A DNA stretch of 64,000 nt from a bacterium (GTDB lineage: Bacteria > Planctomycetota > Planctomycetia > Planctomycetales > Planctomycetaceae): the NCBI GenBank assembly GCA_016124895.1, contig WGMU01000006.1, positions 1 through 64,000 of the forward strand, in the 5' to 3' direction. Shown piece after piece: positions 1 through 64,000 of the stretch. Below the pieces are notes generated by a model. The model did not search any database and was not told the origin of the DNA. It worked only from the letters and a program-made list of their open reading frames with translations. Made by a program: the position numbers and the translations under genes. The number at the start of each line of letters is the position of its first letter. The stretch's first letter is position 1.

Positions 1-365
1 ACAACCCCAGCCAGTTCGACATCAGCATGATTCGGCCCTTTGGTTTACGAGAGAAAAACAAACGCCAGAGAAGCGTCCGCCCGACGAAAGCATGAACGCA
101 TCACTGAGTTCCATGCGCCCAATACGCCCGTCCGGCCACTCAATTCGTGCGTCCACAAAGCGGAGCATTCAATCGTTCACACCTGACTTTGTCGACAGAA
201 AACATTCCGGTTTTCCCTGAAACATCAAAATTTCCGAATCGGATGGTTGGGAGTTTGAGAACAGGATCCGATCACTCGCCGATTGGAAGATGGGCTCTGC
301 TCCGAGGAGCAGGGCGTCACGGTGCAGTGCGACGGTGTAGCGAGCTTGTGCCGGTCCGGCGTGGC
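1..365. other. left edge, no confident gene
   Basis: No convincing gene is visible. A plus-strand frame open from the left edge to a TGA at 93-95 could be the last 30 codons of a gene cut by the window: its first 13 or so codons favour C or G at the third position as the real genes here do, and this then fades. A minus-strand ATG at 28 preceded by AAGGG could instead be a gene start leaving the window. An open frame from 147 to 383 has no family features and overlaps the sulfatase 3' end, so I do not call it. The rest holds no repeat or RNA that I can recognise. Confidence 0.35.
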
Positions 366-1835
366 TTAGCGCGTCTGCGATGACAGCACCTGTGGCTGCG
401 AATCCTCGACATGGCCCGGTGGACGCTGGCCGGAACCATGGTGGCCGGAATCTCCAAGTTCTTTCCGCGCGGTGTCGGCGAGTTTCGTCAGCCGGGCGAC
501 GATGTCCGGATGCTCGGACGCGACCTCGTACTGCGAAGCGATGTCTGTGACAACGTTAAACAGAAACGGCTGCGAAGACTTCCCCTTCTGAAAGTGCGGA
601 TGCCTCTGGAAGTCGGACAGTGGGACGAAGAGCTTCCAGTCACCGCTGCGGACCGCCTGAAGCTGATCAGTCTGATAGTAGTAGAAAGCCTTGTGCGGAG
701 TGCGGGCACCGGGCTCACCGAACAGCAGCGGGCGGATGTCGAGCCCGTCAATCGTCTGTTTCGGTAGCGGCGCATCAGCGAGATGAGCGACGGTCGGCAG
801 CAGGTCGATTGTCGACGCCAGTTCGGAACACTCGGTGCCGGCGGGAATCCGGCCCGGCCACCAGCAGATAGCCGGCACTCGAAACGCACCTTCTGCCGTC
901 GTGTAACCGCGTCCGTGCAGCGGCCGATTGCTGCCTCGGGACGGAGACGACAGGTCGCGGGCCAGCGGTGCTCCGTTGTCCGACGTCCAGACGACCAGCG
1001 TTTGCCGATCAAGTTTCAATTCAGCCAGCCGATCGAGAATCTGCCCGGTCGACCAGTCGAGTTCTTCGATCGAATCTCCCCACGGACCGTTTTTGCTGCG
1101 GCCACGAAACTCCGGACTGGCAAACGGAACCGGCGTGCTGCCGGGCATCGCCTGCGGGATGTAGAGGAAGAACGGCTCGTCATGGTGCCGTTCGATAAAG
1201 TCGATCGCCCGTTCGGTATACCTCTTCGTGAGCAGGTCGCGGTCGACGGGTGCTTCGATCACCGTTTCGTTTTCCATCAGCGGCAGTGGCGGCCAGCGGT
1301 TGCCGTCGAGCTTCTCGCCGAGTCGCTGCCCCGTCGGCTGCGTCATGTCGTCGCTGTAGGGGATGCCGAAGAACTCATCGAAACCCTGTCGCGTCGGCAG
1401 AAACTCGGGCTGATCGCCAAGATGCCATTTGCCAATGATTCCCGTTGCGTAGCCTTTCTGCTTGAGCACTTCCGCGATCGTCGTTTCGTCCGGGTTGAGT
1501 CCGTATGGCGAAACCGGTCGCAGCACCTGGCCGTCGCGCGGATTATCGTGCATCCCGATACGCTGCGCGTAACAGCCGGTGATGAGGCTCGCACGCGACG
1601 GCGTACAGACTCCGGCCGTCACACAGAAGTGTGAAAATTTCCTCCCCTCGCGGGCCATCCGGTTGAGATTCGGCGTGCGATGCAGCGTTGAGCCAAACGG
1701 TTCAATATCGCCGTATCCGAGATTATCACAGAAAATGATGATCACGTTTGGCTGGCCGTCGTCCGCCGCAGAGGCCAGGTGGCTAACGGCGAGCAGCAGG
1801 AGCGAGGATAGCACCAGAATTCGCGAAACTGCCAT
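366..1835 (-). CDS. secreted sulfatase (Cys-type, formylglycine-dependent)
   Basis: This is a 489-residue arylsulfatase-family enzyme (alkaline phosphatase fold) that would hydrolyse sulfate esters, probably from polysaccharides, outside the cytoplasm. The start at 1835 is chosen because it begins directly with a Sec signal peptide (residues 1-23, ending ASA); a longer frame to 1934 only adds a non-signal leader. The maturation motif CTPSR places the formylglycine cysteine at residue 77. The N-terminal metal motif reads CDNLGYGD (D37, N38) where many relatives have two aspartates. Later motifs include GKWHLGD and WTSDNGAP, which carry the expected Lys/His and Asp/Asn ligands. Substrate cannot be told from sequence. 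The gene is divergent from the PQQ-propeller gene. The anaerobic or aerobic formylglycine-generating enzyme is not in the window. Confidence 0.93.
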   Translation of the reverse strand: MAVSRILVLSSLLLLAVSHLASAADDGQPNVIIIFCDNLGYGDIEPFGSTLHRTPNLNRMAREGRKFSHFCVTAGVCTPSRASLITGCYAQRIGMHDNPRDGQVLRPVSPYGLNPDETTIAEVLKQKGYATGIIGKWHLGDQPEFLPTRQGFDEFFGIPYSDDMTQPTGQRLGEKLDGNRWPPLPLMENETVIEAPVDRDLLTKRYTERAIDFIERHHDEPFFLYIPQAMPGSTPVPFASPEFRGRSKNGPWGDSIEELDWSTGQILDRLAELKLDRQTLVVWTSDNGAPLARDLSSPSRGSNRPLHGRGYTTAEGAFRVPAICWWPGRIPAGTECSELASTIDLLPTVAHLADAPLPKQTIDGLDIRPLLFGEPGARTPHKAFYYYQTDQLQAVRSGDWKLFVPLSDFQRHPHFQKGKSSQPFLFNVVTDIASQYEVASEHPDIVARLTKLADTARKELGDSGHHGSGQRPPGHVEDSQPQVLSSQTR

Positions 1836-2028
1836 GAAAGGGTTCCTTATCGCAACAGGAGTTGCCGATGCGGCCTTTTGACGCAAAACAGTCACCGCGC
1901 CAGGGATTGCTGCCGAATCAGGATGTCTCGACAAAGCAGTGGGCTATGATGCCGCGTGACTCTGACGGCGCTAAGTCTGACGTCAGCCTCGCGGTTCCAG
2001 TAATTTCGACGACTTCAGGGAGAACCTG

Positions 2029-3672
2029 GTGACAGAACAGGCAACGGCTGCGAACCCGGAGCCCACTCCATTGCCGACGTTTCGCTGGCAGTTGGGCGCC
2101 TTCGTTTTCGGACTGGGCTGCGCGCTCGAAGTGTTCGTCTGGTTTTATTTTGCCCCGGACAGAACCTACCAGGTCTTTTATTCGTTGCCCGTTGTGTCAG
2201 GCACCACGTTTTTCACGCTGCTGTGGTGGCTGTTCGCGAGCGGCCTGCCGTGGTCGACACGCGGCATCGGCGTGCTCGTTCTGGCGGTCATCGTCGGCGG
2301 AATCCGGTCGCAGTATCGCTTCAAAGAGTTTCGTGGCGATATGACGCCCGTCTTCGTCAGCACTTCCGAATTGACAGACGACGAACAGTTGGACGCGTAC
2401 CTGCGGACGATCGAAACGACGTCGCCGCCAGAGCGCGCTTCTGGCGGCATTGTTCAGAGCGGCACGTCTTCCGCAGATGACGCCGCTGACGCAATGCTGT
2501 CGAAGCTCGAAATCACGGCGACAGACTGGCCGCAGTTTCGCGGTCCTCACCGCGATGGCACCATCGATGGAGATCTGTCGAACGTGAACTGGCAGCAGGC
2601 GCCGGTCGAGGTCTGGCGACATCCGGTCGGCAAGGGCTGGTCGTCGTTTGCCATCGTCGGCGGGCTCGCGTTCACGCAGGAGCAGCGGGGCGATAACGAG
2701 TGCATCGTCTGTTACGAAGCTGCGACCGGCAAACAGGTCTGGGAACACGTCGACGCAATCCGGTTTGACGAACCGATGGGCGGACCCGGTCCGCGAGCGA
2801 CGCCGACGATCACCGATTCTCGTTTGTACGCACTCGGAGCCACCGGGCAGCTTAACTGTCTGGACGCGCTGACGGGCCGACAGCTCTGGTCGCGGAACAT
2901 CCTCGCAGACGCAAGGGCGACAAACATCCGCTGGGCGATGGCCGGCTCGCCGCTGATTACCGACGGCAAGGTGATCGTCATTCCGGGAGGCAGCCATGAT
3001 CACGGCGTTGCCGCTTACGATGAGATCTCCGGCGAACCCGTCTGGGCTGCGGGCTCGGCACAGGCATCGTACGCGGCTCCGACATTCGCGGAATTTGACG
3101 GAACCCAGACGGTACTCGCCTTTCACGGAACCGGGCTGTCCGGTCACGACCTCGGCGACGGCCGGCTGCTGTGGACGGTTCCCTGGGAAAACGAACCGAA
3201 AGTCAACGCGGCTGAACCCGTCGTCGTCGATGGCCGGTCCGTCCTGATTGCCACGGGTTATGGCCAGGGTGCCGCGCTGATTCGGCTGCAGCAGAACGGA
3301 GACGACTGGTCCGCCGAAACTGTCTGGACTGAAAAGCGTTTCAAGCTGAAGTTCAATGCGGCCGTGCGCAAAGACTCGTACGCATATGGGCTGAGCGAGG
3401 GGATCCTGATGTGCCTGAATCTGAACGACGGTTCGATCGAATGGAAAAGCGGCCGATATGGCTATGGGCAACTGCTGCTGGCCGGTGACGTTCTGATCGT
3501 TCAGGCGGAAAACGGTGACATCGCGTACGTCGCAGCCCGGCCGGACAATTACGAGGAACTCGGCCGGTTTGGGGCCATCGAAGGCAAGACATGGAATCAT
3601 CCCGCGGTCTGGAACGGCCATCTGTTCCTGCGGAACGGTGAAGAGGCGGCCTGTTTCTCACTGGCGCACTGA
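2029..3672 (+). CDS. membrane-anchored PQQ-type beta-propeller protein
   Basis: This is a 547-residue protein starting at a GTG preceded by a CAGGGAGA ribosome site. Three hydrophobic segments (about residues 22-42, 50-71 and 80-93) anchor it. A linker leads to a beta-propeller that begins near residue 165 with the motif WPQFRGPHRDG, seen at the start of planctomycete PQQ-like outer proteins. Repeats of the form 'ALDALTGRQLW' and 'YEAATGKQVW' are propeller blades. No quinone-dehydrogenase catalytic residues are evident, so it is more likely a binding or scaffold propeller than an alcohol dehydrogenase. Function is unknown. It stands alone between the divergent sulfatase and the downstream beta-oxidation gene, 131 bases away. 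Confidence 0.87.
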   Translation: MTEQATAANPEPTPLPTFRWQLGAFVFGLGCALEVFVWFYFAPDRTYQVFYSLPVVSGTTFFTLLWWLFASGLPWSTRGIGVLVLAVIVGGIRSQYRFKEFRGDMTPVFVSTSELTDDEQLDAYLRTIETTSPPERASGGIVQSGTSSADDAADAMLSKLEITATDWPQFRGPHRDGTIDGDLSNVNWQQAPVEVWRHPVGKGWSSFAIVGGLAFTQEQRGDNECIVCYEAATGKQVWEHVDAIRFDEPMGGPGPRATPTITDSRLYALGATGQLNCLDALTGRQLWSRNILADARATNIRWAMAGSPLITDGKVIVIPGGSHDHGVAAYDEISGEPVWAAGSAQASYAAPTFAEFDGTQTVLAFHGTGLSGHDLGDGRLLWTVPWENEPKVNAAEPVVVDGRSVLIATGYGQGAALIRLQQNGDDWSAETVWTEKRFKLKFNAAVRKDSYAYGLSEGILMCLNLNDGSIEWKSGRYGYGQLLLAGDVLIVQAENGDIAYVAARPDNYEELGRFGAIEGKTWNHPAVWNGHLFLRNGEEAACFSLAH

Positions 3673-3803
3673 AGCCGATCAATGTCTCAACGGCATCTCA
3701 CCGCGCGGCAACGCTTCTTGACAGACTGACGACCCGGACGAACGATACCGTCTGAGGATCGCCCCGAGTCTGCGTCTCGGCCACTGGCCCGGAAGGAGTC
3801 GTC

Positions 3804-5951
3804 ATGAGCAGCGTGTTTCGGTTTGAGGAACTGGATGGCGGCATCGGGCTGTTGACGATCGATACGCCCGAAAAGAAGGTCAACACGCTGGGCCGCGCGG
3901 TGCTCGAAGAACTGTCCGCGATCGTCGACGATCTCGAAGAACGCGACGACCTGCAGGGACTGCTGTTGCAGAGCGGCAAGCCGGGCCAGTTCATCGCCGG
4001 AGCCGACCTCAACGAACTCGGCGCGCTGGCCAGCGCAACGCGCGAGCAGGTGCTGGAAGCCGTCGGCGCCGGACACGCGCTGTTCTCTCGAATCAGCCAC
4101 CTCCCGTTCCCGACGGTGGCTCTCGTCGACGGCGCTTGCATGGGTGGCGGGACCGAACTGATCCTGTCGCTCGACGAACGGATCGTCTCGACCGGCAAGA
4201 CGAAGGTCGCTCTCCCGGAAGTCAACGTCGGGCTGATTCCTGGCTGGGGCGGCACGCAGCGACTGCCGCGGCTGATCGGCATTCACGCGGCGATTGACAT
4301 GATCACATCTGGAGCGGCCCTCTCGCCACGTCAGTGTGTCGAACGCGGACTGGCCTTTGACGCCGTGCCCGCTGAGCAGCTTCTCGACGAAGGCCGCCGC
4401 GTGGTCGGCATCCTGCAGGACGGCGATGCCTGGATGCAGAACCGCCAGCGTCGCTCGCAGCCGCTGGGCCTGTCCGAAGACCAACTCGCCTTCGCTGCCG
4501 CGGTGTCAGAAGGCGCTGTCCGCGGTAAGACGAAGGGCCAGTACCCGGCACCGCTCGCGGCACTCAAAGCGATCACGAAAGGCATCAATCTGCCGCTTGC
4601 CGACGGCTTGAAGGTCGAGCAGGAGATCTCGCTCGAAGTCGTCGGCTCGACGATTTCAGCCAACCTGATCGGCGTCTTTTTTATGAACAACCAGGTGGCG
4701 CGCGATCCTGGTTTCGGCGGGACGGGTGCGACTCCCAAAGACGTCGCCCGCGTTGGCGTACTTGGCACCGGCCAGATGGGTTCCGGAATTGCGACCGCGC
4801 ACTGCCGCCGCGGCGTGCCGGCCACGATGGTCGACGTCGACGAACAGCGCATCGGCTGGGGCATGGCGGCGGCGAAGAAGGTCATCGAATCGCGACTCAA
4901 GATTCATCGCGCAACACATCAGGACATGGCCGACATGCTCAGCCTGCTGAGCACGTCAACGTCGAAGACCGCCTTCGCAGAGTGCGACGTCGTCGTCGAG
5001 GCCATCACCGAAAGCGAAGACCTGAAAACCACGGCCTACCGCGAACTGAACGGAATTCTGAAAGACGGGGCGATCCTGGCGAGCAATACGTCGACGATCT
5101 CGATCACGCGCATGGCCGAAGCGACGCCGTGTCCGGAACGCTTCGTCGGGATGCACTTCTTCTACCCCGTCGATCGCATGCAGCTGGTCGAGGTCATTCG
5201 CGGCGAGAAGACCGACGATGAAACCGTCGAAACAGTCGTCGCACTGGCCAAGCGGATCGGGAAGACGCCGATCGTGATGAAGGACTGTCCGGGCTTTCTG
5301 GTCAACCGCGTGCTGCTGCCGTACATGAACGAGTCACTGCTGCTGCTGTGCGAAGGCGCGTCGATGGACGACATCGATAAGGCATCGACGAAGTTCGGCA
5401 TGCCGATGGGACCGATCGCGCTGCACGATCTGGTCGGCACCGATGTGGCGATGTTCGCCGGTCAGGTCGTCGGCAAGGCGTACGCCGACCGCGCCGACAT
5501 GTGCCCGCTGCTGGAAGACATCGTCAAGGCCGGGCGTCTGGGCAAGAAGGCCGGCAAAGGCTTTCGCCAGTACGTCAGCCCGAAAGGCAAGCCGGCGCCC
5601 GATCCGGACTTTGACGCGTTTCTGGAAAAGCACCGCACCGGTTCGAAACAGTTCACTCAGGAAGAACTGACCGACCGCCTGTTCCTGCCGATGCTGCTGG
5701 AAGCGACTCGCGTGCTGGAAGACGGCATCGTTTCCGAGCCCGCTCACGTCGACCTTGGCCTGTTGCTGGGCATCGGCTTCCCCGCCTTCCGCGGCGGCAT
5801 CCTGCACTGGTCCGACACGGAAGGTGCGGCGTCGATTCTCAAGCGGCTCGAACAGTACGCCGCCCTCGGCAAACGCTTCGAAGCCACCGAGCTGCTGAAG
5901 TCACAGGCCGCGGCCGGCGAGCGTTTTTTTGATTTGAGCAAAGCGGCGTAG
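3804..5951 (+). CDS. bifunctional enoyl-CoA hydratase / 3-hydroxyacyl-CoA dehydrogenase (FadB/FadJ type)
   Basis: This 715-residue enzyme catalyses the hydration and NAD-dependent oxidation steps of fatty-acid beta-oxidation. The crotonase domain (residues 1-190) has the oxyanion motif FIAGADLNELG and the catalytic glutamates E118 (GGGTEL) and E139 (ALPEVNVGLIPG), the same spacing as FadB. The NAD-binding domain follows with VGVLGTGQMGSG (GTGQMG at 321-326), the catalytic histidine H451 in MHFFYPVDRM, and the C-terminal dehydrogenase domain with PGFLVNRVLLPYMNE. Length equals E. coli FadJ/FadB. The start is supported by GGAAGGAG eight bases upstream. The partner thiolase (FadA/FadI) is not next to it: the downstream gene is convergent and unrelated. 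FadB and FadJ cannot be told apart here. Confidence 0.95.
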   Translation: MSSVFRFEELDGGIGLLTIDTPEKKVNTLGRAVLEELSAIVDDLEERDDLQGLLLQSGKPGQFIAGADLNELGALASATREQVLEAVGAGHALFSRISHLPFPTVALVDGACMGGGTELILSLDERIVSTGKTKVALPEVNVGLIPGWGGTQRLPRLIGIHAAIDMITSGAALSPRQCVERGLAFDAVPAEQLLDEGRRVVGILQDGDAWMQNRQRRSQPLGLSEDQLAFAAAVSEGAVRGKTKGQYPAPLAALKAITKGINLPLADGLKVEQEISLEVVGSTISANLIGVFFMNNQVARDPGFGGTGATPKDVARVGVLGTGQMGSGIATAHCRRGVPATMVDVDEQRIGWGMAAAKKVIESRLKIHRATHQDMADMLSLLSTSTSKTAFAECDVVVEAITESEDLKTTAYRELNGILKDGAILASNTSTISITRMAEATPCPERFVGMHFFYPVDRMQLVEVIRGEKTDDETVETVVALAKRIGKTPIVMKDCPGFLVNRVLLPYMNESLLLLCEGASMDDIDKASTKFGMPMGPIALHDLVGTDVAMFAGQVVGKAYADRADMCPLLEDIVKAGRLGKKAGKGFRQYVSPKGKPAPDPDFDAFLEKHRTGSKQFTQEELTDRLFLPMLLEATRVLEDGIVSEPAHVDLGLLLGIGFPAFRGGILHWSDTEGAASILKRLEQYAALGKRFEATELLKSQAAAGERFFDLSKAA

Positions 5952-6008
5952 CCACGGGTGAACCGCAGGGGGTCGACTGATACGGCGCGGCTGTTCGACC
6001 AGCCGGAC

Positions 6009-7364
6009 TTACGCGTCGAGTTCTTTCAGCACGCCGTTGCTGTCACCGAAGCTCTCAACATTCGCGCCGGCGCGGTGCAGCAGGGAGAGGAACAGGTTGT
6101 TGAGGGGCGTTTCCTGTTCGTAGCGGATGTGGCGGCCCGTCTGGATCGTGCCGGAGCCGCGTCCAGCGAGCACGATCGGCAGTTGTTCGTGGCGGTGGCG
6201 GTTGCCGTCGCCCAGGCCGCTGCCGTAGACGATCATCGAATGATCAAGCAGCGAGCCGTCGCCGTCTTTCGTCTCGTTCATCTTCTGCAGGAAGTACGCG
6301 AACTGCTCGACCAGGTAATGATCGATCTTCCGCAGGTCGGCGATCATGTCCTTGTTGTCGCGATGGTGCGACAACTGATGATGCCCCTCTTTGACGCCGA
6401 CCGGTTCATAGCGTCGGTTGCTGCCTTCATTGGCGAGCATGAACGTCGCAATGCGTGTGCTGTCCGTGCGGAACGCCATGACCATCAGGTCGTACATCAG
6501 TCGAATGTGCTGCGTCAGGTCGGAAGGAACGCCTTCGGGGATCTCGAAGTCTGGCTTTTCGAGTTCCGCAGACTTCTGTGTCTGTTCGATCCGCGTTTCG
6601 ATTTCCCGCACGCTGGTGAAGTATTCGTCGAGCTTGCGGCGGTCGGTCTGGCCGAGCGACTTACTGAGCTTGCTCGCGTCGTCCGTAACGAGATCAAGAA
6701 TGCTGCGGCGATACCGGGCACGGCGGGCTCGTTCTTCCGGAGTGCCTTCTGCCGTTCCAAACAGGCGATCGAAGACGAGCTGCGGCACGATCTCTTTCGC
6801 CATCGGCGTGTGCTCGGTCTTCCACGAAATCGCCGACGAGTACGCACAACTGTACCCCGAATCGCAACTCCCCGCCGTGCGACCGCGTTCGATGCCGATC
6901 TCGAGAGACGGCAGCCGGGTTTCCTTGCCGAGATGCTCGGCCGCGACCTGGTCGGCTGAAATCCCGACACGAATGTCCGCACCGGCCGTCTTGACCGGAT
7001 GAGCGCCCGTCAGAAACGACGAGGCCGACCGTGCGTGATCGCCGGGCCCATCGCCTTTCGCACGTCCGTTGTCCTGAGCCAGCCCGCTGATCACGTTGAC
7101 CTCGGACTTGAACGGTTCCAGAGGCTTCAGCGTTTCCGACAGCTCGTAATCCGCCCCGTCCTTTTCCGGCGTCCACGACGGCATGATCACTCCGTTTGGT
7201 GTGAACACGTACGCCGTGCGGAGCGGCGCAGTGCCGCTGTTGCTGGCAGCCAGACCGTTCGTCGGCAGCATCGCGTTGAGCAGCGGCAGCCCCATCAGAG
7301 CGCCGGTGCCCTTCAGTACGGAGCGACGGGAAATCTGCGTCTGTCTACGGATGTGAAAAGTCAT
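6009..7364 (-). CDS. Tat-exported DUF1552 protein
   Basis: This 451-residue protein belongs to DUF1552, a family common in Planctomycetes and Verrucomicrobia whose biochemical role is not known. It starts with a twin-arginine signal (SRRSVLKG at residues 12-19, then a hydrophobic stretch to about 40), so it is exported folded. Its body has the family's typical 'TPNGVIMPSWTP' start and 'MIVYGSGLGDGNRH' near the end, a segment reminiscent of sulfatase/alkaline-phosphatase-fold DUF1501 proteins. Its ATG overlaps the stop codon of the upstream DUF1592-class gene (ATGA, 7361-7364), and a GGAGAACGAGA ribosome site lies inside that gene, so the two are translationally coupled and probably work together in the envelope. 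Confidence 0.92.
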   Translation of the reverse strand: MTFHIRRQTQISRRSVLKGTGALMGLPLLNAMLPTNGLAASNSGTAPLRTAYVFTPNGVIMPSWTPEKDGADYELSETLKPLEPFKSEVNVISGLAQDNGRAKGDGPGDHARSASSFLTGAHPVKTAGADIRVGISADQVAAEHLGKETRLPSLEIGIERGRTAGSCDSGYSCAYSSAISWKTEHTPMAKEIVPQLVFDRLFGTAEGTPEERARRARYRRSILDLVTDDASKLSKSLGQTDRRKLDEYFTSVREIETRIEQTQKSAELEKPDFEIPEGVPSDLTQHIRLMYDLMVMAFRTDSTRIATFMLANEGSNRRYEPVGVKEGHHQLSHHRDNKDMIADLRKIDHYLVEQFAYFLQKMNETKDGDGSLLDHSMIVYGSGLGDGNRHRHEQLPIVLAGRGSGTIQTGRHIRYEQETPLNNLFLSLLHRAGANVESFGDSNGVLKELDA

Positions 7365-10063
7365 TCTCGTTCTCCATCGCCGCGGCGTTTGAGAAACGGT
7401 TTGCTCTCAACCACGGCGAGTATCAGCTCAGAAAAGCGGTACTCGTTGGGCTTCGTTTGTTTCAGAATGTCGTCTACGGCGCAACGGTCATAATACTCGA
7501 GTCCGCGACCGAGCGCGTAAGTCAGCATTCGCTCGCAGAAGACACGAGCGAATTCTGTACTGCGGGTTTTGAGGATTCTGACGAGTTCGACCGGCCCGCT
7601 GAACGACTGCCCGGCCGCCAGCTCGCCACTCGCGTCGATCGGTCGCCCGTCGTCCTTGTCCCGCCAGCGTCCAATCGCGTCGAAGTTTTCCAGACCGAAG
7701 CCGATGTCGTCCATCGTCCGGTGGCACGCAGCACAACCTGGATCGGCGCGGTGCTGTTCGAGCTGTTCCCGCAGCGACGCGTTGGGTTTTGCCTTGCGGG
7801 TCTCTTCGAGTTCCGGCACGCCGGGCGGCGGTGGCGGCGGTTCCTTGCCGAGGATGTTTTCCATGATCCACTTGCCGCGTTTGACTGGCGACGTGCGGTT
7901 TGGATTCGATGTCAGCGTCAGGATGCTCGCGTGAGTCAGCACGCCGGTTCGCTGATTCGGGTTGAGCGAGACGCGCTGCAATTCGTCGCCTTTGATGCCA
8001 GGAATTCCGTAGTGCTGTGCGAGCCGCTCGTTGACGAATGAGAAATCGGCATCGAGAAAATCCAGCACGCTGCGGTCGTCGCGCATGATCGCTTGAAACA
8101 GAGCGAGCGATTCCTCTTTCATCGCCGCGCGCAGATCGTCGTCCCATTCCGGGAAGACCGCCGGGTCCGGCGACAGCTCGTCGAGCGACCGCAGGTTGAG
8201 CCACTGTTCGGCAAAGTTGTCGACGATCGCCAGTGACTTTTCGTCCGCCAGCATCCGCCGCGTCTGCGCTTCCAGGACTTGCGGCTGGTGGAGTTCGCCG
8301 CGTTCGGCCAGATCGAGCAGTTCGTCGTCGGGCGTGCTGCTCCACAGGAAGTAGGACAGCCGCGACGCGAGTTCAAAGTCGGTCAGGCCGCGCTCGGCCA
8401 TCGGATCGTCGGGATGCTCGTCCGATTCGACGCGGAACAGGAACGACGGCGAGACAAGCACGGCCTGCACAGCGAGCTGCATTCCCATTTCAAACGGCTC
8501 GCCATCGCCGACGACGATCTCGACGATGCCCGCGTATTTCTGCACTTCGTCGTCATTCGGCAGTCGGCGCAACGCGCGGCGCAGAAACGGGCGCAGTGAC
8601 TTCGCGGCCGAGTCCCGCACACTCAGTCCACTGTCCTGCGGCCAGTCGAGGATGAAACGACTCAGTTGTTCTTTCGCCTGCGGTTTGATGACCTCGACAA
8701 AGCCGACATACAGATTGCGGTCTTTGGGTTTGCCGACGTCGTTCGTAAACGCGACGGCGATGCGGTGCTCGCCGCGCGGCAGTGGCACCGATATTTCGTG
8801 CTTGCCCGGCTTTTTGCCTTTCACGTCGAACGTGTGAACGGCCTTGCCGTCGACCCGCAACTCCATCTTTGACGGCTCATCGCCCGCCGGGTCCTCCTTC
8901 GCCCGGATCACGAACCCGTACTCGCCGGCAAACGGAGCGTCGTACTGAAAGAACAGCTCACCGTTCCAGGGCATCGTCCAGTAATCGCCTGCCAGGTTGA
9001 ACTTCGACTTATTCTGGAGATCGCGGCCGGCGAACCGTCGCGTGCGTTCCTTTTCTGAGTACACCGGCAGCGCATCCCGAGCGACGGCCTCGGCGGCATC
9101 GAGATACTTCTCGAGGAGCAGCGGCGAGAGCGACAACACGTCGCCGATATTGTCGAATCCGTAGCCGACGTCGTCTGACGGGAAGTTATCCGCCGGTTTG
9201 AAATCGACGCCCAGCAGATCACGCACCGTGTTGTTGTACTCAGCCCGGTTGAGCCGCCGGACGGTGACGCGGCCCGGATCGTCGATCAGGTCGCAGTCGA
9301 GATTGAACAGCGTTTTCTCCAGCCAGGCAGCGAGTTTCTCACGCTGCTCGGCCGGCGGCTGTTCGGCATCGAGCGGAGGCATGGCTCCGGTTTCGAGCAT
9401 AGCCAGCACCGTCTGCCAGTGCTTGCGGGCATCGCCTTTGATGATGTCCTGCGACGTCGCCTCAGCGTACTTCGAGAAATCCAGTCCACCCTGCGGATCG
9501 TCCGCGTTATGGCAGTCGCTGCAGAACTGGTTGACGAACGGCAGCATGTCCTCGCGAAACAGATCCGGCGGAGGCGGCTCCTTCGCCTCGACCACCGGAA
9601 TTCCAACACCGCCCGTCAGACCGGATGTGTTCGACGACGGCGCGAAAACAAAACACGCAACGGCCAGAACCAGCGAAGCAGCTCCGATCCCCATCAGCCA
9701 GCGTTGTTTCCCGACGAGTCGACTTCGAAGCTTGCGCGAGGACTTTGACGCTGTCTGCTGGCGAGTCCGCCGGCGCTTTTCCGTCGATCGCTGTCCTGCG
9801 GCTGTCTGCGGCAAACGTGCCGTCGACGCAGCAGGTTCAGGACGAGACGAAGCCGGCTTCGGAGGCGATCCGACTCGGTCTGCATCCGCGACCGGCGACG
9901 CATTTTTCTGTGGCAGATTTTCCAGGACAGGAGCCTCAGGCAATCGCAGCTTGCGCGAACACTCCGCCTGCGGGCAGCGCGTCACGCGACCGCCGTACTT
10001 CCGATCAACTTTGAAGCGGAAGCCGCAGTGGGGGCAGCGGACGGAAAGCAGTTCGCGCGGCAT
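7361..10063 (-). CDS. DUF1587/DUF1592/DUF1588/DUF1585 protein with zinc ribbon, TM and CxxCH
   Basis: This 900-residue protein combines several planctomycete domains. Residues 10-35 form a zinc ribbon (CPHC and CPQAEC). After a basic linker comes a transmembrane segment at about 122-141, then a cytochrome-like segment with CSDCH at 181-185 (haem-binding CxxCH). Next are DUF1587 (RLNRAEYNNTVRDLLG), a carbohydrate-binding-like beta region, DUF1595/1592 (FELASRLSYFLWSSTPDDEL), DUF1588 (RTGVLTHASILTLTSNPNRTSP) and DUF1585 (LTYALGRGLEYYDRC). A second CAACH motif lies in the DUF1588/1585 junction. Most relatives have a plain signal peptide, so the zinc ribbon and internal anchor would put the N-terminus in the cytoplasm and the haem region outside. 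It is coupled to the DUF1552 gene. Function is unproven, and a surface redox or polymer-degrading role is inference. Confidence 0.9.
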   Translation of the reverse strand: MPRELLSVRCPHCGFRFKVDRKYGGRVTRCPQAECSRKLRLPEAPVLENLPQKNASPVADADRVGSPPKPASSRPEPAASTARLPQTAAGQRSTEKRRRTRQQTASKSSRKLRSRLVGKQRWLMGIGAASLVLAVACFVFAPSSNTSGLTGGVGIPVVEAKEPPPPDLFREDMLPFVNQFCSDCHNADDPQGGLDFSKYAEATSQDIIKGDARKHWQTVLAMLETGAMPPLDAEQPPAEQREKLAAWLEKTLFNLDCDLIDDPGRVTVRRLNRAEYNNTVRDLLGVDFKPADNFPSDDVGYGFDNIGDVLSLSPLLLEKYLDAAEAVARDALPVYSEKERTRRFAGRDLQNKSKFNLAGDYWTMPWNGELFFQYDAPFAGEYGFVIRAKEDPAGDEPSKMELRVDGKAVHTFDVKGKKPGKHEISVPLPRGEHRIAVAFTNDVGKPKDRNLYVGFVEVIKPQAKEQLSRFILDWPQDSGLSVRDSAAKSLRPFLRRALRRLPNDDEVQKYAGIVEIVVGDGEPFEMGMQLAVQAVLVSPSFLFRVESDEHPDDPMAERGLTDFELASRLSYFLWSSTPDDELLDLAERGELHQPQVLEAQTRRMLADEKSLAIVDNFAEQWLNLRSLDELSPDPAVFPEWDDDLRAAMKEESLALFQAIMRDDRSVLDFLDADFSFVNERLAQHYGIPGIKGDELQRVSLNPNQRTGVLTHASILTLTSNPNRTSPVKRGKWIMENILGKEPPPPPPGVPELEETRKAKPNASLREQLEQHRADPGCAACHRTMDDIGFGLENFDAIGRWRDKDDGRPIDASGELAAGQSFSGPVELVRILKTRSTEFARVFCERMLTYALGRGLEYYDRCAVDDILKQTKPNEYRFSELILAVVESKPFLKRRGDGERE

Positions 10064-10386
10064 GGTTCAGTGAGCCGGTGACTCGGCAAAGGAAACAACG
10101 GAAGCATTTGATCTGGCGACGGCTGGCTTCAGCACCGCCGGGCAGGAGCGACTCGCGCAGGCGAGCCCGCGTCAGGCAGGACGATCAGGGCGGACCTGCA
10201 TTCTAATCAGGACAGGGAGGCTGTTCGCAATGCGTGACCACGCCTGTCTCTGATCGCACGCCAGTCTGTTGCTCTCACAATACCGCAAATCTGAAGGATT
10301 CAGTCGTCGACGACTGCGAGCCGCACGAACAGAAACCGGCCGCGGAAATTCGCATGATTGGTATGCGTCGCGGACAGCAATCGCAA
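10064..10386. other. intergenic, no feature seen
   Basis: This 323-base gap separates the MBL-fold gene 3' end from the start of the DUF1592-class gene; both are on the minus strand, so it holds the promoter region of the DUF1552/1592 pair's neighbour downstream and the terminator of that pair's upstream side. A short CTCGC/GCGAG stem near 10155 is the only structure noticed. I see no gene, tRNA or long repeat. Confidence 0.4.
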
Positions 10387-11172
10387 CTACTTCGGCAGCA
10401 CGCCGCGGGTGAGTTCTTCTTCCCATTCGTCGAGCAGCGGCCAGTCGACGGCGCAGGTGCCGAAGTCGGCGCGGTGCGAGTAGCGTTCGAGCCGTGCAAT
10501 GGCCTCGTCGAGCAGCGCGTTGTCTTTGCGGAACGGCGGACCGTGACTGGGCAGCAGCCATTCGACGTCGCTGTTCCGGATCCGTGCCAGCGACTCCATG
10601 AACTCCGGGATGTCCGAACCGTGATGCGCGTCGATGTTGCCCACGCAGCCGTCGCGGTAAATGTTGTCCGCGCAGAACAGCAGGTTACCAAGCCGGAACG
10701 ACAGCATCCCGATCGTGTGACCTGGCGTGTGCCAGACTTCGAGCTGCTTATTTCCGAGCTGCACGATGTCGCCGTCATCGATCGTCCGATCGAGTTCGAT
10801 CTTCGGCAGTTCGATCGAGATCTCCTGCGCCGAAATTTCCGCATAAGTGAAAATGCGGTCGCCTTCGCGCAGCAGTCGAGCCGCTTCGGGATGCCCGATT
10901 GTCTCCGCCGACGGCAGCATCTCCTTCGCGAGCTTCAGTCCCTGAATGTGGTCGACGTCCGCGTGCGTCGCGACCAGGTAGCGGCAATCGGCCAGCGAGA
11001 AATCCATTTGCCGGATCAGCTCAATGATCTCAGCAACGGTATCGCTGTAGCCGATGTCGATCAGCATCCATTCGGGGCCGTCATAAACGAGATAAACGCA
11101 GCAGCCCAGCCGCTTGCGTGCCTGGTAATTCATCTCGATGACGTTCGGAAAGATTTCAGTCCGCGGGATCAT
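10387..11172 (-). CDS. metallo-beta-lactamase-fold hydrolase
   Basis: This is a 261-residue MBL-fold hydrolase. The metal-binding signature is THADVDH (residues 69-75), followed by the later ligands in TPGHT and in FCADN, and a C-terminal SHGPP. The first motif is HxDxDH, with aspartate in place of the usual second histidine; a similar pattern is known from the ComEC hydrolase domain. There is no signal peptide, so it is cytoplasmic. Glyoxalase II-like, lactonase-like and nuclease-like members share this fold, so the substrate cannot be named. The gene lies 155 bases downstream of the epimerase gene on the same strand and may be read from the same operon, although nothing in its sequence ties it to sugar metabolism. 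Confidence 0.87.
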
Positions 11173-11327
11173 TCCGCCGGGCTCCGCAGGGCAATCGGAA
11201 ACGAGGTCGAAATCGAGTACGCACTGTAAAAACTCCGGACAAAAGATGTACCGGAGTCAGGCTCGATTTTTTAAAGACCAGCCGCCACCGATCCGTCCTG
11301 CCAGTTTCCGCTGCCTCCGGTTCTCTC

Positions 11328-12896
11328 TCACGCAGCACGCGACAGGAACCGTTTCGTTTCCCGCAGCTCTTCTTCTGACCGGGCTCGCTCGAACTGCAGG
11401 ATGTTCGGACCTCCCTGCTGCAGCGTTTTCAGATTGCTGTAAACGGGGTCCTGCCAGTTGATGACTTTTCCAGCGCGAACGGCTTCCACCATTTCCCGCA
11501 CGCCTTCGTGCAGGTCGATGCTCGCTCTAAAGCCCAGCACGCGCTGAATTTTTGAGAAATCAACTCGGTAGTTGCGCGGGTCGTCGTTGTTCGTGATTTC
11601 TTCGACGAACGTGTCCGGCTGACACTCGGCAACAATCTGGCCGAGCTGCTGCAGCGTGTAATTCTGAGTGTGGTCGCCGACGTTGAAGACTTCGCAGCCG
11701 ACTTTTTCGAGCGGCGCTTCGACAGCCATCACACAGGCACGGGCGATATCGACCGTGTGAACGAACGGCCGCCACTGCTCGCCGTTGATGATTCGAATGT
11801 GTTTCTCGGTCACGGCCTGAGCACTGAAGAGATTCGCGACGAGATCGAACCGCGGACGGAACGACCAGCCATAGGCCGTCGCGAACCGCAGAATCGTCGG
11901 TTGAAAGATGTCGTCCGCCGTTTCCAGCAGCGCCCGTTCGGCATCGATCTTCGTTGTTGCGTAGAGCGAGACAGGATTGAGATCCGACTCCTCCGTGCGG
12001 ATATCTTCCGACGCTCCGTAGACGCTGCACGTCGACGCGAAGACGAACCGCGAGATGCCATCTGCACGGGCGAGCTGCGCCATCATTCGCGCCGCGGCAT
12101 AGTTCACTGCGATCGTCGCGTCTTTGTCGAGCGCGCAGGCCGGGTCTCCGACAATCGCGGCAAGATGCACCACGGCGTCGATATTCCGCAATGCCCGCAC
12201 GATATCCTCCACATTGCGGAAGTCGCCGGACATGATTTCCAGCCGCGGATGTCCCGCCAGAGACTGCAGCGACTCGTGTCCGAACATGCCCATATCGAGC
12301 ACGCGGACGCGGTAGCCCTTGTCGAGAAGCTGTTTCGTCAGGATGGAACCGATATATCCAGCGCCGCCAACAACCAGAACGTCTTCGACCTTGTCAGACA
12401 GGACCGACGAGCGCGGCTTGCGCGGCACAACTCGATAGTGCGACGTCAGCGACATGCTCGAATAGCGCACGGCGAAGATCGACACGCCCAGCAGTGACCA
12501 CGCCGGCACGGCGACTTCCAGCGTCGGTCCGACGCGACCCTGCCAGATACTGCCGATGACCAGATGTGCGGCCATGCCAATGCCGCATGCTTTGGAGATA
12601 TGAACCAGTCGCTGGCCGATCCGTGAACTTGGCAGCGGGCGATAGATGCCTGCCCAGGTCAGCAGGGCACCGGCTGAGAGTGCGAACCAGCCAGCGTGAA
12701 CGAGGTACGTCACCGTGATCTTACTGGCCAGTTGATTCACCGGGTCAGCAAAATCGAGTTCACCGCGGATCGCGAGCCGCAGCACGGCGGCCACAATCAG
12801 CACAAGATTCGCGACGGAAAAGTCGACGAGTGCTCGTACTCTGACCTGTCTCGGCGACGCATTGCCGAAAAGTTTCGACCAGATCGAATTGTTCAT
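11328..12896 (-). CDS. membrane-anchored NAD-dependent sugar epimerase/dehydratase
   Basis: This 522-residue protein has an N-terminal membrane part with about four hydrophobic segments (roughly residues 22-43, 62-83, 103-118 and 130-145). An extended short-chain dehydrogenase domain follows from residue 172. It shows the NAD motif GGAGYIG (177-183), the strand-end motif HLAA, the catalytic Ser/Thr region STCSVYG (288-294) and the catalytic pair Y312 and K316 (YATTK). It should act on a nucleotide-sugar such as UDP- or GDP-hexose as an epimerase or reductase. The topology recalls CapD/PglF proteins, but the soluble part reads like a GalE/RfbB-type extended SDR. It lies 86 bases downstream of a DegT-family aminotransferase gene, which supports a role in deoxy- or amino-sugar synthesis for surface polymers. 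Confidence 0.9.
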   Translation of the reverse strand: MNNSIWSKLFGNASPRQVRVRALVDFSVANLVLIVAAVLRLAIRGELDFADPVNQLASKITVTYLVHAGWFALSAGALLTWAGIYRPLPSSRIGQRLVHISKACGIGMAAHLVIGSIWQGRVGPTLEVAVPAWSLLGVSIFAVRYSSMSLTSHYRVVPRKPRSSVLSDKVEDVLVVGGAGYIGSILTKQLLDKGYRVRVLDMGMFGHESLQSLAGHPRLEIMSGDFRNVEDIVRALRNIDAVVHLAAIVGDPACALDKDATIAVNYAAARMMAQLARADGISRFVFASTCSVYGASEDIRTEESDLNPVSLYATTKIDAERALLETADDIFQPTILRFATAYGWSFRPRFDLVANLFSAQAVTEKHIRIINGEQWRPFVHTVDIARACVMAVEAPLEKVGCEVFNVGDHTQNYTLQQLGQIVAECQPDTFVEEITNNDDPRNYRVDFSKIQRVLGFRASIDLHEGVREMVEAVRAGKVINWQDPVYSNLKTLQQGGPNILQFERARSEEELRETKRFLSRAA

Positions 12897-12982
12897 TCTG
12901 GCGTCCCTGCCTGCTGGTTCCGGTCATTGATTTCTGCCGGCCTGACGATCCCTGTCATTAGCCGGACGTAAAGCGGACTGCG

Positions 12983-14254
12983 TCAGGCAGCCCGGTTGAG
13001 CGACGTGTCACCGCTGTCGGTTCGACTTTCCGCAGCAGTCCGCATCACTTTGCGGCACGCAGCAATAATGTCACTCATGTCGTCAGCCGACAGAGTCGGG
13101 TGAACAGGAAACATGATCGTGCGGCGGTCGAGATCCGCTGCGACCGGCAGCGGTTCAGCAGGAGCGAATCCCGCCGTCTCGATTGCCTGCTCACGATAAA
13201 TCTCACAGCAGATCCCGCTGCCACACGGAATTCCTTCCGCCTGCAGTGCCCGCACGATGTCGTCGCGAGTCCACTCGCCTGTCACCACGTCGTGAGCCAC
13301 GTTCACATAATACTTGTAGTAGCTGTGGCCGAACCTCGCTTCCGGCCGCACGACGTCCAGTCCGTCGATCGTGCTCAGGCCCTCATCGAGCACGGTCGCG
13401 TTACGGCGCCGGGCAGCGACCCACTGCGGCAGCTTCTTCAGCGCCAGCCGTCCGATCGCTCCCTGCACCTCGGTCATCCGCCAGTTTGTCCCGATCGATT
13501 CATGCAGAAACTTGAACACCGTATCGTGCTGGCGTCGGTAAACGGCGTCCCAGCTCTTGCCGTGATCTTTGAAACTCCAGGCACGCTCCCAGATCTCGGA
13601 TGAGTTCGTTGTGAGCATCCCGCCTTCTCCGGCGGTCGTCATAATCTTGTCCTGGCAGAACGAGAACGCGCCGATATCGCCGATCGAACCGACCTGCTTT
13701 CCATCGCAGGTTGCTCCGTGTGACTGAGCGCAGTCCTCGATGACAAACAGACCGCGTTCGCGGGCGAGGCTCATGATCGGCGCCATGTCGCACGGCCAGC
13801 CGGCTGCGTGAACGAGAATAATCGCTTTGGTTTTCGGTGAGATCGCGGCTGCGATCGTCGGTGCGGAAATGTTGCCGCTGACCGGGTCAAGGTCCGCAAA
13901 GACCGGTACTGCACCACGCATCGCAACAGCGCTGGCCGTCGCGACAAACGTCCGCGGTGGAACAATGACTTCATCGCCGGAGCTGATACCCAGCGCGACA
14001 AGTGCCAGTTCGATCGCGACTGTGCCGTTGGAGACGGCGACGGCGTGCCTGCACCCGACAAATCTCGCGAACTCGTTTTCAAATTCGCGGCATTCCTGGC
14101 CGGTCCAGTAGTTGACCTGCCCGGACTTCAGAACGTCCTGCACGGCCTGCAGCATCTCGTTATCGAAGACTGGCCATTGAGCAAACGGCTGCGATCGAAC
14201 CGGTGTCCCACCGTCTCGCGCGAGGCGATCAAAGTCCGCGAATCGAGTTCGCAT
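12983..14254 (-). CDS. DegT/DnrJ/EryC1/StrS-family PLP aminotransferase
   Basis: This 423-residue enzyme belongs to the sugar aminotransferase family, which transfers an amino group from glutamate to keto-sugar nucleotides. Family motifs are in order: GTVAIELAL (residues 77-85), VIVPPRTFVATASAV (97-110), the cofactor-contacting IEDCAQSHGA (172-181) and the PLP-binding lysine K203 in FCQDKIMTTAGEGG. C-terminal residues PVHPTLSADDM match the usual 'lPlhp.ls..d' ending. Length is normal to slightly long. It is the first gene of a probable minus-strand operon with the membrane-anchored epimerase. The exact sugar cannot be inferred. The nucleotidyltransferase and glycosyltransferases of such a pathway are not in this window. 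Confidence 0.93.
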   Translation of the reverse strand: MRTRFADFDRLARDGGTPVRSQPFAQWPVFDNEMLQAVQDVLKSGQVNYWTGQECREFENEFARFVGCRHAVAVSNGTVAIELALVALGISSGDEVIVPPRTFVATASAVAMRGAVPVFADLDPVSGNISAPTIAAAISPKTKAIILVHAAGWPCDMAPIMSLARERGLFVIEDCAQSHGATCDGKQVGSIGDIGAFSFCQDKIMTTAGEGGMLTTNSSEIWERAWSFKDHGKSWDAVYRRQHDTVFKFLHESIGTNWRMTEVQGAIGRLALKKLPQWVAARRRNATVLDEGLSTIDGLDVVRPEARFGHSYYKYYVNVAHDVVTGEWTRDDIVRALQAEGIPCGSGICCEIYREQAIETAGFAPAEPLPVAADLDRRTIMFPVHPTLSADDMSDIIAACRKVMRTAAESRTDSGDTSLNRAA

Positions 14255-14691
14255 GAGGAAGTCTCAGAGGTCGTCGGGGAGAGATGTGCGGATCAGAAAA
14301 GCACACGACAGGCCACATGAAAAGTGGCTGCCCAGCGGCCGTCGTGTTCAATTCGAGTGAGAAGAATTGAGGCTCGCCGGATTCCGCACGCCGCGCAGTT
14401 CGTCGCCAGCATTCAGAAATCCGGGGCTGGCTTATACCGCAGATTTGAAAATCGCAGCAATACGGAATCACGGTGCATGACGCGTCGATTCCGGGACGAT
14501 TCGATTGATTTCCGGGCTCAGAACGACGTCTCAAAACCTGCTGGATTCGGCGCGGATTTCCTACCGATTGCCTGATCCGCTGCGTTCTCCGTGGCGTATT
14601 GCCCGCCACTCACGACGACCGGAAACTGGCGCGGCCCCGGCATTCGATTGAGCAGAGTCTGTTCGCAGTCCTGGCCGCCGAGGAGAGTTCC
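14255..14691. other. divergent intergenic region
   Basis: These 437 bases separate the divergent DegT gene (-) and the membrane-protein gene (+), so promoters for both should lie here. I could not identify a convincing -35/-10 pair, an operator or a transcript structure. An open frame continues upstream of the plus-strand gene to 14599 but lacks a ribosome site and codes for a non-membrane leader, so it is treated as non-coding. Confidence 0.4.
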
Positions 14692-15669
14692 ATGAGCACT
14701 CAAGTCATGCACCGTCAGAGTTCCAGCGGATTGATGCGTCTGTTGCGGACCGTGTTTCTGACGCCGCTTCGCGTTGTTCTGTGGCCGCTGCTGGGAGTCC
14801 TGCGAGCGCTGCATCACCACTTTCTGGCATACCTGATCGGGCAGGTCACGCGCGATCGCAAACGCGTTTACCGGGTTCGGTTCGTCTGGTACGGCGACTC
14901 GATCTACCTGCATCCGATGATCTGGGGCAGCCTGCTGCTGTCCGCATTGACGGCGGCTGGATGGATGACCGCTGGCTGGGCACTGCTGGTCTGGTTCGTC
15001 GTGCTGTTTCTGTGCTACGTGACGATTCTCTACAACCTGGACGTCGTCCGCTGCGCGATCCTGGCCGTCAGTCTGATCGCGTTCTTCGGAATGGCGCACA
15101 TGACGACCGTCGAGCTGGCGTGGAATCCACTGACGATCGTCGCGGCTCACATCAAGCATCTGGACGCGTCGGTTTCGCCGGGATTCTTCATCGCGGCGGC
15201 TTACGTCTTCACGGCGTTGATTGCGGCGGAAGTCGTCTGGGCGTGGCTGTTCCATCGCGTCGAGATTGACGAGTCGTACGTGTACGAGCACCAGTTTCTG
15301 CGAGCGACGACGCGCGAGCCGATCTTCGCTCGCGGGCTCAAACGCGAGACTCGTGACATTCTGGAACTGCTGCTGCTGGGAGCTGGAGACATTCAGCACC
15401 GCACGCGAAAGGGGTTCAAGGCGTTCCGCAATGTGCCGTTCGCATCGCTGTGGCTGGGCACAGCTATCGACTCGCTGCTCGACTTCCGTCGAACGGGCGA
15501 GCTAGCCCTCAAGGACGGCACGGGCAGTGATGAGTCGTCGGACGTTCGCGTCTCGGACGCGAATCCGGACCTGGAAGCGGAGCTGGCTGACGAGGACTTT
15601 GACAGTGAAGGCAACGATGGCGAGGCTGACGACGCCGACGAGATGGACGATGCCGACGGCGTCGAGTGA
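14692..15669 (+). CDS. membrane protein of unknown function with acidic tail
   Basis: This is a 325-residue membrane protein I do not recognise. The ATG at 14692 is chosen because GAGGAG precedes it by seven bases. Four to five hydrophobic segments lie roughly at residues 19-40, 78-98, 100-124, 126-146 and 168-188. A charged cytosolic-type region follows with RATTREPIFARG and GDIQHRTRKGFKAFRN. The last 55 residues are strongly acidic (runs of D and E, for example DDADEMDDADGVE). No enzyme motif is visible. It precedes the gld-like ABC gene set by 383 bases on the same strand, but a palindrome-containing gap separates them, so a shared operon is uncertain. Confidence 0.75.
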   Translation: MSTQVMHRQSSSGLMRLLRTVFLTPLRVVLWPLLGVLRALHHHFLAYLIGQVTRDRKRVYRVRFVWYGDSIYLHPMIWGSLLLSALTAAGWMTAGWALLVWFVVLFLCYVTILYNLDVVRCAILAVSLIAFFGMAHMTTVELAWNPLTIVAAHIKHLDASVSPGFFIAAAYVFTALIAAEVVWAWLFHRVEIDESYVYEHQFLRATTREPIFARGLKRETRDILELLLLGAGDIQHRTRKGFKAFRNVPFASLWLGTAIDSLLDFRRTGELALKDGTGSDESSDVRVSDANPDLEAELADEDFDSEGNDGEADDADEMDDADGVE

Positions 15670-15684
15670 TCAAAGTAAAGCAGG

Positions 15685-15701
15685 GCGGACCGCCAGTCCG
15701 C
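15685..15701. repeat. short inverted repeat (GCGGAC / GTCCGC)
   Basis: Six-base arms GCGGAC and GTCCGC flank CGCCA. It begins 16 bases after the stop of the membrane-protein gene, so it could act as a weak terminator, but no T-run follows. It sits next to the longer palindrome at 15725. Confidence 0.5.
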
Positions 15702-15724
15702 TTCAGGCGTCTGGATCTGACTGA

Positions 15725-15751
15725 GTGGGACGGAATGCCATTCCGTCCCAC
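15725..15751. repeat. 27-base perfect palindrome
   Basis: The arm GTGGGACGGAATG is followed by one base and then its exact reverse complement CATTCCGTCCCAC, giving 13-base arms. It lies in a non-coding gap. Short REP-like palindromes of this sort recur in planctomycete intergenic DNA, so I read it as a dispersed repeat rather than a dedicated operator. It could also act as a transcript hairpin. Confidence 0.7.
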
Positions 15752-16052
15752 GGTCCGAGAACGCCGCGCGGCCTCGTCCCTGCCCTCCTCCTCGGCACTC
15801 ATGCCTCAGTCCGCGCCTCCCCCACTGGAACGCTCTTTGCTTTCGCGCAGAGTATCGAGCCGGCTGTCTGACCTGCCGGCTCGCTTTTCCTGTGGACCGA
15901 CAGACTGTTCAATGCTGCGCGCGCGGCGGCGTACTGGCAGATTGGCAGGTCTGGAGTGTCTGTACGCTCAAACTGGCAGACGCTGATCGGTATCATCCGA
16001 GATCCCGCCGGCTGGTTTTCCCACCTGTTTCTCTCACCCGGAACTGCACACG

Positions 16053-16802
16053 ATGACAGACAGCACGAACAGCGGCTCCAGCGACGTGATGATCGAGGCG
16101 GATGGGCTGAGTAAGTACTACGGCTCGTTCGTCGCCACTGAGGACGTCACGTTTACTGTCCCGCGCGGACAGGTCGCGGCGTTTCTTGGACCTAACGGCG
16201 CTGGAAAATCGACAACCATGAAAATGCTGACGGGTTATCTGGCTCCGTCGAGTGGTTCGGCAAGAATCGCCGGACACGATATGCAGACCGACCGCCTGGC
16301 TGCAGCGTCGCGTCTCGGCTACCTGCCGGAGAACGGGCCGCTCTATGCCGAAATGACTCCACACAGCCTGCTGAAATATCTCGGCGAGGCGCGGGGAATG
16401 AGTCGTGACAAACTCGGTCAGCGGCTCGAATACGTCCGCGGCGCCTGCTCGCTGAGCACTGTCTGGAGTAAGACGATCAGCAAGCTCTCGAAGGGTTATC
16501 GACAGCGTGTCGGCATGGCTCAGGCCCTGCTCCACGACCCCGATGTCCTGATCCTCGACGAACCGACCAGCGGTCTCGACCCGAACCAGGTGCATGGCGT
16601 GCGTGACCTGATCACCAGCCTCGGCCAGACGAAAACGATTCTCCTGTCGACGCATATTCTGCGCGAGGTCAAAGCTGTCTGCAGTCGCGTGATTCTGGTC
16701 GACCAGGGTCGCGTCGTCTTCGACGGTCCGATTGGCGAAATGGCGGGTTCGGAAGAGGAAATGGAAAACCGCTTCCGCGAGCTGACCGCGACGGCTGGCT
16801 GA
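16053..16802 (+). CDS. ABC transporter ATPase, GldA/CcmA-like
   Basis: This 249-residue ATP-binding subunit powers an ABC-2 type exporter. The Walker A motif is GPNGAGKST (residues 46-54), the Q-loop region is YLPENGPLY (90-98), the ABC signature is LSKGYRQR (145-152), Walker B is VLILDEP (165-171) with E170 catalytic, and the switch histidine is H201. The 'SKGYRQRVG' form and 'PENGPLY' Q-loop are typical of GldA-related ATPases. Its permease partner is almost certainly the fused GldF-GldG protein encoded 130 bases downstream. Substrate is unknown: in Bacteroidetes the related proteins support gliding, which has not been shown for planctomycetes. Confidence 0.93.
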   Translation: MTDSTNSGSSDVMIEADGLSKYYGSFVATEDVTFTVPRGQVAAFLGPNGAGKSTTMKMLTGYLAPSSGSARIAGHDMQTDRLAAASRLGYLPENGPLYAEMTPHSLLKYLGEARGMSRDKLGQRLEYVRGACSLSTVWSKTISKLSKGYRQRVGMAQALLHDPDVLILDEPTSGLDPNQVHGVRDLITSLGQTKTILLSTHILREVKAVCSRVILVDQGRVVFDGPIGEMAGSEEEMENRFRELTATAG

Positions 16803-16932
16803 TCAGTTGTCGCATTGAGTGCGTCGTGATGGCGAGTCGAATTCGACTCGTTTCCACAGTCTAAGACGCACGGAAACTTCTGGATGTGGTCCCTGACGAA
16901 ATCTTCAACGATCTGAAAACCGGAACTGGGAA

Positions 16933-19608
16933 ATGCGAACTCACGTGATTCTCGCTGTGCTCAAGCGAAACCTGATGAGCTATTTCTCCGGCCTGCTCGG
17001 CTATCTGTTCATCATCTTCTTTGTCGTCGCGGCATCGCTGGCCGCTTTCAACCCGCAGTTCTTTACGAACAATCTCGCAACACTGGATCAGCTCACGCTG
17101 TATTTTCCGTACCTGCTGCTGTTCATTGTTCCGGCGATTGCCATGACCGCCTGGGCCGACGAAAAGCGGCAGGGCACCGACGAACTGCTCTTCACGCTGC
17201 CGGGAACCGATACCGAAATCCTGCTCGGCAAGTACCTGGCTCTCGTGCTGGTCTACACGGTCGCGCTGGGCTTTTCGATGACGATGTTCGGCGTGCTGGC
17301 GAGAATCGCCAACCCGGACTGGGGTCTGCTGCTGACGACCTATTTCGGTTACTGGCTGGCCGGTGCGGCACTCATCAGTCTCGCGATGTTTGCGTCGGTG
17401 ATGACGAGCAGCGTAACCGTCGCGTTCGGCATTGGTGTCGCGTTCTGTGCGGTTCCGGTTTTCATCGGCAAGCTGGCTGTGACCCGGCCGTTTGTTGAAG
17501 ACCCGACGTTCGGTGACAGACTCGCAGACGGCTTTTCGCAGGTCTGCCTGGCACTCAGCCTGTCCGAGCATCTGCGGGAATTCGCAATGGGCATCGTCCC
17601 GTTCAGCGGACTCGTTTACTTCGGCTCACTGATTGCGTTCGCTCTGTATCTCAATGCGGCGATGATCAGTCGTCGGCACTGGGTGCGGAGCGGCGACGGT
17701 CTTCCGATGGGAGCACACTGCGGTATTCGCGTCGCCTCGCTGCTGGTGGCATTGATTGCCGGCAGTTCGGTCATATCGACGGCCAGCGAGTCGATGGGTC
17801 TGCGGTTCGACATGACCGCCGAGAATCTTTACACGCTGTCCGGCACAACAACTGAATTGATCGACAAACTTGACGACAAGAACCCCGTCACCGTGCTGGC
17901 TTACATCAGCCCGACCGTGCCGCGCGAGTACGTCGCTCAGCAGACGCAGCTTCGCGGGCTGCTGCGGCAGTATGACCGAATGGGGGGCTCGCTGCTGGAA
18001 GTCCGCTTCGTCGACGTCACACCATTCAGCGAACAGGCTGAGGAAGCCTCGCACTTCGGCATCGAACCGCAGACGGTCCAGTCGGAAGTCAATGGCCGGT
18101 TCCAGGCCGTTGATGTGTTTCTTGGTGCAGTGGTCCAGAGTCCGCTGGATCAGGTCGTGATTCCGTTCTTCGAATCCGGAGCGTCAATCGAGTACGAGCT
18201 GACCCGCTCGATCCGTACCGTCTCACAGAAGGAGCGGCTGACCGTCGGCATTCTGCGAACAGATGCGAAGGTCAATGGTGGTTTCGACATGCAGTCAATG
18301 CGGAGCCAGCCGGAATGGCGCATGAGCCGCGAACTCAAAAAGCAGTACAAGGTCGTTGAGGTCGCTGCCGATTCTGAAATCACGGAAAAAGTGGACGTCC
18401 TGCTGGCTGTGCAGCCCTCGTCGCTCAACCAGCAGCAGATGAACAACTTCGTCACCTATGTCAAGAGCGGCAAGCCGGTCCTGATCCTTGATGACCCGAT
18501 GCCGATCACGAATCTCGGCAACGCTCCGAGCCAGCCGAAACGTCCGGCCGGAAACCCGATGTTCGGCCAGCAGCAGCCTCCGGAACCGCGAGCAAACTAC
18601 GCACCGCTGCTGACAGCACTTGGCATTGAATGGAAAAACGACTCGCTGATCTGGGACACGGTCAATCCACATCCGCAGTGGGTCGACCTGCCGCAGGATT
18701 ACGTTTTCATCACGAAGGTCAGTGGCAATCCCGAAGCCTTTAACTCTGAGAGCGACGTCACCAGCGGCCTGCAGGAACTGCTGGTTCTGTATCCCGGCGA
18801 AGTGCTCGAAGATACGAATGCCGACGTCGAGTTCATCTCGCTGCTGCAGACAGGAGCGCTGTCCGGCAAGCTTAAATACGATGACCTGATCGACAACTCG
18901 TTCTTTGGTCCGCAGCCCAAAGACCCGCGGCGTGTCGTTCGTGACGCTGACAAATTTGCGCATGTGATTGCTGGTCAGGTCAAAGGCAAAGGTGACAGTA
19001 AGGTCAATGCGATCTTCGTCGCCGATACTGACTTCATTTCCGACCAGATCTTCAGCATTGCACAGAACGAAGCCTTTGGTCTGAAACTCGACAACGTCAA
19101 GTTCATCCTCAACTGCGTCGACGTACTGGCGGGCGATACGTCCTATGTCGAACTCCGCAAACGCCGGCCGCAGTACCGGGCTCTGCTCGAGGTTCAGCGG
19201 CAGACCGATCAGTTCCGCAAAGACGTCGCCGACGAACGTAAGAAAGCCGAAGACGACGCCGAGGAACACAAGAAGCGGCTGCAGGAAGAACTCGACAAGC
19301 AGGTTGACGAGATCGATGCCAATCAGAATCTGTCGCGACTCGAAAAAGAACAGCAGAAACAGATTGCGCTGCAGAAAAAACGACGCGAGCTGGACGTCCA
19401 GGAAGCGAACATCGACCAGGAAAAAGACAAGAAGCTCGAACAGCTACGTGCCCGCCAGCAGCGGGATATCCACGCGGTCGAAAACAAGTTCTGGTGGCAG
19501 TCCGTACTGTGGCCACCGGTGCCCGCAGTGCTGCTTGGCCTGGCCGTGCTCATCATGCGGCTGAACGCCGAGGGCCAGCACATCGAAGAGTCTCGACGGA
19601 AGAAATAG
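16933..19608 (+). CDS. fused GldF-like permease and GldG-like protein
   Basis: This 891-residue protein fuses two ABC exporter parts that are separate genes in Bacteroidetes. Residues 1-240 are an ABC-2 permease with about six membrane segments (for example 13-35, 55-77, 97-120, 140-165 and 215-236) and the conserved ADEKRQGTDELLFTLP loop. A further hydrophobic segment near 261-280 leads into the GldG-type periplasmic domain, which opens with the family phrase LRFDMTAENLYTLS. A glutamine-, lysine- and glutamate-rich coiled coil at about 745-855 precedes a final membrane segment (about 862-882). It pairs with the preceding ATPase and the DUF4340 protein that follows 83 bases later, forming one operon. 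Confidence 0.93.
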   Translation: MRTHVILAVLKRNLMSYFSGLLGYLFIIFFVVAASLAAFNPQFFTNNLATLDQLTLYFPYLLLFIVPAIAMTAWADEKRQGTDELLFTLPGTDTEILLGKYLALVLVYTVALGFSMTMFGVLARIANPDWGLLLTTYFGYWLAGAALISLAMFASVMTSSVTVAFGIGVAFCAVPVFIGKLAVTRPFVEDPTFGDRLADGFSQVCLALSLSEHLREFAMGIVPFSGLVYFGSLIAFALYLNAAMISRRHWVRSGDGLPMGAHCGIRVASLLVALIAGSSVISTASESMGLRFDMTAENLYTLSGTTTELIDKLDDKNPVTVLAYISPTVPREYVAQQTQLRGLLRQYDRMGGSLLEVRFVDVTPFSEQAEEASHFGIEPQTVQSEVNGRFQAVDVFLGAVVQSPLDQVVIPFFESGASIEYELTRSIRTVSQKERLTVGILRTDAKVNGGFDMQSMRSQPEWRMSRELKKQYKVVEVAADSEITEKVDVLLAVQPSSLNQQQMNNFVTYVKSGKPVLILDDPMPITNLGNAPSQPKRPAGNPMFGQQQPPEPRANYAPLLTALGIEWKNDSLIWDTVNPHPQWVDLPQDYVFITKVSGNPEAFNSESDVTSGLQELLVLYPGEVLEDTNADVEFISLLQTGALSGKLKYDDLIDNSFFGPQPKDPRRVVRDADKFAHVIAGQVKGKGDSKVNAIFVADTDFISDQIFSIAQNEAFGLKLDNVKFILNCVDVLAGDTSYVELRKRRPQYRALLEVQRQTDQFRKDVADERKKAEDDAEEHKKRLQEELDKQVDEIDANQNLSRLEKEQQKQIALQKKRRELDVQEANIDQEKDKKLEQLRARQQRDIHAVENKFWWQSVLWPPVPAVLLGLAVLIMRLNAEGQHIEESRRKK

Positions 19609-19691
19609 CCTGCACGGTTCGACCGGCTCAGTGCCGGGATCACGGCGTTCAAGTTCTCAGTCAGTCCATTCCCGCTTCGGGAGATCTCATA

Positions 19692-21758
19692 ATGAACCAG
19701 ACAGCTCAGACGTTGAAGTTCGTAGTTGCCGCCGTTGTGATGGTTGGCCTGGCGGCCGGAACGCATTTCGTAACAAAGCCGACGCCGCTGGAAGGCTACG
19801 GCCGAGTGGGCGAACCGTTCTTCCCCGACCTCGATCCGACCCAGGCGACGGCGCTGCGGCTGCTCAGTTACAACGAAGACACCGCGACAATTCGTGACTT
19901 CTCCGTGCAGAAGAAGGACGGTGTCTGGACGCTGCCCTCGTACTACAACTATCCGGCTGACGGTGAGGATCAGCTCGCGAAGACGACAACGTCACTGCTG
20001 GGCATCAAACGTGACGCACTGGTCAGTCGGTCGGCAGCCGACCACGAACGCTTTGGCGTCCTTGACCCGATGGGCGATGAGGCATTGCCGCTGAAGGGCC
20101 GCGGTCAGCGGCTGACAATTTTCAAGGGCGACCAGATCGTCGCTGCGGACCTGATTATCGGCAAAGAGGTCCCGGAACGAGCGGGCGAACATTACGTTCG
20201 CGTCGAAGGCGAGACGGACACCTGGATCTGCAAGCTGAGCGTGGAACTGTCGACAAAGTTCAGTGAGTGGGTCGAAGCCGATCTGCTGAAGATGGAACGC
20301 GACGATCTGGTGAAGCTCGAAGCGATTTCGACCGTCGTCGATCCTCAGTCCGGTATCTCACAGAAAGTGGAAGGCGTTCTAAGCCGCGACAAGTCGGCGG
20401 ACCCGTGGACGCTGGCGGGGCTCAACGCCGAGTCTGAAGAGGTCAACACTTCCGACATCCAGACGATGGTCAGCACGCTCGACAACCTGAAGCTGACCGG
20501 CATTCGCAAGCGACCACGTTCACCAATTAAAGGCGTCGATGGGCCAGCCCTGCTCAATGATTTGACGTTTAACGTTCCGGAGAAATACCGCAGCCTGCCG
20601 GGGCTTGACCAGCAGTTGGAAGACTTCGTCCGGGCTGAACTCGCCGAGAACGGTTTCCTGATGTACCGCGATCCGGAATCCGGAAAACGACGGCTGCTGT
20701 CTCAGGGTGGAGAGCTGATCGCCGGAACGAAGGAAGGCGTCGAGTATCATCTGCATTTCGGAAGCTCGTTTACCGGCACCGAAGAAGAGATCGAAATCGG
20801 CAAGCAGTCAAAGAAAGCCAAAGAAGGCGACGCTGCTCCGGCGGACAAGGCCGACGAAAAGAAGCCCGCCGGTCCGGATGAGGCGGCTGACAAGTCGGAC
20901 GACGAATCTGAAAAGCAGGACTCGGACGAACCTGAGAAAACGGAGAGTCGTTACCTGTTTGTCCGCGCTGTCTTCAACGATTCGCTTCTGGGTGAGAAGC
21001 CAGTTGAGCCCGTCAAACCGCTGCCGCCGGAAGGCGTCAAGGTCGATGACAAGGGTGACGTCATCGAGTCGGCCGCCGCTGACTCGGCAGAAAAGGCTGA
21101 CGCCAAAACTGCGAATTCAGAGGCTGAAAAGTCTGACACAGACAACGCCGATGGCGAAAAGAAAAACGCCGAAGCGGATTCTGCTCCGAAGCTGACGCCG
21201 GTTGAGATCTACAAAAAGGAACTCGCTCAGTACCGCAAGGATCAGACGAAGTACGAGAGCGATCTGAAGAGCTACGAGCAGAAGGTCAAGGACGGCGAGC
21301 AGGAAGTCAGCGTGCTCAACGACCGCTTCGCCGACTGGTACTACGTGGTTTCTGCTGACGACTTCAACAAGCTGCGTCTGACGCGTGAGCAGCTCGTCAA
21401 GGCCAAAGAGAAGCCGGCCGAGGACAGCGAATCGACCGGCGAAAAGCCGGGCACGCCGACAAGCGAAGCTCCCGCCGCGACCGGAAAACCGGCTGAGCCG
21501 GCGAAGCCAGCCGCTCCAGCAACGCCAGAAACAACAGAGAAATCACCCGCCGCAGACAGTACGAAATCACCGGCTGCCGATTCGGCGAAGCCCGCGACAG
21601 AGGCAAAGCCCGCGGAGGAGAAGCCTGCTGATCCGGCGCCGTCAGCAAAGCCGGCCGAGGCAGAAGCGACGGAAAAGGCGAAGGATGAGTCAGCCAGCCC
21701 CGCGGATTCGACGACCAGTCCTGAGCCGAAGCCGCCCGCTGACAATAACAGCAAGTAG
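19692..21758 (+). CDS. DUF4340 protein with low-complexity A/P/K/E tail
   Basis: This 688-residue protein carries the DUF4340 fold found beside GldG-type genes. The ATG at 19692 is preferred over an upstream frame because a single N-terminal hydrophobic segment (residues 8-25) starts there. Family-like text includes KDGVWTLPSYYNYPAD followed by the RSAADHERFGVLDP pattern. A charged insertion near residues 375-420 (rich in K, D and E) and another near 460-505 interrupt the domain. The last 115 residues are almost only A, P, K, E, S and T, likely an extended periplasmic tail. It probably acts as the envelope partner of the GldA/GldFG exporter; no enzymatic motif is visible. Confidence 0.88.
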   Translation: MNQTAQTLKFVVAAVVMVGLAAGTHFVTKPTPLEGYGRVGEPFFPDLDPTQATALRLLSYNEDTATIRDFSVQKKDGVWTLPSYYNYPADGEDQLAKTTTSLLGIKRDALVSRSAADHERFGVLDPMGDEALPLKGRGQRLTIFKGDQIVAADLIIGKEVPERAGEHYVRVEGETDTWICKLSVELSTKFSEWVEADLLKMERDDLVKLEAISTVVDPQSGISQKVEGVLSRDKSADPWTLAGLNAESEEVNTSDIQTMVSTLDNLKLTGIRKRPRSPIKGVDGPALLNDLTFNVPEKYRSLPGLDQQLEDFVRAELAENGFLMYRDPESGKRRLLSQGGELIAGTKEGVEYHLHFGSSFTGTEEEIEIGKQSKKAKEGDAAPADKADEKKPAGPDEAADKSDDESEKQDSDEPEKTESRYLFVRAVFNDSLLGEKPVEPVKPLPPEGVKVDDKGDVIESAAADSAEKADAKTANSEAEKSDTDNADGEKKNAEADSAPKLTPVEIYKKELAQYRKDQTKYESDLKSYEQKVKDGEQEVSVLNDRFADWYYVVSADDFNKLRLTREQLVKAKEKPAEDSESTGEKPGTPTSEAPAATGKPAEPAKPAAPATPETTEKSPAADSTKSPAADSAKPATEAKPAEEKPADPAPSAKPAEAEATEKAKDESASPADSTTSPEPKPPADNNSK

Positions 21759-21935
21759 CTGGCCCACCGGACAAATCGCTACTGCCTGACGCGCTGCGTC
21801 CGGACAGATCCGTCTCAGCCGACCAGGCAGATTCGCAACTGGTCGGCTGGCTCCCGTCGCTGCTGGCGTGTGGGAAGACGCTGCCGTATCGTCTGCGGAT
21901 TCCCGCTCGATCCGCGCCCGCAGAGAGTTCGCGTC

Positions 21936-22646
21936 ATGTCCAACGCCGCCGAGGTCATCGATCTTCACAAGTGGTACGACCTGGGTTCCGTCGTTGTGAA
22001 AGCGCTGCGCGGCGTCTCGCTGGAAGTCCCTAAGGGCGACTTCATTGCGATCATGGGGTCATCCGGCAGCGGTAAGAGTACGCTGCTGAACCTGCTGGGT
22101 GCGCTCGACCGACCGACGCACGGCGAGTACATCCTCGGCGGCCAGAAGGTCTCGCAGCTCAGCGACGAGGAGCTGTCCGAGGTCCGCAACCGTCTGATCG
22201 GATTCATCTTCCAGTCGTACAATCTGATTGCGCAGTACACAGTGCTCGAAAACATCGAACTGCCGCTGCTGTATCGGGCGAAAGGCGGCGGGATTAATGC
22301 GAAGGACCGCGAGCGCGTGCGCGAACTCGCAGCAATGGTCGGCCTCGGTGACCGGATGGACCATCGACCGTTTCAGCTTTCCGGCGGCCAGCAGCAGCGC
22401 GTCGCCATTGCGCGAGCACTCGTCAACGATCCGGAAATCATCCTCGCCGACGAACCGACCGGTAATCTCGATTCCGCGACGGAAGAAGAGATCATGGGGA
22501 TGCTCAAGTCGCTGAATGAGGAAGGCCGGACCATCATCATGGTGACTCACGAGCCAGCCGTCGCGAGGCAGGCTCACCGTCAGATCTACATGAAGGACGG
22601 AGTCATCGCCGGGACGGGCGTTTTTCCCGGCCACGAAGCTGTTTGA
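21936..22646 (+). CDS. ABC transporter ATPase, LolD/MacB-like
   Basis: This 236-residue ATPase belongs to the LolD/MacB/FtsE group that drives lipoprotein release, macrolide export or other mechanotransmission systems. Motifs are Walker [10 protein letters not shown] (residues 41-49), Q-loop FIFQSYNLI (90-98), signature LSGGQQQR (148-155), Walker B IILADEP (168-174) and the switch histidine in MVTHEP. The ATG at 21936 is chosen since family members begin close to this point; the frame upstream to 21870 adds only a leader. It follows the DUF4340 gene by 177 bases on the same strand. No FtsX/MacB-type permease lies next to it, so its partner must be encoded elsewhere or it works with the gld set. 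Confidence 0.93.
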
Positions 22647-22674
22647 CAGACGCAAACGCATCGCCGTTTGTCTG
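22647..22674 (+). terminator. possible terminator hairpin
   Basis: Directly after the stop of the LolD-like gene, CAGAC and GTCTG together with AAACG and CGTTT form a stem of five plus five base pairs with a two-base bulge and a six-base loop. No clear T-run follows, so this would be a non-classical terminator or an RNA-end stabiliser. Confidence 0.35.
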
Positions 22675-23119
22675 ATTGAATCGAACGCAGCCCGTCTGCT
22701 CAGTGGGTCGATTTGCTGCGAAAATCAGACAACGCCCCGGCTTGTCTGTGCGAGCAATTCGGCGCAGAATCGGTCCGTCGTCCATTCGTCCGCTGAGAAC
22801 ATTCCCGCTGTCTGACACTGGCCGTTGATCAGGCGGGAGTTTTCCCCAACTGCCTTAAGATGAGTTGATCCTGATTGACCGGGGATTGATTCATCAAAGC
22901 AGGGTTCTCAAACGGACGCTGCAGCGATAATCGAGAGTGAGATGCTTCGGGCATTGATCTCCCGCGTCGTCAGCGGGTTTGTCTCTTGGCTGGTGCAGAG
23001 CAGTCTCCGATCCGCTGGCTGAATGGAGTTATCACGCTGAGGCTGCGCAGCAAGCTGCTGTGCAGTCACGACGTGATGGTTCATCCAACCGGGCCATCGA
23101 AATCTGACTGGAGACCTGC
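22675..23119. other. intergenic, no gene seen
   Basis: These 445 bases between the LolD-like ATPase and the C45-family gene, both on the plus strand, contain no supported gene. It should hold the promoter of the C45-family gene. I did not find a repeat, RNA structure or operator apart from the hairpin just after the ATPase stop. Confidence 0.4.
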
Positions 23120-24229
23120 GTGCCAAGATTGATTGATGAGCGCAACGTGCGCTACCCGTTTTACGAAGCGAGTGGATCGGCCGCCGACCTCGGCCGGCAG
23201 CACGGAGAGCAGGCCCGCCTGCGGATCACGTCCTTCCTGGGCTGGCTGTGCGAATCGTTGAAGATGACCGAGCGGGAACTTGCTCAACGGGCCGCGCGTT
23301 TCCGGCCACTGTTCAGGAAGTGGTGTCCACACCTGCTGGATGAAATTCAGGGACTTGCTCAGGGCGCTGGTATCAACGAGGGCCTCGCACTGGCGTGTCA
23401 GCTCCGCGGAGAGCTGTCGAAGCAGAACACCGGTGGCTGTACGACGTTCGCCGCGACCGGGATCGCAACAGCCGATGGCGCGACGCTGATTGGCCAGAAC
23501 AGCGATATGCTTCCGGAGATGCGCGAATTCGCCTACGTGCTGCATCTGACACCAGACGACCGCCCCGAACTGATCATGTGGACGTTCGGCGGAATGATCG
23601 GTTACCACGGCCTCAATGAGCATGGGGTTGCGCACTTTGCGAATTCTCTTGGCGGCGGTCCCGACTGGCAGTTCGCGCTATCACATTATCCACTCAAACG
23701 GCTGATTCTTGAGCAGCGCAATCTCGACGATGTCCGGCAGCTCATTCGTGATGTGCCGGTTGCGTCGAGCGGTAATTACATGCTCAGTGACGGAACGGGA
23801 GCGATTGCGGACATCGAAGTGACGCCGCGCGGCGCGACCGAGATCGCACGACCGCAATCCGGATTGCTCGCGCATACCAATCACTTCCTGTGCGGCGCGC
23901 ACGCCTGCGAGGCCAACTGGCAGCAGAGCCTGCCGGATTCACACCCGCGGCAACTGCGCGCGGAGGCGTTTCTGACCGAACGAGCCGGACGTTTCATGCT
24001 CGACGACGCAAAAAAATTGCTTGCCGATCATGACGGACACCCTGTGAGTATCTGTCGGCATCCGCACACCGGGCCTGGGGATTCAATTCTGCCGAACACA
24101 GGGCGAACCGTCGCCGGGCTGATCGCTGAACCGCAGCTCGGGCGTCTACACGTCTGCAGCGGCAACCCCTGCGAACTGCCGTTCGTCCCGTTTGAACTGA
24201 ACCGCAATGGCCACGAACCGCGACCCTGA
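23120..24229 (+). CDS. C45-family peptidase / acyl-CoA:6-APA acyltransferase-like protein
   Basis: This 369-residue protein resembles the C45 (isopenicillin-N acyltransferase) group of N-terminal nucleophile hydrolases. The landmark is NTGGCTTFAATG, in which G106-C107 is the likely self-cleavage site that exposes C107 as nucleophile. It is followed by the typical IGQNSDM and, later, MIGYHGLNEHGVA and NALSGNYM-like segments (here SSGNYMLSD). The start is a GTG (GAGACCTGCGTG). No signal peptide is present. Bacterial members hydrolyse or transfer amide-linked acyl groups, but the substrate is unknown and a penicillin role is not implied. It stands alone: the next gene begins 147 bases later and is unrelated. 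Confidence 0.88.
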   Translation: MPRLIDERNVRYPFYEASGSAADLGRQHGEQARLRITSFLGWLCESLKMTERELAQRAARFRPLFRKWCPHLLDEIQGLAQGAGINEGLALACQLRGELSKQNTGGCTTFAATGIATADGATLIGQNSDMLPEMREFAYVLHLTPDDRPELIMWTFGGMIGYHGLNEHGVAHFANSLGGGPDWQFALSHYPLKRLILEQRNLDDVRQLIRDVPVASSGNYMLSDGTGAIADIEVTPRGATEIARPQSGLLAHTNHFLCGAHACEANWQQSLPDSHPRQLRAEAFLTERAGRFMLDDAKKLLADHDGHPVSICRHPHTGPGDSILPNTGRTVAGLIAEPQLGRLHVCSGNPCELPFVPFELNRNGHEPRP

Positions 24230-24376
24230 GTGATTGTCGCGACCCTGCCGGAACTCACCGGGATGTCTGCCGAAAAGTCTTCCCGTTCTGGTGCCTGTCG
24301 CCCGTCCATATTGACAGTGAATCCTGGACTGCGTTACTCCGCGCGGGTTGACTGAATTCCTGTCTGGCCGGTCCTG

Positions 24377-27058
24377 ATGCGAGTGTCATCCGCAATTGTC
24401 GCTGTACTGCCTGCCGGTGCTGGTTCGTGTTTCGCGAGCCTTCGCATCCGACTGGACCGGATTGCGGAATGCCATCGCTGGATTGCGGCGATCGCGGCCG
24501 TCTTCCTGCTGATTGACATCGCTCGGACGACGCAGATTCGCGCTGCCGAACTGCCGCGCGATAATGACGAGGCGATTGAACGGTACTTTGACGGACTGCG
24601 TGATCGCAGGCTGTTCTCGCTGGCTGAAACCGTCTGCCTGACGCAGCTCGAACGAAACGAACTGACGTTGAAGGAGCGGACGGCGATCGTGATTGAACTG
24701 TCACGCACGTTCGTCGCTCATGCCGCCGTGGCACCGACGTTCGACGATCAGGCCGAACTGCTGCAACGGGCACGCGGCGCCATTGATGAACTGCTTGCGA
24801 GTTCGGCGCGGCATCCCCAACGAGTTGTTCTCGAAGCGCAGTCGGCATTCGTTGCGGCATCGGAAGTCGAACTGCTTCGCTGGCAGCACGAACTCTCGCC
24901 ACTGTCCGTTGAGACACGAGACAAGGCACTGGGGCTGTCTGAGGGACTGCTGACGACATTTGACCTGCTGATTGCACGGATGGCCGACGAACTCCGTAAC
25001 CGGTTGCGGATTCTCGAAGCTGAGCGACTCAGTCCGTTTCGAATGCGCGGGTTGAAACGCGTGGCGGAATACCGGCTCGGAATGCTGTTGCTCGATCGAG
25101 CGCGGTTGTTCGATCCAGTCTCTCCGGATCGGGCCGAAGCGTTACTGGCAGCGAAAGAACGATTCCGGGAACTGGCTGGTGGCGAACCGAACGAATTCGT
25201 CACGCTGCAGAGTCAGCTTGGTCTGGTGACGGCAACGCGCCTCAGCGGCGACCTGACTGCAGCGTTGCGAATGGCCGAGGCACTGCTTGCCGACAATCCA
25301 CCGCCAGCAATTCGTGACGAAGTGGTGGCCGAACAGGCAGCGACGCTTCTGAAACTGGGCAGGTTGACGGACGCTGCGGATGTCCTGCGTGCCGAGCGCC
25401 GGCATCCGCAGGAAGCATCCGGGCGACTGCTGTATCTCAACGTGCGGCTGCTGCTCGAACTCTCGGATCTCGCCGCAAAGAAGCAGGATGAGGTACTCGC
25501 GGGCGAGCTGCACGACGAAGCAGTCGCGTTTGCGGCTCGCGCTCAGACAGACACTCCGGGCTATTGGGCTCAACGGTCCCGACGGCTGCTTCACGCAGAA
25601 AAAGCGACCAGCGAATACGGCTCTGAGGCGGCGCCGGTCATTGAACGCGGGCGGTCGCTCTTCGCGGCAGGACAGGTCGCGGCAGCGATCGACAGTTACC
25701 GTGTCGGCTGGCAGTTACTGCGGGAAAATGGTCGAACGGAACAGGCCGCCGAAATCGGTTACATGTTCGGATCACTGCTGCTCAATGAGGAGCAGTTTGC
25801 AGAAGCAGCGACAACGCTCGAAGAGGTCACTGACCTTGCGACCGGAACGCCGCGCGCTGCGGAAGCCGACTTTCTGCGGCTGTATGCCCTGGCACGACTG
25901 TATCAGCAGCAGCCGTCGCGAACGCGCCGTGAAGCGTACATGGCCGCGCTTGAACATCACCGCGAGGCGTATGCGGAAACGCCGGGTTTCGGCGAAGCAA
26001 CATGGATGCTTGCCCGCCTGCAGGAACTGCGACTGCAGACGACTCAGGCATTGCGGCTCTACACAGAAATTCCCGCAGATCATCCTCGGCATGACGAGGC
26101 CGTCGTCGCCATTGCCCGCTGTGGAGAAACAATCCTCGACCGGCTGCGAAAGCTCGATAAGCCGCGGGCGGACTGGGAAGCCGCGATCGTCGGCGAACTC
26201 GCTCCGTACGTTCGGCCGCTGTCGAACGGAGACGCTCCGCTGAGTGCGCCGCAGGTCGAACTGCTGCTGCGTACGGCGCGACTGCTGTTGAGTTTCGAGC
26301 AACCGGACTTTGACTCAGCGGATCGATTGCTTGACCGAGTACTCGCCGCGAAGCCGGCACCACTCGTCAATGTCGCTGACTCTGACCCCGAAAGTGCTGC
26401 CCAGCGAGCAGCGCTTGAGCAGTCTCAGCGAACGGCGCAGGCACTCAAAGTGGTTTCGCTCGCAGGAACAGGGAGACCCGCCGAGGCGCGGCGACTGCTC
26501 GACCGGCTGGGTTCAACTCAGAGCGACTCGCTGGCTGACGTGCTGAAAGCCCTGGCGGAGGCCTCGATGGCAGAAATTGACGCCGCAACAAGTGCTGCCT
26601 TCGGGCAGCTTCAGGTGCGGGCCATGGAACTCTCGACAGTCGACCTCGATACGTTGCCCATCGAACGACAGATTCCGCTGCGACTGGCGCTCGCTGACGC
26701 GCACGAGCAGTCGGGCATGGCTGGTTCGGCGGCACGGGAGCTTGAGGTTGTCGTTGCGGCGCGGCCGGACGACGAAGGACTCCAGCGCCGGCTCGCGCGT
26801 CTGCAGCTTGCCAGCGGCGAACGCGCGCTGATTGCCAAAGCCAAAGTCACCTGGCGATCGATTGAGAATCGCTTGAAGGCCGGATCGAACGACTGGATGG
26901 AAGCTCGCCGCCGCGTCATCGAGTGCAGCCTCGCGCTCGGTGAAAACGACGAAGCCACGAAGCTGCTGCAAATTACACGGCTGCTGTATCCGGACGGCGG
27001 CTCTGACGAAACCCGCGCCGCTCTGGCAAAGCTCGGTGCAGATCTGCAGTCGCGCTGA
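24377..27058 (+). CDS. large TPR-like helical repeat protein, membrane-anchored or secreted
   Basis: This 893-residue protein is dominated by alanine-, leucine- and glutamate-rich helical hairpins of TPR character, for example AAIDSYRVGWQLLRENGRTEQAAEIGYM-like units (consensus pattern A..Y..G...L..G....A). A hydrophobic segment at about 34-53 followed by AAELP suggests a signal peptide or signal anchor after a basic N-terminus, so the repeats would face the periplasm. No catalytic motif is visible. Such proteins act as scaffolds for envelope complexes, but no partner can be named. It is followed 83 bases later by the CinA-like/NadD-like fusion, on the same strand; the two may be cotranscribed, with no obvious functional link. 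Confidence 0.82.
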   Translation: MRVSSAIVAVLPAGAGSCFASLRIRLDRIAECHRWIAAIAAVFLLIDIARTTQIRAAELPRDNDEAIERYFDGLRDRRLFSLAETVCLTQLERNELTLKERTAIVIELSRTFVAHAAVAPTFDDQAELLQRARGAIDELLASSARHPQRVVLEAQSAFVAASEVELLRWQHELSPLSVETRDKALGLSEGLLTTFDLLIARMADELRNRLRILEAERLSPFRMRGLKRVAEYRLGMLLLDRARLFDPVSPDRAEALLAAKERFRELAGGEPNEFVTLQSQLGLVTATRLSGDLTAALRMAEALLADNPPPAIRDEVVAEQAATLLKLGRLTDAADVLRAERRHPQEASGRLLYLNVRLLLELSDLAAKKQDEVLAGELHDEAVAFAARAQTDTPGYWAQRSRRLLHAEKATSEYGSEAAPVIERGRSLFAAGQVAAAIDSYRVGWQLLRENGRTEQAAEIGYMFGSLLLNEEQFAEAATTLEEVTDLATGTPRAAEADFLRLYALARLYQQQPSRTRREAYMAALEHHREAYAETPGFGEATWMLARLQELRLQTTQALRLYTEIPADHPRHDEAVVAIARCGETILDRLRKLDKPRADWEAAIVGELAPYVRPLSNGDAPLSAPQVELLLRTARLLLSFEQPDFDSADRLLDRVLAAKPAPLVNVADSDPESAAQRAALEQSQRTAQALKVVSLAGTGRPAEARRLLDRLGSTQSDSLADVLKALAEASMAEIDAATSAAFGQLQVRAMELSTVDLDTLPIERQIPLRLALADAHEQSGMAGSAARELEVVVAARPDDEGLQRRLARLQLASGERALIAKAKVTWRSIENRLKAGSNDWMEARRRVIECSLALGENDEATKLLQITRLLYPDGGSDETRAALAKLGADLQSR

Positions 27059-27141
27059 CGGAGATTCGGTATGCTGCGTCCTGAAATTCCTGACGTTGAG
27101 ACTGACTTCACCTCGACACTCCTGCCGCAGATTTCGCATCC

Positions 27142-28299
27142 GTGACTGCCTCCCGAGACATCATCCGGCAGATTCATTCGGCGCCGGCCCGGCTGGTCAT
27201 TGCCGTGACCGGCGGCGGCAGCGCGGCGATCTCGCGGTTGCTCGAAGTTCCCGGTGCATCGGCAACCGTGCTCGACGCTGCCGTGCCGTACTCACCCGCC
27301 GCGCTCGACGACTGGCTGGGACACTGGCCGGACAGCTCCTGCTCGCGGGAAACGGCACTGGCAATGGCGACAGTCGCGTGGTGGCGGGCGCGCGGTCTCG
27401 CAAGACGCAGCGGAGCCGACGTCGAAAACTGCCTCGGCATTGCCTGCACGGCATCACTGGTCAGCGATCGTCCCAAACGCGGTGATCATCGCTGCTGGAT
27501 CGCCATCGAAACGGCCACGCATTCGCGCATTGTCAGCCTGACGCTGAACAAGGGGCAGCGTGACCGGCACAACGAAGAAAGCCTCGTCGCCGATCTGATT
27601 CTGCAGTCGATTGCCGAATGCTGCGGCATCAGTGACCCGGAACTGCTCGCACTGCATGGCGACGAGACGGTCCTCATGGATGTCGAACGGCTGACGACAG
27701 ACGTTGCCAATGTTCGAACAGGCGTCGAGTCGCACATCTGGTCGCTGCCGGATGGTTCTCTGTCTGACACGGTACCAGCTCGGCCGGCCGGTCTGCTCTC
27801 GGGCGCTTTTAACCCGCTGCACTGCGGCCATCGCGGAATGCGGACCGCCGCGGAGGAGTTGCTGGATGGTCCGGTTTATTTCGAGCTACCGGTTGTCAAC
27901 GCCGACAAGCCGCCGCTCGACTGCTTCGCCATTGAAGAACGCCGTCGCCAGTTCTTTGACGTTCCTGTCGTCCTGACGTCGGCGCCACGCTTCGTCGACA
28001 AGGCGCACCTGTTTCCGGAGACGACGTTCGTGATTGGCTTCGACACCGCGCAGCGGATTATCGATCCGCGATTCTACGGCGGAACTGAGGCGGCGATGTG
28101 CGAGTCTCTGGCTGCCATCGACTCGCTCGGCTGCCGCTTTCTGGTCGCTGGCCGCGTCGTGGAGGGCGTCTATCACAGCCTGAGTGACCTGCCGCTGCCG
28201 GAGGGATTCGAGGAACTGTTTACAGAGATCCCCGAAGATCGGTTTCGCGAAGACGTTTCGTCGACCGACCTGCGGAAGTCGGATCCGCCGGCATCGTAA
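27142..28299 (+). CDS. CinA C-terminal-like domain fused to NadD-like nucleotidyltransferase
   Basis: This 385-residue protein begins at a GTG. Residues 10-165 follow the CinA C-terminal (PncC) pattern: TGGG, VPGAS, then PYSPAALDDWLG, and a later ENCLGIACTA segment. The usual ESCTGG serine reads A and the lysine of the YSN.aK motif reads leucine, so NMN deamidase activity looks doubtful. Residues 215-385 form a cytidylyltransferase-fold domain: GAFNPLHCGHRGM (221-233, the GxFNPxHxGH motif), VIGFDTAQRI, and C-terminal SSTDLRKS (the SSTxIR motif). NadD-type enzymes adenylate nicotinate mononucleotide. Its 3' end is convergent with the nitrilase gene, with 15 bases between their stop codons. Confidence 0.87.
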   Translation: MTASRDIIRQIHSAPARLVIAVTGGGSAAISRLLEVPGASATVLDAAVPYSPAALDDWLGHWPDSSCSRETALAMATVAWWRARGLARRSGADVENCLGIACTASLVSDRPKRGDHRCWIAIETATHSRIVSLTLNKGQRDRHNEESLVADLILQSIAECCGISDPELLALHGDETVLMDVERLTTDVANVRTGVESHIWSLPDGSLSDTVPARPAGLLSGAFNPLHCGHRGMRTAAEELLDGPVYFELPVVNADKPPLDCFAIEERRRQFFDVPVVLTSAPRFVDKAHLFPETTFVIGFDTAQRIIDPRFYGGTEAAMCESLAAIDSLGCRFLVAGRVVEGVYHSLSDLPLPEGFEELFTEIPEDRFREDVSSTDLRKSDPPAS

Positions 28300-28314
28300 T
28301 TCGCTCGGTGCCGG

Positions 28315-29163
28315 TTACCCGCGACCGGGGCGCGGCAGCGAGTGCGGCGCGACAAGGGCTCCGTACATTTCCGGTCGGCGGTCGGCAAGTCGGTCGATCG
28401 CGTGACGACCGGGCTCTCGTACGGCGAGTTTGTTCCGCGCGAGTTTCGGATCGATTTCGGCATACAGAATCGTTTCGCGATCGTCGTCGGAGGTCACCAG
28501 CGTCTCACCGTTTGGCGCACAGATCCGACTGCGGCCGATGAAACGGAAACCGCGTTCCTCACCGACGCGGTTCGCGGCCGCGAAATAAACCGCATTCTCC
28601 ATCGCCCGGGCATTGATCACAAAACCGGCGACGCATTCGGCGCCCGGCGGCCAGTTGGTCGGCAGTGCGATCAGGTCCGCACCCAGCAGCGTCAGCGAAC
28701 GCGCCGCTTCAGGGAACGCCGAGTCGTAACAGATATTCATTCCGACCCGCAGATCGCCCGCCTGGTGAACTTTGAACTCGACGTCTCCGAATGAGCTGAA
28801 CATGTCGACGCCCAGAAACGGCAGATGCACCTTGCGATAACTGCCAATCAGTCCGTCCGGCCCAACAAGCACCGCCGCGTTGAAGAGACGACCGCTATCC
28901 GCTTCGAGCATTCCGAAGACGGCATACGCGCTGAGTTCACGGCACAGGGAAGCCATCCGCCCGGTCGCAGGACCCGGCACCGGCTGAGCGAACTCGCGGG
29001 CTTCGTCGAAGCTGCGGAAGCAGTATCCGGTGACGGCACACTCAGGGAAAATCGACAGCCCCGCGCCACTCGCCACCGTCTCCCGCAGTCGCGATTCCAT
29101 GGCGTTGAGGTTGTGATCAACTTCGCCGATCCGGACATCCATCTGCACGGCTGCGATTTTCAT
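28315..29163 (-). CDS. carbon-nitrogen hydrolase (nitrilase superfamily)
   Basis: This is a 282-residue cytoplasmic amidase or nitrilase-superfamily enzyme. The Glu-Lys-Cys triad is visible: E41 (FPECAVTGY), K111 (YRKVHLP) and C145 (GMNICYDSAFPE). A second conserved glutamate lies within PEAAR. The ATG at 29163 is used because the protein starts exactly as the family does (MKIAAVQMD); an upstream frame to 29253 runs into a repeat. AAAGGA lies upstream as ribosome site. Members hydrolyse omega-amides, carbamoyl compounds or polyamine precursors; the substrate cannot be told. The C-terminus is about 20 residues longer than the domain and runs into RPGRG. Confidence 0.93.
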   Translation of the reverse strand: MKIAAVQMDVRIGEVDHNLNAMESRLRETVASGAGLSIFPECAVTGYCFRSFDEAREFAQPVPGPATGRMASLCRELSAYAVFGMLEADSGRLFNAAVLVGPDGLIGSYRKVHLPFLGVDMFSSFGDVEFKVHQAGDLRVGMNICYDSAFPEAARSLTLLGADLIALPTNWPPGAECVAGFVINARAMENAVYFAAANRVGEERGFRFIGRSRICAPNGETLVTSDDDRETILYAEIDPKLARNKLAVREPGRHAIDRLADRRPEMYGALVAPHSLPRPGRG

Positions 29164-29181
29164 CGTGAGGTTTCCTTTTTC

Positions 29182-29285
29182 CTCGTTCCTACGCTCTGTG
29201 TGGAAACGCGATCCCGGAGGCTCTGCGTCCACTTTGTCTGGTAATCGACGCAAACTGTAGGAGGCGGCGTTCCCACGGGAACGAG
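29182..29285. repeat. 104-base element with 8-base terminal inverted repeats
   Basis: CTCGTTCC at 29182-29189 and its exact complement GGAACGAG at 29278-29285 bracket the segment upstream of the nitrilase gene. The right end carries the palindrome GTTCCC-AC-GGGAAC. The left end carries a looser fold from CGTTCC to GGAAACG. The pattern resembles small non-autonomous repeats of the 'CGTTCCCACGCTC..' kind that are dispersed in many bacterial genomes. It contains the nitrilase leader, so it may also affect that gene's transcript. Confidence 0.5.
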
Positions 29286-29304
29286 AGAGCAGTTTGCCGG
29301 CCCC

Positions 29305-31005
29305 TCAAACCGCGTCCTTGTCCGGTTCGATCCGCACCGACTGGACTTTCAGCGTCAGGTAATCGCGTCCGCCGTTGCGGATCAGGATCTGGCCAGGGAA
29401 GAAGCGACCGTCGAATTCGTCGACCGTTACAAAGAAGACTTCGCACTCGTCGCGATCCTCGGTGAGCTGACACGAGAAGCCGACAAACGCCGGTCGATCC
29501 GTCGTGAAGTACCAGCGGCACTCGACGCCGTTCAGCGAGGTGACGATGACGTCGACCCTGTCGCCGGTCAGACTGAGCGGCTCGCTGCCCAGGTAATAAA
29601 ACTCGGAGAAGCCGGCTGCCCGCTGTGTCAGCATCAGCTTGAGATGATGCAGTGCCGTCAGCAGCCCACCACTGCCGGACGGTTCATCGAGAAACTCGCT
29701 GCCATCAAGTGCCTGCACGTAAGGCTCGCCGCGCATCTCCATTCCGATACCGCGATCGGTCAGCGTGATGCGGAAGTCGTCGCCGTCGCCGTTCTGCCCG
29801 GCAATCGTGAGCCGCGGCGAGTTGGCTTTCCAGTCGCCCCAGCGATCAATCAGTGGCAGCAGACGCTTCTGCTCCTGCAGATTGAACCACCAGTTCGCGA
29901 AGCCCGGTTTGTCCTCGTACATGTGCGCGTACTTTTCAGGCGGCTTCGGTTTCTCTTTGGCTTCCGGATGCCCCGGCGGCGGTGCCGGCCCAAGCTGCAA
30001 CTCTTTCGGCATCAGTTCCGCGCGGGCATGGACACCGCGCAGGCGGACCAGAATGTCATACTTCTGCTCTTCGCGGCGGTACGTCAGCGGCAGTCGCCAG
30101 CCTTTCGGATAAATCCCCAGGACATTCTTGAACTGGTTGACCGAACGAATCGGCCGGTCAGCAAACGAAACGATCTCGTCATCGAGCCGCAGCCCGCGAC
30201 GGTACGCTTCGGACGTTTCGAGAATACTGTCGACGACGACACGGCCTTCGCGGTCGGACGAGACTGTGGCTCCCAGTGTTGCGTGATCGACAATGCGCCC
30301 GCTGCGCAGATGATCGAGGAAGTACATAATCTGATTGATCGAGATCGCGTAGCCGGCTCCGGAATTGACGCGTCCGCGCTTCTCAAACGAACCGCGTCCG
30401 TTGATTCCGATCAGTTCTCCCGCGTCGTTGAACAGCGGGCCACCCGAGTTGCCGGGATTGATCGACGAGTCGACCTGAATACAGTCGGCATACTCCAGCA
30501 ACGTTCCGGCCGGGTACTGATAACGGTGGACGCCGCTGACGATGCCGTATGTCACCGTCGGCTGATAATCCGTCGCCAGCAGAAACGGGTTGCCGATCGC
30601 GTAGGCCCAGTCGCCGACCTGGACGGCATCACTGTCGCCGATCGTCGCGTGCGGGAAATCGTCGCGGCCGAGCAGCTTGATCATCGCAACGTCGCCGGTC
30701 GGATCGATCCCGACAATGACGGCATCGTACAGCACGCCGTCGTTGAGGCCACACTTCATGAAGTTGCCAGCACCGCTGGTCACGTGAAAGTTGCTGAGCG
30801 CGTACCCGTCAGGCGAGATCAGCACTCCCGATCCGCCGCCGTTACCATCGTTCCCGAAGACCGCAACGACCGCTGGCGAAATCTTTTCGAGCACCTCGAC
30901 ACGCCGCTGCTCTGCCTGCAGAACGAGCGGATCGACGGCCTGGACATGCCGCGGAGACAGCATCACAACAGCCAGCAGGCACGACAGGCAGAAGATTCGG
31001 TTCAT
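29305..31005 (-). CDS. HtrA/DegP-like trypsin-type serine protease with PDZ and extra C-terminal domain
   Basis: This 566-residue protein has a signal peptide (residues 1-23). The trypsin-like domain shows the catalytic triad H74 (SNFHVTSGAG), D105 (DPTGDVAMIKL) and S187 (INPGNSGGPL). A PDZ-like domain at about 235-330 contains 'RGLRLDDEIVSFADRPIRSVNQF'-type text. The last 230 residues, from the KPPEKYAHMYEDKPGFANWW region on, are an additional domain that I cannot assign; it contains GIGMEMRG and LTEDRDECEVFFV. Role: periplasmic or surface protein quality control or regulated cleavage. It is encoded six bases downstream of the NPCBM protein gene on the same strand, so these two form an operon. 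Confidence 0.92.
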   Translation of the reverse strand: MNRIFCLSCLLAVVMLSPRHVQAVDPLVLQAEQRRVEVLEKISPAVVAVFGNDGNGGGSGVLISPDGYALSNFHVTSGAGNFMKCGLNDGVLYDAVIVGIDPTGDVAMIKLLGRDDFPHATIGDSDAVQVGDWAYAIGNPFLLATDYQPTVTYGIVSGVHRYQYPAGTLLEYADCIQVDSSINPGNSGGPLFNDAGELIGINGRGSFEKRGRVNSGAGYAISINQIMYFLDHLRSGRIVDHATLGATVSSDREGRVVVDSILETSEAYRRGLRLDDEIVSFADRPIRSVNQFKNVLGIYPKGWRLPLTYRREEQKYDILVRLRGVHARAELMPKELQLGPAPPPGHPEAKEKPKPPEKYAHMYEDKPGFANWWFNLQEQKRLLPLIDRWGDWKANSPRLTIAGQNGDGDDFRITLTDRGIGMEMRGEPYVQALDGSEFLDEPSGSGGLLTALHHLKLMLTQRAAGFSEFYYLGSEPLSLTGDRVDVIVTSLNGVECRWYFTTDRPAFVGFSCQLTEDRDECEVFFVTVDEFDGRFFPGQILIRNGGRDYLTLKVQSVRIEPDKDAV

Positions 31006-31011
31006 AACGGG

Positions 31012-32181
31012 TTACTTCAGCAGGCGGGCGTTGCCCAGAATCAGATGATCGCCGATATCGCTCTGCAATGAGCCGTAATCGACCAGCACGTCGAGATTAA
31101 AACGGTCGCGGATTTCGAGATCGATTGACTTCGGCTCGTCGTTCGGCTTGACGATCTGATCGAACACGATTTCTCCGTCGAGCGACAGTTGCAGCCGCAC
31201 GTCGCCCCGGTAGCCCTGCTGAATTCCGGCCCAGGCCTGCAGGCGACTGAAATCTCCGTTGAGGCGGTATCGCAGTTCCGTTTTTGACCGGATGGCTACG
31301 CCGCGAGCGAACGCCTGCCTGCCGATCTTCAGCGGCTCACCCCAGACGTCACGGTCATTCGCCATCACCGGCGCCGGGTCGATGTAGCGGAACTCGTGCT
31401 TGACATCGCGCGGGTCAAGCGACGACAGCCATGTCAGTTTGTCGCTGCTCAGGTCAAAACGCTCGATTGCAGCGAGCGGGAGCGTGACGTCCGCTCCGGC
31501 CGTCAGCACCGCGTTCACAGAGTCGCCTTTGACTTCGAGCGAGCGAATGGCAAGACGATCACCGCCGGACAGCTCGAGAAACCCGGACGGCCGCGCGACT
31601 TCCTCGGCGTTGCGGTAATAGATAACGCCAAAGGCCCGTTCGCGTGGCACTTCGACCTTTTCACCATCAAGCAGCAGGACAATCGTAGTGTTGGTGATGT
31701 TGCCGACAGTTCCTTCCACAAAGTCAAGCGTCTCGCCCTTCTGTACGACAAGCATGTCCTGCCGTCGTTCCCGAGTGTGCAGCTCCTCCCATTTCGTGTC
31801 GACCGTCGACGGTGACGCCGCCAGGCGAACACTCAGGACCGACGTATCCGGAAAGGCAATCTCTCGGTCGCCCGACAGCGTGAGCGTTGTCTTGCGATCG
31901 GCGATACCAACCTGCGACGCGCCGAGACGCGAACCGTCGATCAGTCGAACCCGAACGGCAGGCGTTGTCACAGCAGGCGGCGCGTCGTGCTGCAATCGAA
32001 CGTCGAGGATTTCCCTCGCCGGAATCCGAATCTCATTGCCGTCGACGTTGACCGTCCAGACGGTGGCGTCGCCAGAAATCAGCGTGCCTTTCTGCGCCGG
32101 GCCGGAGATCGTCGTGACCTCAACGATTGCCCCAGCGTCAGCCAGCAGAGCCGCGAAAAGAACTCCCAGAAATGCGCTCAT
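31012..32181 (-). CDS. secreted NPCBM-domain protein
   Basis: This 389-residue protein has a short signal peptide ending near residue 17 (ADAGA). Two N-terminal beta-rich segments (about 18-70 and 70-150) resemble each other in the form 'V.TI.G....G.L'. The C-terminal 110 residues fit an NPCBM (NEW2) module, a putative carbohydrate-binding beta-sandwich: FARGVAIRSKTELRYRL, AWAGIQQGYRGDV, RLQLSLDGEIVF and VDYGSLQSDIGDHLILGNA. It is likely a glycan-binding protein or attachment module. Its stop lies six bases before the start of the HtrA-like protease gene, so the two are probably translated together and the propeptide may be the protease's partner. Confidence 0.85.
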   Translation of the reverse strand: MSAFLGVLFAALLADAGAIVEVTTISGPAQKGTLISGDATVWTVNVDGNEIRIPAREILDVRLQHDAPPAVTTPAVRVRLIDGSRLGASQVGIADRKTTLTLSGDREIAFPDTSVLSVRLAASPSTVDTKWEELHTRERRQDMLVVQKGETLDFVEGTVGNITNTTIVLLLDGEKVEVPRERAFGVIYYRNAEEVARPSGFLELSGGDRLAIRSLEVKGDSVNAVLTAGADVTLPLAAIERFDLSSDKLTWLSSLDPRDVKHEFRYIDPAPVMANDRDVWGEPLKIGRQAFARGVAIRSKTELRYRLNGDFSRLQAWAGIQQGYRGDVRLQLSLDGEIVFDQIVKPNDEPKSIDLEIRDRFNLDVLVDYGSLQSDIGDHLILGNARLLK

Positions 32182-32292
32182 GATTGAAGTCTCGGATACG
32201 GCAAGCTCGATGGTCCGCGCTCGATGATTGCGATCAGTTCCCGTCGGCGGGAGAGGTAACCGGTCCTGCAGCCGTCGGGGAACAGTCGCAGC

Positions 32293-33348
32293 CTACTTCT
32301 CCCGATCAGCCGGGCGTCGGGCAAGCTTTCGCAGGTACTGCTCGATGGCGTTGCGATAGTGCGGCGGCAGTTCGCGGTCGATCAGGTTCTTCGCTTTGGT
32401 CTGCTGCTTTGGAGGCAGTGCTCCCCAGCCAGCCCGGTCGCCGATATTCCGCTGGTCGACTTCGCCCGGTGCCGTGGCGCCTTTGATGCGGCTGTCGTCC
32501 GCCGCGCGAGCCTGTCCGCCATTCTGTTCCGACTGCTGCTGTTGTTGCTGCTGCTGTTGTTGTTGTTGTTGTTTCTTCTCGATTTCGTCGATGAGATCGT
32601 CAAGTCGTTTGATGATCGTGTTCTCAACGTCCTGGGTTTTCTCGCCACCGCGCGCGTGTCCGAGCCGGCGTTCGACATCGGCCATCATGCGCTGAATCTC
32701 GTCGAGCGATTTCTCTTTGAGCTTCTGCAGGTCAGTCTGCATCAGCTCCGCGACGGACGAGTAGCGGATGGGCACGTCGGCCGTATCGTGCAGCAGCGTC
32801 TTCAGTGAACTGAGACCTGCGTCTTTCTGCAGCAGACGGTGCTCACATACCGCCCGATGGAAGTAGTAGCCGGCCGGATCGATGAGCTGTCCCGGATCGA
32901 CGGTTGCAGACAGAGCAACTGCTTCATCAAAGAATTCCGCCTGCGTCAGAAACCGCGCGATGTACGCTCGCAGGTTTGAGCTGACGAACGACGGCAGCGA
33001 ATCGTCAGACAGGACGGGAGACTGCTCGACGGTCAGCGTTCCGAAGTGGCACTGCTTGATCTGCTCGGCAATTCGAGGGTCGGCCAGCGCGAACGATCGC
33101 ACTGCAAGTTCATGCAGCGTACCGGCGTCGGCTGTCTCAGACTGGTCGCTCCACAGTTTTTCGACGGCGGCTCGCGACGTGTCGGTCGCGTTCGGATGCT
33201 GCGTCGTCCAGTGGAGCGTCTGCTGACGAACCTGGGCAACGGGCATCGGGGCGAAAAGGTGCTCGGCGGCCAGAGACCGCGAGGCCGTTTCGGTTCCCGC
33301 CAGGAAACCCCAGACAAGAACCAGACTTAGAAGTATCCGCATAGCCAT
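32293..33348 (-). CDS. secreted planctomycete protein with polyglutamine tract
   Basis: This 351-residue protein (ATG at 33348, TTG possible at 33351; GAGG lies five bases upstream) starts with a signal peptide to about residue 25. Its middle is helical. A run of 14 glutamines lies at 32533-32574, followed by an S/G/A-rich linker. The C-terminus carries the conserved phrase GWGALPPKQQTKAKNLIDR and LPPHYRNAIEQYLRKLA, a motif seen at the end of several planctomycete secreted proteins. It is upstream of the NPCBM/HtrA gene pair by 111 bases on the same strand, so may be part of that operon. Function unknown. Confidence 0.83.
   Translation of the reverse strand: MAMRILLSLVLVWGFLAGTETASRSLAAEHLFAPMPVAQVRQQTLHWTTQHPNATDTSRAAVEKLWSDQSETADAGTLHELAVRSFALADPRIAEQIKQCHFGTLTVEQSPVLSDDSLPSFVSSNLRAYIARFLTQAEFFDEAVALSATVDPGQLIDPAGYYFHRAVCEHRLLQKDAGLSSLKTLLHDTADVPIRYSSVAELMQTDLQKLKEKSLDEIQRMMADVERRLGHARGGEKTQDVENTIIKRLDDLIDEIEKKQQQQQQQQQQQQQSEQNGGQARAADDSRIKGATAPGEVDQRNIGDRAGWGALPPKQQTKAKNLIDRELPPHYRNAIEQYLRKLARRPADREK
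32533..32574 (-). repeat. 14-codon glutamine tract
   Basis: Fourteen consecutive glutamine codons, six CAA, three CAG, two CAA, three CAG on the coding (minus) strand. The mixed codons argue for selection on the amino acid run rather than a pure triplet expansion. The tract sits between a charged helix and an S/G-rich linker in the secreted protein encoded at 32293-33348. Confidence 0.9.
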
Positions 33349-33610
33349 CAAACCTCAGTCAGAACGCGCGGATGAATTACCGAGCGCGCAAGGAAACAGT
33401 CTAGCGGGAAGCTCCGTCGCGGCACAGAACGATCCTCGATCCGCTCGACAATCCGGCTCTCTCAGGCAGGGTCTCCGCCCCGGAAACGCTCCGATACCAC
33501 GCCTCGTCCGCCGAATCCTCACAGTACGCGAGTGTTTGCGTGTCGAGCCGGTTATCCTGCACGCGTTGTGAGATCGCCGTTGCCTCAAGCGTCAGTCCAG
33601 AGAGTCCGAC

Positions 33611-34660
33611 ATGTTTTTCGGATCCCGCATTCCGCTGAAGACGCTGGCCAACCTGTGCCGCTCACTGGCCACACTGCTGGAATCGGGAGTCTCGATTCGT
33701 CGGTCACTGGGCGTCGTCGGCAAAAAGGCCGCCCATCCAGCGACGCGGCGAGTGCTGCTCGATGTGCAGGACGAAATTGACAGCGGGTCGGATGTCGAAT
33801 CGGCGCTGCGGGCGCACGGTAAGTTTTTCCCGGCGCTGTTTCTCGACATGGTCGCCATGGCAGAACAGTCCGGGGCGCTGCCGGAAGTGCTGCGGCATCT
33901 CGCCGAACACTACGAGAACACGATCCGGATGCAGAAAGAGTTCCTGCAGTCGATCTCGTGGCCGGCGTTCCAGTATGTCGCCGCAAACTTCGTCATTGCG
34001 ATTCTGATCTTCGTACTCGGCATGATTGCCGGAACCGAAGCCGGCAGCGAACTGAGCTTCCTGGTGTTCGGTCTGCAGGGACCGTCAGGGGCGCTGATCT
34101 GGCTGACGATCTCGCTCGGCTTTGCAGGCGGTCTGTTCGCCCTCTGGAAAATGTCCAGCCGAATGCTCGAAGTGAAGCAGATGATCGATCCGGCACTGAT
34201 GCGGATCCCGGTCCTCGGTCACTGTATGCGATGCTTCGCGCTGGCCCGCTTTTCGTGGGCGTTTTTCCTGACTCAGCAGACGGGGATGCCCATTATCCAC
34301 AGTCTGAAGGCGAGTCTGAAAGCAACGTCGAATGGAGCATTCATCGGATCGACGGATGACATCTGCCGCAGCGTACTGGAAGGCGACACGCTGACTGAAT
34401 CACTCGCCGCATCGCAGTTGTTTCCCGAGGACTATATCGAGATGGTTTCAGTCGCTGAGCAGTCGGGGACCGTGCCGGAAGCTCTCTACCGATTGAGCCC
34501 GCAGTTTGAAGAGGATGCCCGGCGCTCGCTGAAAGCTTTGACGCGAGCCGCCGGTGTCGTCCTGTGGCTGTCCGTCGCCATCTTCATCATCATCTTCATC
34601 TTTCGCTTCGCGCTGTGGTATGTCGGGATGCTGCAAGGCGCCCTTGAGGGCACATACTGA
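33611..34660 (+). CDS. type II secretion system F family protein (GspF/PilC-like)
   Basis: This 349-residue inner-membrane protein has two tandem GspF domains. The first opens with LANLCRSLATLLESGVSIRRSL, the second with LARFSWAFFLTQQTGMPIIHSLK. Membrane segments lie at about 119-142, 159-178 and 318-341, matching the family's three. Helices between the domains carry the typical SGALPEVL and SGTVPEAL turns. GspF/PilC proteins organise the platform for type II secretion or type IV pili. No other pilus or secretion gene lies in the window, so its partner ATPase and pseudopilins must be encoded elsewhere. It is divergent from the polyQ gene and convergent with the GGDEF gene. Confidence 0.92.
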   Translation: MFFGSRIPLKTLANLCRSLATLLESGVSIRRSLGVVGKKAAHPATRRVLLDVQDEIDSGSDVESALRAHGKFFPALFLDMVAMAEQSGALPEVLRHLAEHYENTIRMQKEFLQSISWPAFQYVAANFVIAILIFVLGMIAGTEAGSELSFLVFGLQGPSGALIWLTISLGFAGGLFALWKMSSRMLEVKQMIDPALMRIPVLGHCMRCFALARFSWAFFLTQQTGMPIIHSLKASLKATSNGAFIGSTDDICRSVLEGDTLTESLAASQLFPEDYIEMVSVAEQSGTVPEALYRLSPQFEEDARRSLKALTRAAGVVLWLSVAIFIIIFIFRFALWYVGMLQGALEGTY

Positions 34661-34713
34661 GCAGGTACCGCGCGGCAGCCGTCAGCACAGGCCCAGCCTG
34701 CAGACTTTGACCG

Positions 34714-36846
34714 TCAGCGCAGCGTGTCCTGCTCGGCAGCCAGATACTCGCGCAGGTCCTTGACGACGGTGCGAGCCCGGGCCTCGAAGATTGCGGGGTC
34801 CTTGCACCAGCCCTGTGGAATAACCGTCACTGCGATCTCGATCAGCTTGCTGGCTCCGCGAAGCGTCGCCGAACGCTCGTCGCCGAACTGCAGTGTGATC
34901 TGCACTGGCTGCCTGTCTGGTGTTGAACCCCAGTAGGGAACAAGCCCTTTCGAGCCGAGTCGAAGTTCGACTTTATCCTTGCGGACTTCGCCGAGCTTTG
35001 CAGCATAGTTGTCCACAAAGGCTTTCATCTTGTAAACGATCATGTCGGCAGCGACGCAGGCGCGCAGCGACGTTTCAAAAACGAACTGATTCGGGGCGAC
35101 GATCGGCGGTGTCACCAGCTCGGGGTCGTTGTCGCGCAGTTCCTGAGACGTCAGGCGGCTCACGCGATTTCGTCCCTGCTGCTTCGACATGTAGAGCGCC
35201 TTGTCGGCACGGTTGAGCAGCGTTTCCACTTCGTCTTCAGGTTCAACCGTCGCGACACCAAACGACGACGTCACTCGGAACTCGTCCGACTTGATGACCT
35301 GAGCTGACTGAATGGCTGCTCGCAGACGCTCGGCTTTCTGAAAGACATCTCGCAGACCGCTTTCCGGGCAGACGATGACGAACTCTTCGCCACCGTATCG
35401 GGCAACCATCTCTCCGGAGTAAGTCTCGTGCTGCAGCAGCCGCGCGATGCTGATGAGAACTTCGTCACCGGCCGCGTGACCGTACGTGTCGTTGCACTTT
35501 TTGAAGTGGTCGATGTCCAGAAAGATGACCGAGAACGGAACCTTGTACTCGCGATCGCGATAGTCACGCATCTGACGTTCAAGCTGCTTTCTGAGTTCGC
35601 CGCGGTTCGCCACGTGCGTCAGCGCGTCACGGCTGGCCATCAGCTTCAAATCTTTGTAGTGACCTTTCTGCCGTGTGCCGGACGTGTCGCGGAAAATTTC
35701 CGCAAAACCGTGCAGCGTCCCGGCGGAATCGATCAGCGGCAGCGTCTGCACTTCGACAGGCAGCCATTCTTCCGAGCCCGTTCGCAACTGCAGTTCGGTT
35801 GTCTGCATACGCCTGGATTCGCACGTCGACACAGCAGGACGCTCCTGAACGGCGACGGGACCGCCGAGTCGGTCGCGGTACTGAATCATGCGATTGGAGT
35901 CGCGATGTTCGAGTGCGTACTGCCAGGGGATTCCCGTCAGCGTCTCCAGTCCGTGACTCCAGATGAGCACCTGCTGATTGAGATTCGCGATGTAAAAACC
36001 GTCGTACAGACTTTCGAGCAGATACAGATACGAGAAGACATGGCACAGCGAGCCGGCTTCCAGCAGCTCCTGCGGCTGGAGCTGATAATTCTCGGTGCCG
36101 TCCGCCAGCGCAGGATCGGGCACGCCATTCAGATCGAACCAGCGTTTCAGCGCCGAAAGGACGTTACCGTCGTAACGCGTGCCGGCTCCCCGCTGCAGAA
36201 TTTCGAGCGCCTGGCCGTGCGTGTGATCGTCACGGTAAGCCTGCGGAGTCACGAGCGAATCGTACGCATCGCAGACAGCCAGGATCCTCGCCCCCTGGTG
36301 CATCTGAGTGCCGATCACGTTGAAGTCGTGCGACGCCCCGTTGAAGTGATACGGTGATTGCAGCACGATCCTGATGAGATCACGATCGGCCTGGCACGCC
36401 TGCAGCACGTCACCCGCGATGCTGTAAAGCAGGCTCATCAGCTCAGTCTCGTCCGTTGAGAGCGGACCAGGCTTGTAGAGAATCAGATCCGGAATCCCGA
36501 TCTTGCCAATGTCGTGCAGCAGGCTGGCGGCTTCCAGCACGTGCAGCCTGTCGCGTTCCCAGCCAAGCTGCTGCGCAACGCCGACGGCCAGTCCGGCCAC
36601 GCGGCGAGAGTGCTGAACAATCGACGGTTCGCGGTATTGCAGAGCCATCATCAGACTGCGCATCGCCGGCCGACGGATGACTGCATCCCACCCTTCAGAC
36701 GAATCCCCGTCGCCCGCCAGAGCCAGCAGATCGAGCAGCAGCCGCGACGAATTCATCGGATGCGTCGACTGCACACGCCGTTGCGACGTCGCGGTCTGAG
36801 ACGCCGATGTCCCGGGAGCAGCCTGAGTGGCCTGTGCGTTCGACAT
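34714..36846 (-). CDS. HD-GYP-like / PAS / GGDEF signalling protein
   Basis: This 710-residue protein (ATG at 36846, with AGGA eight bases upstream; a GTG at 36852 is alternative) has no signal peptide or membrane segment. Residues about 60-235 form an HD-GYP-like domain with H79, the HD pair at 111-112 in LLHDIGKIGIPD, and AVCDAYDSLV. The HHE/GYP segment is not recognisable. A PAS-type domain follows at about 275-390. The GGDEF domain is at 400-565, with the active-site GGEEF at 485-489 and FLDIDHFKKCND upstream. The product-inhibition RxxD site is missing, so cyclic-di-GMP synthesis without that feedback is expected. The last 110 residues are a PilZ-unlike unknown domain. Convergent with the GspF-type gene. 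Confidence 0.9.
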   Translation of the reverse strand: MSNAQATQAAPGTSASQTATSQRRVQSTHPMNSSRLLLDLLALAGDGDSSEGWDAVIRRPAMRSLMMALQYREPSIVQHSRRVAGLAVGVAQQLGWERDRLHVLEAASLLHDIGKIGIPDLILYKPGPLSTDETELMSLLYSIAGDVLQACQADRDLIRIVLQSPYHFNGASHDFNVIGTQMHQGARILAVCDAYDSLVTPQAYRDDHTHGQALEILQRGAGTRYDGNVLSALKRWFDLNGVPDPALADGTENYQLQPQELLEAGSLCHVFSYLYLLESLYDGFYIANLNQQVLIWSHGLETLTGIPWQYALEHRDSNRMIQYRDRLGGPVAVQERPAVSTCESRRMQTTELQLRTGSEEWLPVEVQTLPLIDSAGTLHGFAEIFRDTSGTRQKGHYKDLKLMASRDALTHVANRGELRKQLERQMRDYRDREYKVPFSVIFLDIDHFKKCNDTYGHAAGDEVLISIARLLQHETYSGEMVARYGGEEFVIVCPESGLRDVFQKAERLRAAIQSAQVIKSDEFRVTSSFGVATVEPEDEVETLLNRADKALYMSKQQGRNRVSRLTSQELRDNDPELVTPPIVAPNQFVFETSLRACVAADMIVYKMKAFVDNYAAKLGEVRKDKVELRLGSKGLVPYWGSTPDRQPVQITLQFGDERSATLRGASKLIEIAVTVIPQGWCKDPAIFEARARTVVKDLREYLAAEQDTLR

Positions 36847-37097
36847 GTTCACTTCCTGATTTCAGAGCCAGCATCGACGAACGCGCAACGGCAACGCATC
36901 GCCGGATGACAACGGAGGTAAAGCTAGGTCGGGGAACTGGTGAGTCAAACGCGACTGTCCATTGCACACGAACAGTCGCCCCGGTCGCAGCCGGAAGGAT
37001 CGCTACAACCGGAAGAACGCCCCGGATTGCGGCTCACTTCTCACTGACGTGGAGAATCGAACAGACTGTCCGCTCCCTCAAAGACAAAGGACCGCCC

Positions 37098-38450
37098 ATG
37101 ACGACTCAGGATTCTGCTGCCGATTTTCAACGCCGTGCGACCGGCCCCACCCAGGAGCACGCCTACACGCGAGGCCCGCGGATTACAAAGATTGAAACGC
37201 TCGTTCCGTCAGCGCTGATGCCCGGTCTCCTGATGCTGCGGATCCATACCGATGCCGGAACGGTCGGCGGTGATCCCGTCATCGGTCACGGCGAGACCTA
37301 TTACATCCCCGAGGCCGCGGCGGCCGTCATTCATGACTGGATGGCGCGACGACTGCTTGGTGCCGACGCGGCGGCGATCGAAAGTCACTGGCGGTTTCTT
37401 TACGAACGGATCACTGCGTTCGGCGGTGTGGGTGCCGAACTTCGTGCGCTCTCGGCAATCGACCTCGCCCTGTGGGATATCCTCGGCCAGTTAACGCAGC
37501 AGCCGGTCTGGCGATTACTCGGCGGACCAGTCCGTGATCGCGTGCCGGTTTACAACAGTTGCGGCGGCCCGTTTTACGGAGTCCGCGGCTCGAACGCGCA
37601 GGTCACAGTGAGCGGTTCCGCGTCGAAGGTGTCCGTCGCCGCGGCATCGGCCGGGTGGCCAGGACATGGCGACCCTGGCAAGCCGGGACCGCTCGAAGAC
37701 AACTGGGCGAGCCTCAACACGCCGGGTGATCTGGCAGAAGAGCTGCTCGCCGCCGGCTTCCGTGCCACAAAGCTCTGGGCGTTCGACGCCATCTATCGCG
37801 AAAAGGGCGGGCTGCGGCTCAGCGCCGAAGACGTCAAACGCGGTGTCGCCCCGTTTCACGTAATTCGCGACCGCGTCGGTGACCGGATCGATGTGATGCT
37901 CGACGGTCATGGATTCTTTGCGCTGCCCGCGGCGCTCGACATCGCGCGAGCAATGCGCACTGTCCGGCCGCTGTGGCTTGAAGACGTGCTGCGGCCGGAC
38001 AGCGTCCATGCGATGACCGAGTTCCGGCGCGGCGCGGGCGTACCGATCGCCGTCAGCGAAATGCTCGTCATGCGCGATCAGTACCGGCAGGTGCTGGAAA
38101 GCTCAGCCGCAGATTACGTCATGATCGATCCCACCTGGGTTGGCGGAATCAGCGAGACGCGGCGGATCGCGGAACTCGCGCAGCTCTACAACGTCCCGGT
38201 GCTGATGCACGACTGCACGGGGCCGCTGACGCTGTTTTCGGGCCTCAACGTTTCCGCCGCGGTCCCCGGAGTGACTTACCAGGAATGTGTGCGTGCTCAC
38301 CTGGCAACGCTGTATCCGCAGCTTATCGATACCGAGGTGGTCGTCGCCGATGGCGGGATCGCTTTGAGCGCCCGCCCCGGTATCGGCGCCCGCTGGCTGC
38401 CGGAACTGTTCCGCGATGATCTCTCCGGTTATCGCGCAACGACGTTGTGA
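37098..38450 (+). CDS. enolase-superfamily enzyme (mandelate racemase/muconate lactonizing type)
   Basis: This 450-residue enzyme would abstract a proton alpha to a carboxylate, dehydrating or racemising a sugar acid or similar substrate. Candidate residues: K225 (ATKLW), magnesium ligands D269 (VMLDGHG), E295 (PLWLEDVL) and E321 (AVSEML), and H371 in MHDCTGP. The base motif reads KLW rather than the KxK of mandelate racemase. An extra 50-residue segment (about 160-210, S/A/G-rich) sits before the catalytic barrel lysine. It resembles D-mannonate/D-gluconate dehydratase-type family members, but the substrate is not certain. The ATG at 37098 is used since the recognised domain starts soon after; a longer frame to 36807 adds an unrelated leader. 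Confidence 0.88.
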   Translation: MTTQDSAADFQRRATGPTQEHAYTRGPRITKIETLVPSALMPGLLMLRIHTDAGTVGGDPVIGHGETYYIPEAAAAVIHDWMARRLLGADAAAIESHWRFLYERITAFGGVGAELRALSAIDLALWDILGQLTQQPVWRLLGGPVRDRVPVYNSCGGPFYGVRGSNAQVTVSGSASKVSVAAASAGWPGHGDPGKPGPLEDNWASLNTPGDLAEELLAAGFRATKLWAFDAIYREKGGLRLSAEDVKRGVAPFHVIRDRVGDRIDVMLDGHGFFALPAALDIARAMRTVRPLWLEDVLRPDSVHAMTEFRRGAGVPIAVSEMLVMRDQYRQVLESSAADYVMIDPTWVGGISETRRIAELAQLYNVPVLMHDCTGPLTLFSGLNVSAAVPGVTYQECVRAHLATLYPQLIDTEVVVADGGIALSARPGIGARWLPELFRDDLSGYRATTL

Positions 38451-38567
38451 TCGCACGATGCCTTTGAAAGTCTCAAGGTCGCGAAACTCGACAGGGATTT
38501 CGGCCGAAGGCGGTCTGCGGATTCGCCAACTGGTCCGAACGCGAGTCCGGGAGCTGTTTCCAGGCTA

Positions 38568-41500
38568 CTACACCGACGTTGACGCAACGTCGTGCGTCGT
38601 CACTGGCTGATCGTCACTGGCCGACCCGCGTGGCGACTGCCGTGCGGGAGTCTGACCGCGACGAAACAGCCGCAACACTCGCTCTTTGGCATCCATCGTC
38701 AGGCTGAACAATGTCGGGACGAGAAACAGCGTAAAGGCGGTCGAGACCAGCAGACCGCCAAGCACGACGCTGCCCAGACCGCGGTACAGTTCGCTGCCCG
38801 CACCCGGAAACATCACCAGCGGCAGCAGGCCGAGAACGGTTGTCGTCGTCGTCATAAAGATCGGCCGGATCCGCGTGCGTACGCTTTCAAGGATGGCATC
38901 TCGCGGGGTCATTCCGTCTTCGCGCATATGGTTCAGTGACTGATGCACGATCAGAATCGGATTGTTGACGACCGTCCCGATCAGAATGATGAAACCCAGC
39001 ATCGTGAGCACGTCCAGCGACTGCAGGACGAACAGATTCAGCAGCGTCAGACCGGCGACTCCACCAACCGCGCCCAGCGGCACGCTGAGGATGATCACAA
39101 ACGGGTAGAGCCACGATTCAAACAGCGCGGCCATCAGCAGGTACGTGATCAGCAGAGCCAGCCCGATGTTGAAGCTGATCGCGTCCCAGGTCTGCCGCAA
39201 TCGGTCGGCGGTGCCGGACAGGTTGATGCGGTACCCCCCGGCAAGCTGCCCGCTCTCGCGCATCGGCTGCACAATCCCGGACTGGATTTGATCCATGGCG
39301 TCTTCGAGTGCCATTTCCGGCGGCGGCGAGACTTCAATCGTGATCGCCCGCTGCCGCTCGCGGTGATTGATCTGCTCAGGCCCGCTGCTGATTCGGATAT
39401 CGGTCAGAGCTTCCAGCGGAACGGCCATGCCGGCAGGCGTCGAGACCGGCAGACCTTTGACATCCTGCGTCGTCTGAATGCGTTTGTCGCGGCCGATCAA
39501 TGTCAGGTCGATCTTGTCACCACCGAGGAAATAGTCACCGGCATACGCGCCGTCGATCAGCGCATTCGTCACGTAGCCGATCTCTTCGCTGTTCATTCCC
39601 ATTTCCGAAGCCTGCAGCAGCTTCGGCGTGAGGTGCATTTCCGGGCTGGAGAGATCGAGGCTGGGCACCGGCCGCGCCTGCGCCGTCGGAATCAGTTGCA
39701 TCGTTTTGCCGAGCACCTGTCCGCCCATTCCGACCAGCTTCGGCAGGTCCGGACCAATAATCTCGACGTCGATCGTTCGCCCCGATGTCAGCCCCTGCTC
39801 AAACAGACTCGACTGCTTCGCGACAGCAAACGTGCCAGGCAGACTCGCCGCGGCGCGCTGCACCAGTGGTATCAGTTCCGCGGCACGTGCCCCGTCCTCA
39901 GCACGCAGTCCCATAAAGACCTGCCGGCCGCGGGCGACAAAGAAGAAGTCACCGATCATTGGAAATTCGAGCTGCGCGGCTTCGGGCGAACCGGGGTCGA
40001 CGTCCCAGTAGGGCCGCAGTCCGTTTTCAACGGTCTCTCCCAGCGCCATCAGTTCGTCCAGGTTGTAACCTGGCGGCGGCAGCAGGATGCCGAACACCAG
40101 ATTGCGGTTCCCGGTCGGCAGGTACTCAACCTTCGGCCACAGCAGCCAAGTTCCGCCGAACGAGCAGCCCACAAGAGCGGCGACCACGACAAGACGACGC
40201 AGCGTGCCGCGCTGGATCCAGGCATTTGTCGATACAACAAAGTGCGTTCCCCCGGTTCCGAGACCGGCGATCGCTCGCACCAGGAACGACTTTGACGGCC
40301 GGCCTGAGTATCGCTCGTTGAGATCCCGCGAATCGGAATCCGGTCCGTTCGTATTAGTGCCTTTTCCGATCAGTCGCGCCGACGCCGTTGAGATCACCGT
40401 CAGCGAGACAACCAGCGACAGCGCGACCGCGGCACTGATCGCCAGGGCGATGTCTCGAAACAACTGACCGGCCTCTTCCTGCACAAAGACGATTGGCAGA
40501 AAGACCGCGACGGTCGTCAGCGTCGACGCAACGACGGCTCCCCAGACTTCTTCAGTCCCCTTCACCGCAGCCTGAAACGGCGGCTCACCCAGCGACGCGC
40601 GGCGGAAGATGTTTTCCAGCACGACGACAGCGTTATCGACGAGCATCCCGACCGCGAAGGCCAGACCGGCAAGGCTGATGACATTCAGCGATCGTCCCAG
40701 CAGACCGAGGATCAGAAACGTCCCGACGATGCTGATGGGAATCGCGAGCCCGACGACCAGGGCTCCGCGGGCAAACCAGAAGCCGGCGCCAATAATCAGC
40801 GCCAGACTGATCGCGAAGAACCACGGTGACAGATAAGCGGCCGCGATCGCCGCCGCGACAATTCCCGGAGCCAGCAGCAGCGTCCGCATTCCCAGATGCA
40901 GAAACAGCATCAGCACAATCATCGTCAGCGCGCCGCCGATGAAAATGTTCTGCTGCACGAGGTCCACGGCCGAGTAGATGTATTCGGTCTCGTCGTAAAC
41001 CTGAGTGAGCTGCAGACCGCGGGGTCTGAGGATGTTCTCGTCAATGTCAGCGCGGGCCTCCTTCAGGCCGTCCATAACGTCCAGCACGTTGGCTCCAGTT
41101 TCGCGGATACAGTTGACCGCGATGCTCGATTCGCCAAACCGGCGCACAAGCCCATCCGGCTTCTTGAAGCCCAGCCGCACTTCGGCGACGTCGCGGACGT
41201 AAACCGGTGAGCCGTCACGCGTCGCCAGAATCTGCTTCTCTACTTCTTCGATATCGCGGAACTGCCCGAGCGTGCGGACAACCCAGCGGCGTTTGCCTTC
41301 CCAGAAATCGCCCGCCGATGTGTCCGCGTTCTGCCCGCGCAGCACCCGCCGCACGTCGAGGATTGTGAGCTGACGTGCGGCCAGTTCATCGGGGTCAATG
41401 ACAACCTGCAGTTCTTCTTCCAGGCCGCCGAGCACATTGGCCTGCGAGACGCCGGGCACGCGTTCAAACCGGGCTTCGATTTCATCCTCTGCAAACCGCC

Positions 41501-42122
41501 GCAGTTTTGTCACATCGAGACCGTCGGGTGGGAGCAACTCCGCTTTGACTTCAGGATACTCGGCCGCCAGCCCGCGGAGCCGGAGAGTTGCCAGCCCGAT
41601 ATTGTGCGCCTGCCGGACCGGCTCAATGTGCTCGGCAAGTTCTGGATGACGCTGCTGAAACTCGACCAGTTCCTTGTCGGTCGGCTGCCGCGCACTGAAG
41701 ATGAACCAGGCAATGGGACGGTCGGACGAATTCGACGTACTGATGATCGGCTGGTCAGCGTCTTCGGGATACTCGGGCACCTGCTGCAGGCGCGAGTTCA
41801 CCTTCAGCAGCGACTCTTCCATGTTCGTGCCGACCTGGAATTCCAGCGTGATCGTGCCCTTCGAGTCAGCGCTTTCGGACAGCAGTCGAACAACGCCTTC
41901 CACCGTTTTGAGCTGCTCTTCCTGTTCGAGAATGATCTCGCGTTCGACTTCCTGAGGACTGGCTCCCGGCCAGCGGGTTTCAACAGTAATCGTCGGACGC
42001 TGAACTTCCGGCGTGAGCTGCATCGGCATCCGGTCGAGTGCGACCAGACCAAACAGCGCCGTCAGCAGAACGCCAACCGACACCTTAACGGGATTCCGGA
42101 TAAACGAGCCGATGAGGTGCAT
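38568..42122 (-). CDS. RND efflux permease (AcrB/HAE family)
   Basis: This 1184-residue inner-membrane pump fits the hydrophobe/amphiphile efflux branch. It has a first membrane helix (about 12-31), the porter domain, a central helix cluster with MLVDNAVVVLENIFRR in the fourth helix, and a second half that repeats the plan (VPLGAVGGVAGL, GTVVNNPILIVHQ). In AcrB two neighbouring aspartates in the fourth helix drive proton uptake; here the second position is asparagine. The gene follows the adaptor gene by six bases and is under the MarR-type regulator of that operon. It should export drugs or other lipophiles with an outer-membrane channel that is not encoded here. Confidence 0.95.
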   Translation of the reverse strand: MHLIGSFIRNPVKVSVGVLLTALFGLVALDRMPMQLTPEVQRPTITVETRWPGASPQEVEREIILEQEEQLKTVEGVVRLLSESADSKGTITLEFQVGTNMEESLLKVNSRLQQVPEYPEDADQPIISTSNSSDRPIAWFIFSARQPTDKELVEFQQRHPELAEHIEPVRQAHNIGLATLRLRGLAAEYPEVKAELLPPDGLDVTKLRRFAEDEIEARFERVPGVSQANVLGGLEEELQVVIDPDELAARQLTILDVRRVLRGQNADTSAGDFWEGKRRWVVRTLGQFRDIEEVEKQILATRDGSPVYVRDVAEVRLGFKKPDGLVRRFGESSIAVNCIRETGANVLDVMDGLKEARADIDENILRPRGLQLTQVYDETEYIYSAVDLVQQNIFIGGALTMIVLMLFLHLGMRTLLLAPGIVAAAIAAAYLSPWFFAISLALIIGAGFWFARGALVVGLAIPISIVGTFLILGLLGRSLNVISLAGLAFAVGMLVDNAVVVLENIFRRASLGEPPFQAAVKGTEEVWGAVVASTLTTVAVFLPIVFVQEEAGQLFRDIALAISAAVALSLVVSLTVISTASARLIGKGTNTNGPDSDSRDLNERYSGRPSKSFLVRAIAGLGTGGTHFVVSTNAWIQRGTLRRLVVVAALVGCSFGGTWLLWPKVEYLPTGNRNLVFGILLPPPGYNLDELMALGETVENGLRPYWDVDPGSPEAAQLEFPMIGDFFFVARGRQVFMGLRAEDGARAAELIPLVQRAAASLPGTFAVAKQSSLFEQGLTSGRTIDVEIIGPDLPKLVGMGGQVLGKTMQLIPTAQARPVPSLDLSSPEMHLTPKLLQASEMGMNSEEIGYVTNALIDGAYAGDYFLGGDKIDLTLIGRDKRIQTTQDVKGLPVSTPAGMAVPLEALTDIRISSGPEQINHRERQRAITIEVSPPPEMALEDAMDQIQSGIVQPMRESGQLAGGYRINLSGTADRLRQTWDAISFNIGLALLITYLLMAALFESWLYPFVIILSVPLGAVGGVAGLTLLNLFVLQSLDVLTMLGFIILIGTVVNNPILIVHQSLNHMREDGMTPRDAILESVRTRIRPIFMTTTTTVLGLLPLVMFPGAGSELYRGLGSVVLGGLLVSTAFTLFLVPTLFSLTMDAKERVLRLFRRGQTPARQSPRGSASDDQPVTTHDVASTSV

Positions 42123-42128
42123 AACGTT

Positions 42129-43493
42129 CTACTTCCCACTTTCTGAGCTGGCTTCGCCGCGCGTGCCTGCGTCCGTTTTCGCCGCTGCTGGAGTTCCCTC
42201 GACCGACTGAGACTCGTCCACGCTGATGACTTGCGTGACCTTCACTTCCTGCCCCGGCCGCAGTCGTTCGTTACCGCGGACAACAACCTGATCGCCAGGC
42301 TTGACGTCACCGGTCACCTGAATCAGTCCCCCATTCGCAACCCCCAGAATGACGGGGACCGGCCGTACGGTTGCCGGCTTCTCTCCTGCTCCGGCCAGGA
42401 CGACGTAAACGGACGACTGCAGCCCACCAAGGACCAGCGCGTCTTTCGGGACAAGTAGAGCATCCGTTGGAGGTCCGGTCGGCAGCGTCACACGCGCCAG
42501 CATTCCCGATTTCAGTAACGGACCGGAGTCCGTGAGGCTGTTCTTCACACGCACCAGCACGGGAAAGGTTCGCGACCGCAGATCCGCCTGCGGCACGATG
42601 GCAAAGACGGCTCCCGTCAGAATCCGGCCGGGCAGCGCCGGTACCTCAACGCGGACGTGCTGGCCGGGTCGCACGTACGGAGCCTGATTCTCAAGCACCT
42701 GCGCGACGATATCGACTTCGTCAACCGCGATAACCTCGGCGACGTGCTCGCCCCGCGCCAGCCACTGGCCGACCTCGGTGAATTCCGCGACGACGTAACC
42801 ATTGAACGGAGCTTTGATCGTGTGCTTGCCGAGCTGGTCGGAAAGTTTTTCGGTAATGGCCTGCTGCATCGCAACACGCGCCTGTGCCTGAGCGATCTGC
42901 TCCGGACGCGGTCCCGCCACCGCAAGTGCGTGAACTTCGAGAGCCTGCTGGTACTCCTGCTCGGCCCGCGTCGCTTCGGACACGACGAGCTGCATTTCGT
43001 CATCGTTGATGGCCGTGCGCTCGAAGAGTTCCTTCGCCCGTGTCAGCCGCTTGCGCTGATAGTCGGCGACTGCTTCAGCAGCGAGCATCGCCGCCTTGAC
43101 TCGACGCAGCTCTTCCGGCCGGGATCCGTTTTTCAGTTCCTGCAGTTCTTCTTCCCGCAGCTTCAGCTCGCTGCGTGCCGCGGACAGTTCGAGGCCGATG
43201 GTTTCCGTCAGAAGCTGCGCCAGCGGTTGCCCCTTGTGGACCAGGTCACCCTGATTGATCGGAAACTCGGCAACACGTCCGTCGACGGCGCTGCCCACGA
43301 CCGACCGCCGGACCGGAGTCACCGTCCCGACAAACGTCTGTCCTTCCGCGACCGGCCGCTCAACAACGGCGGACACCGTCACAACCGCCGGGCCACGCTG
43401 ACCAAGAGCGACAGATTCCACGCCGAACACTGCGGCAATCAATCCGCAGACTCTGGCGACCTGATGACAACGACAACGGAGAATTGGCTGCAT
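42129..43493 (-). CDS. RND periplasmic adaptor (HlyD/MFP family)
   Basis: This 454-residue adaptor links the RND pump with an outer-membrane channel. The ATG at 43493 gives a normal signal peptide (to about residue 31); a GTG at 43544 would add 17 residues. The order is barrel-sandwich half (VGSAVDGRVAEFPINQGDLVHKGQ), coiled-coil hairpin (about 105-205, EELQELKN through ARVAMQQAITEKL), second lipoyl half (IKAPFNGYVVAEFTEVGQWL) and beta-barrel and membrane-proximal domains. The C-terminal tail is P/A/S/E-rich. It lies between the MarR-family gene and the RND gene, six bases from the latter, forming a classical tripartite-efflux operon. Confidence 0.93.
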   Translation of the reverse strand: MQPILRCRCHQVARVCGLIAAVFGVESVALGQRGPAVVTVSAVVERPVAEGQTFVGTVTPVRRSVVGSAVDGRVAEFPINQGDLVHKGQPLAQLLTETIGLELSAARSELKLREEELQELKNGSRPEELRRVKAAMLAAEAVADYQRKRLTRAKELFERTAINDDEMQLVVSEATRAEQEYQQALEVHALAVAGPRPEQIAQAQARVAMQQAITEKLSDQLGKHTIKAPFNGYVVAEFTEVGQWLARGEHVAEVIAVDEVDIVAQVLENQAPYVRPGQHVRVEVPALPGRILTGAVFAIVPQADLRSRTFPVLVRVKNSLTDSGPLLKSGMLARVTLPTGPPTDALLVPKDALVLGGLQSSVYVVLAGAGEKPATVRPVPVILGVANGGLIQVTGDVKPGDQVVVRGNERLRPGQEVKVTQVISVDESQSVEGTPAAAKTDAGTRGEASSESGK

Positions 43494-43561
43494 GGCAAAA
43501 CTCGACCGGCGCGTCCGGCTGCATTTGATGACTGAAAAGTTCACCGACGATGAAACCGCGA

Positions 43562-44011
43562 CTACACCGCCACGGGAACGTCCATCCCCAGATTGACCTG
43601 AACTCGCTGCAGCAGGTTCTGCAGCAGATCGACTTCATCCGGACTCATGTCGCGAGTGGCTCGATTGCGAACCCGCTTCAGCACGCGGACAACCTGCGAC
43701 CACGCGGGTTCGGCTTCCGGCTGCACGGAAATCAGTTTGCGTCGCCGGTCGGACGGATCGCCGCCCCGGAGAATCCAGCCGGCCGACTCCATCCGATCCA
43801 GAATGCGCACCAGCGTCGGAGGTTCGATCGCCATTCGCTCGGCCAGTTCGACCTGCGACAGCGTGCCTGCCAGCTTCAGCCAGCCCAGCACCTGAAACTG
43901 CCGGAACGTGATCCCGAACTCCGCCAGCTCCGCCTCCAGCACGCGCTGATAGCCGAACGAGGTCACCGTAATCCAGTAGCCAATGCTGGCCTGAAAGTCG
44001 TACTGCGCCAT
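43562..44011 (-). CDS. MarR-family transcriptional regulator
   Basis: This 149-residue DNA-binding regulator has the MarR winged-helix plan: helix bundle with RVLEAELAEFGITFRQFQVLGWL, the recognition helix region SQVELAERMAIEPPTLVRILDRME, the wing AGWILRGGDPSDRRRKLISV and a C-terminal dimerisation helix with NLLQRVQVNLGM. It starts at an ATG with AGGA upstream. MarR proteins usually repress their own operon and release upon ligand binding. It is first in a minus-strand operon with the adaptor and RND genes, and a likely operator palindrome lies at 44089-44103, about 78 bases upstream. Confidence 0.93.
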   Translation of the reverse strand: MAQYDFQASIGYWITVTSFGYQRVLEAELAEFGITFRQFQVLGWLKLAGTLSQVELAERMAIEPPTLVRILDRMESAGWILRGGDPSDRRRKLISVQPEAEPAWSQVVRVLKRVRNRATRDMSPDEVDLLQNLLQRVQVNLGMDVPVAV

Positions 44012-44409
44012 GCGTCCTGAGTCCCCGCCCCAGCCCCGTCGTCAACTGCTCGCCGATGTCAGATCCAGAATCTCCACGACGAGATTTCGTTAGCAAGACT
44101 AACAATTGGCCTGAGTATCAGCCTGAGCGGACGATCTGTCAACGGCTCTCGAACGCCACCGTGACGGCCTGCACGCTGGTGACCAGGACGGAACACGAAC
44201 GGCAAGTCATTCCACCGTCTCAGGGATTTCCCGACTATTCGCAGTCATTCAACAATCCGTTAACGGACCTGATGACTTTGCTTCGCGCCGGGATACGATG
44301 CGGCCAGAGACGCCCGGCAGGATCATTCAGCACGTCTGCCGTTGTTCTGGCGTCCAAAGAATGGCGGGCCGTTCCGGAGTTGCTGATTCAGGCACTGTGG
44401 GAGGTCGTC
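44012..44409. other. divergent intergenic region
   Basis: These 398 bases separate the marR operon (-) from the secreted repeat-protein gene (+). An inverted repeat at 44089-44103 is the only regulatory candidate that I see. A frame continues upstream of the plus-strand gene to 44056 but encodes no signal peptide and lacks a ribosome site, so it is treated as leader. Confidence 0.4.
44089..44103. promoter_or_regulatory. possible MarR operator
   Basis: GTTAG and CTAAC flank CAAGA, in an A+T-richer patch than the surroundings, 78 bases before the marR start codon. MarR-family operators are typically short inverted repeats of this size upstream of their own gene. The assignment rests only on position and symmetry. 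Confidence 0.4.
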
Positions 44410-45831
44410 ATGACTCGTCCAACTGGATTTCGGTGGAGAAGTGTTGCGGCGTGGTGTGTGAGCGGGCTGCTGGTTTCGGCCAGTTCAGCAGTCTGGAGTC
44501 CGGCTGCTCAGGCCCAGGACAAACAGGCAGAAGCAAGACCGGCGGCTCAGGAGTCGGCCAGTCAGGCGACATCCGGGAAGGCGGCGACCGTCGCCGATGC
44601 CGTCCGCGTGCTGGATCTCAACGCCTTTCAGGCAATGCCCGGCGCAGCAGAGCCAGTCAATCGCACCGTCGCGCGGCTGTCGTATAACGTGACGAGTAAC
44701 TGTCAGGCCGCGTTTGACTTTCACCGCGCAAAACTGCTGCAACTGAAGTGGACCGAAGAGCCCGGCAGCGCGGTGACGGAGCAGTATGCCAGCGGAATGT
44801 TTTCCCGCGACGGGTTTCTGGCCTCGCTGTCTGCGACGCCGCTCGGCGACCCGAAGCAGCCCGGTCTGATTAACGTTTCGCTGACGCTGCACGGCAACGT
44901 GGACCTGAAGAAGCTGCCGCAGCCACCAAATCTCAAAGAGATCTACGTCGGGCCGCAGGTCGCAATGTATGCAACCAGCGCCTCGGTCGCCGACACGACG
45001 GCCGCCGCTCGCGAACTGCTGCTGAAAGCCGGCTGGCAGCCGTACGGACAGACACAGGGCTCGCAGTGGTACAAGCAGAACGCCGTCCGATTGACCGTGA
45101 CGATCGGCGCCGCGCCGGCTCAGGGCGGAGCAACCAGCGTCAGCTACAGCGCCGAACAGCTTTCGGCCGACGTCCCCGCACCGGCCGACACCGTGCAGCT
45201 TCAGTATGCGGATTCGACAAAGCAGATCCTCTTCGACACGAAGGACAGCGAAGACGGCATCATCGACTTCTACCGGAAGAAACTGGGCGAATCCGGCTGG
45301 AAGTCGACGACGGACAACCCGGTGAAGATCGGCTTCCGCGACACAATGATCTTTCGCGACCCCGCGCAGGACATGTTCACTCTGGAGATGTACCCGATCA
45401 AAGACGAGAACGTCCTCCGCGTGACGATGAAGTATCAGACCGCCGCCGAAGTGGCCGAAATCGAAAAGCAGGTGAAGGAACAGGTTGCCGCGGCAAAGAA
45501 GAAACGCGACGCCGAAAACAGCAGGCCGATCCCGAAAGTCAGCATCAAGCCGCCGGCCGATGCGACCGTGACTGAAGCCACGGCAAAGCGCATGGAATTC
45601 ACCCTCGCGTCCGGCAAAGCAAAGGCTGCCGTCGACGCGCTGCGCAAGACGTTCAAAGCCGACGGCTGGAAAGAAGACGCCACCATCGCCGAGGCAATGG
45701 TCGGCGACATCACCTTCAGGAAAGGTGATCAGGAAATCTCGCTCAGCTACGTCGACCCCGGTTTCATCCCGGCCGAAATCACCATTGACGGCAAGCGGGT
45801 CGAACTCGTGACAGCAGGAGGCGGCGAATAA
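44410..45831 (+). CDS. secreted protein with four tandem repeats of about 65-90 residues
   Basis: This 473-residue protein has a signal peptide (residues 1-36, ending AQAQ). I do not recognise a family. Four units appear at about 98-170, 195-260, 282-343 and 403-468. Each begins with a helix of the form A..F...L...GW (anchoring tryptophans W114, W209, W297, W420), followed by two or three beta-strands with the pattern 'y.r.g..l...' and a closing 'v.l.y'. A charged helix (about 345-372) sits between units three and four. The fold is probably alpha/beta in each unit. Long antisense frames here are shadows. It is divergent from the RND operon and precedes the YhaO-like gene by 199 bases. Confidence 0.8.
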   Translation: MTRPTGFRWRSVAAWCVSGLLVSASSAVWSPAAQAQDKQAEARPAAQESASQATSGKAATVADAVRVLDLNAFQAMPGAAEPVNRTVARLSYNVTSNCQAAFDFHRAKLLQLKWTEEPGSAVTEQYASGMFSRDGFLASLSATPLGDPKQPGLINVSLTLHGNVDLKKLPQPPNLKEIYVGPQVAMYATSASVADTTAAARELLLKAGWQPYGQTQGSQWYKQNAVRLTVTIGAAPAQGGATSVSYSAEQLSADVPAPADTVQLQYADSTKQILFDTKDSEDGIIDFYRKKLGESGWKSTTDNPVKIGFRDTMIFRDPAQDMFTLEMYPIKDENVLRVTMKYQTAAEVAEIEKQVKEQVAAAKKKRDAENSRPIPKVSIKPPADATVTEATAKRMEFTLASGKAKAAVDALRKTFKADGWKEDATIAEAMVGDITFRKGDQEISLSYVDPGFIPAEITIDGKRVELVTAGGGE

Positions 45832-46030
45832 GGCCGCACTCGATCGCCGGACTGGTCTGAGGGCTGACCAGTCCGGTCGATGCTCTCTGCGTCTCGACCG
45901 AGCCGCGATCGCCGCGCCGCTGAGCCGGTCCGTCTGCTTGACGCTGCGACGGAACATGCGTTAGTGACTCGCGGGTGGAGCTTCGTGCGGGACAGCGAAG
46001 CTCGAAGTTACTCGGTGAGGCACAGCGGCG

Positions 46031-47317
46031 ATGCGGTTTCTTCACGCGGCAGATATTCATCTCGACAGCCCCTTGCGCGGGCTGTCGCGGTATGAGGGTG
46101 CGCCGGAGGAGGAGATTCGGCAGGCGACTCGAAAGGCACTGCAGAATCTGATCGGGCTGGCCATTGACGAGCGGGTTGACTTCGTTCTGATCGCGGGCGA
46201 CCTCTACGACGGCGACTGGCAGGACCATCAGACCGGGCTGTTCTTCGGAGCCCAGATGGTTCGGCTGAATGATGCCGGCATCCCGGTGCTGATGATCCGC
46301 GGCAACCACGACGCGGCCAGCAGGATGACGAAATCGCTGCGTCTGCCGGCAAACGTCACGCTGTTCGATCACGATCGGCCGCACACCGTGACGCTCGAAG
46401 ACCTGGGCGTCGCCGTTCATGGGCAGTCATTCGCAAAGCAGGCCGTCACGGACAACATCGCGTTGAAGTATCCGGTGGCCGTGCCGGGGCTGTTTAACAT
46501 TGGTCTGCTGCATACCTCATTGACCGGCGCCGAGGGGCACGAGAATTACGCGCCGTGCTCGACCGACGATCTGCTGCGGCTGGGGTACGACTACTGGGCT
46601 CTCGGGCACGTTCATGAGCGGCGGATCATCAACGAAGCAGGTGTCGGCATCGGCCAACCACCAATCGTCTTTTCCGGAAACATTCAGGGACGCCATATTC
46701 GCGAAGCAGGCCCGCGCGGCTGTTATCTCGTCACTGTCGAACCCGGCCACGCGCCTCTGCTCGACTTCCGGCCGCTCGACGTCTTCCGCTGGGAAGTCTG
46801 TTCGTTAAACGCCGCCGAAGACGACTCGACCGACGACGTGCTCGCGACCTTTGACGAGCAGCTTGCCGGGATCGTCGACGCAGCCGACGGGCTGCCACTG
46901 GGCGTTCGCATTGAAGTCGCCGGACGCTGTGCCGCTCATGCCGAGTTCGCAGCGCATCCAGAACACTGGCTGGAAGAATTCCGCAACGCGGCAACGCAGT
47001 CCGGACACGGTCGCGTCTGGCTGGAGAAAGCCAGCTTCCGCACGCAGCCGCCGCTTGATCCTGATGAACAGACCGACGATGGCCCGCTGCTGGAACTGCG
47101 CGGTCTACTGGCCGAGGTGCGCGACTCGTCTGAGCTGCGTAACGAGCTGACTGCAACGCTCGACACACTGCTGAAGAAGCTGCCAACCGAACTGACGCGT
47201 GGCGACGACGCGCTGCCGTTCGCAACTCCAGAGTCGTCGACGGACTGGCTCGACGGCGTGCTCAACAGCGTCGAACCGCTGCTTGTCGAGCACCTCCGCG
47301 GGGAGGTCCGGTCATGA
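46031..47317 (+). CDS. metallophosphoesterase, SbcD/YhaO-like DNA repair nuclease
   Basis: This 428-residue protein is a Mre11/SbcD-type phosphoesterase. Metal-binding motifs in order: DIH (D8, H10), GDLYD (56-60), GNHD (91-94), GLLH (H161) and GHVH (H193, H195). It has a capping domain after residue 225 with no long additional insertion. Mre11-type enzymes act with an SMC-like ATPase to process DNA ends. Its last four bases overlap the start of the next gene (ATGA), so the two are translated together. This pairing matches the Bacillus YhaO-YhaN arrangement better than SbcD-SbcC. The ATG at 46031 lies directly before the MRFLHAADIHLDSP domain start. Confidence 0.94.
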   Translation: MRFLHAADIHLDSPLRGLSRYEGAPEEEIRQATRKALQNLIGLAIDERVDFVLIAGDLYDGDWQDHQTGLFFGAQMVRLNDAGIPVLMIRGNHDAASRMTKSLRLPANVTLFDHDRPHTVTLEDLGVAVHGQSFAKQAVTDNIALKYPVAVPGLFNIGLLHTSLTGAEGHENYAPCSTDDLLRLGYDYWALGHVHERRIINEAGVGIGQPPIVFSGNIQGRHIREAGPRGCYLVTVEPGHAPLLDFRPLDVFRWEVCSLNAAEDDSTDDVLATFDEQLAGIVDAADGLPLGVRIEVAGRCAAHAEFAAHPEHWLEEFRNAATQSGHGRVWLEKASFRTQPPLDPDEQTDDGPLLELRGLLAEVRDSSELRNELTATLDTLLKKLPTELTRGDDALPFATPESSTDWLDGVLNSVEPLLVEHLRGEVRS

Positions 47318-50300
47318 GAATCCGGCAGCTCGACCTGATCGCCTTCGGCCATTTCACCGGCGAGTCGCTCTCGCTTAATCCTGGCGAAACCGGCATCGAC
47401 ATCATTTACGGACCGAACGAAGCCGGCAAAAGCACAACGCTGCGCGCGGTCCAGTGTCTGCTGTTCGGCTTTCCGGCCCGGACGTCCGACAGCTTTCTAC
47501 ACGCGAACACGAAGCTTCGTGTCGGCGCGACACTCGTTCTGCCTGACAGTTCGACACTGTCCGTCGTGCGCCGCAAAGGCAACGTCAAAACGCTGCGCGA
47601 CCAGCGAGACGATGAGGTCGTCGACGACGGGCAGCTTGCCGCGCTGCTCGGACCGCTGGAGTCCGACTCGTTCCGCTCGCGCTTCGCGCTCGACGGTGAG
47701 GAACTTGCGCGTGGCGGGCAGGCAATCGTCAACGGGCACGGCGAACTGGCGGCAGCTCTGTTTGCCGCGGCCTCCAGCGGACGGCAGCTTGATGAGTTGC
47801 GCAGCCGTCTTGAAAAACGAGCCGCCGAGCTGTTCAAGGAGCGGGCGTCAAAGCCGACGATCAATACGGACCTCAAGCGGCTGAGTGAACTCAAGGAACA
47901 AATCCGCGACGCCTCGCTGCCACCGGTCGAATGGCAGCAGACGCGCGAAGAACTCGATCGCCTGGATCAACGCCGCGATGAGATCTCAGCCAGACTGAGT
48001 GAACTCGAAGCAGCGATCAGACAGCGCGAACGCTTCCGCGACGCGCTGCCATCGATTGCCCGCCGCCGCGAAGCCACCACAGAACTCGAACGGCTCGGCG
48101 ACGTGCCCTCGCTGAGCGACGACTTTTCCGATCGCCGCAGTTCGACCGTCGCCGCGCTCGCCAGTCTGAGGCAGCAGATCGCGAGTGCTGAAGCCGATCT
48201 TGAATCACGGCGCGGCGGGCTCGACAAACTGGACGTGTCGGACGAGCTGCTCAGTCACGATGCGACCATTCGCGAACTCCGTGACGACGTCCGCCGCATT
48301 CGAGAACTGAGGAATTCAGTCGGCGATCGCGCGAGGGAAATCGAGCAGCTCAAGAAGATGGCAGCCGGTTGCCTGCGCGAACTGCGGTGGTCCGAGTCCG
48401 ACGAGCTGCCCGATTCGATGCGGCCGTCGTCGAGTTTGAACCGTCGACTCGATCAACTTCGCGGTGAGTTTCAGAAGTTGCAGCAGAAGCAGCACGGCCT
48501 GACCGATCGCGAAGCTGACCAGCAGGCAGCGATCAGCGACGCTCAGCAACTGCTCGCCGCGACGCCGCCGATTACTGATTACGCGGAACTGAAACTCGCC
48601 GTCGAACTCGCCCGCCAGGCCGGCCCGCTGGAACGGCAACGCGACGAGGCGCGGGCCGAGCAGCAGCGGCTCACTGCGAAACTAGATTCCGAACTCGCTG
48701 GTCTGACTTTGTGGACCGGCAGCGTCGATGATCTCGAACGCCTGGCGGTACCACTCACCGAAACACTCGACCGGTTCGAGCAGGACATCGCCGCGCTGGA
48801 ACAATCGCTGGCCGAGCAACAGCGAGAACTCGCGCAGACAAACAAAGAGATCTCGAAGGCGGAAATAAAGCTCAGCCGCCTGACCGCCGACCGCGATGTC
48901 CCGACCGAGCAGTCACTGACGGAAGCTCGCGAACTGCGCGACCGCGGCTGGCAGCTCCTCGCGCAACGGTTGCCTGGCATCAAGAGACATTCGGGAAGAG
49001 ACACCTCAACACTCTCGGACGAAGAAGCTGCATTCGTTGCTGCTGTGATCCCTGACGCGAACGCTGCGACGCCGGAACATCTCATCGCTGCCTACGAACA
49101 GACGCTGCGTCACGCGGACCAGATCGGCGATCAACTTCGCCGGAAAGCGCAGCTTGTCGCCGACGCTGCTGCACTGCGAAATGCGCTCCGCGAGTTGCTG
49201 CAACATCGCGAGGAAATCGAAGCGACTGTCGCCGCGACGCAGAACCAGCTTTCCGAACAGACCAGCGAATGGTGCGATCACTGGACGCCTCTGGAAATCG
49301 AGCCGCTGTCTCCGCGCGAAATGAAGGAGTGGTGTCGCCGCCGGCTCAGCATTCTCGAACGTGCCGCCGATGTCCGTTTGTCTGCAGAGAAAGTCGCGCA
49401 GCTCGAACTTCAGATCGAGCAGCAGACCCGGCAGCTTTCGGACCAGGTTCCCATTGAGAAACCAGCTTCACTGGCCAGCCTGCTCAAGCATGCTGAGGGC
49501 GAGCTGGCCGCGCGGATCGCTGCAGAAAACTCTCGCCGCCTGCTCAGCGACTCGCTGCAGAAAGAACAGGTGGCGCTGCAGAAACTGCAACGCGAGCGGG
49601 AATCTGTCGAGCGGGAACTCGCAGACTGGCAGTCGCGCTGGCAGCCGCTTGCGCAGGAACTCGGAGCTGCCAACGAGTCCGATCCCAACGTTGCACTGCA
49701 TCGGCTGCAGCAGATCGAAAGCTGGTTCGCGACGCGGGATCAGAAGGCGAACCTCGACACCGCCAACCAGCAGGCCCATGAGCAGTCGGACGCGTTCGAT
49801 CAGCGAGCCATGACTGTACTGACTCGACTGGCCGGCGACCTGCTGCCGGCCGCGGACCTGACAGTCGCCATTGAAGAGCTTGATTCGCGCCGCGAGTTGA
49901 ACCGGACGCTGGCGACGAAACGCGACCAGGCGCAGCACGAACTGCAGTTACGGGAAACCGGCCTCGAAGACGCGAAGCGGAAGCTCGCTGAGACAGAATC
50001 GACGCTGCAGTTGCTCTGCCGGGAAGCAAAAGCCGGGTCGATTGACGACCTGCCGAACATCGAACACCGCGCCGAGCTGAAACGTCGTGCTGAGGAACGT
50101 CTTCACACGGCCACGGAATCGCTGGCGACCTTCAGCGGCGGACTACCGCTCGATCAGTTTGCCGACGAGGCTGCAGTCTTCGCACTCGAACAGCTCGACG
50201 CAGAGATCGCCGAACAGTCAAGTCGACGCGACGAATTGCGGGCGGAACTTGACGACGTGCTCGACCAGCGTGGCAAACTCAGCGAGAAGCTCAGCGGCTG

Positions 50301-50892
50301 GACCGGCGAGAGCCGCGCCGCGCAGGCGAACGAAGATCGGGAAGGCGTGCTCGCCGGCATTCGCAGCGATGCCGAGGAGTTTGCCCGGCTGGTGATCGTT
50401 TCCGAAGTCCTGGGCCGCACCGGCGAACGCTATCGCGAGAAGCACCAGGGACCAGTACTCGGCCAGGCCAGCGAGCTGTTTCGCGAGCTGACCTGCGGCG
50501 CGTTCTCGGGAATTCAGACCGACTATGACGACAAGGGAATGCCGATCATTGTCGGCCTGCGTGGCGGCAGCTCCACGAACAGCGAATCGGAAACAGCCGA
50601 ACGCGTCGCCGTCTCCGGCATGAGCGAAGGCACCAACGACCAGCTTTATCTTGCACTGCGACTGGCAAGTCTCGACGAGTATCTGTCTCAGCACGAGCCC
50701 GTCCCGCTGCTGATCGACGACCTGCTGATCCGCTTCGACGATGCCCGCACCTCTGCCACGCTACGGGTTCTCGGAGAACTCTCGCGACGCACGCAGGTCA
50801 TCCTCTTCACCCATCACGAACACATCCTTGACCTCGCCAGCAGTACGCTCGACGACGACCTGCTGCACATCCACCGGCTGGATGGTCGGTAA
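47314..50892 (+). CDS. SMC/Rad50-like AAA ATPase, YhaN type
   Basis: This 1192-residue ATPase has an N-terminal half with Walker A YGPNEAGKSTT (residues 32-42), a very long coiled coil (about 170-1020) and a C-terminal half with the signature VSGMSEGTNDQLYLALRL and Walker B VPLLIDDLL. The switch residue is in LFTHHEHI. The coil carries no CxxC zinc hook: its few cysteines are scattered (AAGC, EWCDHW, LLCREA). This fits the YhaN branch rather than SbcC or Rad50. It is coupled to the YhaO-like gene, and GGGGAGG upstream is a good ribosome site within that gene. It likely works in DNA end processing or genome maintenance. Confidence 0.93.
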   Translation: MRIRQLDLIAFGHFTGESLSLNPGETGIDIIYGPNEAGKSTTLRAVQCLLFGFPARTSDSFLHANTKLRVGATLVLPDSSTLSVVRRKGNVKTLRDQRDDEVVDDGQLAALLGPLESDSFRSRFALDGEELARGGQAIVNGHGELAAALFAAASSGRQLDELRSRLEKRAAELFKERASKPTINTDLKRLSELKEQIRDASLPPVEWQQTREELDRLDQRRDEISARLSELEAAIRQRERFRDALPSIARRREATTELERLGDVPSLSDDFSDRRSSTVAALASLRQQIASAEADLESRRGGLDKLDVSDELLSHDATIRELRDDVRRIRELRNSVGDRAREIEQLKKMAAGCLRELRWSESDELPDSMRPSSSLNRRLDQLRGEFQKLQQKQHGLTDREADQQAAISDAQQLLAATPPITDYAELKLAVELARQAGPLERQRDEARAEQQRLTAKLDSELAGLTLWTGSVDDLERLAVPLTETLDRFEQDIAALEQSLAEQQRELAQTNKEISKAEIKLSRLTADRDVPTEQSLTEARELRDRGWQLLAQRLPGIKRHSGRDTSTLSDEEAAFVAAVIPDANAATPEHLIAAYEQTLRHADQIGDQLRRKAQLVADAAALRNALRELLQHREEIEATVAATQNQLSEQTSEWCDHWTPLEIEPLSPREMKEWCRRRLSILERAADVRLSAEKVAQLELQIEQQTRQLSDQVPIEKPASLASLLKHAEGELAARIAAENSRRLLSDSLQKEQVALQKLQRERESVERELADWQSRWQPLAQELGAANESDPNVALHRLQQIESWFATRDQKANLDTANQQAHEQSDAFDQRAMTVLTRLAGDLLPAADLTVAIEELDSRRELNRTLATKRDQAQHELQLRETGLEDAKRKLAETESTLQLLCREAKAGSIDDLPNIEHRAELKRRAEERLHTATESLATFSGGLPLDQFADEAAVFALEQLDAEIAEQSSRRDELRAELDDVLDQRGKLSEKLSGWTGESRAAQANEDREGVLAGIRSDAEEFARLVIVSEVLGRTGERYREKHQGPVLGQASELFRELTCGAFSGIQTDYDDKGMPIIVGLRGGSSTNSESETAERVAVSGMSEGTNDQLYLALRLASLDEYLSQHEPVPLLIDDLLIRFDDARTSATLRVLGELSRRTQVILFTHHEHILDLASSTLDDDLLHIHRLDGR

Positions 50893-50993
50893 TACGGCAG
50901 GCGAGCTGCTCCGAAACGCGCAGGACATCAGTGTCCGCGTTGCACCTGCCGAACGTGGTCGCTCGCAGGAAGCAACCGGTCACTGCACCTGAC

Positions 50994-51045
50994 CAGGTTT
51001 CAGAGAAACCTGACAGCCGTTGGACTGAGAGCGTCTCCGCTCAGT
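50994..51045. terminator. possible bidirectional terminator hairpins
   Basis: CAGGTTTC and GAAACCTG (50994-51012, loop AGA) give a perfect eight-pair stem in the convergent gap between the YhaN-like gene and the giant FHA gene. A second stem, ACTGAG with CTCAGT at 51024-51045, reaches into the giant gene's stop codon. No T-run is obvious, so the role as terminator is an inference from position. Confidence 0.4.
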
Positions 51046-54000
51046 GCGTGTGTTGCGAGGTCCAGGGGTTGCCACTGTAGGCGCGGCCCTGATTGATGTA
51101 TTTGTCGTAGCGGTCTTCCGCGGATTTGCGGCGGCTTTTGCGTGTCGCCTGCTCTTTCTTCCACGAGCTGGCCCGTTGCCAGCGGACAAAGGTGCGGAAC
51201 ATCTCGATCAGGGCGATCGCTCCAATGACGATCGCGACCCAGCCGTACGTCGCCCACGAGATCGTGCTCGTGAAATCGCTGGTGAGGTACGCGCCGCCCA
51301 TGCCCATCGCGATGACAGCCAGTCCGCAGTCCACCCACATTTTGCGGCTGAGCTTGCGCTGCGTATGTTCGGTCAGCGCGTTGCGAGCGGACTGGTTGGC
51401 GACATCGCGCAACGAAGTCATGGCCAGGCGACGTGCCAGCTCCCGGCTCTTTTCGCGGCGTTCGGAATCGTCCTGACCGTCCTCGACGGATGCGCCGCGG
51501 ACTTCTGACCGGTCGACTTCGGGACTCGTCGGTTCGACCGCCCGTGCCCATTCCGGCTCGACAACTTCAACCGGTACGTCGATCGAGTGTTCCTGCTCGT
51601 CGTCGGCCGCCGCTTCCAATTCCGAGTCGGCGTCGGCATTCGCATCGGCGTCTGACTTTGCCGGATCCACCTCGGCTGCTGGCGGATTGCCGCTCTGCGA
51701 GTCGTCTCCACGGTTGATGCCGAACATCGAACTCAGGATCGATCGGAACTGCTTCGCCTCGTCCTCTTCGTTCTTCGCGCCGGCCTTCGCCTGGTCGGCA
51801 AGCTCCGTAATCTCGACCGGTCCGTTCTTCTTCGCCTTCTTCTTTTTGCGGCGGCGTGAGCGGAAGAAGCCACGTGGCCGCTCGTCTTCCTCATCGTCAC
51901 CGCCTTCCAGTTCCTCGAGCGCCCGCTGAGCCTGCTCACGCTGCTGCGCGATCTCCTCGCGTTCCTGACGCAAGGCTTCGACTTCCGCCTCGACTTCTTC
52001 AATCCGATCTGTCAGCGAATCGTCTGCCTCGGACTCGAGCGACTCGTCAGCGCCAACCAGCAGTTCGTCTTCTTCATAATCCAGGTCGAGCGTGTACTCG
52101 ATCGATTCGTCATCGCCGACAATCGGCTCGAAGACATCAACAGTGGCCGAATGTTCGCGCGTCAGTTGATCGCGAAGCTGCGTCAGTTGCGTGACCATGG
52201 CCGAAAGCTGCTGCCGCTCGATGTTCCGCGCCCGGCGTTCGTGTGTGAGTTCCTGCATGGCCAGATCGAAGCGGCCTTCCGCGTTGTCGTGTCCGGTCTC
52301 ACTCAACTCGCGGTTCAGTTCGTCGCGGCGCCGATCGAGTTCGGCCCGTTCGGCCAGCAGGCTTTCAAGCTGTCGCGACATGACGGCGATCTGCGCCTGC
52401 AGACCTTCGCGGTTAGCCTGCAGCGATTTCGTGGCTCCTCGAATCTCCGTTTCGCGGCGAGCGATCGTGCGCTGCTGTTCGGAGAGCTTGCGACGTTCGA
52501 GGGACATGCGCTGCCGCATCTCCTGAACCTGCTGCTGACCGTCCTCAAATCGGGCTTCGAGATTCCGCAACTGAACACGTTCGGCTTCGCGGACCTGTCG
52601 TTCGCGGTGCAGTTCATCGAGTGCCGCTTCAAGTCGCAGTGCGAGATCGCCGGCGCGCCGACTGACTTCGCCGTTCTGCGACACCAGCTTGTCACGTTCG
52701 GTGTCGAGCTTCTCCCAGTCGAACCTGAGCTTCTCGCGGCCCGAACCGATCGTTGCCCGCAGCGCTTCGAGTTCCTGGCGTTCGAGTTCGACTTCCTCAC
52801 GCGTCCGGGTGATGTCCATCTCGCGCTGCGCGAGCTTCATCTTCTGGCTCGACAGCTCATCCTCACGAGACGACACAGTCAGGCGGAACGACTGCAGTTG
52901 TTCGGACTCAGCAGCGAAGTGCTGCCGCAGCGCCGCGAGTTCCGCTCTTTCAGTGGCCAGCTCGCGTTCCATCTCGGCAATGCGACTGCGTTCCGTGTCG
53001 CGGCTCTGACGTTCCCGTTCGAGTTCCTGCAGCGCCGCTTCGACGCGCTCGGCAAGCTGCTGCTGCGCTTCGGTCGGTTCCGCATCGCCCGTCATGATGC
53101 GTTCTTCAAGTTCGGCGATGCGGCGTCGGTCGGCATCGCGCTGTTCACGTTCAGCCTGCAGCTCACGCAGAGATTCTTCGAGCCGACTTGTCAGCTCGAC
53201 TTCCTTTTCTGCCAGCCCGCTGTGCTGCTCGGCGAGTTCGACTTTGCCGGCTTCCAGTTTGTGCCGTTCGGTGCGGATGTCGGCGTGCTCGCGGTTCAGC
53301 TCGTCCAGCCGCGAGTGCATGGCTTCGCGGTCTCCGTTGAGCGCCGTTTTTGCATCGCCCAGTTGCGTTTCCAGCAGTTCCAGCTTCTTCTTCAGTGCGT
53401 CGACATGCTGCCGATCGGCGACGACTTCCGCCCGTTCGGTATCCACGCGGGCGAGATCCGCATCGATGCGCGTCTTCTCAGCTTCCAGTTTCGCCTGCTG
53501 AGATTCGACCCTGGCCTGCTCCAGCGCCAACCGGGCTCGCTCCGCCGAGACTTCGACCTTCTCGGTCTCCAGCTCGCTCTGCAGTTCCGTGATTCGCGCC
53601 CGCTGCTCCTTCAGCTCTTCGCGATCCTGGCTGCAGGCGTCGCGTTCGGCATCCAGTTCTTCGCGAGCCGCAGCGAGTTCCAGCTCCTTCTCATCAAGGC
53701 ACTCCCGCTGCGCATCTAACTTCTGCAACTCCGAATCCAACTGTGCCTCGCGGAGTTCGACCTCCGCCCGCTGGGATTCCAACTGTTCGATCTCTTCAAA
53801 CAGCTTTTCCTGCTCGGATTCGAGTGCCACTTCACGGCGCTCAATACTGGCTGCCAGTTCGTCGAGTTCCAGTTGCCGCGTCTCAATTTCCGCCGTCTTC
53901 GCCGCCAGTTCGTCGGCCTGCTCAGCGAACGCTGCCTTCTCCGCGGCCAGCGTCGCCTGTTCTTCTTCCAGCGCGGCAAGTTCCAGTTCAATCTTCTGCT

Positions 54001-57000
54001 GCTGTTCGGCCAGCGCCTCGCGGTCAGCGTCGAGCTGCTCGCGATCCTCGTCGAGCTGGCGTTTCGAGCGGTTCAGCTCGGCGCGATCGTTCGCCAGAAC
54101 GTCGCGTTCACCGGAAAGTCGCTTCTGGTCTTCTTCCACCTGCAGTCGACCGAGTTCGAGGTCCTCTTCGCGGTCACGCAAATCCTGTTCACGTTCGGCG
54201 ATGTCATGTTCGAGCCGCCGGCGCGTCGCGTCAAACTCAGCCTGGGCAGCGTCGAGTGCTTCCTGCAGTTGAACAAGCCGTTCCGATTCGCCAGTCACGC
54301 GCTGCCGCTCTTCGTCAAGCTGCGCTTCGAGTTCCGCTCGTCGCTGCTCGAATTCCTGCCGCTCGCGTTCGAGTTCGTCACGCGTCTGCTCTGCTTCGGC
54401 CTGCAGCCGCGCAAACTCGACCCTGCCCGCAGCGCGAACTTCGTCTTCATTCAGCAGTTCCTCGCGCCGCCGTTCGATCTCCGCGCGATCGTCTTCGAGC
54501 GACTGCCGATCCGCTTCGAGGTCCTGCTCACGCGTCGTCAGTTCGTCTCGCTGCGAATCGAGTTCGGTCTGCTGCGCTGCAACGGCCTGCCGATCGAACT
54601 CCAGCCGTTCGACTTCCTGGGAAATGCCTGCTTCTCTGGCCTTCAGTCCGATTTCGAGTTCTTCCACTTCCCGCTGCCGGTCGGCGAGCTGAGCCATGCG
54701 CGCCGCGTGTTCGTCTCGTCCAGCAGCGAGCTGTTGGCGTTCCTCGTCAAGACGCCGCAGTTCGGCTTCAACTTCGTCCCGCTGCTGCTGAAGCTGCACT
54801 TGTTCGATGTGAAAGGCTTCTTTTGAGGCTTCGATCGCGGACTGCTCGATTTCCGCCCGTTGTTGTTCTGCAGCGAGTTCGCGCCGTTCAGCTTCAAGCC
54901 GGGCTTCCTCGTCGCGCAATTCAGCCTGGGCTTCCTGGTATTTCTTCCGGTCGCGTTCGAGTCGTTCGCGATCGGCCTTCAGTGACGCGTGATAATCGTC
55001 GAGTGCCGACTGGGCCGTCGCATACGCCTGCGACTTCTCTTCGAGCTTCGCCTTTTCGGACGCCAGTTTCTCTTCGCGTTTCTGCTGCTCGGTGCGCTGC
55101 TGCTCGAGATCGAGCCGTTCGCCTTCGATCTCGCCCCGCAGATCATTCAGCCGAGTCTGTTCGTTCTGCAGTTCTTCACGACTCTGCTCGAACTCGCGCT
55201 GCATGTCTTCGAGCTTCGACTGTTCGTCGCGGCAGCGGGCAAGCTGCACCGTCAGCTCGGAACGTTCATCGTTGATCCGCAGTTCGTTCTGCTTGAGTCG
55301 TTCGTCGAGTTCGCTCAGTCGTGCCTGCTCGACATCGAGTTCCTCACGGTCCGCGTCGAACTTCGAGCGGTCAGATCGCAACTGTGCGATCTGCTCTTCA
55401 AACGCGCGTCGTTCCTCGGCGAGCTGCGACGATTCTTCCTGCAGCCGGATTTCGTCCTGCACGATCTTCTGCCGCGTCGCTTCAACGTCGTCCTCGGTCG
55501 ACGAGGCCCGCTCGGCGAGTTCCTGCACGACAGCTCGCTGCCGCTTGAGTTCCTCACGTTCCTTCTCTGTTCGCTTTTCCGTTTCGTCGATCTGCTCCCG
55601 CAACTCGGCGAGTTCTCGTTCGCGTCGTTCGACCTGCCGTTCGCGCTGCCGCAGTTCGTCGGTCTTGCGTCGTGACTCTTCTTCGACTTCCTTCAGCCGG
55701 GCCTGCAGGTCATCGGCGTCGTGATGCGACTTCTGCTCCCACTCCTGTGCTTTCTGGTCGAGCTGCTTTCGCAGTTCAGCGAGTTCCTCCTGCTCGTCGC
55801 GGATCGATTTCTCCAGTGAGTCCGCGCGGAGAATCCGGTTTCGCAGCGATTCCGACTGCTGGTCAAGATCCCGCTGTCGACTGTCGACTTCGGCTTCGCG
55901 CCGTTTCAGAGACTCTTCGAGATCGCGCGTCCGCTGCTTGAGTTCGCGTTCGCGACGTTCGAGATCGTCGCGCAGTGATTCAACCCGGTGCTCGGTCGAA
56001 TCGAAGTCCTGCCGGTGTTTCTGCAGCTCGGCTTCCTGAGCCTTGATCCGCTCTTCCCGCTCAGCGAGGTCTTTCTTCTGCTGTTGCAGTCGCGTTTCGA
56101 GATCCAGCAGCCAGTGCTCCTGGGACGACGCGTCGACTGACTTGCGTTCGGCCTCGCTGAGCTGCTTGAGCAGTTCCCGCTCACGATCGCTGACCTCTCG
56201 CGCCCGGCGCGTCAGAAACTCTTCCTTGCGAGCCGCTTCGGCCAAACGCGTTTCCAGCGAGTTGCGTTGCGATTCGAGCTGCTCTTCCCACTGACCAATG
56301 TCGCGGTTGTACCGCTCAATCTGATCTTTGAGCGTCTTCTCTCGCATCCGCAGCGAGTCAGCCAGCCGTGTCAACTGCTTGCGGTAGGCTTCGTGTTCGA
56401 GGTTGTCGCCGTCGAGTGCGCCGGCCTGTTCCGTCAGTTCCAGAAGCTGCTGGTCGAGATCGCGCTCTCGGGAACGCAGTGACTCTTCCTGATCGGCAAG
56501 CCGCTGTTCGCGATCGCTGAGCCGCTTGAGTTGAGACTGCGCCTCCTCACGTTCGAGTGAAATGGTCCGCTGTCGTTCCTCAAAGTCGCGCTGCTGATCG
56601 GCCAGTTCGTCACGCTGCTGTTCAATCTCGCGGCGCAGCCGTTCCAGATCGTCGCGTTCGGCATCAAGCAGTTTGCGTGCGGAGTCGACGTCTTCCTCAG
56701 ACAGTTCGGCGTGTTCGTCCTGCAGCCGGTCGCGCATGCGTTCGAGCGATTCCCGCTGCCGCTGCAGTTCCTTTTCCCGCTGCTCGAACTCGCGCTTGCG
56801 GTCATCGATCTCGCCCTGCTGCCGCGAGTACTGGCTGCGCAGCCGTTCGAGTTCGCTCTTCGTGCGGTTGAACTCCGCGCGCTGATGTTCCAGTTCGAGT
56901 TCCTGATTGGCGATGTCCGCCTTGCGGCGGTCGAGATTGCGTTCCTGATTCCGGAGTTCCTCTTCCCGGTCCGCCTGTTCGTTACGAACCGTCTGCAGTT

Positions 57001-57697
57001 CGGCTCGCAGACGTTCGATTTCCTGACGTTCACGGTTCAGATCATCGCCGCTGCCCACCAGCGCAAAGAGCTGTTCGTCGAGTTCGCGCGCCGCCGATTC
57101 GCTGACGTCGCGTGAGGATAGATCGGTCAGCTTCTCTTCGAGTTCCCGGAAGCGGTCATCAAGCTGCTGCTCGCGCGTCCGCAGTTCCTGTTCACGGCTG
57201 TCGAGTTCCTTCGCCTCATACTGCAATCGGTTCTGCTGCTGAGCGAGCATTTCGCGCTGACGTTCCATCAGCCGGTCGTCGGTCGCTGATTCCGAGCGAG
57301 TGGCCGCGTCAAACTGATCGGTACCGACCGCCTGATCAATCTCTTCCGGCCGAGCCAGTCGCAGTCGAAACTCTGCCGGTCCGACGGCCAGCCGATCGCG
57401 TTCGGTCAGCTCGGTCACTTCGCGAATCGGCCGATCGTTCAGCCAGGTGCTGTCACCGAACTCTTTGACGACAGTGCTGTTCGGCCCGGAAACGATCACG
57501 CAGTGCTGCGGCAGAATGCCCTGCGCCCGAACCGTCAGCGTGCAGGCCCGCGACGAACCAATCGTGCATTGCGTGCCGGGCAGCAGCAGGATCGAACTGA
57601 GTCCCAGATGCTGCTGCATCGGCTCGATGATGAGAACATCGCGCACCGGACGAACGGAACGAACCAGAGAACCCGAGCTTGCGAACTGATCTGCCAT
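51041..57697 (-). CDS. giant FHA-domain, coiled-coil, two-TM protein
   Basis: This 2218-residue protein opens with an FHA domain (about residues 20-115: IGSSR at 46-50, H65, and N87 in WLND), a phosphothreonine-reading module. From about 135 to 1870 it is almost continuous coiled coil of E, R, L, Q and D with few breaks. A basic patch (RSRRRKKKKAKK), an acidic linker rich in D/A/E, and a helical segment follow. Two transmembrane segments close the protein at about 2122-2140 and 2150-2166, with a polar tail ending TSQHTH. It would be a very long, membrane-anchored, cytoplasmic rod with a phospho-reader at its tip. I know no characterised relative. Long plus-strand frames across it are antisense shadows of the coiled-coil codons. 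Confidence 0.88.
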   Translation of the reverse strand: MADQFASSGSLVRSVRPVRDVLIIEPMQQHLGLSSILLLPGTQCTIGSSRACTLTVRAQGILPQHCVIVSGPNSTVVKEFGDSTWLNDRPIREVTELTERDRLAVGPAEFRLRLARPEEIDQAVGTDQFDAATRSESATDDRLMERQREMLAQQQNRLQYEAKELDSREQELRTREQQLDDRFRELEEKLTDLSSRDVSESAARELDEQLFALVGSGDDLNRERQEIERLRAELQTVRNEQADREEELRNQERNLDRRKADIANQELELEHQRAEFNRTKSELERLRSQYSRQQGEIDDRKREFEQREKELQRQRESLERMRDRLQDEHAELSEEDVDSARKLLDAERDDLERLRREIEQQRDELADQQRDFEERQRTISLEREEAQSQLKRLSDREQRLADQEESLRSRERDLDQQLLELTEQAGALDGDNLEHEAYRKQLTRLADSLRMREKTLKDQIERYNRDIGQWEEQLESQRNSLETRLAEAARKEEFLTRRAREVSDRERELLKQLSEAERKSVDASSQEHWLLDLETRLQQQKKDLAEREERIKAQEAELQKHRQDFDSTEHRVESLRDDLERRERELKQRTRDLEESLKRREAEVDSRQRDLDQQSESLRNRILRADSLEKSIRDEQEELAELRKQLDQKAQEWEQKSHHDADDLQARLKEVEEESRRKTDELRQRERQVERRERELAELREQIDETEKRTEKEREELKRQRAVVQELAERASSTEDDVEATRQKIVQDEIRLQEESSQLAEERRAFEEQIAQLRSDRSKFDADREELDVEQARLSELDERLKQNELRINDERSELTVQLARCRDEQSKLEDMQREFEQSREELQNEQTRLNDLRGEIEGERLDLEQQRTEQQKREEKLASEKAKLEEKSQAYATAQSALDDYHASLKADRERLERDRKKYQEAQAELRDEEARLEAERRELAAEQQRAEIEQSAIEASKEAFHIEQVQLQQQRDEVEAELRRLDEERQQLAAGRDEHAARMAQLADRQREVEELEIGLKAREAGISQEVERLEFDRQAVAAQQTELDSQRDELTTREQDLEADRQSLEDDRAEIERRREELLNEDEVRAAGRVEFARLQAEAEQTRDELERERQEFEQRRAELEAQLDEERQRVTGESERLVQLQEALDAAQAEFDATRRRLEHDIAEREQDLRDREEDLELGRLQVEEDQKRLSGERDVLANDRAELNRSKRQLDEDREQLDADREALAEQQQKIELELAALEEEQATLAAEKAAFAEQADELAAKTAEIETRQLELDELAASIERREVALESEQEKLFEEIEQLESQRAEVELREAQLDSELQKLDAQRECLDEKELELAAAREELDAERDACSQDREELKEQRARITELQSELETEKVEVSAERARLALEQARVESQQAKLEAEKTRIDADLARVDTERAEVVADRQHVDALKKKLELLETQLGDAKTALNGDREAMHSRLDELNREHADIRTERHKLEAGKVELAEQHSGLAEKEVELTSRLEESLRELQAEREQRDADRRRIAELEERIMTGDAEPTEAQQQLAERVEAALQELERERQSRDTERSRIAEMERELATERAELAALRQHFAAESEQLQSFRLTVSSREDELSSQKMKLAQREMDITRTREEVELERQELEALRATIGSGREKLRFDWEKLDTERDKLVSQNGEVSRRAGDLALRLEAALDELHRERQVREAERVQLRNLEARFEDGQQQVQEMRQRMSLERRKLSEQQRTIARRETEIRGATKSLQANREGLQAQIAVMSRQLESLLAERAELDRRRDELNRELSETGHDNAEGRFDLAMQELTHERRARNIERQQLSAMVTQLTQLRDQLTREHSATVDVFEPIVGDDESIEYTLDLDYEEDELLVGADESLESEADDSLTDRIEEVEAEVEALRQEREEIAQQREQAQRALEELEGGDDEEDERPRGFFRSRRRKKKKAKKNGPVEITELADQAKAGAKNEEDEAKQFRSILSSMFGINRGDDSQSGNPPAAEVDPAKSDADANADADSELEAAADDEQEHSIDVPVEVVEPEWARAVEPTSPEVDRSEVRGASVEDGQDDSERREKSRELARRLAMTSLRDVANQSARNALTEHTQRKLSRKMWVDCGLAVIAMGMGGAYLTSDFTSTISWATYGWVAIVIGAIALIEMFRTFVRWQRASSWKKEQATRKSRRKSAEDRYDKYINQGRAYSGNPWTSQHTH

Positions 57698-58099
57698 ACC
57701 GACTTCCCGACTGAAGACGTTGACTCTGTCTGCTGTGATGACGCGGCTTTGAATGAAAAGCGACGGCGCTCACAGCGCGGATACGACGGAGGGAACTCGC
57801 CGTCATGGCATATACCCGCGCGAAAACGGGAGTCAAAAAGCGGGACGCCGACTGATCGATAAAGCCCGAAACAGTCCGACCGCCGGCACGATCACTCCCG
57901 CCGTATCGCGAGTGGCAACGCGTTGAGCAGCGGCAACGCGATGCTGCGGTTTCTCAACAGGTGCTCTAACGCGACATTGCCAGATTGCGGAGTCAGCTTC
58001 CGCAACGGAGCATCAGAAATTGATGGCAAGACGGTTGACTCCCCAGCTACAAGGAGCGTCTCAACTCGATAAGCCGCTCCTGCTGAACGAGGAATTGTA
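57698..58099. other. divergent intergenic region
   Basis: About 400 bases separate the giant FHA gene (-) from the secretin-N-like repeat gene (+). Promoters for both should be here. An AGGAGCG/CGCTCCT stem with a 17-base loop lies near 58053-58083, close before the plus-strand start (58100), which has GAGGA as ribosome site. No gene is seen. Confidence 0.4.
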
Positions 58100-59767
58100 A
58101 TGAACCGCCTCCGAACTGCCTGGCACTCCGTGTCGTTTATCACCGCCATCGTGATCGCCGCCCTGTCGAGCACCGCGCCGCTCGCGTCGGCACAGGACGC
58201 CGCAAAAGATGCCACGACGGCGGAGGCCCCGAAGATTCCCGAGATCGCGGACGAACCGCGGACCGTAGATCCGGCGACCATCCTCCCAGGGCCGGTCGTC
58301 AAACTCGCGACCGTCGAGTTCAAAGAGACGTCTCTCCGGGAAGTCGCGGATTGGATTCAGACAGAGTCAGGAATTGCTGTCTTCATTGATTCGACAGCAC
58401 TTGAAGGGGCCGGACTACTTCCAAGCGAACCCATCACGGATCACCTGCAAGACGAACCGATCTATTTCCTGCTCGATAGATTGAGGCTTCTCGACCTGTC
58501 CTGGTTCGTTCAGGACAACGTGATTCGAATTACGACTAACGATGTAGCCTTCGATCCGAACGAGTTTCAGACGACACCATACAACGTTTCTGACTTTCTC
58601 GACGCAGGCCTTCAGAGTGATCGTCTGATCGCAACGGTCAAGCTCGTCTCAAATGTGCATTGGGAAGAAGTTGACGGACCTGGAGGTAATGTCGAGCCAC
58701 TTGGGGATGTTCTGTTTGTTCGACAGACGCGTGCCGGACACAGGCAGATCAAAGGACTGCTGACGGCACTGCGGAAGCACGGCCGGCAGACGTTTGCTTA
58801 CGAACCGCCTCAGCACCAGACGCTACGGGGAAAGCTGGAAGAGCCGATCAGCGTTTCCATTCGAGATACTCCACTGAAGCTGGCGATTGCAGATCTGGCC
58901 GAACAGACGAAAACCGACATTCGACTGGACACAACCGAACTGAAATCAGTCGGAGTTCGCGACCGTGAGCAGGTTTCTCTGGTCCTGAACAACCGCCCTT
59001 TGCGAACAGTTCTTGAGCTGTTGTTGAGCAAGCACGATCTGACCTGGTCGATTCGGGAAGGAGTGATCTGGATCACGTCGCGAGACGGTGCTGAGTCGCA
59101 TCTCAAATGCGCTGTCTATGACGTTCGAGATCTTTGCCGGGACACCGGCGAATCTCAGGAACTGGCCAACGCCATTTTCAACCAGACCTCCAGCAATTGG
59201 GCAATGACGGGTGGCAGTGGAGGCGAGATTCAATTTCCTCAGCCAGGCACAATGGTCGTTCTGCAGACGGAACCCGGACACGAGCAGGTTCTGAAACTGC
59301 TCTCGACTTACCGGGAAGCACTGCTGATTTCCAAGAACCGAAAACGTTCAGACCCCGGTGACGAAGTCATCGATCACTATTACCAGATGCAACAGCCAAT
59401 CGCTGATGTACTCGCCAAAGTGCTGGTCACGCTGGTCGCTCCCGAAAGCTGGCGGTCGGAAGCCAGACCGGATGCAATCGGAACGATCCTACTGCTTCCG
59501 TCAAACACGGGATTGACAACAGGATATGCCGGAAAGGCCAATCAACCTGCAACAACTGCCGGCCTGATCGTACCGCAGAGTGTTCTGATCATTCGTCAGA
59601 CGCGGAAAAATCACGAAGAAATCAGCACGCTGATCGGCCGCATTCAGAACGGTGACCCGCCGATTTCGTTCGGCGGCGCTGGCGGCGGGATGGGAGGCAT
59701 GGGTGGCGGATTCGGCGGCGGTTACTTCTCGGTAAAGCCGTCTGTTGGCGCTTCGGCCGGACGCTGA
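58100..59767 (+). CDS. secreted protein with repeated secretin/STN-like modules
   Basis: This 555-residue protein has a signal peptide (residues 1-31, ASA-Q). Two modules look alike: a STN-type beta-alpha motif, LREVADWIQTESGIAVFIDS (79-98) and LKLAIADLAEQTKTDIRLDT (259-278), each followed by a 'WFVQDNVIRITT' or 'WSIREGVIWITS' strand pair. After each comes 'YdVsDfl', a glycine-containing turn, and a LFVRQT...H..I..LL..LR (205-225) or MVVLQTEPGHEQVLKLL unit. A third, partial copy ends the chain before a glycine-rich tail. The plan is like the N-domains of secretins, without a secretin pore. The 3' end overlaps the convergent lipoprotein gene by 46 bases. Confidence 0.78.
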   Translation: MNRLRTAWHSVSFITAIVIAALSSTAPLASAQDAAKDATTAEAPKIPEIADEPRTVDPATILPGPVVKLATVEFKETSLREVADWIQTESGIAVFIDSTALEGAGLLPSEPITDHLQDEPIYFLLDRLRLLDLSWFVQDNVIRITTNDVAFDPNEFQTTPYNVSDFLDAGLQSDRLIATVKLVSNVHWEEVDGPGGNVEPLGDVLFVRQTRAGHRQIKGLLTALRKHGRQTFAYEPPQHQTLRGKLEEPISVSIRDTPLKLAIADLAEQTKTDIRLDTTELKSVGVRDREQVSLVLNNRPLRTVLELLLSKHDLTWSIREGVIWITSRDGAESHLKCAVYDVRDLCRDTGESQELANAIFNQTSSNWAMTGGSGGEIQFPQPGTMVVLQTEPGHEQVLKLLSTYREALLISKNRKRSDPGDEVIDHYYQMQQPIADVLAKVLVTLVAPESWRSEARPDAIGTILLLPSNTGLTTGYAGKANQPATTAGLIVPQSVLIIRQTRKNHEEISTLIGRIQNGDPPISFGGAGGGMGGMGGGFGGGYFSVKPSVGASAGR

Positions 59768-60666
59768 GGCAGCGACAGATCGTCGCCCAGGCGAACGTAA
59801 CCGGGAGTCGCAGCGAGTGCGGGCGAAGGTGCTGGTTCGACAACCGCTCCGGCCGGTTCAACGTGCGACGCTTTCCAGTGACCGATCAGGTGTCCCGGAA
59901 TGACACAGGCCGCCGTGATTGCGAGGTTGCTCGGTGGCGGAGCGAAGTTGTTAACCTGGCCAGCAATATGAGAGCCGTACGCGGGGTACAGGATCTTATA
60001 GGCTTCCTGCTGCTCGCCGGTCAGCCCTTCGGAAGCCAGGAAGCTCAGCGCGTCGCTGGTGGCGATCTGCTCGTGACGCAGCGCGACGCCCGGCAGCAGA
60101 TAGGCCGCCGCCCACGTGCCTTTGTACTGTCGTCGCGAGAAGTCCTTCGCGTGACCGGCTTCGTGCAGCGCGATGGCCGGATGGTCCGAGTAGATGTTGA
60201 CCGTGTTTGTGAACGGGTTGTAGTGGTCGCCGCCGGTGATGCGTCCCGGAACCAGCGTGTAAGTCAGCGTCGCAATCGTCCCGAGTGTGTACCGCCAGCC
60301 CGGCGCGACCGATTTGTTTCCTCGCAACCGCCGCCATTCGTCCAGCGGCGCGTACTGATTCAGCCGCACCTTGACGCGGTCGAGATCGTTGGCGTCGAGA
60401 TACTCCTGCAGCGACTGCTCGGTTCCGTGCGACACGAAGTGATTGTCGACGCGCGTCGAAAGCAGCATCACCTTTGACGGAATGCCGACGATCCAGCCGA
60501 CGCCGTCAAGAATGGGAATCGGCCGCCCGCGTTCAATCTGCGCTTCGTCCGCCTTGAGTGGCAGGTCGTTCTCCGTTCTCGCTCGCGTCCCGTAGTCGTA
60601 GCCAGGCGACACGCAGCCGGAGAGCAGCGCGAGCAGACAAAGCGCGATCGGCCCGGGGCGTTGCAT
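59722..60666 (-). CDS. lipoprotein with HExxH metallopeptidase-like motif
   Basis: This 314-residue protein carries a lipobox (LLSGC, C18) after a short hydrophobic signal, so it is predicted to be lipid-anchored. The ATG at 60666 is preferred over 60711 because it begins exactly at that signal. At 168-172 it reads HEAGH (HExxH), followed by KDFSRRQYKGTW and, later, RHEQIATSDAL; the latter may supply a third ligand. This makes a zinc metallopeptidase likely but not proven. Its last 46 bases overlap the 3' end of the convergent gene on the other strand, and both frames there encode plausible tails. Confidence 0.8.
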   Translation of the reverse strand: MQRPGPIALCLLALLSGCVSPGYDYGTRARTENDLPLKADEAQIERGRPIPILDGVGWIVGIPSKVMLLSTRVDNHFVSHGTEQSLQEYLDANDLDRVKVRLNQYAPLDEWRRLRGNKSVAPGWRYTLGTIATLTYTLVPGRITGGDHYNPFTNTVNIYSDHPAIALHEAGHAKDFSRRQYKGTWAAAYLLPGVALRHEQIATSDALSFLASEGLTGEQQEAYKILYPAYGSHIAGQVNNFAPPPSNLAITAACVIPGHLIGHWKASHVEPAGAVVEPAPSPALAATPGYVRLGDDLSLPQRPAEAPTDGFTEK

Positions 60667-60792
60667 GACAGACGAACAGCGTTGTAATCGTGATTCGAGA
60701 AGGAATCGCATCGTTGTTCACGGAAACTGAAGACGGACGGGACGGAAATGCAACGCTGCAGTTTTCAACCGCGAAGCGGCGTAAGCATGTAG

Positions 60793-60812
60793 CCGTGGGC
60801 ATCAGCCCACGG
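60793..60812. repeat. hairpin palindrome CCGTGGGC / GCCCACGG
   Basis: Eight-base arms with the loop ATCA. First of three neighbouring palindromes in the gap between the lipoprotein and secreted-protein genes. Confidence 0.75.
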
Positions 60813-60837
60813 TTAACGTCGTCTAACACTTTAAAAA

Positions 60838-60882
60838 CCGCGAAGCGGCGACAGAGGAAACGCTGCTGTCGCCGCTTCGCGG
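60838..60882. repeat. 17-base perfect inverted repeat
   Basis: CCGCGAAGCGGCGACAG at 60838-60854 and its exact reverse complement at 60866-60882 enclose an 11-base loop. Such a stem is stable enough to be a transcript terminator, but the half-site recurs nearby, so a dispersed repeat is more likely. Confidence 0.85.
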
Positions 60883-60909
60883 CTGGTAGTTCCTGTTTGA
60901 TTGACTGTT

Positions 60910-60929
60910 CTGCGGGCTGACACCCGCAG
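60910..60929. repeat. hairpin palindrome CTGCGGG / CCCGCAG
   Basis: Seven-base arms with a six-base loop CTGACA. Third palindrome in the cluster, next to another CCGCTTCGCGG half-site at 60943. Confidence 0.75.
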
Positions 60930-61033
60930 CTACGTGCTGTCACCGCTTCGCGGCTCCTCTGCGTTGCGCTCCGAGCCCGGCCAACGCGCTTCGATCCCTC
61001 CGGGATTGCCGTGCGTTCGGGCTGCGATACTCG

Positions 61034-61879
61034 TCACTTCGACTGAGCCACGGCGTGAAGCACGGTCTGCTGGTAATCGCGAAACGAGACCCACTTGAGA
61101 TTCGGGTCGCGGAGTTTTGATTCCCAGTGCTGGATATGCTGCCGCTCCTGAGCGTGGAAGCCCCAGACGAATCGATGCTGCGCTTCCAGTATCCACGGCC
61201 GGTCGAACGCCACATTGACCTGCACGCGCAGCGGAATCAGCTCGCGGCGTTTCAGGCTGTTATTCAGTTCGAGCCGTGGGCCGGGAAACTGATTGCGGGG
61301 ATGCAGCACGTAGTTCAACCGCGCGGACCAGTCGGCGAACTGCAGATATTCCTCGGCGGCTTCGGGGACCTGAGCCGTTCCGCAGTCGACCTGATACGCA
61401 TACTGCGGGCTGTCCAGTTTCAGATGCTTCGACGCCGCAATGAACTCTTCGCGGAACTGCGGCCGGAGCTGAAACTTCAGCGGTCCGACGACCGACCGAG
61501 CATCCGCATCTCCGCGTTCTTCCAGTCGTCTGACATAGCTGGTCGTCTCGTCGCGGGCAGCATCGAGCAGTTGTTGAATCTGCTCGAACGAAACCGTCGT
61601 CGCGATCATCCGCTTACCATTGAAGATAATGAACCGCTTATGCGCAGGCTCGAAGACGGTGACCTCGCCGACGGATGGCCGGTAGCCAAAAACCCTGCCC
61701 GCGTGAAACACAGTCAGACTGGTCGCCACAAGTTCTTCCTGCGGCTCGCCCGGCGCCGCGTCCGGCAACGGCTGCACAACTTTCGTGACCACGCTGAACT
61801 GCTGAGCGACGCCCGTTGACGCTGTCGCCATCACGGTGAGCAGTCCCAGGCAGAGGCAAACCAGTTTTTGACGGTGCAT
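61034..61879 (-). CDS. secreted protein of unknown function
   Basis: This 281-residue protein has a signal peptide (residues 1-25). I do not recognise a family. It is rich in short amphipathic strands and helices, with VFGYRPSVGEVTVFEP and FIIFNGKRMIATTVSFEQIQQLL giving a beta/alpha region and TSYVRRLEERGDADARSVVGPLKFQLRPQF-like segments later. A single cysteine lies near residue 165 (DCGT). The C-terminus has clustered aromatic and basic residues (HFVWGFHAQERQHIQHWE-type). No membrane segment other than the signal is seen. It lies 27 bases downstream of the Gfo/Idh-type gene on the same strand, so they are probably cotranscribed. Confidence 0.72.
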   Translation of the reverse strand: MHRQKLVCLCLGLLTVMATASTGVAQQFSVVTKVVQPLPDAAPGEPQEELVATSLTVFHAGRVFGYRPSVGEVTVFEPAHKRFIIFNGKRMIATTVSFEQIQQLLDAARDETTSYVRRLEERGDADARSVVGPLKFQLRPQFREEFIAASKHLKLDSPQYAYQVDCGTAQVPEAAEEYLQFADWSARLNYVLHPRNQFPGPRLELNNSLKRRELIPLRVQVNVAFDRPWILEAQHRFVWGFHAQERQHIQHWESKLRDPNLKWVSFRDYQQTVLHAVAQSK

Positions 61880-61906
61880 GAGCTTCGACTCCGGTCGAAG
61901 TTGAGG

Positions 61907-62806
61907 TCAGGTGAGATCGGCTATCGCGACCGGAACGCCGCCGAGCCGTTCGCTTTCGAGCGCCGCCGCGATAAACCGCACGACGGCAAGACTGGATTCC
62001 AGGGGCACAGGCGACGTACCCGTTTCAATCGAACGAACAATTGCTCGCAGCAGGTTGCGGTAGGCAAACCGCGTCGACACAGGACCAGACGCGACGCCGT
62101 GCTCGCAGAAGGCCGTGAATCCGTAGGCCGTCGATCCGGTGCGCGCGCCGCGGACCGTACCGAGCCTCCCGTCAGCCCAGCGGCCAGTGACGACTTCTGC
62201 TCCCTCGTTGCTGATCGCCGAGACGCTTTCGCAGTCCGGACCCAGCAGCTCGAACAGCAGCTCGACGCAATGAATTCCGTAATGGAACAGACCAGGGTTT
62301 TTCTCCGCTCGCTTTGCCGGTCCGTACGTGATCACTCCGTGCAGATCGCCCCAGTTGGGACTGCTCTGAAAGTCGAGCACGTCCTGCGAGAACCTCATTC
62401 CCGACGAACTGAAACACAGTGCGTCGTGTTCGGCGGCAAGCTTCGCGATGGTCTCCGCATCGGCGACCGAACACGCGAACGGCTTGTCGACGAACGTTGG
62501 CAGTCCGGCTTCGAGGAACGGCCGGGCGCGTTCAAGATGCGCCGCTCCGCACAGCGAGAGGACGAGGGCAACGTCGACCTTTCCGATGAGATCGGATGGT
62601 TCGGCGACGAACGGAATCTCGAGCTGCTGCAGTTCCGCACGGAAACCGGGAATTCGTTCGGGAGCCATCATCGACTCGCCGCACCAGACGGCTTCAACGC
62701 GCGCACCATCAACGAACTGCTCGCGATCGACGCCCGCCTGATTGAGACGGCGCGCGAACTCGACGCAGTGCGACGAATCACAGTCGACAAGGCCGACGCG
62801 CAACAT
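61907..62806 (-). CDS. Gfo/Idh/MocA-family oxidoreductase
   Basis: This 299-residue protein is a short member of the glucose-fructose oxidoreductase/inositol dehydrogenase family. The N-terminal Rossmann region lacks a clean GxGxxG (it reads VGLVDCDSSHC). The family hallmark EKP is present as VDKPFA (117-122 region), followed by AETIAKLAAEHDALCFSSSGMRF. It should oxidise or reduce a sugar or sugar derivative with NAD(P), or has lost that activity. It lacks a signal peptide, so it is cytoplasmic. It precedes the secreted unknown protein gene on the minus strand and is divergent from ligA across a 527-base gap. Confidence 0.85.
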   Translation of the reverse strand: MLRVGLVDCDSSHCVEFARRLNQAGVDREQFVDGARVEAVWCGESMMAPERIPGFRAELQQLEIPFVAEPSDLIGKVDVALVLSLCGAAHLERARPFLEAGLPTFVDKPFACSVADAETIAKLAAEHDALCFSSSGMRFSQDVLDFQSSPNWGDLHGVITYGPAKRAEKNPGLFHYGIHCVELLFELLGPDCESVSAISNEGAEVVTGRWADGRLGTVRGARTGSTAYGFTAFCEHGVASGPVSTRFAYRNLLRAIVRSIETGTSPVPLESSLAVVRFIAAALESERLGGVPVAIADLT

Positions 62807-63333
62807 GAGGAGTGATCAAATTCAGACAGGCCGTGCGCAGCATTGGATTGCCGGCAGACCTGCCGGACGATTCAATCGCGAACGGTGTGAGGAGGGGAAC
62901 GCGGCCTGAAGGGTCCGCAGCGGCAGAATCACCACTGGGTTAGGCTGAGAATCTGACGCGGCAGCAGGCGGAAGAAAGGACTCAATGTGAGGATTTGCGG
63001 CCAGAAAAACCGCGAAGGGAGTGGGACGATAGCTCGGAAGGCGACTTCGGAGCAATGCGGGTTCCGAGCGGCAAACGCAGCCATCTCGCTCCGCCGAAAT
63101 GGCTGTATTGGCTGGGCACAAAACCGGGAGACCCGCACCGTGTGGCACTGGCTCTGCCAGTGGCAGTGTTCGGCGAAGCACTGGCAGAGCCAGTGGCACA
63201 CGAAAGCGGATCGAACCATCGCTCGGCGCGGGATTGCAGCTTGCGAGGCTGCTTTGCGACCGGCAGACTTCCGCCTCAGAAACCGTGACTTGATCGTCAA
63301 ACATCCAATCGACGCCGCGGGGCGAAACATCCC
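62807..63333. repeat. divergent intergenic region with long inverted repeat
   Basis: These 527 bases separate the Gfo/Idh-type gene (-) from ligA (+). They contain a small stem (CAGCCAT at 63078-63084 with ATGGCTG at 63099-63105) and a long near-perfect inverted repeat at 63139-63202, listed separately. No gene is supported. Promoters for both genes should lie here, so the repeat may affect ligA expression. Confidence 0.55.
63139..63202. repeat. 23-base inverted repeat with one mismatch
   Basis: An arm at 63139-63161 that contains GGCACTGGCTCTGCCAGT pairs with 63180-63202 over 23 positions with one mismatch, across an 18-base loop. Each arm also has an inner palindrome CACTGGC/GCCAGTG. Repeats built on 'CACTGGCTCTGCCAGTG' resemble dispersed palindromes in planctomycete genomes. 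Confidence 0.85.
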
Positions 63334-64000
63334 ATGAGTGCCAACGTCCGCGAGGAAATCGAATCGCTGCGCCGCGAACTGGAGCGGCATAACCGGCTGT
63401 ACTACGTCGAGGCGCGGCCCGAGATTTCAGACCTCGAATTCGATCAGTTAATGAAGCGGCTGGAAGCTCTGGAAGCCGAGCACCCCGAGCTGGCCTCGCC
63501 GGACAGCCCAACACAGAAGGTGGGCGGAGCACCGATCGCCGGCTTCAAAACGGTCGAACATCGCGTGCCGATGATTTCGATCGACAACGTGTACGACGAA
63601 CCGGCACTGCGCGAATTCGACGTCCGCGTCCGCAAGCTGCTCGACTCGCAGCCGGAATACACGATCGAGTACAAAATCGACGGCGTCGCGCTCGCGCTGA
63701 TTTACGAGCACGGTCACCTGGCTCAGGCGGTGACGCGGGGCGACGGACGCGTCGGCGACGACGTGACGCACAACGCGCGCACGATCGGCGGCGTGCCGCT
63801 GCGACTGAACTCGGACGATCCACCGGCCGTGCTGGAGATCCGCGGCGAGGCTTACATCGCGAATTCCGACTTCGCTCACATCCGCGCCGAGCAGGAACGC
63901 GAGGGCGAGCAGCCGTTTGCGAATCCACGCAACGCAACGGCCGGTGCGCTCAAAACGCTCGACCCGAAAGTTTGCGCGAAGCGGCGGCTGCGATTCTTCG
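63334..64000 (+). CDS. ligA: NAD-dependent DNA ligase, N-terminal part
   Basis: This is the first 222 codons of NAD-dependent DNA ligase, cut by the right edge. The Ia domain opens with RRELERHNRLYYVEARPEISDLEFDQLM, the form that binds nicotinamide mononucleotide. PMISIDNVYDE leads to the adenylation motif EYKIDGVAL with the active-site lysine K114. The nucleotidyltransferase domain continues with TRGDGRVGDDVTHNARTIGGVP, EIRGEAY and FANPRNATAGALKTLDP. Every bacterium needs this enzyme to seal nicks. It should extend about 450 further residues (OB fold, zinc finger, helix-hairpin-helix, BRCT) beyond the window. The ATG at 63334 fits the family's usual start. Confidence 0.97.
   Translation, partial: MSANVREEIESLRRELERHNRLYYVEARPEISDLEFDQLMKRLEALEAEHPELASPDSPTQKVGGAPIAGFKTVEHRVPMISIDNVYDEPALREFDVRVRKLLDSQPEYTIEYKIDGVALALIYEHGHLAQAVTRGDGRVGDDVTHNARTIGGVPLRLNSDDPPAVLEIRGEAYIANSDFAHIRAEQEREGEQPFANPRNATAGALKTLDPKVCAKRRLRFF

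Follow-up and report, generated by a model that had tools for sequence, protein, structure and literature searches.

The feature under study in the window (the whole stretch of 64,000 nucleotides that was analyzed) is the open reading frame (ORF) at 51041-57697 on the reverse strand, which begins with ATG and codes for a protein of 2,218 aa, just where the original prediction had placed it. The start codon is backed by a relative of the same genus, which reads MADQFTSSGSLVRSVRPVR where the window protein reads MADQFASSGSLVRSVRPVR, and a chance or antisense ORF is ruled out by conserved relatives whose start and layout agree with it. The protein has an N-terminal FHA domain, a heptad-periodic helix of about 1,720 residues, and a C-terminal two-helix membrane hairpin, so that the layout first read from the letters (an FHA domain, some 1,700 residues of coil, and two transmembrane [TM] segments) is borne out:

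51041..57697, reverse strand: whole gene, 2,218 aa; the same layout is found in five relatives, with frames of 2,195-2,344 aa
57356..57634, reverse strand: FHA fold with the canonical phosphothreonine-binding residues replaced (residues 22-114)
52118..57280, reverse strand: heptad-periodic helical rod with one hydrophobic position per heptad (residues 140-1860)
51488..52117, reverse strand: post-rod linker, charged, and gap-rich across relatives (residues 1861-2070)
51383..51412, reverse strand: LRDVANQSAR, the family motif SLREVANxSARxA (residues 2096-2105)
51284..51340, reverse strand: transmembrane segment 1, from hydrophobic peak and model (residues 2120-2138)
51185..51241, reverse strand: transmembrane segment 2, from hydrophobic peak and model (residues 2153-2171)
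51044..51184, reverse strand: basic C-terminal tail (residues 2172-2218)

Both attributes of the FHA superfamily, the beta-sandwich fold and a PF00498 match over the cut-off, are found in the N-terminal domain. The Pfam match covers residues 44-106 (E value of 6.5e-6), and its 26.9 bits exceed the cut-off of 20.7. Modeling of residues 1-130 from eight sequences gave a fold (pLDDT of 83.9) that matched 120 PDB entries at an E value of ≤0.001, with named FHA structures making up most of the 50 of these 120 that were listed. The top fold matches were the FHA domain of Chlamydia CT664 (CdsD; 3gqs) and also mycobacterial FhaA.

The residues of the FHA fold that contact phosphothreonine (pThr) are an Arg, a Ser, and an Asn, which we scored as the Arg after the first Gly, the Ser at position His-3, and the Asn of the NG loop. 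This triad is complete in none of 36 family sequences, a set that includes the window protein and close relatives and is therefore not independent, and its members are seldom retained even singly (Arg in 1, Ser in 2, and Asn in 2 of the 36). The count left out L069, L070, L071, L093, and L104, as their FHA pattern was not recognizable (L093 is without an N terminus), and L081, L083, and L087, which are the same contigs as L061, L059, and L071. The G-R pair is replaced by G-S, G-A, or G-T in 35 of the 36, position His-3 is taken in most cases by Ala, Leu, Glu, or Asp, and the Asn-Gly loop is shortened; the His itself (35/36) and a later Asn (36/36) are retained. Aligned with the pThr-dependent FhaA structure 3po8, the family profile has Gs in place of GR and GvaaqH in place of GVSRRH, and opposite the NG of 3po8 there is a gap of two residues. 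The triad is complete in 17 of the 22 other FHA domains of the window's genome, and since that genome also has 74 Pkinase matches (72 above the cut-off), the loss is not for lack of kinases. The proposal that the FHA tip reads phosphate under the control of Ser/Thr kinases is not supported by these counts.

Other FHA domains offer a frame for this loss. SLMAP docks on phosphorylated kinases through R32 and S52 of its FHA domain, according to PMC6323126. The text of PMC3635987 describes the phosphopeptide-binding residues of PrgH orthologues as poorly conserved and PrgH as an unlikely pThr binder, with secretion unaffected by mutation of the proposed pThr residues, and KIF13 FHA binding is termed phosphorylation independent in a title cited by PMC10404244. 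The PrgH and KIF13 cases provide a precedent for an FHA domain that docks proteins and ignores phosphate. Judging by its residues, the family FHA domain is probably not a canonical pThr reader; triad loss alone is no proof that it ignores phosphate.

The rod is a heptad-periodic helix, but it is without the usual two-position a/d core. The autocorrelation of hydrophobic residues over residues 141-1880 is 0.45, 0.43, 0.43, and 0.39 at lags of 7, 14, 21, and 28, respectively, and still 0.31 at a lag of 56, and a single proline (residue 1541) occurs from residue 118 to residue 1857. A seven-state heptad model of the 1,721-residue rod gained 0.398 bits per residue, compared with 0.056-0.073 in five shuffles (60 training rounds for the rod and 40 for the shuffles). 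One position of the heptad is 88% hydrophobic (58% Leu), the remaining six being 4-15%, and the register has 11 phase breaks, seven of which are shifts of three residues, the change of heptad phase known as a stutter. A second core position, at +3 or +4, is at the level of the shuffles (0.24 versus 0.24, z of -0.1). In the rods of 13 relatives it is 0.16-0.30, versus 0.20-0.27 in shuffles; in one of these, L068, the main hydrophobic position is weaker too (0.63). The same test returned z values of 6.5 and 1.6 for residues 171-520 and 641-1040 of the SbcC-like neighbor and of 2.6, 2.1, and 1.4 for residues 345-560, 821-1060, and 345-480 of MukB, two of these five control stretches being likewise weak. 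With its second core position at shuffle level, stable dimerization of the rod is not assured. What had been called a coiled coil is thus upheld in its periodicity over about 1,720 residues but not in its second core position, and the span of hundreds of nanometers suggested for it agrees with the roughly 255 nm of a straight helix (1,721 residues × 0.1485 nm). A search for tandem expansion of the rod at the DNA level found one two-copy 21-base repeat only.

The charges of the rod give a mixed picture. The window rod is 46% charged, and pairs of opposite charge at i+3/i+4 are enriched (for 10 of the 14 position pairs, z ≥ 2), in keeping with a helix that gains stiffness from internal salt bridges. 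Between helices, the g-e' pairs of the window rod are weakly favorable if the hydrophobic position is taken as "a" (61 attractive and 40 repulsive, z of 1.3) and unfavorable if it is taken as "d" (22 attractive and 44 repulsive, z of -1.9). Such between-helix pairs favor "a" in four giant rods (z of 1.1 to 2.4), a preference that is absent or reversed in L058, L059, L095, and L098 (z of -1.4 to 0 for "a" and -0.2 to 2.3 for "d").

Length and register of the rod are kept to a degree that its sequence is not. Gaps were counted in global alignments of relatives with the window protein. The rod of the same-genus relative G001 (78% identity) is free of gaps over residues 150-1850, those of G358 and G363 (48% identity) have two single-residue gaps each, and that of G007 (43% identity) has a 21-residue gap at 226 and is then gap free from 227 to 1806. 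Over residues 227-1806, these last three relatives, at 43-48% identity, show zero gaps or one single-residue gap. At 42% identity, G327 has five gaps of exactly 7 residues plus one of 2, and G328, whose frame is without an N terminus, has gaps of 3, 10, 7, and 7; G362 (45% identity) has lost about 440 residues through gaps, some of which have lengths other than multiples of seven. Within residues 227-1806, 7 of 11 gaps are exactly seven long in six relatives (G362 excluded), and 10 of 19 are multiples of seven if G362 is included, some of the gaps being common to related genomes (G327/G328 and G358/G363/G362) and so not independent events. The post-rod linker, by comparison, is rich in gaps of various lengths in the six pairs that diverge more. 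As the register is kept at about 43% identity, we can assume that the rod is a structural part under selection. The length itself is not general: second copies with the FHA domain kept have almost no heptad rod in the window's own genome (contig C174, an 889-aa frame, 0 of 16 windows heptad periodic), in G001 (0 of 15), and in G363 (1 of 20), and in L067, L101, L102, and L103 the rod is absent or short, with FHA domain and anchor kept. Rods that have nearly vanished from some FHA-bearing members indicate that a fixed reach is not required throughout the family.

At the other end of the protein, the two membrane segments of the original prediction are recovered as hydrophobic peaks at residues 2120-2138 and 2153-2171 and, in a model of the C-terminal region (pLDDT of 80.1, pTM of 0.47), as two long helices with an intervening turn. 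Immediately before this hairpin lies SLREVANxSARxA, the strongest signature of the family, with six invariant columns in 18 rows. The motif pattern is present in 43 of 46 members, 42 of these 43 with a clear hairpin, a count in which 16 of the 46 frames had been selected by the pattern itself, which fixes R, A, N, and A; only the nonfixed columns are informative, such as the Ala two residues past the last Arg, found in 43 of 43. Searches with the C-terminal domain returned no convincing match in PDB (best E value, 0.17) or NCBIfam (best E value, 0.00091, in one member), and no Pfam family matched more than 4 of 18 members (best E value, 0.0024). On average there are 3.5 basic residues ahead of TM1, 0.5 in the loop, and 4.7 beyond TM2, and in 40 of the 42 members scored it is the loop that is least basic. 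Under the positive-inside rule, by which basic flanks are cytoplasmic, this pattern places both ends of the hairpin, and with them the FHA domain and the rod, in the cytoplasm. Only one membrane anchor was seen in each chain, and the 47 residues past TM2 are strongly basic.

The protein belongs to what is apparently an unnamed and undescribed family, which the majority of genomes in one planctomycete family carry. Of 20 relative loci first retrieved, 19 were kept, L072 being dropped as an unrelated FHA protein with a tail that we take to be a PP2C/SpoIIE-type phosphatase. FHA domain and C-terminal hairpin domain occur in one ORF in 14 of these 19 (alignments A1 and A2), and three members of the same class, short at 630-773 aa, also carry an FHA domain at their start, so relatives with FHA domain and two C-terminal TM segments, for which the prediction proposed a search, do exist. 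In L055 and L065, an FHA domain and C-terminal hydrophobic peaks are present but the motif is not clear; L069, L070, and L071 have the C-terminal domain, with the FHA domain not recognized. The C-terminal profile was found in 128 of the 170 genomes of the window's family, missing 42, in 98 of 130 good genomes, and in 52 of 58 genera. Among 294 sampled genomes of the phylum it was found in 19, of which 15 belong to the same family and three to the same class, and one is a weak match. The weak match (8.8e-4) is that of G102. Frames with both ends range from 630 to 2,344 aa. The planctomycete origin first suggested is confirmed by the named relatives, which are eight planctomycete metagenome-bin loci, one of them labeled Planctomicrobium, and by a 1,169-aa member in Planctopirus limnophila DSM 3776 (G388, contig C1, 1668112-1671621; over 15 kb, the second contig of G388 matches NC_014149.1 at 100% identity), a species that NCBI assigns to Planctomycetaceae, the window's own family. 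Among the open-licence papers listed in our searches, we found no description of this protein, in line with the earlier statement that no characterized homologue was known. The words "FHA," "coiled," and "forkhead" do not occur in the main text of the essentiality paper on P. limnophila (PMC10632474), nor do locus tags in the number range guessed for the P. limnophila member.

The gene neighborhood was compared through 11 window neighbors and the ORFs of the 20 relative loci, with limited flanks. Neither the SbcCD-like pair (46031-50892) nor the divergent STN-like gene (58100-59767; a weak match of 24.6 bits against a cut-off of 28.4) was found in the 20 loci, and a functional link to either was rejected on this ground. 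The synteny that was to be checked with a divergent repeat gene, which we took to be the STN-like gene, fails already beside the same-genus relative: three genes at 59722-62806 recur there (G001) without the STN-like gene between. The only other neighbor match was that of the RND gene at 38568-42122 to the gene adjoining a C-terminal fragment in G023. Among 13 window neighbors scanned, there was no secretion-system Pfam match over the cut-off, the one exception being an RND/HlyD efflux pair at a distance of about 7-12 kb. A kinase-like gene cluster lies in 4 of the 20 relative loci (the Pfam scan covered L062 only), which we judge to be near chance given the number of kinase matches in the genome.

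Other genera have a different divergent pair upstream, coding for a zinc-ribbon protein with one membrane segment (both assigned by eye) and for a protein of about 520 aa with a start that, also by eye, resembles a signal peptide. Neither matched Pfam better than at an E value of 0.0023. The ~520-aa protein is found in 159 of the 170 genomes of the family. Among the matches listed, at least 40 genomes, from 15 genera, have its gene in divergent orientation, with 3.9-8.3 kb between the start of its match and that of the C-terminal-domain match, a lower bound as adjacency was matched by eye from coordinates; in 10 other genomes among these matches, the two lie on one contig but far apart, and in the window's genome the ~520-aa gene is carried by a different contig (C34). 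Beside the P. limnophila member, the divergent neighbors code for a zinc-ribbon membrane protein of 417 aa and a putatively secreted protein of 529 aa. For partners of the giant protein, this divergent pair offers the most promising lead.

From these observations we infer dimerization, docking, and tethering. Our preferred reading, to which we give a probability of about one half, is that the protein serves in the cytoplasm as a spacer or tether attached to the cytoplasmic membrane, with an FHA domain that docks a partner without pThr. The C-terminal helical hairpin would sit in the cytoplasmic membrane with both of its ends in the cytoplasm, and the role of the SLREVANxSARxA segment is probably to keep the anchor assembled or to bind a membrane partner. 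The long helix would probably pair as a parallel dimer through its thin leucine seam, with salt bridges along each helix, and set the distance of the FHA tip from the membrane, at most about 255 nm here and much less in relatives. The tip would then dock a protein for which pThr is not needed. A more specific form of this reading, which we hold only tentatively, would make the protein a bacterial counterpart of golgins and SLMAP: a length-calibrated, membrane-anchored ruler, kept by most of one planctomycete family, whose phosphate-blind FHA domain holds a partner (a second membrane, nucleoid, or envelope machine) up to a quarter of a micrometer away.

The strongest rival to the tether is a self-assembling membrane-attached filament, in which the rods would be packed into cables or a cortex under the membrane, in the manner of intermediate filaments, and the FHA domain would provide end-to-end or lateral contacts. 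A long charged rod with stutter-type phase breaks, conserved in length and register and present in most genomes of the family, is what a filament would lead one to expect; yet the four relatives that keep FHA domain and anchor with the rod absent or short point to the two ends as the essential parts, and we consider the filament unlikely. The single hydrophobic position per heptad, the 46% charge, and the enriched intrahelical pairs would also be in keeping with a monomeric single alpha-helix of the ER/K type, or a helix resting against some other surface, that serves as a stiff arm with one FHA tip. This we hold to be quite improbable, as a free single helix has no need of a stripe occupied at 88%, a seven-residue lock, and so few phase breaks.

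Two further readings depend on the ends of the protein. A kinase-controlled tether similar to SLMAP, whose FHA domain binds pThr on a partner until a phosphatase releases it, is improbable in our view: the FHA fold and the 74 Pkinase matches (72 over the cut-off) would provide for it, but no complete triad is left in the 36 sequences (Arg 1, Ser 2, and Asn 2), residues of the R32/S52 type on which SLMAP docking depends are lost in the family (PMC6323126), and PrgH, in whose orthologues these residues are poorly conserved, is judged in PMC3635987 to be an unlikely pThr binder. Very improbable is an inner-membrane component of a secretion-like machine in the envelope, like YscD, PrgH, and CdsD. 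It draws on the best fold match (the CT664 FHA domain, 3gqs), a Yop-YscD_cpl match below the cut-off (26.7 against 33.2 bits), the weak STN match of the divergent neighbor, STN being a domain named for secretins and TonB receptors, and the signal-peptide-like start seen by eye in the other divergent neighbor of at least 40 genomes. Against it, the anchor lies at the far C terminus with only a basic tail beyond, the STN-like gene is missing next to the same-genus relative, the other divergent gene sits on a different contig of the window's genome, and the 13 scanned neighbors are without secretion-system Pfam matches over the cut-off, the RND/HlyD efflux pair apart.

The analysis turns a vague giant coiled coil into claims that can be tested, namely, a register-locked rod with a single seam, an FHA domain predicted not to depend on phosphate, and a member of 1,169 aa in P. 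limnophila. It also delimits a protein family that occurs across most genomes of one planctomycete family and for whose C-terminal domain no known protein is a convincing relative. P. limnophila has been the subject of a genome-wide essentiality study (PMC10632474), and genetic tools for planctomycetes have been reported (PMC4910669, PMC5394234, and PMC11958385).

As such, a scaffold of FHA domain, rod, and anchor is of a kind already known; the rod is unusual and the FHA domain is noncanonical. NCBIfam profiles of SMC, Rad50, and HmpF match along the rod, which we attribute to shared coil composition, and membership in these families was rejected, as all matches were below the cut-off (SMC, 105 against 567 bits; HmpF, 90 against 200) and Pfam found no ATPase head domain in the protein. 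KIF13B gave the only PDB sequence match at an E value of up to 0.1 in a search with the single FHA domain (E value of 0.032; "GILPEHC" versus "GILPQHC"), but it is a motor protein, and the similarity is weak and confined to the FHA domain. The type III secretion proteins YscD, PrgH, and CdsD resemble the giant protein in having a cytoplasmic, membrane-anchored FHA domain with poorly conserved pThr residues (PMC3635987), and they differ from it in that the giant protein has no periplasmic domain past its membrane segments and has a rod that separates the FHA domain from the membrane.

SLMAP, a subunit of the eukaryotic STRIPAK complex, likewise combines an FHA domain, a coiled coil, and a membrane segment within a single chain (PMC6323126), with a C-terminal tail anchor (PMC2712456). 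The giant protein matches the SLMAP-type order of FHA domain, long heptad helix, and C-terminal membrane anchor, but its family does not have the Arg and Ser used for phosphate-dependent kinase binding, and its anchor is a double-pass hairpin with a motif of its own; the likeness drawn here is one of layout. The SLMAP rod is also far shorter. Golgins, which are long coiled-coil membrane tethers, are comparable to a spacer rod of conserved length; the giant protein, unlike them, is bacterial and has a single hydrophobic heptad position, and the two are likened only by the idea of a spacer. That idea, in which a rod conserved in length and divergent in sequence serves as a spacer, is found in PMC5082667.

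Upstream of many members of the FHA-gene family, we found a conserved pair of genes in divergent orientation, which in three of the loci carrying relatives lies as follows and also occurs next to other relatives:

L130, 1004-3843, conserved divergent pair
L134, 1983-4687, conserved divergent pair
L062, 10561-13451, conserved divergent pair

One gene of the pair codes for a protein of ~420 aa with a zinc ribbon and one membrane segment, while the other product (~520 aa), present in 159 of the 170 genomes of the window's taxonomic family, has a signal-peptide-like start and a C terminus that is weakly BamE-like (E value of 0.13, one member). Neither protein has a good match in Pfam.

By clustering, a divergent gene for a VanZ-like membrane protein adjoins the relatives at four loci (L061, L063, L065, and L068); in the two scanned with Pfam, the assignment was above the cutoff for L068 and under it for L061.

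The window's genome also contains a second family member (L101, contig C174), an 889-aa frame with no heptad rod, and short second copies are found in three related genomes (L102, L103, and L104, with the FHA not recognized in the last).

Within the window, we identified these other genes:

58100-59767, gene pointing away from the FHA gene, whose product matches STN weakly
38568-43544, adjoining genes for an RND efflux transporter and an HlyD-type membrane-fusion protein
46031-50892, plus strand, SbcD-like phosphoesterase and SbcC-like AAA_27 protein

No counterpart of the STN-like gene adjoins the same-genus relative of the FHA gene. The SbcD-like and SbcC-like genes overlap by four bases.
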